Shown here in pieces: positions 1 to 41,165 of a stretch of 41,165 nucleotides of DNA (positions within the stretch are counted from its first letter, which is position 1; each line of letters begins with the position of its first letter). Source of the stretch: Chloroflexota bacterium (GTDB lineage Bacteria; Chloroflexota; Limnocylindria; Limnocylindrales; CSP1-4); contig JAJYJO010000011.1 of NCBI GenBank assembly GCA_021789435.1, positions 1 through 41,165 of the forward strand, given 5' to 3'. Under the pieces are notes generated by a model, which was not told the DNA's origin, made no database searches, and saw nothing but the letters and a program-made list of their open reading frames with translations. The translations under genes were made by a program, and so were the position numbers.

Positions 1-1631
1 GCTCGGAGAGCGGCCACCTGCCGGCCCGCGATCTGACTGAGGGTCCGCGCCAGGTCACTGACCTCGGCGCGGGTCAGTGCCAGCCAGGCTATCGCAGCGC
101 CCGCGGCGAACAGCATCGCCGCGGGCTGGGAGAGCGTCCGCACAGCGAGTGTCATCTCCACGAGTGCGACGGCGGCAAACGCCACGCGCCAGTCTCGCGC
201 GGGGATCGTCAATCGCCCCAACACGACGACAGCACTAGCTTCCGCGACAGCGGACCAGACCCACGAGATGCTCGTCGCCCAAGCCACTCCATCGAGTCCC
301 ATGTGTGGCAGCAGCACCAGCACGCCGACGTACTTGATGGCCAGGTTCGCCAGGCCGATGCCGAGCCAGATCCGATAGTAGCCAAGCGGCAGAAGAGCCG
401 CGCCGACCGACCAGGTGATGGCTTTGAAGACATTGCCGGCCATCTGGATGGCCAGTGGATCGACAGCCCCACGAAATCTCGATGAGTAGAGGAGGAGCAC
501 GATCGGCTCCCCAAAAGCCACCGACAACAGCAAGAATGGCACTGAGACGGCCAACATCAGACGCATCCCATGGCCCAGCTCAAAGGCTGCGTCGCGCGGT
601 CGGCCAGACGTCAGCAGCTCGGTCAGGCGCGGGAAGAGATAGAAGGACGTGGAGGACAGAAGCAGCTCAAGGTAGGTGTCAGAGATCGCGGATACCGGCT
701 GGTAGACGCCGCTTTGCTCTAGGCCCAGGACGCGAGCGATGTCGGTCCGGATGAGCAGGCTGACGAGTGTACTGGCTATGCCTAAGATGACGCCGGCCAG
801 CCCGAGCTGGATCACGGGACGAAGCGTCACCCAGTCAAAGGGAAGATGTCGCCGCCATGCGCGTGCCCGTATCACCCACGGTTCGCGCCGATAGTAGATT
901 CCGAACTGGACCACGGCTATCAGGGAGGTGGCCACCACGGCTCCGGTGAGCCCAAAGGCAACCACGAGACCGACCGTGAGGAGCAGCGAGGCGAGAGTGG
1001 TAGCGATATTCGCGCGGGCGAGCGACCCGATCAGGACGAATCCCTGAAGGATCTGTGAATACCCTGCAGTCAGAAGGCCGAGCGGAATTGCCGCAGCCGA
1101 GATCGCCACGAGTGGCGCGTAGCGCTCATCGCCCATCACGATGGCGGAAATGACGGGCGAGAGCGCCAGCGTCACCAGGCCCATGATGACGCCGACGATC
1201 GGCGGGACGATCAGGGAGTACCTGATCAGCCAGTCAACCCGATCCGGCGACCCAGCGGACCGGGCCGCAGCGATGGCGCGGGTGGCCCCCTGGCCGCTGA
1301 ATGCCGATCCCGCGGTGGTGATGAACGTGTTGTAGACGCCAAGGTTGGCGAGCGCACCGACGCCCGCAGGCCCAAGCAAGACGGCCACCAACTTGGAGCG
1401 GAACAGGGCCACGACTACGCCGGTCACCGAGGAAGCCAGCGTCAGAACAGAGGCGGTGATCAGTTCCGCCCCACTACTCCTTGGTACGGTCGCGGGCACG
1501 ACGGGCCCGGGCTGGGACCTACGCTCGATCGTGCCCTCGGTGAAGTCGGCGATTGCACCGACCTCGGCTGGCGAGCTGGTCTGGGCCGATCGGTCACCGG
1601 CCCGATGAGAAGGCACCTCGCCACCGGCCAC
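1..1631 (-). CDS. Wzx-like polysaccharide flippase (MATE/MOP superfamily), C-terminus beyond the left edge
   Basis: This gene is missing from the ORF track because it runs off the left edge. Reading the minus strand gives an open frame of about 543 codons from a GTG at 1629-1631. A GGAGG (plus-strand CCTCC at 1642-1646) lies 10 bases upstream of that GTG. The first 57 or so residues are hydrophilic (MAGGEVPSHRAG...). They are followed by successive hydrophobic helices with flippase-like features, such as GPAGVGALANLGVYNTF in the first helices, SGVYQPVSAISD and LLPLGYYRIWLGIG. Such proteins move undecaprenyl-PP-linked repeat units across the membrane. It lies 23 bases downstream of fcl and probably shares its transcript. 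The stretch is visibly poorer in G+C than the genes to its right, which may indicate separate acquisition. Family assignment is by fold and context, and the substrate is unknown. Confidence 0.85.
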   Translation of the reverse strand, partial: MAGGEVPSHRAGDRSAQTSSPAEVGAIADFTEGTIERRSQPGPVVPATVPRSSGAELITASVLTLASSVTGVVVALFRSKLVAVLLGPAGVGALANLGVYNTFITTAGSAFSGQGATRAIAAARSAGSPDRVDWLIRYSLIVPPIVGVIMGLVTLALSPVISAIVMGDERYAPLVAISAAAIPLGLLTAGYSQILQGFVLIGSLARANIATTLASLLLTVGLVVAFGLTGAVVATSLIAVVQFGIYYRREPWVIRARAWRRHLPFDWVTLRPVIQLGLAGVILGIASTLVSLLIRTDIARVLGLEQSGVYQPVSAISDTYLELLLSSTSFYLFPRLTELLTSGRPRDAAFELGHGMRLMLAVSVPFLLLSVAFGEPIVLLLYSSRFRGAVDPLAIQMAGNVFKAITWSVGAALLPLGYYRIWLGIGLANLAIKYVGVLVLLPHMGLDGVAWATSISWVWSAVAEASAVVVLGRLTIPARDWRVAFAAVALVEMTLAVRTLSQPAAMLFAAGAAIAWLALTRAEVSDLARTLSQIAGRQVAALR

Positions 1632-1641
1632 GGTCCTATTG

Positions 1642-1646
1642 CCTCC
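1642..1646 (-). promoter_or_regulatory. Shine-Dalgarno site deciding the flippase start
   Basis: On the minus strand this reads GGAGG, 10 bases before the GTG at 1629-1631. The next in-frame start candidates lie further inside the hydrophilic N-terminus, so this site supports the long N-terminal extension. Confidence 0.5.
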
Positions 1647-1654
1647 GGGTGGAC

Positions 1655-3630
<1,976 letters not shown>

Positions 3631-3836
3631 GCTCGAGCGGACTCCCGTGGCAGGCACTCGGGCGGTCGCTGCGGTGCCTTTGCGCGCAAGGGTAGCCGAT
3701 GGTCCGCGCCCGGCGCTGCGCAATCGGCTGGAACGTCTCGTCCGTCCGTCGAACTGGAGGCACGCACCTGCCGCTCGGCCCAGGCTCGCTCTGAGCGTGT
3801 TCCGCCGGTCCGGCGCCCGCTCGGCCGCGCTGAGTC

Positions 3837-3852
3837 TTCGACGTTTCGACGT
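3837..3852. repeat. Perfect tandem octamer TTCGACGT x2
   Basis: TTCGACGT occurs twice head to tail, about 210 bases upstream of gmd and directly beside an inverted repeat. It may be an operator half-site arrangement. No regulator gene is in the window. Confidence 0.5.
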
Positions 3853-3854
3853 GA

Positions 3855-3876
3855 CCAAGTAGCAGATCTAGCTTGG
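3855..3876. repeat. Interrupted palindrome CCAAG-N12-CTTGG
   Basis: The outer arms CCAAG and CTTGG are perfect complements flanking an AGATCT-containing, AT-richer core, which is unusual in this GC-rich window. It is a candidate transcription-factor site upstream of gmd, but it could also be chance. Confidence 0.4.
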
Positions 3877-3950
3877 ACCGGCTGGCCGGAATGTTGCAGG
3901 GACTGCCAGCTGCCTTGGCGCCCGAGGCGCCGGATCAGCAAGCGAAGGCG

Positions 3951-5363
3951 TTAGCGGCCCTCACCGTTGATCACCGCGGGCACCGTCCGGGCCAGGATCT
4001 TGAGGTCCAGCCAGAAGGACCACGAGTCGATGTACTCGAGGTCGGTCTCCACCCAGCGGTCGAACTCGGGTTCGCGGCGGCCGCGGATCTGCCAGAGGCC
4101 GGTCATGCCCGGCTTCATCGACAGCCGGCGACGGTGCCAGACATCGTAGTTGGCGACCTCCCCGGGGAGCGGCGGGCGAGGACCCACCAGGCTCATCTGG
4201 CCGCGCAGGACGTTCCACAGCTGGGGCAGCTCGTCGAGCGAGGTCCGCCGTAGCCAGCGCCCCACCCTGGTGGTCCGCGGATCGTTGGTCATCTTGAAGG
4301 CGTGCCCGTTGACCTCGTTGTGGTGCAGCAACTCCTCGAGCTCTTCCTCGGCCCCGTCGCGCATGGTCCGGAACTTGACCACCCGGAAGAGGCGGCCGTG
4401 CAGGCCGACCCGCTCCTGCCGGAAGTGGACGGGGCCGGGCGAATCGAGCTTGACCAGGGCGGCGAGAACGACGAAGACCGGAGACAGCAGGACCAGCAGA
4501 GCGGCCGACCCGGCCACGTCCAGGAGGCGCTTGGCCATCAGGGCGACGGTGCGGTCCGGGCCGTTGACGAGGGAGTAGACGGGGACCCCGTCCACCTCCT
4601 CCAGGAGCCCCCGCGACACCGTCCGCTCCGAGACGGCGACGGGGATGCGCACGATCCGCCCTTCCTCCTCGCAGAGGCGGGCGATGGCGTCGATCTCCTC
4701 GGAGGCGGAGAGCGGGAGGCAGATGGCCACCTCGTCGATGATCCGCGAGTGGAGCACGTACTCCAGGGCCTCGAGCTGGCCCAGCACCGGCCGGCGCAGC
4801 GGTACTCCATCGTCCTCCGTGCCGGCCTGGAGATGGCCCACGACGACCAGGCCGAGCTCGTGGTGCGCCTCCACGAGCTCGGCGAACGCCCGGGCCCGGG
4901 GACTGGCGCCCACGACCAGCATGAAGCGGGTGTAGCGGCCGCGCGAGCGGAGGACCCGCAGGAAGAGCCGGAGGGCGATCCGGGTGGCCAGCGCCGCCAC
5001 GGCTAGGGTCGGGAACAGGACGATGAGCAGGAGCCGGCTGACGTCCGGCAGCTTCAGCCAGAACAGGACGGCCAGCGTGCCGAGGGCGAAGATCAGCGTC
5101 GCCTGCGCGATGTCCAGCGCCTGGCCGCGCAAGGTCCAGCGGGCACGCTGGCGGTAGAGCCCGTGGGCCCACAGCACCGCCACCCAGCCGACCGCGAAGG
5201 CGACAAGGGCGAGCTCGGGGTTGCGGACCGTCGCCGCGAGCTGATCGGCGAAGCTCTGGCGACCGAACCGGGCGACGGAGACGGCGACGGCCACTGTGGC
5301 AGCCAGGCCCGCGTCCGCGAGCATGAGGACCGCCCGGAAGATCACGGCGTGGCGGCGGATCAT
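3951..5363 (-). CDS. Polyprenyl-phosphate hexose-1-phosphate transferase (WcaJ/PssY-like, large form)
   Basis: This 470-residue membrane enzyme probably starts glycan assembly by moving a hexose-1-phosphate from a UDP-sugar to undecaprenyl phosphate. The N-terminal half holds about four hydrophobic helices (residues 8-135) and a Rossmann-like CoA_binding_3-type domain (VVGASPRARAF near 151-160). The C-terminal bacterial sugar transferase domain starts at KRLLDVAG (278). It contains KFRTM (330-334), the Asp-Glu pair in DELPQLWNVLRG (377-388), VGPRP (393-397) and PGMTGLWQ (418-425). A purine-rich GAGGGGGAG precedes the ATG at 5361-5363. It is divergent from the LCP gene and transcribed toward gmd/fcl. 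The sugar (glucose, galactose or other) cannot be told from sequence. Confidence 0.93.
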   Translation of the reverse strand: MIRRHAVIFRAVLMLADAGLAATVAVAVSVARFGRQSFADQLAATVRNPELALVAFAVGWVAVLWAHGLYRQRARWTLRGQALDIAQATLIFALGTLAVLFWLKLPDVSRLLLIVLFPTLAVAALATRIALRLFLRVLRSRGRYTRFMLVVGASPRARAFAELVEAHHELGLVVVGHLQAGTEDDGVPLRRPVLGQLEALEYVLHSRIIDEVAICLPLSASEEIDAIARLCEEEGRIVRIPVAVSERTVSRGLLEEVDGVPVYSLVNGPDRTVALMAKRLLDVAGSAALLVLLSPVFVVLAALVKLDSPGPVHFRQERVGLHGRLFRVVKFRTMRDGAEEELEELLHHNEVNGHAFKMTNDPRTTRVGRWLRRTSLDELPQLWNVLRGQMSLVGPRPPLPGEVANYDVWHRRRLSMKPGMTGLWQIRGRREPEFDRWVETDLEYIDSWSFWLDLKILARTVPAVINGEGR

Positions 5364-5417
5364 CTCCCCCTCGATCGAGTCTGCCGGGGACCCCTCCGGA
5401 CCGGAGCGACGCCCGAC

Positions 5418-5423
5418 ATTCTA
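5418..5423 (-). promoter_or_regulatory. Candidate -10 element TAGAAT for the sugar transferase
   Basis: On the minus strand TAGAAT lies 54 bases before the ATG at 5363, in the divergent gap. No good -35 hexamer is present. Confidence 0.4.
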
Positions 5424-5530
5424 CCCCGCACCGCCAGCCCCGCAGTCGGCCCGGCGACACCGACTTGACCGGCACGCTGTCGTGTTCCGGTAGCGACCGG
5501 CTCTTCGGGTTGCCTTCTGGACGCCTGTGC

Positions 5531-5536
5531 TACAGT
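5531..5536 (+). promoter_or_regulatory. Candidate -10 element TACAGT for the LCP gene
   Basis: TACAGT lies 18 bases before the ATG at 5555. TTGCCT at 5510-5515 is a possible -35, with a short 15-base spacer. The predicted leader would be only about 12 bases and carries no Shine-Dalgarno sequence. Confidence 0.4.
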
Positions 5537-5554
5537 CCGGGCGCTTTGGCAACC

Positions 5555-6955
5555 ATGGCTCGCCGGTCGGCCGCCCGCCGACCGTCACCCTCGCTCGCCG
5601 CCTTCCTCTCCTTCCTCTGGCCGGGGCTCGGCCAGGCCTATGCCGGGCGCTGGAAGCTCGCGGCCTGGTTCGCCGCCCCGCTCCTGGTGCTGCTTCTCTA
5701 CTTCGCGTTCCTTGCCCTGCACGGCGTGGAGTATCTCGGCGCCCAGCTGATCGTCCCCTCGTTCGCCTTCGCGCTCCTGGTCGCCGTGGTCATCCTGGGC
5801 GCCTGGCGCCTGGCGGCGATCGGCCACGCCTACGCCATGGCCGCGCCGGCCGCCCGCGCGAGCCGCCGGCGGGGCCAGCTCGTCCTCGCGCTCCTGGCGC
5901 TCCTGGTCGTCGGTTCGCACGCCCTGGCCGGCTACTACACCTGGGCCTTCTACGACGCCGGGTCGCGCATCTTCCAGGGGCCGGGCGACAACGGGGGGAC
6001 TGCGGCCGCAACGCCCAACCCGAGCGACACCAGCGCGGCCGGCAACTTCCAGGGGGTGGTCCCCTACGCCACGCCGGCCAGCGCGAGCTCGCGGATCAAC
6101 ATCCTGCTCACCGGCATCGACGCCTACCGGACCCGCTCGGAAGCGCTCAACGACACCATCCTGGTGGTGAGCATCGATCCCGCCAACCACACCGCGGTGA
6201 TGATCAGCATCCCCCGCGATACGTCCGATTTCCCGCTCTACTTCGGCGGTACCTTCCAGGGCAAGATCAACTCGCTCATGACGTGGGCCTATCTCTACCC
6301 GAAGCAGTTCCCGGATCCGCCGGTCACGACGCTCGAGAAGGAGGTGGGCTACATCCTGGGGATCCCGATCCACTACTACGCGGCGCTCGACCTGGCCGGT
6401 TTCGCCCGGATGGTTGACCTGGTGGGCGGGGTGGACGTCGTCAACCCGAAGCCGATCCAGGATCCGCTCTACGACTGGCTGGACGGCAGCAAGCCGGGGT
6501 TCTACCTGACGGCGGGGCCGCACCATCTGGACGGCAGGCTGGCGCTGGCCTACGTCCGCTCCCGGCAGGGCGTGGGCGACAACGACTACACCCGTGCGGC
6601 GCGCCAGCAGCAGGTCCTGGTGGCGCTCAAGCAGAAGATGGTCCAGCCGTCGATGATCACCAGGTTGCCGGCCCTGCTCGATGCCGCGGCCACGACGATC
6701 AAGACGGACTTCCCGGCCGATCGCGTGGGCGACATGCTGAACGTGGCGAAGCAGATCGGCGACAGCGCGATCCAGAAGTACGTCCTGGGCCCGCCCTACA
6801 ACTACCACCCGGACTCTTCGACGACGGGTGGCGTCTGGACGAGCCGGCTCTACATGGACAAGGTGGCGGCCCTCTCCGTGCAGCTCTTCGGGACGGACAG
6901 CGCGTACTACAAGGCGAGCCAGGCTCCGGCGCCATCGCCTTCAACGGGGCCGTAG
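5555..6955 (+). CDS. LytR-CpsA-Psr (LCP) family glycopolymer transferase with extra N-terminal membrane domain
   Basis: LCP enzymes move undecaprenyl-linked polymers onto peptidoglycan or other acceptors outside the cell. The start is the ATG at 5555 (MARRSAARRP); the longer ORF-track version adds non-conserved residues. Residues 12-33 contain a TM2/NINE-like PGLGQAYAG motif followed by three to four membrane helices up to about 130, then a Pro/Ser/Thr-rich linker. The LCP domain spans about 181-360, with ILLTGID, NDTILVVSID (Asp200), SIPRD (Arg221-Asp222), ALAYVRSR (Arg335, Arg337) and the Asp-x-x-Arg-x-x-Arg-Gln segment ending near Arg350. The usual LCP protein has a single N-terminal helix, so this membrane domain is atypical. 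Being next to the locus suggests it attaches one of its polysaccharides. Confidence 0.92.
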   Translation: MARRSAARRPSPSLAAFLSFLWPGLGQAYAGRWKLAAWFAAPLLVLLLYFAFLALHGVEYLGAQLIVPSFAFALLVAVVILGAWRLAAIGHAYAMAAPAARASRRRGQLVLALLALLVVGSHALAGYYTWAFYDAGSRIFQGPGDNGGTAAATPNPSDTSAAGNFQGVVPYATPASASSRINILLTGIDAYRTRSEALNDTILVVSIDPANHTAVMISIPRDTSDFPLYFGGTFQGKINSLMTWAYLYPKQFPDPPVTTLEKEVGYILGIPIHYYAALDLAGFARMVDLVGGVDVVNPKPIQDPLYDWLDGSKPGFYLTAGPHHLDGRLALAYVRSRQGVGDNDYTRAARQQQVLVALKQKMVQPSMITRLPALLDAAATTIKTDFPADRVGDMLNVAKQIGDSAIQKYVLGPPYNYHPDSSTTGGVWTSRLYMDKVAALSVQLFGTDSAYYKASQAPAPSPSTGP

Positions 6956-6981
6956 CGGGGAGTCCTCCTTGGTCTGGCGAG

Positions 6982-7017
6982 CGACGTCGGCCGGCGGTTC
7001 GACGTCGGCCGGCGGCT
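6982..7017. repeat. 18-base tandem repeat, two copies
   Basis: CGACGTCGGCCGGCGGTT is followed at once by the same sequence with one change at the last position but one (GGCT for GGTT). It lies in the 221-base gap between the LCP gene and the DUF2156 gene, where no other element was recognised. Confidence 0.6.
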
Positions 7018-7176
7018 CGGTCGGGCGCTGAGCCTTTCCCGAACGGGCTTGTGCCGGCTGGCGCGACGGCGGCCGGCCCGTGAGTCTTTGAGGCCGCTTC
7101 AAGCACGCCCTCCTGAGAGGATGCTGGCAGGCGCCATCGATCGGGGGCAGAATGGCGCCGCCCACGAGCAGGACCT

Positions 7177-8772
7177 ATGGGCGACAGAGACAGCGAGCAA
7201 GATCACTGGTCGACGGGCGGGGGCAGGACGCCGAGGCTCCGCCACGAGCTGGGGCTGCGGCTAGGGGCGCCGGTCGAGCATCTGGTCGCGCCGCTGCCGG
7301 CCCTCCTGCTGGCGCTTGCCGCCCTGGCCTCGTTCGCCTACGCCCTGCTGGCCAGTCGCGGTGCGCTGGTGCGGATCCTGGCCTTCATCCCACTCGACGT
7401 GACCGATGCCGATCCGCTGGTCGGGGTGCTCTCGGGGATCGGGCTGGCCGCCGTGGCAGTCGGCCTGCATCGCCGCAAGCGGCTGGCCTGGTGGTTCGCG
7501 GTCGCCACCCTGGCGGTGGCGCTCTTCGAGCAGGCCGTTGCCCTCGAGTACCCGGTCGGGGTTGTCGTGATCGGCGGAATCCTGGGCGTCCTGCTGGCGG
7601 ACCGCCGGCGCTATCGAGTGGAGACGGGGCACCGATGGGCTCGGGTGGCCGGTGGCCTCCTGGTCTTCGCGGCCCTGGCGGCCCTGGCCGAGACCCTCCT
7701 CTTCATCGCCAGCACCGGGACCTGGCCCGGGCCCCTGAGTGCGCTCGCGGACGCCACGTCGAGCGCGGCCGCCTCGCTGGGGATGAGCGACGCGATGGGC
7801 GACCAGGTGCTCCACGTGGCGAGCCGCGGCGGCCTGCTCGCCCTCCTGCTCCTGCTCGCCCGCCTGCCGGTGGTCCTCGGGGCCCTGGGGGTGCTCGCCA
7901 CGGTGCCCGAGCCCGAGCCGGACCCCGTGGTCCGCTCGCGGGCGGCGGCGATCGCGGCCCGCTATGGCCACGGCGCCCTCCTGCCGTTCCAGCTCGGTCG
8001 TGACAAGCTGGTCTTCGAGCCGGCGGGGCTCGAGGGGGTGGTCGTCTACGGTCTCGCCGGCCGGATGGCCGTGATGCTCGGCGACCCGATCGGGCCGCCT
8101 GACGCTCTGCCCTTCCTTTGGGCCGCCTTCGTCGACCACTGCGCCCGGCTGGACCGGATCCCCGTCGTCTATCAGGCCAGCGGCCTTGGCCGGGCGGCCC
8201 TGCTCGGGGCCGGCTTCCAGATGATGCGCGTCGGGCACGAGGCGGTGCTCGACCTCGACGGCGTTGCTCGTCGGGAGCCTGGCGGCCGGGGTCGCGACGC
8301 TGGCCGCCGACTGGATCGCCGTCAGCGCGCTGGCGGGCCTGGCCGCGGCCGCGGCGCTGTACGGACCGGTCTTCCTGCGCGAGACTTCCGCCGCCCTGGG
8401 TGCCGACGCGACCCAGGGTTCGTTCGATCCGGGTGGCTGGGTTCTGACGCTCGTGTCACTGATCACGGGCGGCATCCTGGTCGGGTGGGCCGGCGCGACG
8501 CTGGGCGGCGCGATCCGGCCGTCGCTGGTGGCCGCCTGGGCGGTCGTCCGGCAGGGAGGTCGGGGGCCCCGGGGCCGGCTCGAGATCCGTCGTCCGATTG
8601 CGGTCGTCCTCGTCGTCTGCCTGCTGGCGGTAACGATGCCGGCGCTTGGCGCGATGCTGAACTTCGCCCCGGATTCGCTGATGCGGCACGGCGGGGCGCC
8701 CCTGCCCGCCCTGGTCCAGGGCAACAACGACACCCCGCCAGGTCTGAGCCTCCTGCCGACAGCGCCTGGTGA
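7177..8772 (+). pseudogene. MprF-type aminoacyl-lipid synthase (DUF2156), catalytic domain broken off at about 8262
   Basis: MprF-family enzymes transfer an amino acid from aminoacyl-tRNA to a membrane lipid. The ATG at 7177 has AGGA just upstream. Residues 30-250 hold about six hydrophobic helices. The DUF2156 domain begins near residue 262 (GHGALLPFQLGRDKLVFEP) and runs through VYGLAGRMAVMLGDPIG, IPVVYQASG and GFQMMRVGHEAVLDLDG (to residue 362). At that point the family normally continues with the remaining half of its acyltransferase fold. Here residues 363-531 are an arginine/glycine-rich out-of-frame reading of the next gene. The continuation is not found in any frame, so a deletion or assembly join is more likely than a simple indel. 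A truncated 531-residue product would probably be inactive. Confidence 0.75.
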
Positions 8773-9676
8773 CGCGCCCGGCCCAAGCCCGACGCCGTCG
8801 CTCTCACCGTCGCCATCGCCGAGCCCGGACGCCACGCCGGTCGCTCGGCCGTGGCTGGCCTGGCGTCCGACCGGTGCCGGGACCGTCCTCGTCGACAACC
8901 TGCCGGCCCCCTGGGTCGGCGGTGTTAGCACGACCGACGATGTCAGCGTCTACCTGCCGCCCGGCTACGACCGGAGCCCCGGCCGCCGCTACCCCGTGCT
9001 CTACGAGGCGCCGACGCCCTACTACTTCTGGGACGGGGCCACGGACGCGAAGACGGTGCTCGACGCTCTCATCGACAGTGGCGCGATCCCGGCCTCCATC
9101 GTGGTGTTCATCGACTCGGGCAGCTCGCCTTACCCGGACACGGAGTGCGTGGACTCGTTCGACGGCCGCGAGTGGCTCGACCGCTATGTCGCGGAAACGG
9201 TCGTCCCATGGGTTGACCGCCATTTCCGCACGATCGCCCAGCCCGCCGCGCGGGCCATCTTCGGCATGTCCCAGGGCGGCTATTGCGCGGCGATCCTGGC
9301 CCTCCATCACGCGGACGTCTTCGGCGCCGAGATTTCGTTCAGCGGTTACTACCAGGCCGGGATCGGCAGCGTCAACTCGCTTCTGCCCTTCGGCGGTGAC
9401 GCGGCGTTGCTCGCCGCCGATTCGCCCATGGTGGTGGCCGGTCGCCTGCCGGTAGCCCAGCGGGCTGGCCTCTACTTCGTCCTGGTCGCGGACCCGAGCC
9501 AGTCCTTCTACGGCCCGCAGGCGGCCACCTTCGCCCGGACGCTGGCGACGGACGGCTATCCGCAACTCACCCTGGCGGCGGCGGTGCCGCACGGCTGGAC
9601 GCAGGTTCGCCAGGAGTTCCCAGCGGCACTCGAGGCGGTGGCGACCCGCCAGGCGGCTGTCGGGGTCTTCGGCTAG
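8264..9676 (+). CDS. Membrane-anchored exported esterase (Esterase_D/antigen-85-like alpha/beta hydrolase), copy 1
   Basis: About 470 residues from a TTG at 8264. This start is doubtful because no Shine-Dalgarno sequence precedes it and the frame seems to enter through the break in the upstream gene. Three hydrophobic segments (about 1-38, 58-92, 111-132) precede a Pro/Ser linker (PSPTPSLSPSPSPSP, 174-188) and the hydrolase domain (195-470). The likely catalytic triad is Ser336 in GMSQGGY, Asp410 in LVADP and His443 in VPHGW. Cys295 and Cys341 are conserved in copy 2 and may form a disulfide, which would suit an extracellular domain. Substrates could be an aminoacyl lipid, given the DUF2156 neighbour, or acyl groups on surface glycan. 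The stop abuts the next start (TAGATG). Confidence 0.85.
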   Translation: MLVGSLAAGVATLAADWIAVSALAGLAAAAALYGPVFLRETSAALGADATQGSFDPGGWVLTLVSLITGGILVGWAGATLGGAIRPSLVAAWAVVRQGGRGPRGRLEIRRPIAVVLVVCLLAVTMPALGAMLNFAPDSLMRHGGAPLPALVQGNNDTPPGLSLLPTAPGDAPGPSPTPSLSPSPSPSPDATPVARPWLAWRPTGAGTVLVDNLPAPWVGGVSTTDDVSVYLPPGYDRSPGRRYPVLYEAPTPYYFWDGATDAKTVLDALIDSGAIPASIVVFIDSGSSPYPDTECVDSFDGREWLDRYVAETVVPWVDRHFRTIAQPAARAIFGMSQGGYCAAILALHHADVFGAEISFSGYYQAGIGSVNSLLPFGGDAALLAADSPMVVAGRLPVAQRAGLYFVLVADPSQSFYGPQAATFARTLATDGYPQLTLAAAVPHGWTQVRQEFPAALEAVATRQAAVGVFG

Positions 9677-10816
9677 ATGCGACGGCCGGCCGGCGGACTG
9701 CGCTCCCCGATGATGGCCGTTGCGGCGGCCCTGGCCTTCGCGGTCGTGGCGGCTGTCAGCTGGCTGGCGGTCGGGATGGCCCAGCCGGTGGCATCGCCCA
9801 CGGCCGGCCGGCTGGCGGCGCTGCCCTCGCCGTCCGCCGCGCCGTCGACGACCGCGGCGAGCCCTGCACCCAGCCCGTCGATCGCGGTCACGCCGTCGCC
9901 AAGCCCGTCAGCGACTCCGCGCACCACCCCGCGCCCGATGCCGCACGCGGCCGGCGCCCCGACGGTCAATCCCGCCGCGCTGCTTGCCGCGCGCCCCTGG
10001 CTCGCCTGGCGTCCATCGGGCGCCGGCCGGGTGGCCTTCTACAACCTGCCCGCTCCCTGGATCGGCGGCCCGGCGACCGACGACGTGGCCGTCTACCTTC
10101 CGCCCGGCTACGACCGGAGCCCGGGCCGGCGCTATCCGGTCCTCTACGAGGCGCCCACGCCGTACTCATTCTGGGAGGGAGAGACCGGCGCCAGGTTTAC
10201 GCTCGACGCCCTGATCGACGAAGGCGCCATCCCGGCCTCCATCGTCGTCTTCGTCGACTCGGGCAGTGGTCCGTACTCCGACCTGCAGTGCGCGAACACC
10301 TACGACGGCCGGGAATGGCTCGATACGTTCATCGGCCAGACGGTGGTCGGCTGGGTCGACGCCCACTTCCGGACCATCGCCGCCGCGCCTGCCCGAGCCG
10401 TCTTCGGGATGTCCAACGGCGGGTACTGCGCGGCCATCTTGGGCCTCCATCATCCCACCGTCTTCGGAGCCGAGATCTCGTTCAGCGGCTACTACCAGGT
10501 CACGGCCGTGGCAGCAGCGGAGATCCCCTTCGGCTATGAGGCGGCACTGATGGCTGCCGCCTCGCCACTCGACGCGGCTGGCATGCTTTCCGCGTCCGAG
10601 CGGTCCGGGATCTTCTTCCTCCTGGTCGCCGATCCCTACCAGTCCTTCTACGCGTCGCAAGCGAGCGCCTTCGCAGCGGTGCTGGCGCGCGATGGCTATC
10701 CGCACAGCGTCCTGTGGACCGGAATCCCTCACGGCTGGAGCCAGGTGAACGCCGAGTTCGCCCGGACGCTCGAGCTGGTGGCCGCCCGAGAGGTCGCGAC
10801 GGGCGTCTTCCGGTAG
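9677..10816 (+). CDS. Exported esterase (Esterase_D/antigen-85-like alpha/beta hydrolase), copy 2
   Basis: This 379-residue tandem paralogue of the preceding gene starts at an ATG that directly follows its stop codon. One hydrophobic helix near residues 11-35 acts as a signal or anchor, followed by a Ser/Pro/Thr-rich linker (37-95), likely an exposed and possibly glycosylated stalk. The hydrolase domain begins at ARPWLAWRP (105). It has Ser246 in GMSNGGY, Asp319 in LVADP and His352 in IPHGW, all matching copy 1. Its only two cysteines, 205 and 251, match Cys295 and Cys341 of copy 1. The copies share long blocks such as VYLPPGYDRSPGRRYP, so they arose by duplication, but the membrane parts differ. 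The gene converges on galE with a 3-base gap. Confidence 0.9.
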   Translation: MRRPAGGLRSPMMAVAAALAFAVVAAVSWLAVGMAQPVASPTAGRLAALPSPSAAPSTTAASPAPSPSIAVTPSPSPSATPRTTPRPMPHAAGAPTVNPAALLAARPWLAWRPSGAGRVAFYNLPAPWIGGPATDDVAVYLPPGYDRSPGRRYPVLYEAPTPYSFWEGETGARFTLDALIDEGAIPASIVVFVDSGSGPYSDLQCANTYDGREWLDTFIGQTVVGWVDAHFRTIAAAPARAVFGMSNGGYCAAILGLHHPTVFGAEISFSGYYQVTAVAAAEIPFGYEAALMAAASPLDAAGMLSASERSGIFFLLVADPYQSFYASQASAFAAVLARDGYPHSVLWTGIPHGWSQVNAEFARTLELVAAREVATGVFR

Positions 10817-10819
10817 CCG

Positions 10820-11812
10820 TCAGACTCCGGGCGTGTCCGCGAATCCGCTCGGGTGGCCGGAGTGCCAGCGCCAGGCACTCTGGGCGATCTCGGCCAAACC
10901 GCGTTTGGCTGCCCACGAGAGAACGGCCGCGGCACGGCTCGTGTCCGCCCAGATCGCCGCGACATCGCCCGCGCGGCGGGGGGCGACCTCTGTTCGGATG
11001 CCTCGCCCACTTGCGGCTTCGACCGCCAGGACAACCTGCCGGACGGACGCAGGCCGACCCGAGCCGACGTTCAGGACGCATGATTCGCCGCCCCGGGCAA
11101 GGTGCTCCAGGGCCGCCAGGTGCGCCTCGGCAAGATCCAGGACGTGGACGTAATCGCGGACCGCCGTGCCGTCCGGGGTCGCGTAGTCCGCGCCGAAGAC
11201 CCGCAACGTAGACCCTGTGAGGGCGGCGCGCATCGCTGCCGGGACCAGATTCTGCGCGCCCGTCCAGTCCTCGCCGAGACTGCCGTCGGGCCAGGCGCCG
11301 GCGGCATTGAAGTAGCGCAGTGTGACATGGCGCAGGTGCCCGGCCCGGTCGAGCGACGCGAGCATCCGCTCGACCGCCAGCTTGCTCTCGCCGTAGGGGT
11401 TGGCCGGCTCGGGAACGGCGCTCTCGCTGATCGGGGGGCGGGCAGGCTCACCGTAGACGGCACAGGTCGAGGAGTTGACGAGCAGGCCGACGCGGGCAGC
11501 CCGGGCGGCCTCGACGAGGCTGAGGCTGCCACAGACGTTGTTGCGGAAGTAGCGTTCCGGCTTCCGCATCGATTCCTCGACGGACTTGAAGGCGGCGAAA
11601 TGGAGCACGGCCTCGATCCGCCGGTCGCGCAGGAGATCGCGGATCAGTCCCGTTTCAGCGAGATCCGCCACGACCAGGGGAACGCGGCCGACTGCCTCCC
11701 GATGGCCGGTCGAGAGGTTGTCGACCACCGTGACCTCGTGGCCGTGTTCCGCCAGGAGGCGCACGGTGTGCGACCCGACATAGCCCGCGCCGCCGGTGAC
11801 GAGGAGCCGCAT
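10820..11812 (-). CDS. galE: UDP-glucose 4-epimerase
   Basis: This 330-residue cytosolic SDR enzyme interconverts UDP-glucose and UDP-galactose (some members also the N-acetyl forms). The NAD site is GGAGYVGS (7-14). The active site has Ser115 in NSSTCAVYG and the Tyr140/Lys144 pair in YGESK. HFAAFKSVEES, RYFNAAGA and DGTAVRDYVHV are GalE hallmarks. It is the last gene of the minus-strand operon starting at 15677, one base after the DegT aminotransferase stop, so probably translationally coupled. It would supply galactose-type donors for the polymer. Confidence 0.94.
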   Translation of the reverse strand: MRLLVTGGAGYVGSHTVRLLAEHGHEVTVVDNLSTGHREAVGRVPLVVADLAETGLIRDLLRDRRIEAVLHFAAFKSVEESMRKPERYFRNNVCGSLSLVEAARAARVGLLVNSSTCAVYGEPARPPISESAVPEPANPYGESKLAVERMLASLDRAGHLRHVTLRYFNAAGAWPDGSLGEDWTGAQNLVPAAMRAALTGSTLRVFGADYATPDGTAVRDYVHVLDLAEAHLAALEHLARGGESCVLNVGSGRPASVRQVVLAVEAASGRGIRTEVAPRRAGDVAAIWADTSRAAAVLSWAAKRGLAEIAQSAWRWHSGHPSGFADTPGV

Positions 11813-11813
11813 C

Positions 11814-12989
11814 TCAGCCGGCCAGCGCGCGCCCGAGCTCCGCGACCACCCGCTCGACCTCGCCGTCGGTGAGATCCGGGTAGATCGGCAGCGAGATCTC
11901 CCGGGCGTACTCCGCCGCGGCGACCGGCAGGTCCTCCGGCCGGTAGCCGTAGGTCCGCCGGTAGTAGGGGTGGAGGTGGAGCGGGATGAAATGGACGCTG
12001 GTGCCGATGCCGGCCGCTGCCAGCCGGTCGATCACCTCGCCCCGCCGTTCCGCGGCCGCGCCCCGCAGGCGCAAAGGGTAGAGGTGCCAGGCCGCGACCT
12101 CGTCCGCGCCGGGCGCGTCCGGCAGCTGGACCCGCTCGGCCAGGCCGCCGGGCGCTGCGGCGAAGGCGGCCGCGTAGCAGCCGGCGACGCGCTCGCGCGC
12201 CAGCCGCATCTCCTCCGCCCGTTGCAGCTGGACCAGGCCGATCGCCGCCGCCAGGTCGGCCAGGTTGTACTTGAAGCCGACCTCCTCGATCTCGTAGTAC
12301 CAGCTGCCGCCGGCCGTGTAGCGTTTCCAGGCGTCGCGGCTGATGCCGTGCAGGCGCATCATCCGGGCGCGGTCGGCGATCGCGTCCGAGTTCGTGACGA
12401 GCATGCCCCCTTCGCCGGTGGTGACGGTCTTGGTGGCGTAGAAGCTGAGCGCCCCCGCCTCCCCGAAGGCGCCTGCCGCCACGCCGCCGCGGGAGGCCGG
12501 GATGGCGTGGGCGGCGTCCTCCACGACGGCGATGCCGCGGCCCCGGGCGAGCTCCAGGATCGGGCCCATCTCGGCGACCCGGCCGCCGTAGTGGACGACC
12601 TGGATCGCCTTCGTCGCCGGGCGGAGCTGCGCCTCCAGGGTCTCGGCCGTGACGTTGAGCGTGCGGGCGTCGACGTCCGCCAGGCGTGGCCGCGCCCCCA
12701 GGTAGCGGACCACCTCGCCGGAGGAGGCGAAGGTGTAGGTCGGCACGACCACCTCGTCCTCCGGCCCGATCCCGAGCGCCTCGAGGGCCAGGTGGAGGGC
12801 CGCCGTGGCGGAGTTGACGGCGACCGCGTGGCGGGTTCCGACGGCCGCGGCCACGGCTTCCTCGAAGGCGAGTGCGCGCTGGCCGGTCGTGAGCCAGCCC
12901 GAGTCGAGCACTTCCAGGACGGCGGCGCGTTCCTCGGCGCCGATCGAGGGCCGGTGGAAAGGGATCCGGGCCGGGCCGGTCGCGCTCAA
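11814..12989 (-). CDS. DegT/DnrJ/EryC1-family PLP-dependent sugar aminotransferase
   Basis: This 391-residue enzyme transfers an amino group to a nucleotide-linked keto sugar. The PLP lysine is Lys187 in SFYATKTVTTGEGG. The cofactor-binding NSATAALHLAL (59-69) and the Asp in VVEDAAHA (about 155-162) are in place. The C-terminal KYNLADLAAAIGLVQL and the HFIPLHLHPYY segment are typical of the family. The start is a TTG at 12989, seven bases after the dehydratase stop. No better ATG or GTG lies before the conserved IPFHRPSIGAEE. Placed directly after a CapD/PglF-type 4,6-dehydratase, it likely makes a 4-amino-4,6-dideoxy sugar nucleotide, as PglE does. The exact product is an inference. Confidence 0.92.
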   Translation of the reverse strand: MSATGPARIPFHRPSIGAEERAAVLEVLDSGWLTTGQRALAFEEAVAAAVGTRHAVAVNSATAALHLALEALGIGPEDEVVVPTYTFASSGEVVRYLGARPRLADVDARTLNVTAETLEAQLRPATKAIQVVHYGGRVAEMGPILELARGRGIAVVEDAAHAIPASRGGVAAGAFGEAGALSFYATKTVTTGEGGMLVTNSDAIADRARMMRLHGISRDAWKRYTAGGSWYYEIEEVGFKYNLADLAAAIGLVQLQRAEEMRLARERVAGCYAAAFAAAPGGLAERVQLPDAPGADEVAAWHLYPLRLRGAAAERRGEVIDRLAAAGIGTSVHFIPLHLHPYYRRTYGYRPEDLPVAAAEYAREISLPIYPDLTDGEVERVVAELGRALAG

Positions 12990-12996
12990 GCCGCGC

Positions 12997-14943
12997 TCAG
13001 GCCGTGGCCTGCGGCTGCGCCGCCGGCACCTTCGGGTGGACGGCGGCCCCGGCCGGCGACCCGAGCGAGCGCACCCGCTGGAGCAGCTCGCGGACGGCGG
13101 TCTCGTCCCGCTCCTGGGCCGCCAGCTCCAGCCGACCAGCCAGGCTCTCGGCCAGCTCGATCAGCTGCGGGCTGTCCTCCGCCCGGGCCCGGAGGATCCC
13201 CTCGTGGGCCGTCCGGTCGGTCGTCTCGTGGTCGTAGAAGAGGGTCTCGTGGAGCCGCTCTCCCGCCCGCAGCCCCGTGTAGACGACCGGGACCTTCTCG
13301 GGGTCCATGCCGGAGAGCCGGATCAGGTCGCGGGCCAGGTCCACGATCCGGACCGGCGCCCCCATGTCCAGGACGTAGACGTCGCCGCTGGTGGCGGTGG
13401 AGCCCGCCTCCAGGATCAGGCTGACCGCCTCCGGGATCGTCATGAAGTAGCGGGTCGTCTCCGGATGGGTGATCGTCAGCGGCCGGCCCTCCGCCAGCTG
13501 GCGCTGGAACGTCGGGATGACGCTGCCGCTGGAGCCCAGGACGTTGCCGAAGCGGACGGCGACGTAGTTCTGGCCCGTCCGCCGCGCGGCGGAGACCGTC
13601 AGCAGCTCGGCCACACGCTTGGTGGCGCCCATGGCGCTGACCGGGTCGACGGCCTTGTCGGTCGAGATCAGGACGAACCGCTCCACGCCGTGGCGCTCGC
13701 AGGCGGTCAGGACGTTGCGGGTGCCGACCACGTTGGTCATCACGCCCTCGGCGGCGTGCTGCTCGACGATCGGGACGTGCTTGAGGGCCGCCGCGTGGAA
13801 GACGACGTCGGGCCGGACGGTGGCGACGATCGACTCGACGGCGGGCAGCGAGCGGATGTCGCACAGGATCATCTCCAGCGCGACGCCGGCCTGGGCGTGG
13901 TCGGCCAGCTCGCGCTCGATCGACCAGAGGGCCTCCTCGTGGTTGTCCAGGACGGTCAGCCGGCGGGGGCCGAGGGCCAGGATCTGGCGGGCCAGCTCGC
14001 TCCCGATGGAGCCGCCGCCGCCGGTGACGAGGACGCTGGCGCCGCTCAGGTAGCCGGCAACGGCCTCCGTGTCGATGGCGATCGGCTCGCGGCGCAGCAG
14101 GTCGTCCACGCTGACCCGGCGGATCCGGTTGAGGCGCAGCTCGCCGGAGAAGATCTCGCGCAGGTAGGGGACCGTCCGGACCTCCAGGCCGGCGGCCCGG
14201 CCGAGCTCGAAGGCGCGGCGGACCACCGGGCCCGGGGATGAGGGCATCGCCACCAGCAGCTGCTGCGCGTCCGACTTGCGGACCGCCCGCTCGAGCTGCT
14301 CCAGGCCGCCGAAGACGGGCCGGTTGAGCAGGCGCACCCCCTTCTTGGCCGGGTCGTCGTCCAGGAAGCCGACCACCCGGATGCGGGCCGCCGGATCGCG
14401 GTCGGCCATCCGGGTGACGGTCACCCCCGCTTCGCCGGCCCCGTAGACGAGGGTCGCGACGCCCTGCTCGGCGTCGGTCCCCCCGGACAGCCCGCGCCGC
14501 TCCAGGCTGGCCCGGACGGCGAAGCGCCCGCCGCCCACGAGGGCCAGGCTGACCAGCGCCTCGATCGCGAAGACGGAACGCGGGAAGCCCAGGGTTCCGG
14601 GCGCGTGGGCCAGGCCCAGGGCCAGGAAGACGACGAAGGTGAGGGCGGTCCCGAGCACCACCGCCTCGGCCAGCATGAACATCTCCTGGACCGAGGCGTA
14701 GCGCCACTCGCGGCGGTAGAGGCCGAAGGCCAGGTAGACGGGAGGCATGACGAGGAGCGGCAGGAGGGCGGCCGGCAGGTAGGGGCTGAGATCGCGGCCG
14801 ATGTTGCTGGCGTCGAAGCGCAGGGCGAAGCTGATGGCGATCGAGACGGCGGTGACGACGATGTCGTAGACGAAGAGGTGCCGGCCACGGGGCACGAAGC
14901 CGAAGGTGCCGGGCCCGGACCCCGGCCGGTCGGTGGCGCTCAT
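12997..14943 (-). CDS. Membrane nucleotide-sugar 4,6-dehydratase (CapD/PglF/WbpM family)
   Basis: These enzymes act on UDP-GlcNAc at the membrane to give a UDP-4-keto-6-deoxy sugar. The protein is 648 residues. The true start is the ATG at 14941-14943 (MSATDRPGSG); the 1400-residue ORF-track entry adds an upstream shadow. About four helices lie in residues 25-140. A first Rossmann-like region follows (VYGAGEAG, 167-174), then the catalytic SDR domain from TGGGGSIGSEL (307-317). It contains HAAALKHVP, STDKAVDP (428-435) and MGATKR (438-443), the long-form variant of the YxxxK site. The start overlaps the upstream stop as ATGA, showing coupling to the phosphoglycosyltransferase gene. The C-terminal 60 residues are divergent. 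Confidence 0.95.
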   Translation of the reverse strand: MSATDRPGSGPGTFGFVPRGRHLFVYDIVVTAVSIAISFALRFDASNIGRDLSPYLPAALLPLLVMPPVYLAFGLYRREWRYASVQEMFMLAEAVVLGTALTFVVFLALGLAHAPGTLGFPRSVFAIEALVSLALVGGGRFAVRASLERRGLSGGTDAEQGVATLVYGAGEAGVTVTRMADRDPAARIRVVGFLDDDPAKKGVRLLNRPVFGGLEQLERAVRKSDAQQLLVAMPSSPGPVVRRAFELGRAAGLEVRTVPYLREIFSGELRLNRIRRVSVDDLLRREPIAIDTEAVAGYLSGASVLVTGGGGSIGSELARQILALGPRRLTVLDNHEEALWSIERELADHAQAGVALEMILCDIRSLPAVESIVATVRPDVVFHAAALKHVPIVEQHAAEGVMTNVVGTRNVLTACERHGVERFVLISTDKAVDPVSAMGATKRVAELLTVSAARRTGQNYVAVRFGNVLGSSGSVIPTFQRQLAEGRPLTITHPETTRYFMTIPEAVSLILEAGSTATSGDVYVLDMGAPVRIVDLARDLIRLSGMDPEKVPVVYTGLRAGERLHETLFYDHETTDRTAHEGILRARAEDSPQLIELAESLAGRLELAAQERDETAVRELLQRVRSLGSPAGAAVHPKVPAAQPQATA

Positions 14944-15677
14944 GTGGGCAGGCCGGCTTTCGCGCCGAGCTCGGCTGTGGCGCCGACCTCCGCCGCCGGG
15001 CTGACCTCCGCCGCCGGGCTGACCTCCGCCGCCGGGCCGGGCTCCGCCGCGGGTCCCAGCTCCGCCGCCAGGGTCGAAGGCAGCTCGATCCGCCGCCCGG
15101 CCAGGGCCCGCGGCGTCTGGGCCAGGATCCAGAGGTCCAGCTCCGGAGAGCGGTGGCGGAGATAGGCCGCGTCGAGACGGAGCTTGGCAGGCAGCACCAC
15201 CTCGCGATAGTGGCGCTCCGGGTCGGCCGTGTCGAGGCGGGCCGTCTCGTCCGCGTAGAAGAGCTGGGTCAGGCCCGTCATCCCCGGCCGCGCGGTGAAG
15301 ACCGCCCGGTGGAGCGGCTGGCCCAGGTCGACGAAGGCGGGATCCTCCGGGCGGGGCCCGACCAGTCGCATCTCGCCGCGGGCCACGTTCCAGAGCTGCG
15401 GCAGCTCGTCCAGCCGGAACCGGCGGAGGAGACGCCCGACCCGGGTGAGCCGGGCATCGCCGGCGACCGTCAGGGCCGGGCCGCCGCTCGCCGGCCGCCA
15501 GGCCATCGTCCGCAGCTTGAAGCAGGTGAAGGGCCGGCCGCCGTCCCCGATGCGTGTCGCCGCATAGACGGCCGGACCGGGAGTCTCCAGCCTGACCGCC
15601 GCGGCCAGCGCCGCCAGCAGCGGGAGGGTCAGGCCCGCGGCCAGCAGGCCGAGGATGCGCTGGAGCGGATCGGGCAC
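14940..15677 (-). CDS. Short polyprenyl-phosphate phosphoglycosyltransferase (PglC-like) with Ala/Glu repeat tail
   Basis: This 245-residue enzyme belongs to the same catalytic family as the one at 3951 but lacks its multi-helix N-terminus, resembling monotopic PglC-type enzymes. One re-entrant hydrophobic helix (residues 6-27) precedes ETPGPAVYAATRIG, FKLRTM, the Asp-Glu pair of LDELPQLWNVARGEM, VGPRPEDP and RPGMTGLTQL. The last 40 residues are a degenerate AAEVSP-type repeat encoded by an 18-base DNA repeat. The start is a GTG at 15675-15677, with AGGAGG 12 bases upstream (15690-15695). It heads an operon with a 4,6-dehydratase, an aminotransferase and galE, so it may load the amino-trideoxy sugar those enzymes make. 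That substrate is inferred from context. Confidence 0.92.
   Translation of the reverse strand: MPDPLQRILGLLAAGLTLPLLAALAAAVRLETPGPAVYAATRIGDGGRPFTCFKLRTMAWRPASGGPALTVAGDARLTRVGRLLRRFRLDELPQLWNVARGEMRLVGPRPEDPAFVDLGQPLHRAVFTARPGMTGLTQLFYADETARLDTADPERHYREVVLPAKLRLDAAYLRHRSPELDLWILAQTPRALAGRRIELPSTLAAELGPAAEPGPAAEVSPAAEVSPAAEVGATAELGAKAGLPT
14983..15054. repeat. 18-base coding tandem repeat (about four copies)
   Basis: CTGACCTCCGCCGCCGGG occurs perfectly at 15001-15018 and 15019-15036, with near-copies on both sides. It encodes the AAEVSP-like tail of the phosphoglycosyltransferase. The copies abut without spacers, so this is a slippage-type repeat and not a CRISPR array. Confidence 0.7.
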
Positions 15678-15712
15678 GAGCGGCGGGGACCTCCTGGTCG
15701 AACGGCGCCGCG

Positions 15713-15718
15713 ATGATA
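15713..15718 (-). promoter_or_regulatory. Candidate -10 element TATCAT for the dehydratase/aminotransferase/galE operon
   Basis: On the minus strand TATCAT lies 35 bases upstream of the GTG at 15677 and ahead of its AGGAGG, in the 102-base gap after the GT87-like gene. No clear -35 was seen. Confidence 0.35.
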
Positions 15719-15779
15719 CTCCACCGCCGACCGGGGTCCGCCGGCGGGCTCCGGGATGCGGTGGCTCCGCCGGCCGTCC

Positions 15780-17246
15780 TCAGCGCGCGGGCGCGGAGCT
15801 CGACGCCTCCCGGGCGGGCCACGCGGCTGCCTCGTGTCCGAGCGGGTGGAGGTCGGCATCGGCCGGGTCGTGCCGGAGGCGCGCTGACGCCAGGCCGAGG
15901 CCGCCCAGGGCGACGGCCAGCCACCAGCCCGGCACCGGCAGAGCCGACGTCAGCCCGAGAGCCAGCCAGAGCAGGCTCGGCTTCAGGGCCAGCAGCGCCG
16001 GGAGCCCGGGCAGGAAGCCGTGGGTATAGAGGGAGGGGGAGGCGACGATGCTGGCGAGCCCGAGCGCGCTCAGCCCGCTCCGGCCGCCCGGGATCAGGGC
16101 AGCCAGGACGGCAAACGCAGCCAGGACCAGGTAGACGGCGTAGGGCAGGAAGCGCGGGAGGGCATACGCGTAGAACGTGGACGGGAAGGAGGCCTGAGAT
16201 CGCTGGTAGGCGAAGAGCCCGTCGATCCACTGCGTCCAGCGATCGATCCCGGTCAGCGGCACGCTGACCAGAACGAGCGCGAGCAGGACGAAGAGGCCGG
16301 CGAAGAGCGCCGCCAGCCGGCGCTGGCGCACCAGCCAGAGCGCCGGCACCCCGGCCTGGAGCTTGAAGACCGGACCCAGGACCAGCACTTCTCCGCGCCA
16401 GAAGGCAAGAGCGAACAGGAGGAACGCCGGCACTGCGACGTTGCCGACGTAGAGGCCCTGGGCGAAGGGGGGCCAGGCGAGCAGGACGATCGACCAGCGC
16501 CAGGGAAGGCCGAGGGCGCGCAGCGATCCGATGGCTGCCAGGGAGCCGGCTGTCTCCCAGAGGAGCTCCGCGGCCGCCAGGGGCAGGCGCGCCAGGGCCC
16601 CGAAGAGCGGGAGCGTCAGCGGTGGATAGACGAACGGGAAGTGGGTCGGGTCCGGCAGGCTGCCGCGCAGCGGTTCCGCGAGGTAGACCGGCGCCCCGGC
16701 CAGGAAGCGCGCGCCCGCATCGAGGTAGAGCCGGAGGTCTCGCATGGCCAGCCCCTGAAACAGGGAGACGTCGGTCAGCCCCGCCGCCACCGCGGCCTCC
16801 AGCGCCAGGCAGTCGAGGGCCACGGGGTGGCGGCGACGGCCTGTTCCGGCCAGTGCGCCGACGACCACTCCCGCGACCACGAGGGCACCCAGCAGGTCGG
16901 CCGGCCCGGTCACCGGTCGCGCCACCGGTGCCAGCCGCGCGGCGACCACCGCCAGGCCGCCGGCCGCCCCGGCCACCAGGGCGCGCCAGAAGACGCCCCG
17001 ACCGGCGACACCCTCCGGCGCCGCACGGCTGCCGAGCAAGGCCGCCGCGGCTGGCACCACCGCGGCCAGCCAGGCGCTGCGGAACGGGAGGCCGGGCGCG
17101 ACTGGCGCGCTGCCGGCGGCGACCAGGTAGATGCCGAGCAGGACTGCCAGCGGAGCCGTCAGCCCTGCGTTGGCCGGGATCCGCTCGGAGAGCCCCCACG
17201 TCAACGCCCTGCTTCGCGGGTGGGTCACGCCGGGCGTGCGCATCAT
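15780..17246 (-). CDS. GT87-like (DUF2029) polyprenyl-phosphate-sugar-dependent membrane glycosyltransferase
   Basis: This integral membrane protein of about 488 residues is rich in Ala/Leu/Val helices from roughly residue 25 to 470. The first large loop carries DVSLFQGLAMRDLRLYLDAGARFLAGAPVY and then FPFVYPPLTLPLFGAL. This pattern of an Asp-bearing loop followed by a YPP motif is typical of GT87/PimE-type GT-C transferases, which use lipid-linked sugars on the outer face of the membrane. The start is taken as the ATG at 17244-17246 (MMRTPGVTHP), preceded by AGGCGG. The ORF-track extension to 17396 is unconserved. It is divergent from the gene at 17399. Donor and acceptor are unknown. Confidence 0.82.
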   Translation of the reverse strand: MMRTPGVTHPRSRALTWGLSERIPANAGLTAPLAVLLGIYLVAAGSAPVAPGLPFRSAWLAAVVPAAAALLGSRAAPEGVAGRGVFWRALVAGAAGGLAVVAARLAPVARPVTGPADLLGALVVAGVVVGALAGTGRRRHPVALDCLALEAAVAAGLTDVSLFQGLAMRDLRLYLDAGARFLAGAPVYLAEPLRGSLPDPTHFPFVYPPLTLPLFGALARLPLAAAELLWETAGSLAAIGSLRALGLPWRWSIVLLAWPPFAQGLYVGNVAVPAFLLFALAFWRGEVLVLGPVFKLQAGVPALWLVRQRRLAALFAGLFVLLALVLVSVPLTGIDRWTQWIDGLFAYQRSQASFPSTFYAYALPRFLPYAVYLVLAAFAVLAALIPGGRSGLSALGLASIVASPSLYTHGFLPGLPALLALKPSLLWLALGLTSALPVPGWWLAVALGGLGLASARLRHDPADADLHPLGHEAAAWPAREASSSAPAR

Positions 17247-17386
17247 CGCCGCCTGAGCGGCTGGTCGTCCGGAACCGGCATGCTGGATCCCTCCGCGCTC
17301 AGCCGGCAGTCTACGTCGGCCGCGCAGGCGAACAGCCCGAGCGAGCGCGGAGCGACTGACTGCCAATTCGGGCCAGGTCGCCCCTG

Positions 17387-17392
17387 TACACT
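17387..17392 (+). promoter_or_regulatory. Candidate -10 element TACACT giving a leaderless transcript
   Basis: TACACT ends six bases before the ATG at 17399. A typical start site seven bases after the hexamer would fall on the A of the ATG, and no Shine-Dalgarno sequence is present. This suggests leaderless translation. Confidence 0.5.
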
Positions 17393-17398
17393 CCACCG

Positions 17399-18949
17399 AT
17401 GCGCCGACCGATCGAGGGATGGCCTCGTTCCGCAGTGCTCGTCGGTGCAGCGGCCTTCGTCATCGCGGTGGGTGTCGCCCTCTACGTGGTGCGGCCGTTC
17501 CACACGGGAACGCTCGGTTACGACGCGGCCGCCTCGATCCTCTATTTCGATCGGCTCATGGCGGGCCGGCATCTCGAGGCGTTCCTCGGGGCCACCCCCA
17601 AGCCGTTGCTCACCGTCACCTACGGCCTCGTCCACTCGGTGGCACCGGATTGGCGCGCGATCTCCTGGCTCGCCATTCTCGCTTACGGAACCGGAATCGC
17701 CACGTCGGCCGTGCTCGCCCATCGCCTCGGAGGCATCATCGCGGCCGGTTTCGTCACCGCCGCGCTCATCGGGTCGGCCGAGCTGCTCCAGGACGTCGAC
17801 CTCGCCTACGCAGTCTCGTGGGCCCTCATCTTCTGGAGTGCCGCGGGCCTGCTGGTCACGAGTGTTCGGCCGCGGTACGCGTGGGCCGGGGTCGCTCTGG
17901 CCCTGGCTGGTCTGGCGCGGTTCGAGACGCTCATCGTGACCGGAAGCGCCGCGCTGATCCTCGGCCTCGGGTTCGTTGCCGCCAGGTCGCAGACACGCGA
18001 TGCCCACTGGGTCCGCGCTCGAGTCCCGATCCTGCTCGGGTTTCTCACCCTGCCTGTCCAGGGGGTCCACGACTGGCTCCTGACGGGCGATCCGCTGTAC
18101 TCCGAGTCGGTGCCCGTGCTCTCGTCCGCTGGTCTCCACCTGCCAGGGGTGGCCGGCGTCCTCGGAGCGATCGGTGCCCACTACGCTGCGGAGCCGATCC
18201 TCCTGCTCCTGGCCCTGCTGGGGATGCTGACCCTTTGGGGCCGAAGTCCCGACGTCGCCGCCGGTGTGATCGCCCTCGTCGTCGGCGTGCTTCTCTTCCT
18301 CGTCTACCTGGCCTCTCGGGGGATCTACGTCTCCGACCGGTACATCGCACCGGTCGACGTCGGACTGACGTTCGCGGCGAGCCTCGGGGTCGCCTCCATT
18401 CGGTTCCGCTCACTTGCCCGCCGGGTCCGGGCGATCCGTCTTCGCGCTGCGGCCCCGATCTTGGCTGCCGCGGGAGGCGCGGTCATCGCCGTGGCCGTGA
18501 TTCGCCCGTTCGGCCCACTGGATCGCCCGACCCGCAGCGACGTGACGTTCAACGGGATCTTCCACCGTGACCTCGAACGGCTGACCCCGGTGATCCTGGA
18601 GTCGCTCGGCGGCCGGTCAGGACTCCCGAGCTTCCCGGACGACGGGACCGCGACCACGCACACGGGGTCGCGGGCCATCCTTCTGGCGCCCGTTCTGGCG
18701 GTGCCCCAGCTCTCCCTGGACCTGGACCTGCCGCTCTCGGCGATCACTGGCACGCAGGGGCCATTGGTCACGACCGACGGCAGATACCCGCAGCCGGGAC
18801 AGCTCCTGCTTCATTACATCGGCCGGGATGATCCCGAGTCCGCCTTCAGGCTCTTCGAGGTGCGCAGCCCCACGACCAGGGGTGCAATCGCGATCGACCC
18901 CGTCGAGGTCGATCCGGCAGGCCGGTTCTGGCTCGTCAGGATCCGCTGA
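17399..18949 (+). CDS. Multi-spanning GT-C-like membrane protein, paralogue family A (copy 1), function unknown
   Basis: This 516-residue protein has about ten predicted helices up to residue 370 and a C-terminal soluble part of about 140 residues. The first loop has GYDAAASILYFDRL (Asp42) and TPKPLLTVTYGLVH, followed by DWRAISWLAIL. A central HDWLLTGDPLY and SRGIYVSDRYIAPVD are also distinctive. The same blocks recur in the gene at 26068, so the two are paralogues. I do not recognise a named family. An Asp in the first extracytoplasmic loop is a GT-C feature, so a lipid-sugar-dependent glycosyltransferase is plausible but unproven. It appears to be transcribed from its own TACACT promoter. 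Confidence 0.85.
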   Translation: MRRPIEGWPRSAVLVGAAAFVIAVGVALYVVRPFHTGTLGYDAAASILYFDRLMAGRHLEAFLGATPKPLLTVTYGLVHSVAPDWRAISWLAILAYGTGIATSAVLAHRLGGIIAAGFVTAALIGSAELLQDVDLAYAVSWALIFWSAAGLLVTSVRPRYAWAGVALALAGLARFETLIVTGSAALILGLGFVAARSQTRDAHWVRARVPILLGFLTLPVQGVHDWLLTGDPLYSESVPVLSSAGLHLPGVAGVLGAIGAHYAAEPILLLLALLGMLTLWGRSPDVAAGVIALVVGVLLFLVYLASRGIYVSDRYIAPVDVGLTFAASLGVASIRFRSLARRVRAIRLRAAAPILAAAGGAVIAVAVIRPFGPLDRPTRSDVTFNGIFHRDLERLTPVILESLGGRSGLPSFPDDGTATTHTGSRAILLAPVLAVPQLSLDLDLPLSAITGTQGPLVTTDGRYPQPGQLLLHYIGRDDPESAFRLFEVRSPTTRGAIAIDPVEVDPAGRFWLVRIR

Positions 18950-18999
18950 CACAAGGTCCGTCGGGCAGCCGATCGACCGGGACGTGCCTGCGGGCCCGC

Positions 19000-19005
19000 T
19001 AGACT
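19000..19005 (+). promoter_or_regulatory. Candidate -10 element TAGACT
   Basis: TAGACT lies 37 bases before the proposed CTG start at 19043. The predicted RNA start near 19012 excludes longer versions of the protein and leaves the GGAGG at 19032 inside the leader. Confidence 0.45.
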
Positions 19006-19031
19006 AGGGCCCAAACCCGCGGGCGAGAAGT

Positions 19032-19036
19032 GGAGG
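19032..19036 (+). promoter_or_regulatory. Shine-Dalgarno GGAGG for a CTG start
   Basis: GGAGG is followed by six bases (GGCCCT) and then CTG at 19043. No ATG, GTG or TTG exists in this frame until 19196, which would cut off a conserved membrane helix. Confidence 0.6.
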
Positions 19037-19042
19037 GGCCCT

Positions 19043-20566
19043 CTGAGCGACCTGCGAGCCCGGACGAAGCTCCTGGGGCAGACGGGAATCCGCCTCGCGA
19101 TCGGCCCACTGCCGGCCGTTCTCCCGGCCGTCCTGGCGAGCCTGGCGGTCTTCGCGCTCCTGGCCGCATTCATCGCGGTCGACCCGGCCCGCGGCGTGAC
19201 CGGCAGCAACAGCCCCTTCACCGACGAGGCCTGGAACGTCCTCAACGCCCGGAACTTCGTCGTTCTCGGTCGCTGGTCGACCGACGGCTGGGACCGCCAG
19301 CTGGTGAGCATCCCCTTCATGGTGGCCCAGGTCCTCGCCTTCCAGCTGGGTGGCGTGGGAATCGTCCAGGCCAGGCTCGTGAGCGTGGTCGCCACGGCCC
19401 TCACGGTCCTGGCCATCGGCTGGGGCCTCCGCAGGGCGCTGGGGACTGGCCCGGCCATCCTCGGTGCGCTTGCCCTCGGCTCGTGCGCCCTGTTCATCTA
19501 CTACGGTCGCCTCGCCCTCCTGGAACCGAGTGTGGCGCTGTGGCTGACGCTTGGTGGCCTGCTCGTGCTGGCGGCCGACGGGCGCCGGGCCGCGCTGACC
19601 GGCATCGCCGCCGGCCTCTGCTTCGGCGCGGCCATCGGCACCAAGCCGAACGCCGCTTTCGCCGTGGTGGGTCTGCTGGCGGCGGTCGCCGTGGCCGACG
19701 GCTGGAGATCGGCGGCGGTTCGCCGCTGGGTGGCCGGTGCGCTGGCCACGCTGCTGGTTCTCGGCCTGGCCTGGACGCTGCTCGTCTACCTCCCGAACCG
19801 CGCCCAGGTGGCGGCCGTCCTCCAGAGCTGGCCGACCGAGCAGCTGCCCCGCACGGCCGGCGAGCTCTGGCGCAGGGTGATCGGCTACTTCTTCATCGAG
19901 AACGACACGACGCTCGGGCTCGCCGGGCCCCTCCTGATCGGTGGCAGCGCCGGCGGCCTGGTCGCCCTCGCCACCTGGCGGCAGCGCAGCCCGCTGGAGC
20001 GCCGGCTTGTGGCGGCCGCGGGCGGCTGGGCGGCGGCGAGCTTCGCCGTCCTGGCCGCGCTCCCGTACCACCCCAATCGGTATGCGGTCCCGATCATGCC
20101 GGCGATGGCCATCCTGCTGGCCGTGGGCGCAGCCATCCTGGTCGGTCGGTTGCGCACGGCGCTTCCGGCTTCCGGGCTGCTGCTCGCCGGGTTCGCGGTG
20201 GCGGCCGCGGTGACCGTGCCGGGCCTGCTTCGCTACCAGACCTGGATCGACTCCAGCGGCTCGACGCTGCCGGGGATTCAGGCTCGCCTGGCGGACGCGG
20301 TCCCGCCGGGCGCCGTTGTCGAAGGCCGCTACGCCCCGCTCTTCCTGATGCGGGCCCCGGTCGTCACCCTCTTCAGCGTTTCGGCCTGGAACCTGAACGA
20401 GGGCGACCTCTACCGGACGCGCGGCGTGCGCTGGGTGCTGACGTCCGCCGACGACATCCCGAGCTGGGCGGAGGGTCCCGAGGCCGCGGCCTGGGCGGCC
20501 CGGCAGGTGGTCTCCTGCGCTCCCTGGGGCGCCGAGCCCAGCGTCTGCCTGTACCGACTCCCGTGA
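19043..20566 (+). CDS. GT39/ArnT-like membrane glycosyltransferase, paralogue family B (copy 1), probable CTG start
   Basis: About 507 residues. The ORF track starts it at GTG 19196. However, the 50 codons upstream encode a basic N-terminus and the first membrane helix (PAVLPAVLASLAVFALLAAFIAVDPARG), and this region aligns with the paralogue at 32537. The only start-like codon with a good ribosome site is CTG at 19043. The first loop carries SPFTDEAWNVLNARNFVVLGRWSTDGW with the Asp-Glu pair typical of PMT/ArnT-type GT-C enzymes. ARLVSVVAT and GTKPNAAFAVVG are also shared with the paralogue. About eleven helices and a short C-terminal domain follow. It probably transfers a sugar from a polyprenyl-phosphate donor, but donor and acceptor are unknown. 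Confidence 0.85.
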   Translation: MSDLRARTKLLGQTGIRLAIGPLPAVLPAVLASLAVFALLAAFIAVDPARGVTGSNSPFTDEAWNVLNARNFVVLGRWSTDGWDRQLVSIPFMVAQVLAFQLGGVGIVQARLVSVVATALTVLAIGWGLRRALGTGPAILGALALGSCALFIYYGRLALLEPSVALWLTLGGLLVLAADGRRAALTGIAAGLCFGAAIGTKPNAAFAVVGLLAAVAVADGWRSAAVRRWVAGALATLLVLGLAWTLLVYLPNRAQVAAVLQSWPTEQLPRTAGELWRRVIGYFFIENDTTLGLAGPLLIGGSAGGLVALATWRQRSPLERRLVAAAGGWAAASFAVLAALPYHPNRYAVPIMPAMAILLAVGAAILVGRLRTALPASGLLLAGFAVAAAVTVPGLLRYQTWIDSSGSTLPGIQARLADAVPPGAVVEGRYAPLFLMRAPVVTLFSVSAWNLNEGDLYRTRGVRWVLTSADDIPSWAEGPEAAAWAARQVVSCAPWGAEPSVCLYRLP

Positions 20567-20673
20567 TGGGCGGCGGCCCGGCCGCGCAGGCCCCGCGGAT
20601 GATCGGCCCGGCCGCCGGCCGCTCGCGGACCGCGCCGCCGGCGGGCAGGCCGGTGACAGAGTCCGACCCTCCC

Positions 20674-21747
20674 ATGCACTCGGACCCGCCGGCTCGCCGA
20701 CCTCGCCTGCTGCTCTACGGCATGTATGACCCGTCGAAGCAGGCCAGCGCCCCGGTGGTTCGCATCGCACGGCTCGCCGCGGCCCTGGGACAGACGTGCG
20801 ATCTCCAGGTCATCACCGGCGATCGCGTCGGACGGGCGCGGGGCGCCGCGCGCTGGCTGCTGCGCCGAGCCTGGCGCGATGTCGACGCGGTCTACGTCGA
20901 AGCCGCGTCGTCGGCGCCGATGCCCCAGGACCTCCTCCTCATGACCCTGGTTCGACTGTCGGGTCGCCCGCTCGGCATCTACTTCCGCGACGCGTACCAG
21001 CTCTTCCGCGATCTCTACCCGGCGCCCGGTGCCAGGGGCTTCCTCAACGACCTTCTCTGGCGGTTGACGCTGCCGCTCGCCCGCCGCCTGGCCACCCATC
21101 GGTTCACCCCGTCTGCGGGCCTGGCGCGCGCCCTGGGGATGACCGACGCCGTTCTGCTGGCGCCCGGCACGGATCCGGACCTGCCCGACCTGGGGGCCGG
21201 AGCTGGCCATCGGGTCGCCTACGTGGGCGCGTTCGGGGCGGCCGACGGCCTGCCGCTCCTGATCGAGGCGATGGCGACGGTCCGGGCCACCGTGCCCGAC
21301 GCCGAGCTGCTCCTGGTCGGGCCCGCGCCTCCGGCCGGACTCGCCGGGGAGGCCCCGCCCTGGGTGGAGTTCCGGCGAGCCGGCCGGGCCGAGCTCCCCG
21401 CCCTGCTGGCCGGGGCGCGCCTGTGCGTCATCCCGCGGCCGATCACCGCCTACGCCGACCTGGCCGTCCCGATCAAGCTGATGGACTACCTGAGTTACGG
21501 CAAGCCGATCGTCGCCACCGCGGCTCGCGAGACCCGCTCGATCCTGGAGCCGGCGGGGGCCGGCCTGCTGGCCGCCGACAGCCCGACCGCCCTCGCGGAG
21601 GCGATCGTCCGGGTCCTGCTCGACGCCGACCTGGCCGCCGACCTGGCTGCGGCCGCTCGGCGCCTGGCCGTAGCTCCCGGCTCCACCTGGCAGGCGCGAG
21701 CCGCGACCATCGTCGCCACGCTGCTGCCGGACCGGCCCCGTCCGTGA
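20674..21747 (+). CDS. GT4-family glycosyltransferase
   Basis: This cytosolic GT-B enzyme of about 357 residues has an N-terminal half starting RRPRLLLYGMYDPSKQASAPVVRI. The C-terminal half has VAYVGAFGAADGLPLLIEA, LLLVGPAPP, KLMDYLSYGKPIVATAARETRSIL and a GAGLLAADSP donor-site segment. The E-x7-E-like donor motif is modified to a KLMDYLSYGKP form. The ATG at 20674 was chosen because upstream residues are low complexity. An in-frame ATG at 20566 overlapping the previous stop (TGATG) and a GTG at 20653 are alternatives, the former implying translational coupling. The 905-residue ORF-track entry is a shadow fused to this gene. Confidence 0.88.
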   Translation: MHSDPPARRPRLLLYGMYDPSKQASAPVVRIARLAAALGQTCDLQVITGDRVGRARGAARWLLRRAWRDVDAVYVEAASSAPMPQDLLLMTLVRLSGRPLGIYFRDAYQLFRDLYPAPGARGFLNDLLWRLTLPLARRLATHRFTPSAGLARALGMTDAVLLAPGTDPDLPDLGAGAGHRVAYVGAFGAADGLPLLIEAMATVRATVPDAELLLVGPAPPAGLAGEAPPWVEFRRAGRAELPALLAGARLCVIPRPITAYADLAVPIKLMDYLSYGKPIVATAARETRSILEPAGAGLLAADSPTALAEAIVRVLLDADLAADLAAAARRLAVAPGSTWQARAATIVATLLPDRPRP

Positions 21748-21806
21748 CCGGCGCGCCCCTGATCTCGATGGGTGCGCTCCCGGCCGCTCCCGCCCCGGCC
21801 CCGGCG

Positions 21807-21812
21807 TATACT
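21807..21812 (+). promoter_or_regulatory. Candidate -10 element TATACT
   Basis: TATACT lies 62 bases before the proposed CTG start at 21875, in the 127-base gap after the GT4 gene. It is the only AT-rich hexamer in the gap. No recognisable -35 was seen. Confidence 0.45.
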
Positions 21813-21863
21813 CCCGGCGCCCGCGTTGCGGCCGTTCGGGCGGCCCGGGCCGCGGGCATCACG

Positions 21864-21869
21864 AGGAGG
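21864..21869 (+). promoter_or_regulatory. Shine-Dalgarno AGGAGG for a second CTG start
   Basis: A perfect AGGAGG is followed by five bases and CTG at 21875. The ORF-track TTG at 21893 is 23 bases from this site, too far for normal initiation. Confidence 0.6.
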
Positions 21870-21874
21870 TCCCG

Positions 21875-23554
21875 CTGAGAACGGACGGCCGGTTGCCGCC
21901 CTCGGACGCGCCGGTCCCGCCACGGTCCGCGCCCCGCGCGTTGGGCCGTTCCGCTCACCTCGGCCTCCTGCGCGACGACCCGATCACGCTCTTTCCGGCA
22001 TTCGTCCTCGCGTTCGCGGCCCTGGCCATGGTCGTCTTCGGCGGCTACGTGCCGCAGCATGCCGACGTCCAGAGCGCGGGCCGCCTCTTCCAGATCGCCG
22101 CCGGGCTCGCGGCGGCGATCGTCGCCTGGCTCTGCGTGGTCCGGCCGTGGCCGGGCCTGGTCGCCTGGGTCGTGGCGATGCCACTCGTCAACGTCGCCCG
22201 CTCGCAGCTGACGCCCCTCGGCATCCAGCTCATCCCAACGACGGTCTTCGTCATCGCGCTCGCGTTCGGCTGGGCGCTCCAGCGCCGCCGACCCAGCCCC
22301 GCGGACCGGGCCGCCGCCCGTTCGCGCCTGGAGCCGGTCGCCGCCGCCGCCGCCCTGGCGATCGTGGGCCTCGCCGTGGTCGCCACCCTGGCCGCAGCCC
22401 GGCCGGCGGCGTCGTTGCCGATCGCCCTCCATGGACTCGTCGAGCCGGCCGTCGTCGGGCTGCTGGCGGTCCTGCTCCGGCCGCGCCGTTCGCAGCTGGC
22501 CGTGCTGTTGGCCGCCATGGCCGCCTCGGTCGCCCTGGCCTCGGTCTTCAACCTGGTCCGGATCGCCACGCTGGTCCACTCGTTGAGCCAGCTGGAGCTG
22601 GAGCGTGTCCTCTTCGCCCGGCTCACCTACTACAACGTCGGGTTGTTCGGGGTGATGCTGACGATCTCCATCCCACTGGCGGTCGGGGCGATCCTGGCGC
22701 GCGCCCGCCTGGCGGAGATCGCCGCCCGGGCCGGCCTGCGCGGGGTGACCCCGGCCCTCACCGGCTGGCTGGCCGCGGGAGCCCTGGTCATCTCGGTCGC
22801 GGCGCTGATCCTGACCTACTCCAAGAGCGCCTGGCTGAGCTGTGGAGCGGCCCTCGTGCTGCTGGCCCTGCTCGCCGCGCCGACCTGGCGCCTGCGCGGT
22901 GGGCTGATCCTGGGGGTCGCGGTCGTATCGGCTGCGGTGGTGCCATGGCCCTCGTGGGTCCTCCAGCCGATCGCCCCGGGAGCGGCATCGGCCTACCTGC
23001 GGCTGGTGACGGACATCGAAGGATCCAACCGGCTCGCCTCCTGGGACCCGAACTCGGCGGTCGGCGAGGTGTCGATCGTCGAGCGCGCCCTGGCCACCGA
23101 AGCGGCCTTCGAGATGGCCCGCGATCACCCGCTGCTGGGCGTCGGCCCGGGTGGCTTCGAGGCGGCCTACGCCACGACCTACCGGCCGAAGACCAGCACC
23201 CGCGAGCTGGCCGCCGCTCACGACATGCTGCCCAACATCGCCGCCGAGTTCGGGATCCCGGCGGCCCTCCTGGTGACCTTCGCCTTCGGGGCGGCGATCG
23301 TGGGCGCCTGGCGCGCCTGGCGAGCGACCGGAGGGCCTGAACGCCATCTGGCCGCAGCCGCGCTGGCGGCGATCGTCGGCTTCCTGCTGGTCAGTGCCAC
23401 GTTCGGCATCGACCTCTACCGGACCTATCGCCTGATGGACTCGGACGTCCTGTTCGCGGCGCTCCTGGTGGCCGCGGGCATCGGCCTGTGGCGGACGGCC
23501 GCCGGCCCCCCGGAGATCGCGCCGCCAGCCGACGACGATGCCGTCGCCGGCTGA
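21875..23554 (+). CDS. O-antigen ligase/polymerase-like membrane protein (Wzy_C family), copy 1
   Basis: About 559 residues with roughly twelve hydrophobic helices. The periplasmic-loop signature of the family is present as MARDHPLLGVGPGGFEAAYATTY, preceded by TYSKSAWLS and SNRLASWD and followed by AAHDMLPNIAAEFGIPAALL, whose His-Asp/Asn segment is typical of Wzy and WaaL. Such proteins polymerise or ligate lipid-linked repeat units on the outer face of the membrane. The start is taken as CTG at 21875 (LRTDGRLPPSD) because of the perfect AGGAGG five bases upstream; the tracked TTG lies 18 bases further on. Its last 17 bases overlap the next GT4 gene. Polymerase and ligase roles cannot be separated by sequence. 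Confidence 0.88.
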   Translation: MRTDGRLPPSDAPVPPRSAPRALGRSAHLGLLRDDPITLFPAFVLAFAALAMVVFGGYVPQHADVQSAGRLFQIAAGLAAAIVAWLCVVRPWPGLVAWVVAMPLVNVARSQLTPLGIQLIPTTVFVIALAFGWALQRRRPSPADRAAARSRLEPVAAAAALAIVGLAVVATLAAARPAASLPIALHGLVEPAVVGLLAVLLRPRRSQLAVLLAAMAASVALASVFNLVRIATLVHSLSQLELERVLFARLTYYNVGLFGVMLTISIPLAVGAILARARLAEIAARAGLRGVTPALTGWLAAGALVISVAALILTYSKSAWLSCGAALVLLALLAAPTWRLRGGLILGVAVVSAAVVPWPSWVLQPIAPGAASAYLRLVTDIEGSNRLASWDPNSAVGEVSIVERALATEAAFEMARDHPLLGVGPGGFEAAYATTYRPKTSTRELAAAHDMLPNIAAEFGIPAALLVTFAFGAAIVGAWRAWRATGGPERHLAAAALAAIVGFLLVSATFGIDLYRTYRLMDSDVLFAALLVAAGIGLWRTAAGPPEIAPPADDDAVAG

Positions 23555-24719
23555 GCCGCTGCGGCTCGCCTTCCTCGGGGACCCCAACAGCGTCCACACG
23601 CGGCGCTGGGTGACGTTCTTTGCGGAGCGCGGCCATCGGGTCCACCTCCTGGTGGCGGACGACCAGCCGCTGGAGCCGGGGCTCCACCCGGCGATCCACG
23701 TCGAGCGGTACCGCTCCTACGGCGCCCGCCTGCGACCGCGCGGGGCGCTGCGGGCGCGGCGATCGCTGCGCCGGGTGCTGGCGCGGGCAAGGCCGGACCT
23801 CCTCCACGCGCACTACCTGACCCGCTTCGGCTGGCTGGCCCTCCTCTCAGGCTTCCGGCCGCTCGTGGTCACGGTCTGGGGCAGCGACATTCTGCTGACG
23901 CCCCGTCGCTCGGCCCCGGCCGGCCTGCTCGCCCGGCTCATCCTCCGGCGGGCGGCCCTGGTCACGGGAGTCTCGGCGAACCTGCTGGCGGCCGCTCGGG
24001 AGCTGGGCGCGGCGGCCGATCGCCTGCGGGTCGTCCAGTTCGGGATCGACCCGGCGGTCTTCGCCCCGGGCCCGGCCTCCGAGGCGCTGCGGCAGCAGCT
24101 CGGACTGGAGGGCCGGCGCGTCGTCTTCGCCCCGCGCGCGGTGGCTCCGCTGTACCGCCCGGGGATCGTCGTGGAGGCGCTCGCCGACCTCCCGGAGGAC
24201 GTGGCCGGTGTCTTCGTCGAACGTGGCGCCGACTCCGCGACACTGGCCCGCCTGCGTGTCGCCATCGAGCGGCGCGGCCTCGCCGGACGTGTCCGCTTCG
24301 TCGGCGACCTCGACGAGGCCGCCATGGCCGAGCTCTTCCGGCTGGCCGACGTGGTGGTCTCGATCCCCGAGAGCGACGCGTTTCCGGCCACCGCCCTGGA
24401 GGCGATGGCCTGCGGCCGGCCGCTCGTCCTCAGCGACCTGCCGGCTGCCCGCGAGGGCCTCGCGGGCCTGGCCGACCCCGCGTTTGTGGCGACGATGCTG
24501 GTCCCGGTCGGCGACGCGGCGGCGACTCGCCGGGCGATCATGACCGCCCTGGAACGCCCCTCGGCCGTGGCGGTCGAGCTGGCCGGCCGCCTCCGGACGC
24601 TGGCGCTCGAGCGGGCCGACCGGACGCGCAACCTGGGGGGCATGGAGGAGGCCTACCTCGAGATCGCGAGGGCCGGTGCGGGGCGGCGCTCCGGCCGGAC
24701 GAGCCGGTGGATCGCGTGA
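23538..24719 (+). CDS. GT4-family glycosyltransferase
   Basis: This 393-residue GT-B enzyme starts with LRLAFLGDPNSVHTRRWVTFFAERGH, a classic GT4 N-terminus. It continues with HAHYLTRFGWLALL, VTVWGSDILLTPR and VVQFGIDPAVFAPG. The donor-binding half has RVRFVGDLDEAAMAELFRLADVVVSIPESDAFPATALEAMACGRPLVLSDLPA, including the E-x7-E arrangement in the SDAFPATALEAMACG region. The ATG lies inside the end of the polymerase-like gene (17-base overlap), and its stop overlaps the flippase start as GTGA. It is therefore in a tight operon with the polymerase and flippase, as expected for repeat-unit synthesis. Confidence 0.92.
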   Translation: MPSPAEPLRLAFLGDPNSVHTRRWVTFFAERGHRVHLLVADDQPLEPGLHPAIHVERYRSYGARLRPRGALRARRSLRRVLARARPDLLHAHYLTRFGWLALLSGFRPLVVTVWGSDILLTPRRSAPAGLLARLILRRAALVTGVSANLLAAARELGAAADRLRVVQFGIDPAVFAPGPASEALRQQLGLEGRRVVFAPRAVAPLYRPGIVVEALADLPEDVAGVFVERGADSATLARLRVAIERRGLAGRVRFVGDLDEAAMAELFRLADVVVSIPESDAFPATALEAMACGRPLVLSDLPAAREGLAGLADPAFVATMLVPVGDAAATRRAIMTALERPSAVAVELAGRLRTLALERADRTRNLGGMEEAYLEIARAGAGRRSGRTSRWIA

Positions 24720-26071
24720 GCGGGGCATCGCTCTTCGGGACGCGCGTGGCCGGCGTCTTCGCCACCCGGGTCGCCCAGTTCACGGCCTCCGTGCTTGTGA
24801 CCTTCCTGCTGGCCCGGCTGCTGGGGCCGGCCGGCCGCGGCCAGTACGCGCTGGTCACGCTGGCGGCGACGACCCTCTTCTCGCTGGCCCAGCTCGGGCT
24901 GCCCTCGGCCACGGTCTTCTACGCCGGTCGCGGCTACGCGCTCCGGTCGATCGTCCGCCACGCCGCCCTGGTGACGGTCATCCTCTCGGCGATCCTGGTG
25001 GGCGCCGGTTTCCTGGCGCTGCCATTCCTGGAGCGCAACATCCTGCGCGACGCGCCGGACGGCCTGGTCCGCCTGATGCTGCTGACCATTCCCCTGCAGT
25101 TCGCCGCCACCCTCGCCGGCTCCATCCTGTACGGACGCCAGGCCATGCGGGCCTACAACGTCGTCCTGGTCGGCCAGGCGGTGCTGTCCCTGGGGCTGGT
25201 GCTGGTGCTGGTCGGTCTCCTGGGTCTCGACGTGCCGGGCGCCGTCGCCGCCTACGCCGTCGTCACGGTGTTCGGCGCGGCCGCGACGGCATTCCAGCTT
25301 CGCCGGTTGGGAAGGCGGGAGGCGGCCTCGCGGCCGCCCGGCGAGGTGGCGCCGAGCCTGCCGCTGCGCCGGTATGCGACCTACGGGCTGCAGCTCTATG
25401 CGGCTTCGATCACGAGCTTCTTCAACTACCGCGCAGACGTCTTCCTGATCAACGGCATCCTCGCCTCGGCGTCGGCCGTCGGGATCTACGGGGTCGCGGT
25501 CAACCTGGCGGAGATGACGTTCTACGTCCCGGATTCGATCGCCACCGTCTTCTTCCCACGTGTCGCCGCGTCGACCCGGGCCGAGGCGGACCGGATCGCC
25601 CCGATGATCTCCCGCTTCTCGGTCATGCTGACGGCCCTGGCCGCCCTGGCCCTGGTCCCGGCCTCCTGGCTCGCGCTGCACTTCCTGCTGCCGGCCTACG
25701 GCGGGAGCATGCCGGTCCTGCTGGTCCTGCTGCCGGGCGTCGTGTCGCTCAGCCTCTCGAAGGTCCTGGCGGGCTACCTGACCGGCCTCGGTCGGGCGCT
25801 GCCGGTCACCCTGGCCGCGACCACGGCGGCGGTGGTCAACGTGGCCGCGAACCTGGTCGCGATCCCCATCTGGGGGATCGTCGGCGCCGGGGCAGCCTCG
25901 CTGCTCTCCTACGGCCTGCATGCGGGGATCATGCTGTTCTTCGCCTCGCGCTCCGCGGGCTGCCGGCCGCTGGACTTCATCGTCCCCGGGCGGGGCGAGC
26001 TGGTCCGTCTCCGCGACGGCCTTCGCGGTCTCCTCCGCGGGCTGCCGACTCACCGATCCGCAGCCTCGTGA
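24716..26071 (+). CDS. Wzx-like polysaccharide flippase, copy 2
   Basis: A membrane protein of about 451 residues with roughly fourteen helices. It opens with SLFGTRVAGVFATRVAQFTASVLVTFLLARLLGPAGRGQYALV, the standard start of polysaccharide-synthesis flippases. SITSFFNYRADVFLING and ASAVGIYGVAVNLAEMTFYVPDSIATVFFPRVA are equally typical. I prefer the GTG at 24716, which overlaps the previous stop as GTGA with GGTGG upstream; the ORF track gives an earlier GTG at 24707. It probably moves undecaprenyl-PP-linked repeat units made by the adjacent GT4 enzymes across the membrane for the neighbouring polymerase. Its stop overlaps the next gene in the same GTGA manner. Confidence 0.92.
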   Translation: MSGASLFGTRVAGVFATRVAQFTASVLVTFLLARLLGPAGRGQYALVTLAATTLFSLAQLGLPSATVFYAGRGYALRSIVRHAALVTVILSAILVGAGFLALPFLERNILRDAPDGLVRLMLLTIPLQFAATLAGSILYGRQAMRAYNVVLVGQAVLSLGLVLVLVGLLGLDVPGAVAAYAVVTVFGAAATAFQLRRLGRREAASRPPGEVAPSLPLRRYATYGLQLYAASITSFFNYRADVFLINGILASASAVGIYGVAVNLAEMTFYVPDSIATVFFPRVAASTRAEADRIAPMISRFSVMLTALAALALVPASWLALHFLLPAYGGSMPVLLVLLPGVVSLSLSKVLAGYLTGLGRALPVTLAATTAAVVNVAANLVAIPIWGIVGAGAASLLSYGLHAGIMLFFASRSAGCRPLDFIVPGRGELVRLRDGLRGLLRGLPTHRSAAS

Positions 26072-27726
26072 GCGGCATCGCCGCGGGGAGGTCCGGTCTC
26101 GCCGCGGGTGGCGGCGCCGCCCGCGGCCTGTCTACGGCGGCCCGGCTGCTTGGGATCGGCGTGCCGGCCGCGGCCGCTCTCCTCGCGGCGGCGGTCGCCG
26201 TCGACGTGGTCCGGCCCTTCCAGGTCGCCCCCGTCTCGTTCGACGCGGCCTCGTCCGTCGCGTTCTTCGATCGGATCGCCAGCGGCCGGCGTCTCGAGGC
26301 CTTCGTCACCACGACGCCAAAGCCCCTGTTGACCGTCCTCTATGGCATCGTTCACGGTCTGAGCCATGACTGGCGGCCGATCTCGTGGCTGGCGATCCTC
26401 TCGTTCGCGCTGGCCGTCGCGGCGGCGGCCAGCCTGGCCCTGCGGACGGGCGGGCCGGTGGCCGGTGCCTTCGCCGGCGTGGCCCTGGCCGGCGCCCCGA
26501 CGCTCCTGGGCGATGTCTCCCTGGCCGGCGGGGTCGCCTGGGCTGTGGCCGGCTGGGTGGGCGCGGGCCTCCTGCTGACGAGCTCGCGGCCTCGCTACGC
26601 AACGGCCGGGCTGGCGCTCCTGATCGCCGCGCTGGCCCGGGTGGAGACGTTCGTCGTGCTCGGCGTGGCGACCGTGGGCCTGGCCTGGCTGGCGTTCGGG
26701 CCGCTGCCGGCGAGCCTCCGCCGGCCGCCCCGGCGGGCCTTCGCCATCCTGATCGGCTTCGGTGCCCTGCCCTGCATGCTCCTGCACGACTGGCTCCTGA
26801 CGGGAGACCCCTTCTTCTGGATGACGGTCTCCGTCGTCTTCTCCCGCGCGGCGCCGGCGGCCGTCATGACGCCCGTCCAGGTCGTGAGCTTCCTGGTTCA
26901 TCGCTACGAACCGGCCTGGCCCCTGGTGCTGCTCGGCCTGATCGGCGCGGTGGATCTGCTCGCCCGCCGCCGCTGGGTGGTCGCGGCGGGCCTGCTGGCC
27001 GTGGGCCCTGGCATCGCCGCCTTCCTGGTGCTGCTCGCCGCCCGCGGCATCTACGTCTCGGATCGGTACGCGGAGCCGATCGACGTGGCGCTCCGCTTCG
27101 TCGCCGCGTTCGGCGCGGCCGCGCTCGTTCGCGGCCTCTTCCGAGCGGCGGATCGCACGGCAGGCCGCCTCGCGATCCCGGGAGCGCCCACGGTGCGGGC
27201 CGTCCGGGCGCATCCCGCCGGGCCGGCGGTCGCGGCGCTGGCCGTGGGAGCCGCCGCCGCGGTCCTGGCGGGCGGCCCCTTCGGGCCGCGGGACGCGGTC
27301 CTCAGGCGCGACGTCGCCGCCGAGCGGGCGCTGAACGGCAACGAGCAGGCCGTGCTGCCGGTCCTGGCCGCCGCGGTGGAGCGCACCTTCCCGGCCCGGG
27401 AGCGCGCGGCCGCGCCCGGCTCCGCGGCCGCCGCAGTGCCGCGCCTGATCGTGCCGGTGCTCCTGCGGCCCCGGGTGGCCGTGGACCTCGGTCTGCCGCT
27501 CTGGGCCGTCGGCAGCCGCTCGCCGGCCGCCGACGGCCCGAACGCCGCGCAGGTTTCGGTCCCGACGATCGTCTATCACGACGCCGGGGCCGACCGGCCG
27601 GTCGCGGCCTATCGTCCGTTCGAGATCGACCGCCCCGGACGGCTGGGCCGGCTGGAGATCAGCCCGATCCTGGCGTCGCCCGACCGTGGGCTGTGGGTCG
27701 TCGAGCTCACGCCCCTGACGCCGTGA
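26068..27726 (+). CDS. Multi-spanning GT-C-like membrane protein, paralogue family A (copy 2), function unknown
   Basis: About 552 residues from a GTG at 26068 that overlaps the flippase stop (GTGA). The 1016-residue ORF-track entry fuses an antisense-like shadow to it. It shares blocks with the gene at 17399: VVRPF, SFDAASSVAFFDRI (Asp59), TPKPLLTVLYGIVHGLSHDWRPISWLAIL, HDWLLTGDPFFW and ARGIYVSDRYAEPIDVALRF. About ten helices precede a C-terminal part of about 170 residues that ends DRGLWVVELTPLTP and corresponds to the C-terminal domain of copy 1. Tight coupling to a Wzx/GT4 operon supports a role in the same glycan pathway, for example adding a side-branch sugar. No named family was recognised. 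Confidence 0.83.
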   Translation: MSGIAAGRSGLAAGGGAARGLSTAARLLGIGVPAAAALLAAAVAVDVVRPFQVAPVSFDAASSVAFFDRIASGRRLEAFVTTTPKPLLTVLYGIVHGLSHDWRPISWLAILSFALAVAAAASLALRTGGPVAGAFAGVALAGAPTLLGDVSLAGGVAWAVAGWVGAGLLLTSSRPRYATAGLALLIAALARVETFVVLGVATVGLAWLAFGPLPASLRRPPRRAFAILIGFGALPCMLLHDWLLTGDPFFWMTVSVVFSRAAPAAVMTPVQVVSFLVHRYEPAWPLVLLGLIGAVDLLARRRWVVAAGLLAVGPGIAAFLVLLAARGIYVSDRYAEPIDVALRFVAAFGAAALVRGLFRAADRTAGRLAIPGAPTVRAVRAHPAGPAVAALAVGAAAAVLAGGPFGPRDAVLRRDVAAERALNGNEQAVLPVLAAAVERTFPARERAAAPGSAAAAVPRLIVPVLLRPRVAVDLGLPLWAVGSRSPAADGPNAAQVSVPTIVYHDAGADRPVAAYRPFEIDRPGRLGRLEISPILASPDRGLWVVELTPLTP

Positions 27727-27973
27727 CTCGACCGACGCCGAGGCGACCCGGCCGCGCTCGCGGAAGCGTCCGGCGCGTGGCCGCGAGGACCGGGGGCCGC
27801 GACCGAGGAAGCTTCGGGCGCTCCTGCGCTACGCTTCGCCCGGCACGCCGTCGGGGGGTGGTTCCGCGGGGGACGGGCGTGGAGGGGTGCGGACGCGCCA
27901 GGGCCGGCGCGGCGTGACCGGTGACCCGGGGGCCTCCGCCGGGCCGGCCGGGCAGACAGGGAGCAGATCGATC

Positions 27974-29797
27974 GTGTCTTCGGGAATGCACGCGGCGCCC
28001 GCGGGGCCCGCTCGGGACCTGCGGACCCTGGCCGCGGTGGCTCTCCTCGCCGCTGTCGGGATCGCGAGCGGCCTCAGCCCCCAGGTCTTGCCGCTCTGGG
28101 CGGCCTATCTGGCCACCGCGGCGATCGGGGTGGGGCTGCTGGCGGCGGGTCTGCCCCCGCTCAGCCTGGCGGCCGCGCTGGTGCTCGCCGGCGCGGCCGG
28201 CGAGTCGAGTCTCGTCCCCGATGCCGGCCGGAACCTGCCCGAGCTCGTCCTGGCCATCCCGCTCTTCGGGTCGGTCTTCCGCGAGGTGGCCCGGGATCGG
28301 TCCGTCCTGGTCCGGCCGCCGCGGGCCGTCGTCGTGGGCGCGCTGCTCTACCTGGCTGCCAGCGCGTGGTCGCTCGTGCCCTCGACGCTCGGCGGGCTCC
28401 GGCCGACGTACCCGCTCGTGGTCGTCGCGACCATGGCTATCGGGCTGGGCCTCGGGCTGGTCGTGGTGCCGAGCGCAGCGGTGACGCCGCGTGCCCGCCG
28501 CGGCCTCCTGATCGCCGTCGCCGCGCTGGGCCCCCTGCTCGTCGCCATCGAGGCGTTCCTCGTCCTGTTCGGGCCGGTCCAGTGGCTCGGTTCGTGGCTG
28601 GGAGCGTGGGTCATGGCCGAGGTGACTGTCCTGGGCCACCCGACGGGACTGATCCTGCAGCGCGTCACGGGCCCGTTCGAGCGGCCGGCCGGCGCGTCCA
28701 CGATCCTCGCCGTCTCCAGCCTTGCCATTCTGGCCCTGCGGCCCACCCTGACACGCGGCTGGCGCATCGCGGCGAGCGCCGCACTGGTCGTCGTGGAGCT
28801 GGCTCTGGCGATCACCATGAACCGCGACGGCTGGCTGATCCTGGCCCTGGCAGCCGGGCTCATGGCGGCCGTCACGCTCTGGCAGGGCAGGCTCGACGTA
28901 CCGTCGCTGGCGACAGGGGTCCTCTTCCTCGGGCTGATGGGGGCCATCACGCTCAATCTGGTCGGCGCCAATCTGCGCCCCGACGCGGCGATCGCGCACT
29001 ACGGGGCCGCCGTTGCGGCCACGATCCCCGGGACAGAGGCCGACACGGTCGTCCAGCTCCGCGGTGGCGCGTCGCTGACCGGCCGGAGCGAGCTGTGGGA
29101 TGCCTCGGTCAAAGCGATCCAGCTTCGGCCGGCGTTCGGCTGGGGGCTCGGCTCGGACCAGGCTGCCATCGGTCCGCTGCTGGCGCCGGAAGCCCAGCGG
29201 TTTCGCGGCCTCACCTCCGACTCCACGTGGCTCCTGACAGCGGTCGAGACGGGCCTGGTGGGTCTCCTCTCCCTGGCCGTCCTCTGCCTGGCGGTCCTGG
29301 CGGCGCTCGGCCGCCGCTTCATCCGGGCGCGGCAGGACCCCCTGGACCCCCTCGCGCTGGCGATGGGGGCCGTCTTCGTGGGCCTGCTGGCCGGCGGGAC
29401 GTTCGAGACGTACCTGCCCGGCGGGCTCACCTTCCCGAGCTTTGAGCTGGCCCTGGCCACCGGGCTGGCGGTGGGGCAGCTCGATGCGGCGGCCGCCCTC
29501 CGCCTGCGGTCGCTGATGCGCAGGACGCGATTCAGCCGGCTCCCCCGGTCGGAGCCGGCGCCGGAAAAGAGGGCGGCAGGCGGCGGCGGGCCGGACGGGA
29601 CCGCCCGGGGCCAGGGCTCGAGCTCGCGCCCGGCGGATCAGCGACGTCCGCGCTGGCCGGCCGCCGGCACAGCCGCGACGCTCGGAGCCCGGCCGGCACC
29701 CGTCGTCTCGGAGACCGACCCGCCACGCCTGCGGCGTCCTAAGGGCGAGGAGGACGGCCGGGGTCCGGCTGGCGGCCCCGGAGGCCCGGGGGGCTGA
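27974..29797 (+). CDS. O-antigen ligase/polymerase-like membrane protein, copy 2
   Basis: About 607 residues from a GTG at 27974 with AGGGAG ten bases upstream; the ATG at 27986 and the tracked GTG at 27887 are alternatives. About ten helices are present. The signature region is QLRPAFGWGLGSDQAAIGPLL, equivalent to the HPLLGVGPGGFE region of copy 1, preceded by ITMNRDGWLILA and SLTGRSELWDASVKA. The C-terminal 110 residues are a low-complexity Arg/Pro/Gly-rich cytoplasmic tail. A TACGCT at 27830 is a weak -10 candidate in the 247-base gap upstream, which holds nothing else I recognise. The last 59 bases overlap the GT4 gene on the opposite strand. It may serve a second polymer or act as a ligase. 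Confidence 0.82.
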   Translation: MSSGMHAAPAGPARDLRTLAAVALLAAVGIASGLSPQVLPLWAAYLATAAIGVGLLAAGLPPLSLAAALVLAGAAGESSLVPDAGRNLPELVLAIPLFGSVFREVARDRSVLVRPPRAVVVGALLYLAASAWSLVPSTLGGLRPTYPLVVVATMAIGLGLGLVVVPSAAVTPRARRGLLIAVAALGPLLVAIEAFLVLFGPVQWLGSWLGAWVMAEVTVLGHPTGLILQRVTGPFERPAGASTILAVSSLAILALRPTLTRGWRIAASAALVVVELALAITMNRDGWLILALAAGLMAAVTLWQGRLDVPSLATGVLFLGLMGAITLNLVGANLRPDAAIAHYGAAVAATIPGTEADTVVQLRGGASLTGRSELWDASVKAIQLRPAFGWGLGSDQAAIGPLLAPEAQRFRGLTSDSTWLLTAVETGLVGLLSLAVLCLAVLAALGRRFIRARQDPLDPLALAMGAVFVGLLAGGTFETYLPGGLTFPSFELALATGLAVGQLDAAAALRLRSLMRRTRFSRLPRSEPAPEKRAAGGGGPDGTARGQGSSSRPADQRRPRWPAAGTAATLGARPAPVVSETDPPRLRRPKGEEDGRGPAGGPGGPGG

Positions 29798-30773
29798 TCG
29801 ACTGGTAGGCGGCCACGAGCCGCCGCGCGATGGCCGCGGCGGCGTGGGTCTCCTCGACCCAGGCGACTCCGGCCGCGGCGATCTCAGCTCGCCGCGCGTC
29901 GTCCTCGAGCAGTTCCGCGGCCAGCGCAGCGCCGGTAACGGCGTCCGTCGCGACCGCAACGGGAGGTGCCACGTCGTACGCCCCGGCCAGGCGGAAATCG
30001 GCGATGACGGGCAGGCCGCAGGCCATCGCCTCCAGTTCGTAGTTGCCGATCGCCCCGACCTGGAACTGCCCGATCGCCAGCCGGTGGCGCCGGAACAGGC
30101 CGGGCAACGCCTCGCGCGTGGCGCGGGGCACGACCAGGCGGTCGCTCCCGGCGGCCATCACCGCCCGAGCCACTCCTGCGCCCTGGTCGACGATCGTGAC
30201 CGAGGTACCGGGACGGGCGCCGGCGAGGCGGCCGAGCAACTCCACGATGGTATCGAGGCCCTTGATGGGGTCGAGCCGGACCCCGACCAGGACGTCGCGA
30301 TCGGGCTGGCCGCCGTTGGGCCGGAAGCTCGCCGTGTCGATCGGGTTGGGCAGGAAGACCGCGTCCGAGCGGAAGGCACGAACCCACGGGCCGAGATCCG
30401 GCGTGGCGTAGTAGACGAGGCTGGCGCGCCGCAGGAAGGGCGCGATCTCCAGCCCCCAGGGCGACCCCGGCCGGACGCCGCGGATGTCCGAGCCGTGGCA
30501 GTGCAGGACGTAGGGAAGGCCGGCCAGAGGGCCCACCATGCCCAGGCGGGCGTAGTGGACGTGGGCCAGGTCGTAGTGGCCAGCGCGGATCCGGGCGGCC
30601 GCCGCCAGCAGACCCGCCAGCCGGAGCGGCAGGGTGACCGCCTTCCACGGATAGGGGATCCGGGCGCCGGGCCGCGCCGGTTCGATCAGGTCCGCCTCCA
30701 GGCCGGCCGCCCTCAGGGCGGCGGCCTGGACGGAACCCACGCTGGCGATGTCGTTGACGATGGCGATCCGCAC
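29739..30773 (-). CDS. GT4-family glycosyltransferase
   Basis: About 344 residues from a GTG at 30771-30773 (V/MRIAIVNDIASVGSVQAAAL). The 798-residue ORF-track entry adds an antisense shadow of the neighbour. The N-terminal domain carries DLAHVHYARLGMVGPLAGLPYVLHCHGSDIRG, with the HxHGSD-type motif of GT4 enzymes, and FLPNPIDTASF. The C-terminal domain has VGVRLDPIKGLDTIVELL and AIGNYELEAMACGLPVIADF, the E-x7-E-like donor site. It has its own TATACT element 63 bases upstream and is divergent from the GT4 gene at 30963. It converges on the polymerase-like gene with a 59-base coding overlap. The sugar transferred is unknown. Confidence 0.9.
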   Translation of the reverse strand: MRIAIVNDIASVGSVQAAALRAAGLEADLIEPARPGARIPYPWKAVTLPLRLAGLLAAAARIRAGHYDLAHVHYARLGMVGPLAGLPYVLHCHGSDIRGVRPGSPWGLEIAPFLRRASLVYYATPDLGPWVRAFRSDAVFLPNPIDTASFRPNGGQPDRDVLVGVRLDPIKGLDTIVELLGRLAGARPGTSVTIVDQGAGVARAVMAAGSDRLVVPRATREALPGLFRRHRLAIGQFQVGAIGNYELEAMACGLPVIADFRLAGAYDVAPPVAVATDAVTGAALAAELLEDDARRAEIAAAGVAWVEETHAAAAIARRLVAAYQSISPPGLRGRQPDPGRPPRP

Positions 30774-30835
30774 GTCCGCTCGCAGGCGACTCGGGACCGC
30801 GGGCGGCGGCGAGCCGGCGCGGTCGGGGCGCCGAG

Positions 30836-30841
30836 AGTATA
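30836..30841 (-). promoter_or_regulatory. Candidate -10 element TATACT
   Basis: On the minus strand TATACT lies 62 bases before the GTG at 30773. It matches the hexamers seen before several other genes here. The -35 is not recognisable. Confidence 0.45.
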
Positions 30842-30946
30842 GGCGGTCGGTGGGCCGCCCCCGGGCCCGCGCGTGTCCGCAGCCGGGGGCAGTCTGGCTG
30901 TGCCGCCCGATGGCCGTCAGCGTCGTCCCGGGCAACTCGAACGCGT

Positions 30947-30952
30947 TAGGCT
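30947..30952 (+). promoter_or_regulatory. Candidate -10 element TAGGCT, near-leaderless
   Basis: TAGGCT ends ten bases before the ATG at 30963. The predicted leader would be about four bases and no Shine-Dalgarno sequence is present. Confidence 0.35.
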
Positions 30953-30962
30953 TGGCCTCCCG

Positions 30963-32213
30963 ATGAATCGCTCCCACCCGGCCGGACTCCGCGTCCTCCT
31001 GCTGACGCACTACTACGCTCCGGAGCTCGGCGCCCCCCAGACACGGCTCCGTGAGACGGTGCGCCAGCTCGACCGCCTCGGGCTGTCCGTGCGCGTCGTG
31101 ACCGGGCCACCGCACTACCCTGACGGAAAGGTCCGGCCCGGGTACACGGCCCGCCGCCCGACGCGCGAACAGATCGACGGCGTGCCCGTCCTCCGACTCC
31201 CGATGCTGCCGCGGCGGAACGGCGGCTTCCTGGATCGGACGCTGGACCAGGGCAGCTTCGCGGCAGCCGCGCTCGCCGCGCTGGACGAGGTCCGCTGGGC
31301 AGATGTCCTGCTGGTGGAGTCCCCGCCGCTCTTCCTGGGCCTGACCGCGGTCGCTCACAACCTGGCCAGCCGCCGCCCGTACATCTTCCATGTCGCCGAT
31401 CCGTGGCCCGATTTCCCGATCGCCATGGGCGCGATCCCCAGCCCGATCGTGCGGCGTACCGCGTACGCGATCGAGGCGGTCGCCTACCGGCGGGCGCGCC
31501 TGATCACGACGGTGACCCCAGGTCTCGTGGCGCTGCTCGACGCCAAGCCGTCCGCCCGCGGCAAGGTCCGCCTTCTGCCCAACGCGGTCGACGTGGCGGG
31601 CTTCGACCACCGGGTCGACCCCGTCGCCGCTCGGGCACGGCTGGGATGGCCGGATGCGCGACTGACCCTCGTCTACGCTGGCTCCGTGGGCCTGGCCCAG
31701 GGTCTGGGCACGCTCCTCGACGCCTTTCGGGGCACCTCGGACGCAGGCGTCCTGGTCCACGTGGTCGGCGAGGGTTTCGAGCGGGACGCCCTCGCCGGCG
31801 AGGCCCGCCGGGCAGGCATCGACGCGGTGCGCTTCGAAGCCCCGGTGCCCCGCGACTCGATACCGACCGTGCTGGCGGCCGCCGATGCGATCCTGGTCCT
31901 GCTCCGAACAGGGCCGCTCCACGAGCACTCGCTGCCGACGAAGCTGCTCGAAGGGCTCGCCGCGGGCCGGCCGCTCGTCGTCTCGGCGGCCGGCGAGAGC
32001 GCCCGGATCGTGAGCGAGGCGGGAGCCGGGATCGTCTGCGCGCCGGAGCAGAGTTCGGCACTGGCGGCGGCCATCGCCCGCCTCGCCCGAACCGGAACCA
32101 GCGAGCGAGCGGCCATGGGCAGCGCGGCCCGGCAACTGGCCGCCTCCGGCTACGACCGGCCCGCGATCGTGGCCCGGCTCGCCGGCTACCTCGCTGAGGC
32201 CGCCGGCCGGTAG
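30963..32213 (+). CDS. GT4-family glycosyltransferase (WcaI/WbuB-like)
   Basis: This 416-residue cytosolic GT-B enzyme starts at the ATG at 30963 (MNRSHPAGLRVLLLTHYYAPELGAPQTRL). The opening is characteristic of WbuB/WcaI-type transferases, as is VVTGPPHYPDGKV. The segments LLVESPPLFLGL, VADPWPDFPIAMG and LLPNAVDVAGF follow. The donor half contains YAGSVGLAQGLGTLLDAF and PLHEHSLPTKLLEGLAAGRPLVVSAAGESARIV. The ORF-track extension to 30873 is not conserved. It is divergent from the GT4 gene at 30773 and converges with one base of separation on a degenerate NRAMP fragment. WbuB-type enzymes often add the second sugar (fucosamine-like or mannose-type) of a repeat unit, but the sugar here is not known. 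Confidence 0.93.
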   Translation: MNRSHPAGLRVLLLTHYYAPELGAPQTRLRETVRQLDRLGLSVRVVTGPPHYPDGKVRPGYTARRPTREQIDGVPVLRLPMLPRRNGGFLDRTLDQGSFAAAALAALDEVRWADVLLVESPPLFLGLTAVAHNLASRRPYIFHVADPWPDFPIAMGAIPSPIVRRTAYAIEAVAYRRARLITTVTPGLVALLDAKPSARGKVRLLPNAVDVAGFDHRVDPVAARARLGWPDARLTLVYAGSVGLAQGLGTLLDAFRGTSDAGVLVHVVGEGFERDALAGEARRAGIDAVRFEAPVPRDSIPTVLAAADAILVLLRTGPLHEHSLPTKLLEGLAAGRPLVVSAAGESARIVSEAGAGIVCAPEQSSALAAAIARLARTGTSERAAMGSAARQLAASGYDRPAIVARLAGYLAEAAGR

Positions 32214-32214
32214 C

Positions 32215-32480
32215 TCAGGCGACGCGTCCGCGAACCAGAGAAGGCCGATCCCCGGGGCTCGCCTTGGTCAGGATCAGGACGGACCACGCCCAGAGGCGGC
32301 GCACGCCCGCGGCCGCCGCCAGCGACATGATCAGGAAGATGTTGCCGCTGGCGAGGGCGATCTGGCTGGCCAGGAGCACCCAGAGCAGGTCGTAGCCGAA
32401 CTCCGCGCCGGCCAGGGAGTAGGTCGCGGTGCCCCCGGCGTCGTTGTCGGCGAAACCGGTGCCGTGCTTGGGGTCCTCGT
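32215..32480 (-). pseudogene. Remnant of a third NRAMP transporter gene
   Basis: The minus-strand frame reads GFADNDAGGTATYSLAGAEFGY and then DLLWVLLASQIAL. This is nearly the same as the first-helix region of the NRAMP gene ending at 36809 (GFADNDAGGITTYSLAGARFGYDLLWVLLASQIVL). Homology is confined to about 100 bases (32359-32460), where the DNA is also close to identical. After ASQIAL the frame changes to unrelated hydrophobic sequence (ASGNIFLIMSLAAAAGVRRLW) and stops at 32215. Before the fragment the frame is unrelated too. It is therefore a recombination or duplication scar and not a functional transporter. Confidence 0.7.
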
Positions 32481-32510
32481 CGCCGGGTCGCGGAGGGACG
32501 GGCGATGGGC

Positions 32511-32534
32511 GATCGGAGCGGCGATCGGAGCGGC
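32511..32534. repeat. 12-base tandem repeat GATCGGAGCGGC x2
   Basis: There are two perfect copies followed by a partial third (GATCAC). It sits between the NRAMP remnant and the stop codon of the membrane transferase gene, possibly marking the breakpoint. Confidence 0.6.
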
Positions 32535-32536
32535 GA

Positions 32537-34003
32537 TCACTGTACCTCGTAGAGGCAATCCTGGGAGTTGAACCAGGCCGCGCACACGATCCTCCGGCGG
32601 GCATCCCAGGCCCCCGGAGGCAGCGAAACCGAGTAGGGGTAGGCGTCCGGGTTGGTCAGGTACCAGCGTGCGCCTGCCGAGTGGTAGAGGTCGCCCGAGT
32701 TGCCGGGGACACCCTTGGCGGTGATGATCGCGACAACAGGCGCACGCATCATGAAGAGGCCGACATCCACGCCCACGACCACCGAACCGGCCGGCACCGC
32801 CTGCGCCATCTCCGCCTGGATCGCGGGGGCGGTGGAGGGCGCGCCGACCACCCAGGAGGCGTAGGAGACGAGACCAGGCGCGGCCAGAAGAACCGCGAGC
32901 AAGGCCACCGCGCCGGCGCGTGCCGCGGCCGGCAGGCGCACCCGCACCCACGGCCCGGCGAGCGCAATGCCGGCGGCCACGAGGATGCCGGCCGCCGGGA
33001 GCATGGGCAGGACGTAACGGTTCGGGCGATAGGAGGCGACGGCCAGGATCCCCAGGCCGCCCACGAGCCAGCCGATCGCAGCCGCGACCAGCCGCGGCAG
33101 AGCCTCGTCCAACTCTCGTCGGCGGATGAAGACCACAACCAGGCCGAACAAGCCCATCGCGGCGATGGGCAGACTGAGCCGCAGCGCGCCGTCGTTGTCG
33201 ACCACGTAGGTCAGGACGCGGTGGACCAGGGATCCGGGGGTGGTCGGCCACGTGAACGGGGGCCAGATCCTGAGGACGTTGGCGAACGCAGCGCGATTCG
33301 GCAGCCAGACCAGCGCGCCCCAAGCCAGCCCGGCGACGAGGACCCCAAGCACGGCACCGGCGATCCAGCGACGAGTCGCCGGCGTCCGCGCGGCGAGGAC
33401 CGCCACCGCGGCCAGGATCCCGGCGACCGCGAATATGGCGCTCGGCTTCGTGCCGACGCCGAGCGCCAGGAGCGCTCCGCCCACAAGCCCCCAGCGCCAG
33501 GGCCGCCGCGCGATATCGCGGCCGAGAGTCAGAACACCTGCCGCCAGGAAGAAGATCACGAGGTCTTCCTGGTAGACGAGGCGACCGTAGTAGAGCAGCA
33601 GACCGGCCGTCGCGACGGCCAGGGCGGCGAGGCTCGCCGCCCGCTTGCCGAATGGCCGGGCCAATCCCCAGCCGAACACCAGAATGAGCAGTCCAACCAC
33701 GGCGACGCAGGCCAGTCGAGCCTGTACGATCCCGACGCCGAAGACCGCGAACACGCCTGCCAGCAGGGTGCTCAACGGGAGCTCCACAAGGTACAGGTTC
33801 CAGCTGTCCGTGGACCACCGGCCCAGCAGGACGAGATTGCGAGCGTTGAGGGCGTTGTAGCCCTCATCCGAGAAGGGGCTGGAGCTTGCGGTGACGTGCT
33901 GGGCGGGGTCAGCCGAGACCGCCGCCGCCAGGATCACGATCAGGCCAAGTCCGAGCAAGGCCGGCGCAAACCAGGAGGGGATCGCCCGCCGTCGCCCGAT
34001 CAC
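32537..34003 (-). CDS. GT39/ArnT-like membrane glycosyltransferase, paralogue family B (copy 2)
   Basis: About 488 residues from a GTG at 34001-34003, with GGAGG (plus CCTCC at 34008-34012) four bases upstream; the ATG at 34024 is an alternative. After one membrane helix it reads ADPAQHVTASSSPFSDEGYNALNARNLVLLGRWSTDSW. This matches SPFTDEAWNVLNARNFVVLGRW of the gene at 19043 and carries the Asp-Glu pair of PMT/ArnT-type enzymes. GIVQARLACVAVVG and GTKPSAIFAVAGI also align. About eleven helices end in a short domain with GDLYHSAGARWYLTNPDAYPYSV. It probably uses a polyprenyl-phosphate sugar on the outside of the membrane. The neighbouring operon is unrelated (metal transport). Confidence 0.86.
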   Translation of the reverse strand: MIGRRRAIPSWFAPALLGLGLIVILAAAVSADPAQHVTASSSPFSDEGYNALNARNLVLLGRWSTDSWNLYLVELPLSTLLAGVFAVFGVGIVQARLACVAVVGLLILVFGWGLARPFGKRAASLAALAVATAGLLLYYGRLVYQEDLVIFFLAAGVLTLGRDIARRPWRWGLVGGALLALGVGTKPSAIFAVAGILAAVAVLAARTPATRRWIAGAVLGVLVAGLAWGALVWLPNRAAFANVLRIWPPFTWPTTPGSLVHRVLTYVVDNDGALRLSLPIAAMGLFGLVVVFIRRRELDEALPRLVAAAIGWLVGGLGILAVASYRPNRYVLPMLPAAGILVAAGIALAGPWVRVRLPAAARAGAVALLAVLLAAPGLVSYASWVVGAPSTAPAIQAEMAQAVPAGSVVVGVDVGLFMMRAPVVAIITAKGVPGNSGDLYHSAGARWYLTNPDAYPYSVSLPPGAWDARRRIVCAAWFNSQDCLYEVQ

Positions 34004-34128
34004 GCATCCTCCGCTGCCGCGCATGTCGTACCGACTACCCGCTCGCCCTGCGTTCGCAGAACCTGCCGATCCTGGCGAGTCCTGGACCGCGGGCGCGCTT
34101 GGCTGCGGCCCGCCAGCGAACGCCACGA

Positions 34129-34134
34129 GTCTAT
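34129..34134 (-). promoter_or_regulatory. Candidate -10 element TAGACT
   Basis: On the minus strand TAGACT lies 125 bases before the GTG at 34003, in the 189-base gap after the NRAMP operon. A TACGAC at 34025-34030 is a closer but poorer alternative. Nothing else was recognised in the gap. Confidence 0.35.
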
Positions 34135-34192
34135 CGGCTCTCGGCTCCCGCGAACCGTCCGCGCCCCATCGTCCCCCCACCGGCACCCCGTC

Positions 34193-35515
34193 TCAGCCGG
34201 TCGGCAAGACCGTGGTGACGACCAGCGCCACTGACATGACCGCCAGGCCGATCGTGATCACCCAGCCGATCGCCAGCAGGACCGGGCCGCTGGCCAGCGG
34301 CCCCAGCAGCCGCCGATCGGACGAGAGGAGCATCACGAAGACCAGGATGAAGGGCAGCAGCAGGCCGTTGAGGACCTGGGAGAGGAACATGACCGGGACC
34401 AGCTGCTGCGGCCCGAGGGCCAGGACGAAGAGGGCCGGGAAGCCGACGAACAGGGCCAGCAGGCCGTAGAAGGCGGGCGCCTCGCGCCAGCGCCATTCCA
34501 CCCCGGTCTCCCAGCCGAATGCCTCGCAGGCGGTGTACGCCGACGAGAGCGGCACCACGCCCAGGCCGAGCAGCGAGGCGGCCAGCAGGCCGACGGCGAA
34601 GAGAATCTCGGCCGCCGTTCCGGCCAGCGGTTGCAGCGCGCGGGCCGCCTGGGTGGCCGTGAACGTGTTGGCGTCGAAGACTCCGCCGTGGGCCCAGATC
34701 GCCGCCGCGCAGGCGACGACGATGAAGCCGGCCACCAGGTTGGTGATGAAGGAGCCGAGCCCGACGTCGAGCCGTTCGGCGGCCAGGTCCTCCGGGCCCA
34801 GCCGCTTGTCCACGACGTAGGCCTGGATGAAACCCTGGCCCCAGGGGGTGATCGTCGTGCCGACCGTGCCGACGACGGCCAGCCAGTATGCCCCGCTCAG
34901 CTGGCCGTGGGGGACGACCAGCGAAATCGCGGCCCGGCCCCAGTCGGGATGGGCGAGGGCGGCCGAGACGATGTAGGCGATGGACACCGCGACGCCGACG
35001 GCCACGAAGAGGTACTGGACTCGGCTGAAGCTGCCCAGAGAGATGAGGGTCACGACGGCCACCGCGGCCGCCAGCGCGCTGACCGGAACGGGCACGCCGA
35101 AGAGCTCCAGCGCCGCGCCGATGCCGGCGAACTCGGCGATTGTCGTCCCCAGGTTTGCGACGAGCATGGCCAGCGCGGCGAAGGCCGCCCAGCGGACGCC
35201 GAAGCGGTCGCGGATCAGGCCGGTCATCCCCTGGCCGGTCGCCAGCCCCAGGCGGGCCCCGATCTCCTGGGTGAAGAAGAGGGCGACCTGGCTCACCAGG
35301 ATCACCCACAGCAGGTCGTAGCCGAACTGGACGCCGACCAAGGAGTAGGTGGTGATGCCGCCGGCGTCGTTGTCGGCGAAACCGGAGACCAGTCCGGGCC
35401 CCAGCACGAGCAGCACGGCGGCCAGGCGGACGCGCCAGGAGCGGCGGCGCGAGCGGGCCAACGCCGCGGCCTCCGGGGCCGCAGGGTGGCGCTGCGGGAC
35501 GGTTGTTCCGGGCAT
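34193..35515 (-). CDS. NRAMP-family divalent metal transporter, copy 1
   Basis: This 440-residue protein starts at the ATG at 35513-35515 (MPGTTVPQRH) with GGAG six bases upstream; the tracked extension to 35611 overlaps the other NRAMP gene and is not real. About eleven helices follow a basic N-terminus. Helix 1 reads GPGLVSGFADNDAGGITTYS, where canonical NRAMPs have an Asp-Pro-Gly-Asn motif. Helix 6 reads VGTTITPWGQGFIQ, where they have Met-Pro-His. It therefore belongs to a divergent clade whose metal selectivity (Mn, Fe or Mg) is uncertain. It is the last gene of an operon with a second NRAMP, 25 bases away, and a soluble MgtE-like protein. Confidence 0.9.
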   Translation of the reverse strand: MPGTTVPQRHPAAPEAAALARSRRRSWRVRLAAVLLVLGPGLVSGFADNDAGGITTYSLVGVQFGYDLLWVILVSQVALFFTQEIGARLGLATGQGMTGLIRDRFGVRWAAFAALAMLVANLGTTIAEFAGIGAALELFGVPVPVSALAAAVAVVTLISLGSFSRVQYLFVAVGVAVSIAYIVSAALAHPDWGRAAISLVVPHGQLSGAYWLAVVGTVGTTITPWGQGFIQAYVVDKRLGPEDLAAERLDVGLGSFITNLVAGFIVVACAAAIWAHGGVFDANTFTATQAARALQPLAGTAAEILFAVGLLAASLLGLGVVPLSSAYTACEAFGWETGVEWRWREAPAFYGLLALFVGFPALFVLALGPQQLVPVMFLSQVLNGLLLPFILVFVMLLSSDRRLLGPLASGPVLLAIGWVITIGLAVMSVALVVTTVLPTG

Positions 35516-35540
35516 GGCGGGCTCCGAGCGGAGTGGGACG

Positions 35541-36809
35541 TCAGGCGACGAAGGAGGACCAGACCAGGACGAGCGACAGGGCCACCAGCAGCCCGGTGCC
35601 CGCCCAGCCAACCGTGCGCAACCTCGGCCCGCTGACGAGCGGACCCATCAGCCGCCGGTCACCGGCCAGCAGCATGACGAAGACCAGCACGAAGGGCAGC
35701 AGCAGGGCGTTCAGGACCTGGGCCAGGAACATCACCTGGATCAGCTGCTCCTGGCCGAGGACCAGGACGAAGAGGGCGCCGAAGGCGACGAAGAAGACGA
35801 GCAGGCCGTAGAAGGCCGGCGCCTCGCCGAGCCGCCAGTCCACGCCGGTCTCCCAGCCGAAGGCCTCGCAGGTGGCGTAGGCGCTCGTGAGCGGGACCAC
35901 CCCGAGCCCCAGGAACGAGGCCGCCAGCAGGCCGACGGCGAAGAGGACCATGGTCGCCGGTCCGGCCAGCGGCTCCAGCGCCCGCGCCGCCTGGGCCGCG
36001 TCGGCGATGCTCGTCTGGCCGGTCGCCCAGAGCGTGGCCGCGCAGGCCACGACGATGAAGAAGGCGATGAAGTTGGTGAGGAACGCCCCCAGGCCGACGT
36101 CGAGCCGCTCGCCCACCAGGTCCTCCGGGCCGAGCTTCTTGTCGGCCGCGTAGGACTGGATGAAGGCCTGGCCCCAGGGAGTGATCGTGGTGCCGACCGT
36201 GCCCACGACGGCCAGCCAGTAGGCGGCGCTGAACGAGCCGTGCGGGACCACCAGGGAAAACGCGGCCTGGCCCCAGTCGGGCCGGGCGAGGACGGCCGAG
36301 GCGAAGTAGGCGATCGAGACGCCGATCCCCACCGCCACGAAGAGGTACTGGACCCGGGCGTAGCTGCCGCGGGTCAGCAGGAGGATGACGACGACGCCCG
36401 CCAGCAGCGTGGCGAGCGGCAGGGGGACGCCGAAGAGGCCCAAAGCGGCGCCCGTCCCGGCGAACTCGGCGACGGTGGAGCCGAGGTTGGCCACCAGCAT
36501 CGTGACCGCGAGGAAGGCCGCCCAGCGGACGCCGAACCGTTCCCGTGTCAGGCCGGTCAGGCCCTGGCCGGTCGCAAGGCCCAGGCGGGCGCCCGCCTCC
36601 TGGGTGAAGAAGAGCACGATCTGGCTCGCCAGGAGCACCCAGAGCAGGTCGTAGCCGAACCTCGCGCCGGCCAGCGAGTAGGTCGTGATGCCGCCCGCGT
36701 CGTTGTCGGCGAAGCCGGAGACGAGCCCGGGGCCCAGGACGCCGAGGACGGCGGCCAGGCGGACGCGGTTGGCGCCCCGCGACGTGAAGGCGAAGGCGGG
36801 CGCCTTCAC
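35541..36809 (-). CDS. NRAMP-family divalent metal transporter, copy 2
   Basis: A 422-residue paralogue of the downstream NRAMP. The start is a GTG at 36807-36809 overlapping the stop of the MgtE-like gene (GTGA); the 1082-residue ORF-track entry adds a shadow of that gene. Helix 1 has GFADNDAGGITTYSLAG (residues 32-48), and helix 6 has VGTTITPWGQAFIQSY. Thus it carries the same divergent metal-site motifs as copy 1. SFLGLGVVPLTSAYATCEAFGWETGVDW is shared almost exactly. Translational overlap with a cytosolic sensor-like protein suggests 1:1 production and possibly a complex. NRAMP proteins work as proton-coupled metal importers, but the ion here is not evident. Confidence 0.9.
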   Translation of the reverse strand: MKAPAFAFTSRGANRVRLAAVLGVLGPGLVSGFADNDAGGITTYSLAGARFGYDLLWVLLASQIVLFFTQEAGARLGLATGQGLTGLTRERFGVRWAAFLAVTMLVANLGSTVAEFAGTGAALGLFGVPLPLATLLAGVVVILLLTRGSYARVQYLFVAVGIGVSIAYFASAVLARPDWGQAAFSLVVPHGSFSAAYWLAVVGTVGTTITPWGQAFIQSYAADKKLGPEDLVGERLDVGLGAFLTNFIAFFIVVACAATLWATGQTSIADAAQAARALEPLAGPATMVLFAVGLLAASFLGLGVVPLTSAYATCEAFGWETGVDWRLGEAPAFYGLLVFFVAFGALFVLVLGQEQLIQVMFLAQVLNALLLPFVLVFVMLLAGDRRLMGPLVSGPRLRTVGWAGTGLLVALSLVLVWSSFVA

Positions 36810-38137
36810 CGCTCGCCGCTGCTCCCGGGGCCGGCGGCAGGACCGGCCCCCGCGCCCGTCCCCGTCCCCGCGGCCGAGCCGACCCGGCTGAAGAGCCGCG
36901 GCAGACGCCGCTTCCAGGCCGTGGGCAGGACGGTGTCGATGGCGTCGTCGACGGTGACGATCCCCTCCAGGTGGCCCTCCGTGTCCACGACCGGGACGGC
37001 CAGCAGGTTGTAGCGGGCGACGACCTGGGCGACCTCCTGCTGGCTGGCGTGGGTGCCGACGGCCACCGGCTCGTCGTGCATGACGGTCGCGATCGGCGTC
37101 GGCGGTGGGGCGACGATCAGGTCGCGCAGCGACAGCACGCCCACGAGGTGGTTGTCGTCGTCGATCACGTAGACGTAGTAGATCGTCTCGGCGTCCGGCT
37201 CCAGCTCCCGGAGTCGCTGGATCGTCTGCTCCGCGGTCAGGGTCGCCGGGACCGCCACGTACGCGGTGGTCATGATCCCGCCGGCCGAATCCTCCGGGTA
37301 GCCGAGAAGCTCCTGGACCTCCTCCGCCTCGTCGCGCTCCATGAGGGCCAGGATCCCTTCGCGGGCTTCGTCCGACAGGTCGGCCACCAGGTCGGCGGCA
37401 TCGTCCGGGCTCATCTCCTCGAGGATGTCGGCGGCGCGCTCCGGGGCCAGGTCCTCGAGGACCTCCACCTGCGTCTCGGGCTCCATCTCCTCGATGGCGT
37501 CGGCAGCCGCCTCGTCGTCCAGGGCAGCCAGGACGCCGGCCCGGTCGCGCGGGGTCAGCTGCTCGATGATGGTGGCCAGGTCGGCCGGGTGGAGCTCCTG
37601 GAGGCCCTGGTGGGGGACGCGCAGCTTGACGCTGCCGATGGAGGTTTCGACGGGGTCCACGTCCTCCCAGTCGATGTACCGCTCGGGTGTGCCGAGCTTC
37701 AGGTTGCGGGCGACGGTCCGCCAGGGTCGCTCCAGCCCGAACCGCCGCATCAGGCCGGCCGTCCCGACGTCGACCGCGACCAGCCGGAGCGAGCCTTCGA
37801 TCTCGTCGAGGCTCAGGTCGTTGACGCGGACGACCTTCCGGCCGTCGATGTCGACGATCTGCTTGTCCATCAGGTCCTGCTTGAGCCGGATCTCGTTCGG
37901 CCGCTGCTGGAAGCGGCCGATGTCGATGGAGGTCGTGCGCAGGCGGGCCCCGGTCGCGTCGAGCGTCGCGACGGCGCCCCACGACAGGAAGATCTGGCGG
38001 CGGTCGGTCGCGACGACCAGCCCGGTCACGGGCGGGTACCGGCCGCCCACGGCGACGATGAGATCGGCGACCTTGCCCATGGGCTCGCCCTGCTGGTCGA
38101 GCACGGGCCGGCCGATCACCTGGCTCAGGTAGAGCAT
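36806..38137 (-). CDS. Soluble PRC-barrel/MgtE-N/CBS protein, MgtE-like without the pore
   Basis: A 443-residue cytosolic protein whose ATG at 38135-38137 is preceded by GAGGTGG. Residues 1-80 form a PRC-barrel (SQVIGRPVLDQQGEPMGKVADLIV) and a second PRC-like unit spans about 90-150. MgtE_N alpha-helical repeats follow (LHPADLATIIEQLTPRDRAGVLAALDDEAAADAIEEME, near 182-285), rich in acidic residues as in the Mg2+-sensing domain. Two CBS motifs follow (AGGIMTTAYVAVPATLTAEQTI and IATVMHDEPVAVGTHASQQEVAQ). The tail is Gly/Ala rich, and the five-helix MgtE channel domain is absent. It is overlapped by an NRAMP gene. It may sense Mg2+ or nucleotide and control the NRAMP transporters, which is inferred from context. 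Confidence 0.9.
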   Translation of the reverse strand: MLYLSQVIGRPVLDQQGEPMGKVADLIVAVGGRYPPVTGLVVATDRRQIFLSWGAVATLDATGARLRTTSIDIGRFQQRPNEIRLKQDLMDKQIVDIDGRKVVRVNDLSLDEIEGSLRLVAVDVGTAGLMRRFGLERPWRTVARNLKLGTPERYIDWEDVDPVETSIGSVKLRVPHQGLQELHPADLATIIEQLTPRDRAGVLAALDDEAAADAIEEMEPETQVEVLEDLAPERAADILEEMSPDDAADLVADLSDEAREGILALMERDEAEEVQELLGYPEDSAGGIMTTAYVAVPATLTAEQTIQRLRELEPDAETIYYVYVIDDDNHLVGVLSLRDLIVAPPPTPIATVMHDEPVAVGTHASQQEVAQVVARYNLLAVPVVDTEGHLEGIVTVDDAIDTVLPTAWKRRLPRLFSRVGSAAGTGTGAGAGPAAGPGSSGER

Positions 38138-38348
38138 CTGCCACCTCGCGGGGCGGGACCGTCCCGCCTCCGGGTGGCGCGCCCACGTCAGGGCGCGAAC
38201 CGCTTAGAGGGCGGGGCGGACCTCGTCGTGGCTCTGGGCGCCTGTGGCGCCCGGGGTACTGGGTCCGGTCTCCACTGCGGGAGGATTCCTCCGAAGCTGA
38301 TTCGTCACCGCGCGAGCGGCATCCAGAGGCGCGGCCGTTCGCGAGGCC
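38138..38348 (-). promoter_or_regulatory. About 210-base structured leader of the MgtE-like/NRAMP operon
   Basis: From the predicted RNA start near 38348 to the ATG, the leader holds three strong hairpins. These are GGGCGCC-ACA-GGCGCCC (38236-38252), CGCGCCC-N6-GGGCGCG (38178-38197) and GGCGGG-N5-CCCGCC (38152-38168), the last just ahead of the Shine-Dalgarno. A GGAGGATTCCTCC palindrome is at 38280-38292. No known M-box, yybP-ykoY or NiCo signature was recognised. No U-tract follows any hairpin, so any control would act on translation or through Rho. Confidence 0.45.
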
Positions 38349-38354
38349 GAGGCG

Positions 38355-38383
38355 AGTGTAGTCGCGCCCCCCGGCCGGGTCAA
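38355..38383 (-). promoter_or_regulatory. Sigma-70-type promoter TTGACC-N17-TACACT
   Basis: On the minus strand TTGACC (38378-38383) and TACACT (38355-38360) are separated by exactly 17 bases. It is the best promoter in the window and drives the MgtE-like/NRAMP operon. Its -35 lies inside a 17-base direct repeat. Confidence 0.65.
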
Positions 38384-38414
38384 ACCTCCGTCTCGATGCC
38401 GGGTCAAACCTCCG
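38374..38414. repeat. 17-base direct repeat overlapping the promoter -35
   Basis: GCCGGGTCAAACCTCCG occurs perfectly at 38374-38390 and 38398-38414, a 24-base periodicity (roughly two helical turns). The first copy contains the -35 of the metal operon, so a repressor or activator could bind both copies. Confidence 0.6.
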
Positions 38415-38544
38415 CCGTACGTTCCGGCATCCCTCCGGGCCGGGTCGAGGCGGGCCGGCGCGGGCCGAGCGCGGATCGCTCGTACTTCCGGCTGCCGGGC
38501 GCGGTACCTCAGGGTGGCACGCCGGCGGTGTGCCCCGATGCACC

Positions 38545-41165
38545 ATGGCGAGGATGGATGCCCCGCGCATGCCCCAGGAGACGCCTGCGCCCGCCGAGCC
38601 TGCGGCCGCGGGACGCCCTGCGCCTGCCGGACCCTCACCCGCCGCGCTCCCACCCGCCGCGCTCCCACCCGCCGGACCCACGCCTGCCTTGCCCGGCGAG
38701 CCCCGCCCCCCCGCCTCCGCCACGCCAGCGCCCCCGGCCCTCCGCACCGCCCTCTGGGGGCCCGGGTTCGAGGCGCCCGCGATCGTCATCTCCGCCCGGG
38801 TGGCCGGCCTGGCCGGCCTGGCCCTCTACGCCGTGACGGCCATCGCCGGCGACCCGACCGGAGCGCTCCGCCTTGTCGTCGCCCTGCCCCTCTTCGTGGC
38901 CGCCTGCCTGCCGTCGGCCTGGGCCGCCGCGGTCGGTGGTGGCGCTCTCGCCATCGCCGTGGGATCCTGGGCCGCTCGGGGCATGCCGGCAGCCGAGGTC
39001 GTCGTGCTGAGCGTCGTTCTCGTGCTGTCGGTGAGTCTCCGGCTCGCCCTCGTCGAGTGGACCGCGCGGGCGACCGTCGCCGGGGCGCGCCGGGCCGCCG
39101 ACGCGGCCGCGGCACGCAGCGCCACCCTGGTCGACCACCAGCACAGCCTCCTCACCCTGGGTGAACGGCTGGCCAGGACGTTCGACCGCAACGAGATCCT
39201 GGCCCTGATCGCCCGCCAGCTGCAGCGCAGCCTGGCCGCGGACCTGGTGACCGTCCGCGTCCGGGATGACGATCGCCTGCGGGTCGTGGCCTGGGCCGGT
39301 TTCGGCGACGAGCCGGGCCTGGACCTGCCCGACCTGCCGCGCGACGACCCCTGGCTCGGCGAACTCGTCCGCTCGCCCCGCCCCGTCGTCCTGGATGCCC
39401 TGGATCGCGCCGATCCGCGCGTTCGCGCCTACGAGAGACGACCGGGCGCGGCGGCCCTGGGCGCCCTCCTGGCCGTGCCGCTCGTGTACGAGACGGAGAT
39501 CTCCGGGCTCCTCGCTGCCGGGAGCCGCCGTGCCCGCCACTGGACGCCCGACGACCTGACCCTGGCGAACGCCATCGCCGGCCATGCCGCCATCGCGCTG
39601 CACAACGCGGCGCTGTTCGAGCGGACCCAGGCCTGGGCCGCCCAGCTGGCCGTCGTCCAGGCGGCCTCGGCCAGGATGAGCCGCCAGAACACCGTCGAAT
39701 CGGTCGGTCGGGCGATCGTCGAGGAGGTCCGGCACGTCGTCGACTACCACAACTGCCGGGTCTACCTGGTCGATGCGCCCGACGAGCTCGTCCCGATCGC
39801 CTTCGAAGGCCGTGTCGGCGCCTACGAGAAGGTGGAGCTCGACGCGCTCCGGACCAAGGTCGGTCACGGGCTGACCGGCTGGGTCGCGGAGCACGGCGAG
39901 GCGCTCCTGGTCCCGGACGCCAGCGCCGACCCGCGAGCCGCCACGATCCCGGGCACCGACGACGTGGACGAGTCGATGGTCGTGGTGCCGATGCGCTACG
40001 AGACGCGGCTGATCGGCGTGATCACCCTGTCCAAGCTCGGGCTTCGCCAGTTCGACGCCGACCACGTCCGGTTGCTGACCATCCTGGCCGACCAGGCCGC
40101 GACCGCCGTCGAGTCGGCCCGCCTGCTCGGGCGGACGCAGCAGCTGGCCCAGGAGCTGCGGCGCCTGCTCGACATGGGCTCGGAGCTCGCCCGGTCGCTC
40201 GATCCGCGCGAAGTCGCCGACCTGATCGCCCGCTACATGGGAGCGGCCCTGGCCGCCGACTCCTGCACGATCAGCTACTGGGACCGGGCCGCCGGCCAGG
40301 TCCTGACCTGGGGGTACTACCCACCCGACGCGCGCGACGCGGTGCATCCGGCCTACGACCTTGCGGCGTTCCCCGAGACGCTGCGCGTGCTGCGCGAGCA
40401 GGTGACGGTGGCCATCTCGGTCGCCGACCCGGCCGCCGACGCGGCCGAGCGGGCTCTCCTGCAGGCGGCGGGCGACACGTCGATCGTGATGCTGCCGCTC
40501 ATCGCCAGGGCCGAGTCGATCGGCCTGGTCGAGCTCGCCTTCCGCAGCCCGGTCCGGCTCGAGCCGGCCCGCCTGGAGTTCGCGCGGACGATGGCCGGCG
40601 AGGCGGCGATCGCCCTCGAGAACGCGCGGCTCTATGAAGCGGCCAGGATGCTGGCCGACCGCGACCAGCTGACGGGCTTCTACAACCACCGCTACCTCCA
40701 CGAGCGGCTGGGCGAGGAGATCCTGCGCGCGCGGCGGAGCGGCCAGCCGCTGGCCCTGCTGATGCTGGATCTCGACGACTTCAAGCTGGTGAACGACACC
40801 TTCGGCCACCTCTTCGGCGATCGCGTGCTGGCCTGGGCGGCCGACGTGATCCGGACCGCGCTCCGGGCGAGCGACGTCCCCACCCGCTACGGCGGCGACG
40901 AGTTCGCGATGGTGCTGCCGGAGACCGACCGCCTCCAGGCGGCCGCGGTCGCGGAACGGGTCCTGGCCACGCTCCGCGAGCGGCCCTACCGGCCCGAGGG
41001 CCGCGGTCCGCTGCCGATCGCGGCCTCCATCGGTGTGGCGGCCTTCCCGGCGGACGCGGCCTCTCCCCAGGAGCTGATCGCCCGGGCCGACGCGGCCCTC
41101 TACCGCGTCAAACGGGCCGGCGGCCACGCGGCCGGGCCCCTCGCGGCGGTCCGGGCGGGCCGGGC
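38545..41165 (+). CDS. Membrane protein with three GAF domains and a GGDEF diguanylate cyclase domain, right end cut by the window
   Basis: At least 873 residues. ATGs at 38545, 38554 and 38569 are all in frame and none has a good ribosome site, so the start is uncertain. An Ala/Pro-rich N-terminus (to about residue 70) precedes three or four helices (about 80-175). GAF-like domains follow at about 192-355, 369-527 and 535-692, with repeated IALHNAALFERT, AVESARLLGRT and IALENARLYEAA linkers. The GGDEF domain begins at ADRDQLTGFYNHRYLHERL and carries a complete GGDEF at 783-787 and an RxxD inhibition site (RASD, 774-777). It should therefore make c-di-GMP with product feedback. It is divergent from the metal operon. 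c-di-GMP commonly controls exopolysaccharide, but no PilZ protein is visible here. Confidence 0.9.
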   Translation, partial: MARMDAPRMPQETPAPAEPAAAGRPAPAGPSPAALPPAALPPAGPTPALPGEPRPPASATPAPPALRTALWGPGFEAPAIVISARVAGLAGLALYAVTAIAGDPTGALRLVVALPLFVAACLPSAWAAAVGGGALAIAVGSWAARGMPAAEVVVLSVVLVLSVSLRLALVEWTARATVAGARRAADAAAARSATLVDHQHSLLTLGERLARTFDRNEILALIARQLQRSLAADLVTVRVRDDDRLRVVAWAGFGDEPGLDLPDLPRDDPWLGELVRSPRPVVLDALDRADPRVRAYERRPGAAALGALLAVPLVYETEISGLLAAGSRRARHWTPDDLTLANAIAGHAAIALHNAALFERTQAWAAQLAVVQAASARMSRQNTVESVGRAIVEEVRHVVDYHNCRVYLVDAPDELVPIAFEGRVGAYEKVELDALRTKVGHGLTGWVAEHGEALLVPDASADPRAATIPGTDDVDESMVVVPMRYETRLIGVITLSKLGLRQFDADHVRLLTILADQAATAVESARLLGRTQQLAQELRRLLDMGSELARSLDPREVADLIARYMGAALAADSCTISYWDRAAGQVLTWGYYPPDARDAVHPAYDLAAFPETLRVLREQVTVAISVADPAADAAERALLQAAGDTSIVMLPLIARAESIGLVELAFRSPVRLEPARLEFARTMAGEAAIALENARLYEAARMLADRDQLTGFYNHRYLHERLGEEILRARRSGQPLALLMLDLDDFKLVNDTFGHLFGDRVLAWAADVIRTALRASDVPTRYGGDEFAMVLPETDRLQAAAVAERVLATLRERPYRPEGRGPLPIAASIGVAAFPADAASPQELIARADAALYRVKRAGGHAAGPLAAVRAGR
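38641..38670. repeat. 15-base tandem repeat, two perfect copies
   Basis: GCCGCGCTCCCACCC is present twice in tandem. It encodes PAALP-type units in the Ala/Pro-rich N-terminus of the GAF-GGDEF protein. Confidence 0.6.

Follow-up and report, generated by a model that had tools for sequence, protein, structure and literature searches.

A lineage-restricted protein family from Ca. Limnocylindria (Chloroflexota) with the predicted fold of GT-C membrane glycosyltransferases

What do two related membrane proteins, assigned to no named family, do within a single bacterial glycan locus? The window, that is, the whole stretch of 41,165 nucleotides analysed here, corresponds to contig C27 of a Chloroflexota genome (2.85 Mb, 156 contigs), and it holds a Wzx/Wzy-type glycan locus with two Bac_transf initiating enzymes, CapD-, DegT- and epimerase-type genes, four GT4 glycosyltransferases, Wzx, two Wzy_C proteins, a GT87 and two PMT_2 transferases, and the two proteins in question, P0001 and P0002 (Table 1). 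Five GT-C-type transferases (GT87, the two PMT_2 proteins, P0001 and P0002) are crowded within 18 kb (15780-34003). Elsewhere in the window, two putative esterase (PF00756) genes follow one another at 8264-10816, downstream of a LytR_cpsA_psr gene (5555-6955), and in locus L051 of a relative the second gene upstream of the family member is likewise of esterase type. The stretch 34193-38137 contains a tandem pair of Nramp genes along with a PRC/CBS/MgtE_N gene; in L063 (10988-13507) a protein with the same start extends to 839 aa, possibly through a fusion with Nramp. At the contig end (38635-41127) long open frames run on both strands, the minus-strand frame having no Pfam match.

Table 1. Features of the glycan locus in the window.
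Feature	Position	Strand	Remarks
GDP-mannose dehydratase family gene	2602-3657
Bac_transf, initiating phosphoglycosyltransferase	14940..15677	-
GT87-family GT-C transferase	15780..17204	-	divergent from P0001
P0001, family member	17399..18949	+	516 aa; about 11 TM helices and a C-terminal extracytoplasmic alpha/beta domain (predicted)
PMT_2-type GT-C transferase	19196..20566	+	directly downstream of P0001
Wzy_C / O-antigen ligase-polymerase type protein	21893..23554	+
GT4 glycosyltransferase	23538..24719	+
Wzx-type flippase (Polysacc_synt)	24707..26071	+	probably coupled, upstream of P0002
P0002, family member	26068..27726	+	552 aa; GTG start; D59 is the equivalent of P0001 D42
Wzy_C protein, second	27887..29797	+	directly after P0002
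PMT_2-type GT-C transferase, second of the locus	32537..34003	-

The original prediction had placed the two genes at 17399 and 26068 and called them paralogues within one glycan locus. Open reading frames are present at both positions, and BLASTP aligned P0001 and P0002 over 510 aa with 40% identity and 55% positives (E 3e-76), a similarity far above chance level that marks them, by sequence, as full-length paralogues. The shared motifs quoted for the pair were recovered in both proteins, with the first-loop Asp among the invariant residues described below. The second copy had also been described as translationally fused to a Wzx/GT4 operon, which does not stand: the wzx stop TGA (26069-26071) and the P0002 GTG start (26068) instead share 4 bp, GTGA, and hence the two genes are probably translationally coupled, not fused. 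Among the carriers of the family, only the genome of the window has two full-length copies. In a 16-sequence tree P0001 formed a clade with L016 and L021 (support 97/96); P0002 grouped with L024 at lower support (83/89). Recent tandem duplication was therefore rejected as their origin; with the copies in separate clades the duplication reads as old, and P0001 and P0002 look like old paralogues, older than the genera concerned.

We next consider whether the proteins have a home among known families, none having been recognised from the sequence at the outset. Neither P0001, P0002 nor 16 relatives gave an above-cut-off match in Pfam or NCBIfam. In particular, no match to PMT_2 (PF13231) was found at E<=1 in the 18 family members, short of the Pfam gathering cut-off, and none reached that of GT87 (PF09594), to which no match was found. 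NF047440, a putative glycosyltransferase family named after Leptospira genes LA_3751/LA_3752, for which our literature search found no paper, was matched by L025 over 250 residues (E 3.5e-7), but at 29.4 bits against an NCBIfam cut-off of 200, and the other family members had no match. A sequence-profile search of the PDB yielded no relative of the family, its only match, PsbW (E 0.07), being disregarded; PycTM (Pfam, E 0.04) and other sub-cut-off Pfam matches were rejected as short or chance. The family can thus be called undescribed as far as Pfam, NCBIfam and the PDB are concerned. Profile searches found it in 20 of the 177 genomes of class Ca. Limnocylindria, spread over 12 of 46 genera; a single family-rank group accounts for all of these carriers except one. 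A twenty-first match, in genome G001, is a PMT_2 protein and hence was not counted as a carrier. Outside the class, a profile search of a phylum sample of 400 genomes gave no convincing relative, the matches being weak fragments of PMT_2, DUF6541/YfhO and PAP2 proteins, and a P0002 pattern scan of 84,980 species, which reaches close relatives only, returned one relative.

Could P0001 and P0002 simply be divergent PMT_2 members missed by the Pfam model, a matter of name that would leave the mechanism unchanged? Their best profile-profile match is indeed PMT_2 (hhalign probability 75%, E 2.6e-5 for a single pair, compared to 0.1% each for the LPG_TM and Wzx controls and 1.4% for GT87), and of the four weak out-of-family matches to the family profile, two (L047, L088) are PMT_2 proteins. 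Yet no member matches PMT_2 even at E 1, whereas the PMT_2 genes neighbouring P0001 and P0002 do match its Pfam model, and the motifs TPKPLLT and HDxLLTGDP as well as the C-terminal domain are the family's own. We consider such hidden PMT_2 membership unlikely, and regard the family as a lineage-restricted GT-C family of known principle that neither Pfam nor NCBIfam names; the sequence comparison agrees, weakly, with the GT-C assignment.

The original prediction had termed the proteins GT-C-like, a view to be abandoned if the fold lacked GT-C features or a characterised family of different function matched clearly; neither was seen, the Pfam and NCBIfam searches giving no above-cut-off match and Foldseek placing the predicted fold among GT-C proteins of the PDB. 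The P0001 AlphaFold model, built from an 18-sequence alignment, had a pLDDT of 87.5 and a pTM of 0.89; a first fold from 5 sequences was poor (pLDDT 64) and used as a cross-check only, and a frame-broken copy from genome G014 (L066) was excluded from the alignments used for folding. In the model, TM1 (10-31) is followed by a loop (32-84) with juxtamembrane helices at 41-54 and 69-81, ten more TM-length helices up to residue 367, and an extracytoplasmic domain (376-516). K+R density in the predicted loops was 0.24 inside versus 0.08 outside, which supports an N-in topology. The roughly 11 modelled TM-length helices lie within the 7-13 of GT-C enzymes, among which 11 is common, and the superfamily has been described as having 11 TM helices and an acidic motif shortly after TM1 (PMC6801728). 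The first 35 Foldseek rows contained only GT-C enzymes, complexes that include them and the PIGU subunit, which has the GT-C fold, with ArnT 5f15 (E 6.8e-6, TMq 0.53), STT3 8pn9, ALG9 9s6s (TMq 0.53), AftA 8if8 and PglB 6gxc as best matches and AglB, AftB, PMTs, AftD, EmbB, PimE and DPY19 also present; TM-scores were moderate (~0.5) and sequence identity to the matches was 10-16%. For a separate, low-confidence model of P0002 the six best matches were likewise all GT-C proteins (AglB, AftA, ArnT, PglB). Judged by predicted fold, the family most likely belongs to the GT-C superfamily.

Conservation was examined on the same framework. The following residues are invariant where covered (P0001 numbering): D42, E60, T66, K68, P69, R174, E176, H224, D225, R307, R314 and Y315, with D42, E60 and K68 invariant in 16/16 and R314-Y315 in 18/18 sequences. 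In the predicted topology D42, E60, K68, R174, E176, H224, D225, R307, R314 and Y315 are all placed on the outer face. In the model D42 starts helix 41-54, the first periplasmic helix after TM1, and shares the first periplasmic loop with E60 and K68, so that the position and conservation of D42/E60 correspond to the acidic first-loop residue on which catalysis by GT-C enzymes depends. In PimE, ALG6, ArnT and PglB the catalytic Asp is at the apex of JM1 (PMC12041525); D42 occupies the equivalent position in the model, and we propose it as the candidate catalytic base. PMT_2 proteins and ArnT (5f15) likewise appear to share with the family the GT-C core with an Asp just after TM1, and an RY motif where a late TM helix reaches the extracytoplasmic side, but differ in the features already noted. 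PIGU of the GPI transamidase, being among the Foldseek matches, brings up a GT-C fold that adds no sugar, as a non-catalytic or scaffolding subunit or as a mover of another lipid-linked group, for PIGU has the common fold but a different function (PMC12041525). The first-loop Asp, Glu and Lys and the RY motif are, however, invariant although the sequences are only ~30-44% identical, as expected of an active site, and the family gene and a PMT_2 enzyme occupy a common genomic slot (below); we hold a role without sugar addition to be very improbable.

Evidence for the donor comes from the neighbourhood of the relatives. Genes for a GT2 protein (PF00535) and an LPG_synthase_TM protein (PF03706) adjoin the family gene in nine relatives' loci, where the family gene is usually divergent from GT2 with less than 250 bp between them. 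Exceptions are L057, where a short contig carries a GT2 remnant and LPG_TM was not seen, L052, with a distance of 1.7 kb, and L066, with its frame-broken family gene. In a tenth locus, L054, a different GT2 lies directly upstream of the family gene. The only PDB match of the GT2 is the dolichol-phosphate-mannose synthase 5mlz (E 4e-6). For one GT2 in a 3 Mb genome, we estimate the chance of a family gene falling within 2 kb of it at about 1 in 750 per genome, and hence the adjacency is not random. The GT2 was found in 19 of the 20 carriers but also in 69 of the 177 genomes, most of these without the P0001/P0002 family, and about half of the family genes do not adjoin it. The pair is absent from the window contig, that of the same genome being on contig C151. 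GT87 genes, as beside P0001, adjoin family genes in L052, L057 and L058 too. The neighbourhood of the relatives points to the use of a lipid-phosphate-sugar.

The GT2 loci fetched, from 20 carrier and non-carrier genomes chosen non-randomly, defined a slot: in most, a molybdopterin oxidoreductase gene (PF00174) adjoins the GT2-LPG_TM pair. Across the 20 distinct loci in which both were seen, the space between oxidoreductase and GT2 was empty (<230 bp) in 12, held a member of the P0001/P0002 family in five (G101, G024, G065, G112, G049) and a PMT_2-type GT-C in one (G001; L141, G001:C26, 7736-9151, 50% identical to the window protein at 19196-20566), and measured 600-700 bp in the remaining two, G063 with a family-gene remnant and G014, whose frame-broken copy lies between GT2 and LPG_TM. 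The slot of the window's own genome is empty (196 bp; L127, G000:C151, 6182-8760). Next to the putative synthase and flippase of a lipid-phosphate-sugar, a single chromosomal slot therefore carries one of two GT-C families or neither, and the P0001/P0002 family most likely serves as an exchangeable third component. In G063 an intact GT2/LPG_TM pair stands beside a family-gene remnant (L131 4100-4406) and an intact family gene beside a GT2 remnant (L057 1784-2065), as if the pair had been duplicated and the two copies had decayed in complementary ways. The G014 family gene (L066 8953-10510) is frame-broken at several places, by decay or assembly error.

Taken with the fold, these data lead us to predict, with considerable confidence, that P0001 and P0002 represent a new GT-C membrane glycosyltransferase family acting in periplasmic transfer from a lipid-phosphate-sugar. 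The cytoplasmic GT2 synthase would make the polyprenyl-phosphate-sugar donor and the LPG_synthase_TM protein would flip it, the pair on C151 presumably supplying both window enzymes. Each enzyme, with ~11 predicted TM helices, its N terminus inside and a long first periplasmic loop forming two juxtamembrane helices, would then take one sugar from this donor on the outer face of the membrane, with D42 of P0001, which opens the first of these helices, as general base. The acceptor would be a lipid-linked repeat unit or polymer, in the window probably of the Wzx/Wzy-type glycan, because P0002 appears coupled to wzx and because in L060 and L063, from two other genomes, the family gene is followed downstream by GT4 and Wzx homologues. 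Binding of the acceptor may be assisted by the extracytoplasmic domain at the C terminus. For the donor sugar we can offer a weak guess, mannose, because 5mlz is the nearest structure to the GT2 and the window has a GDP-mannose dehydratase family gene. Alternatively, the enzymes might hand over an entire chain from a lipid-diphosphate carrier to protein or to another glycan, in the manner of a ligase or oligosaccharyltransferase, as the presence of STT3, PglB and AglB among the Foldseek matches and the position of P0002 between Wzx and a Wzy_C protein would allow. Equally good matches, though, came from ArnT, ALG9 and AftA, whose donors are monosaccharide lipid phosphates, the linked genes encode a GT2 resembling monosaccharide-lipid synthases and a flippase-like protein, and the locus already has two Wzy_C/ligase-type proteins, all of which make oligosaccharide transfer a slim prospect.

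The predicted transfer of single sugars has parallels in three-component systems ending in a GT-C enzyme, which are established (PMC11127046). As in the GtrA/GtrB/Gtr and GT136 systems, a polyprenyl-phosphate-sugar synthase, a flippase and a GT-C enzyme would be encoded together in the nine relatives' loci, and different systems recruit unrelated GT-C enzymes. In contrast to these, the flippase-like protein here is LPG_synthase_TM (PF03706), not of the GtrA or MATE type, the synthase/flippase pair is outside the window, and the functions of GT2 and PF03706 are putative. In archaea, arCOG00899 (PF03706), an AglD-like GT and PMT/STT3-like genes occur in one neighbourhood, and PF03706 is predicted to be a flippase in glycosylation (PMC5898192); the same three gene kinds are found together, but in an archaeal host and with arCOG00563 as the GT-C partner.

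We regard the family as adding a branch to an enzyme type already known, not as a new kind of machine. The fuller reading, a lineage-specific Ca. Limnocylindria GT-C family that would merit a CAZy family of its own and form the exchangeable, acceptor-specific part of a GT2/LPG_synthase_TM system with PF03706 as flippase, has in our judgement an even chance of being right. The GT-C superfamily would gain an unnamed family from an uncultured Chloroflexota branch. Moreover, one chromosomal slot (empty, P0001/P0002 family or PMT_2) beside a fixed GT2/LPG_synthase_TM pair provides a natural swap series that would tie bacterial PF03706 membrane proteins to lipid-phosphate-sugar export, where direct flippase evidence is scarce, and is a ready test system.
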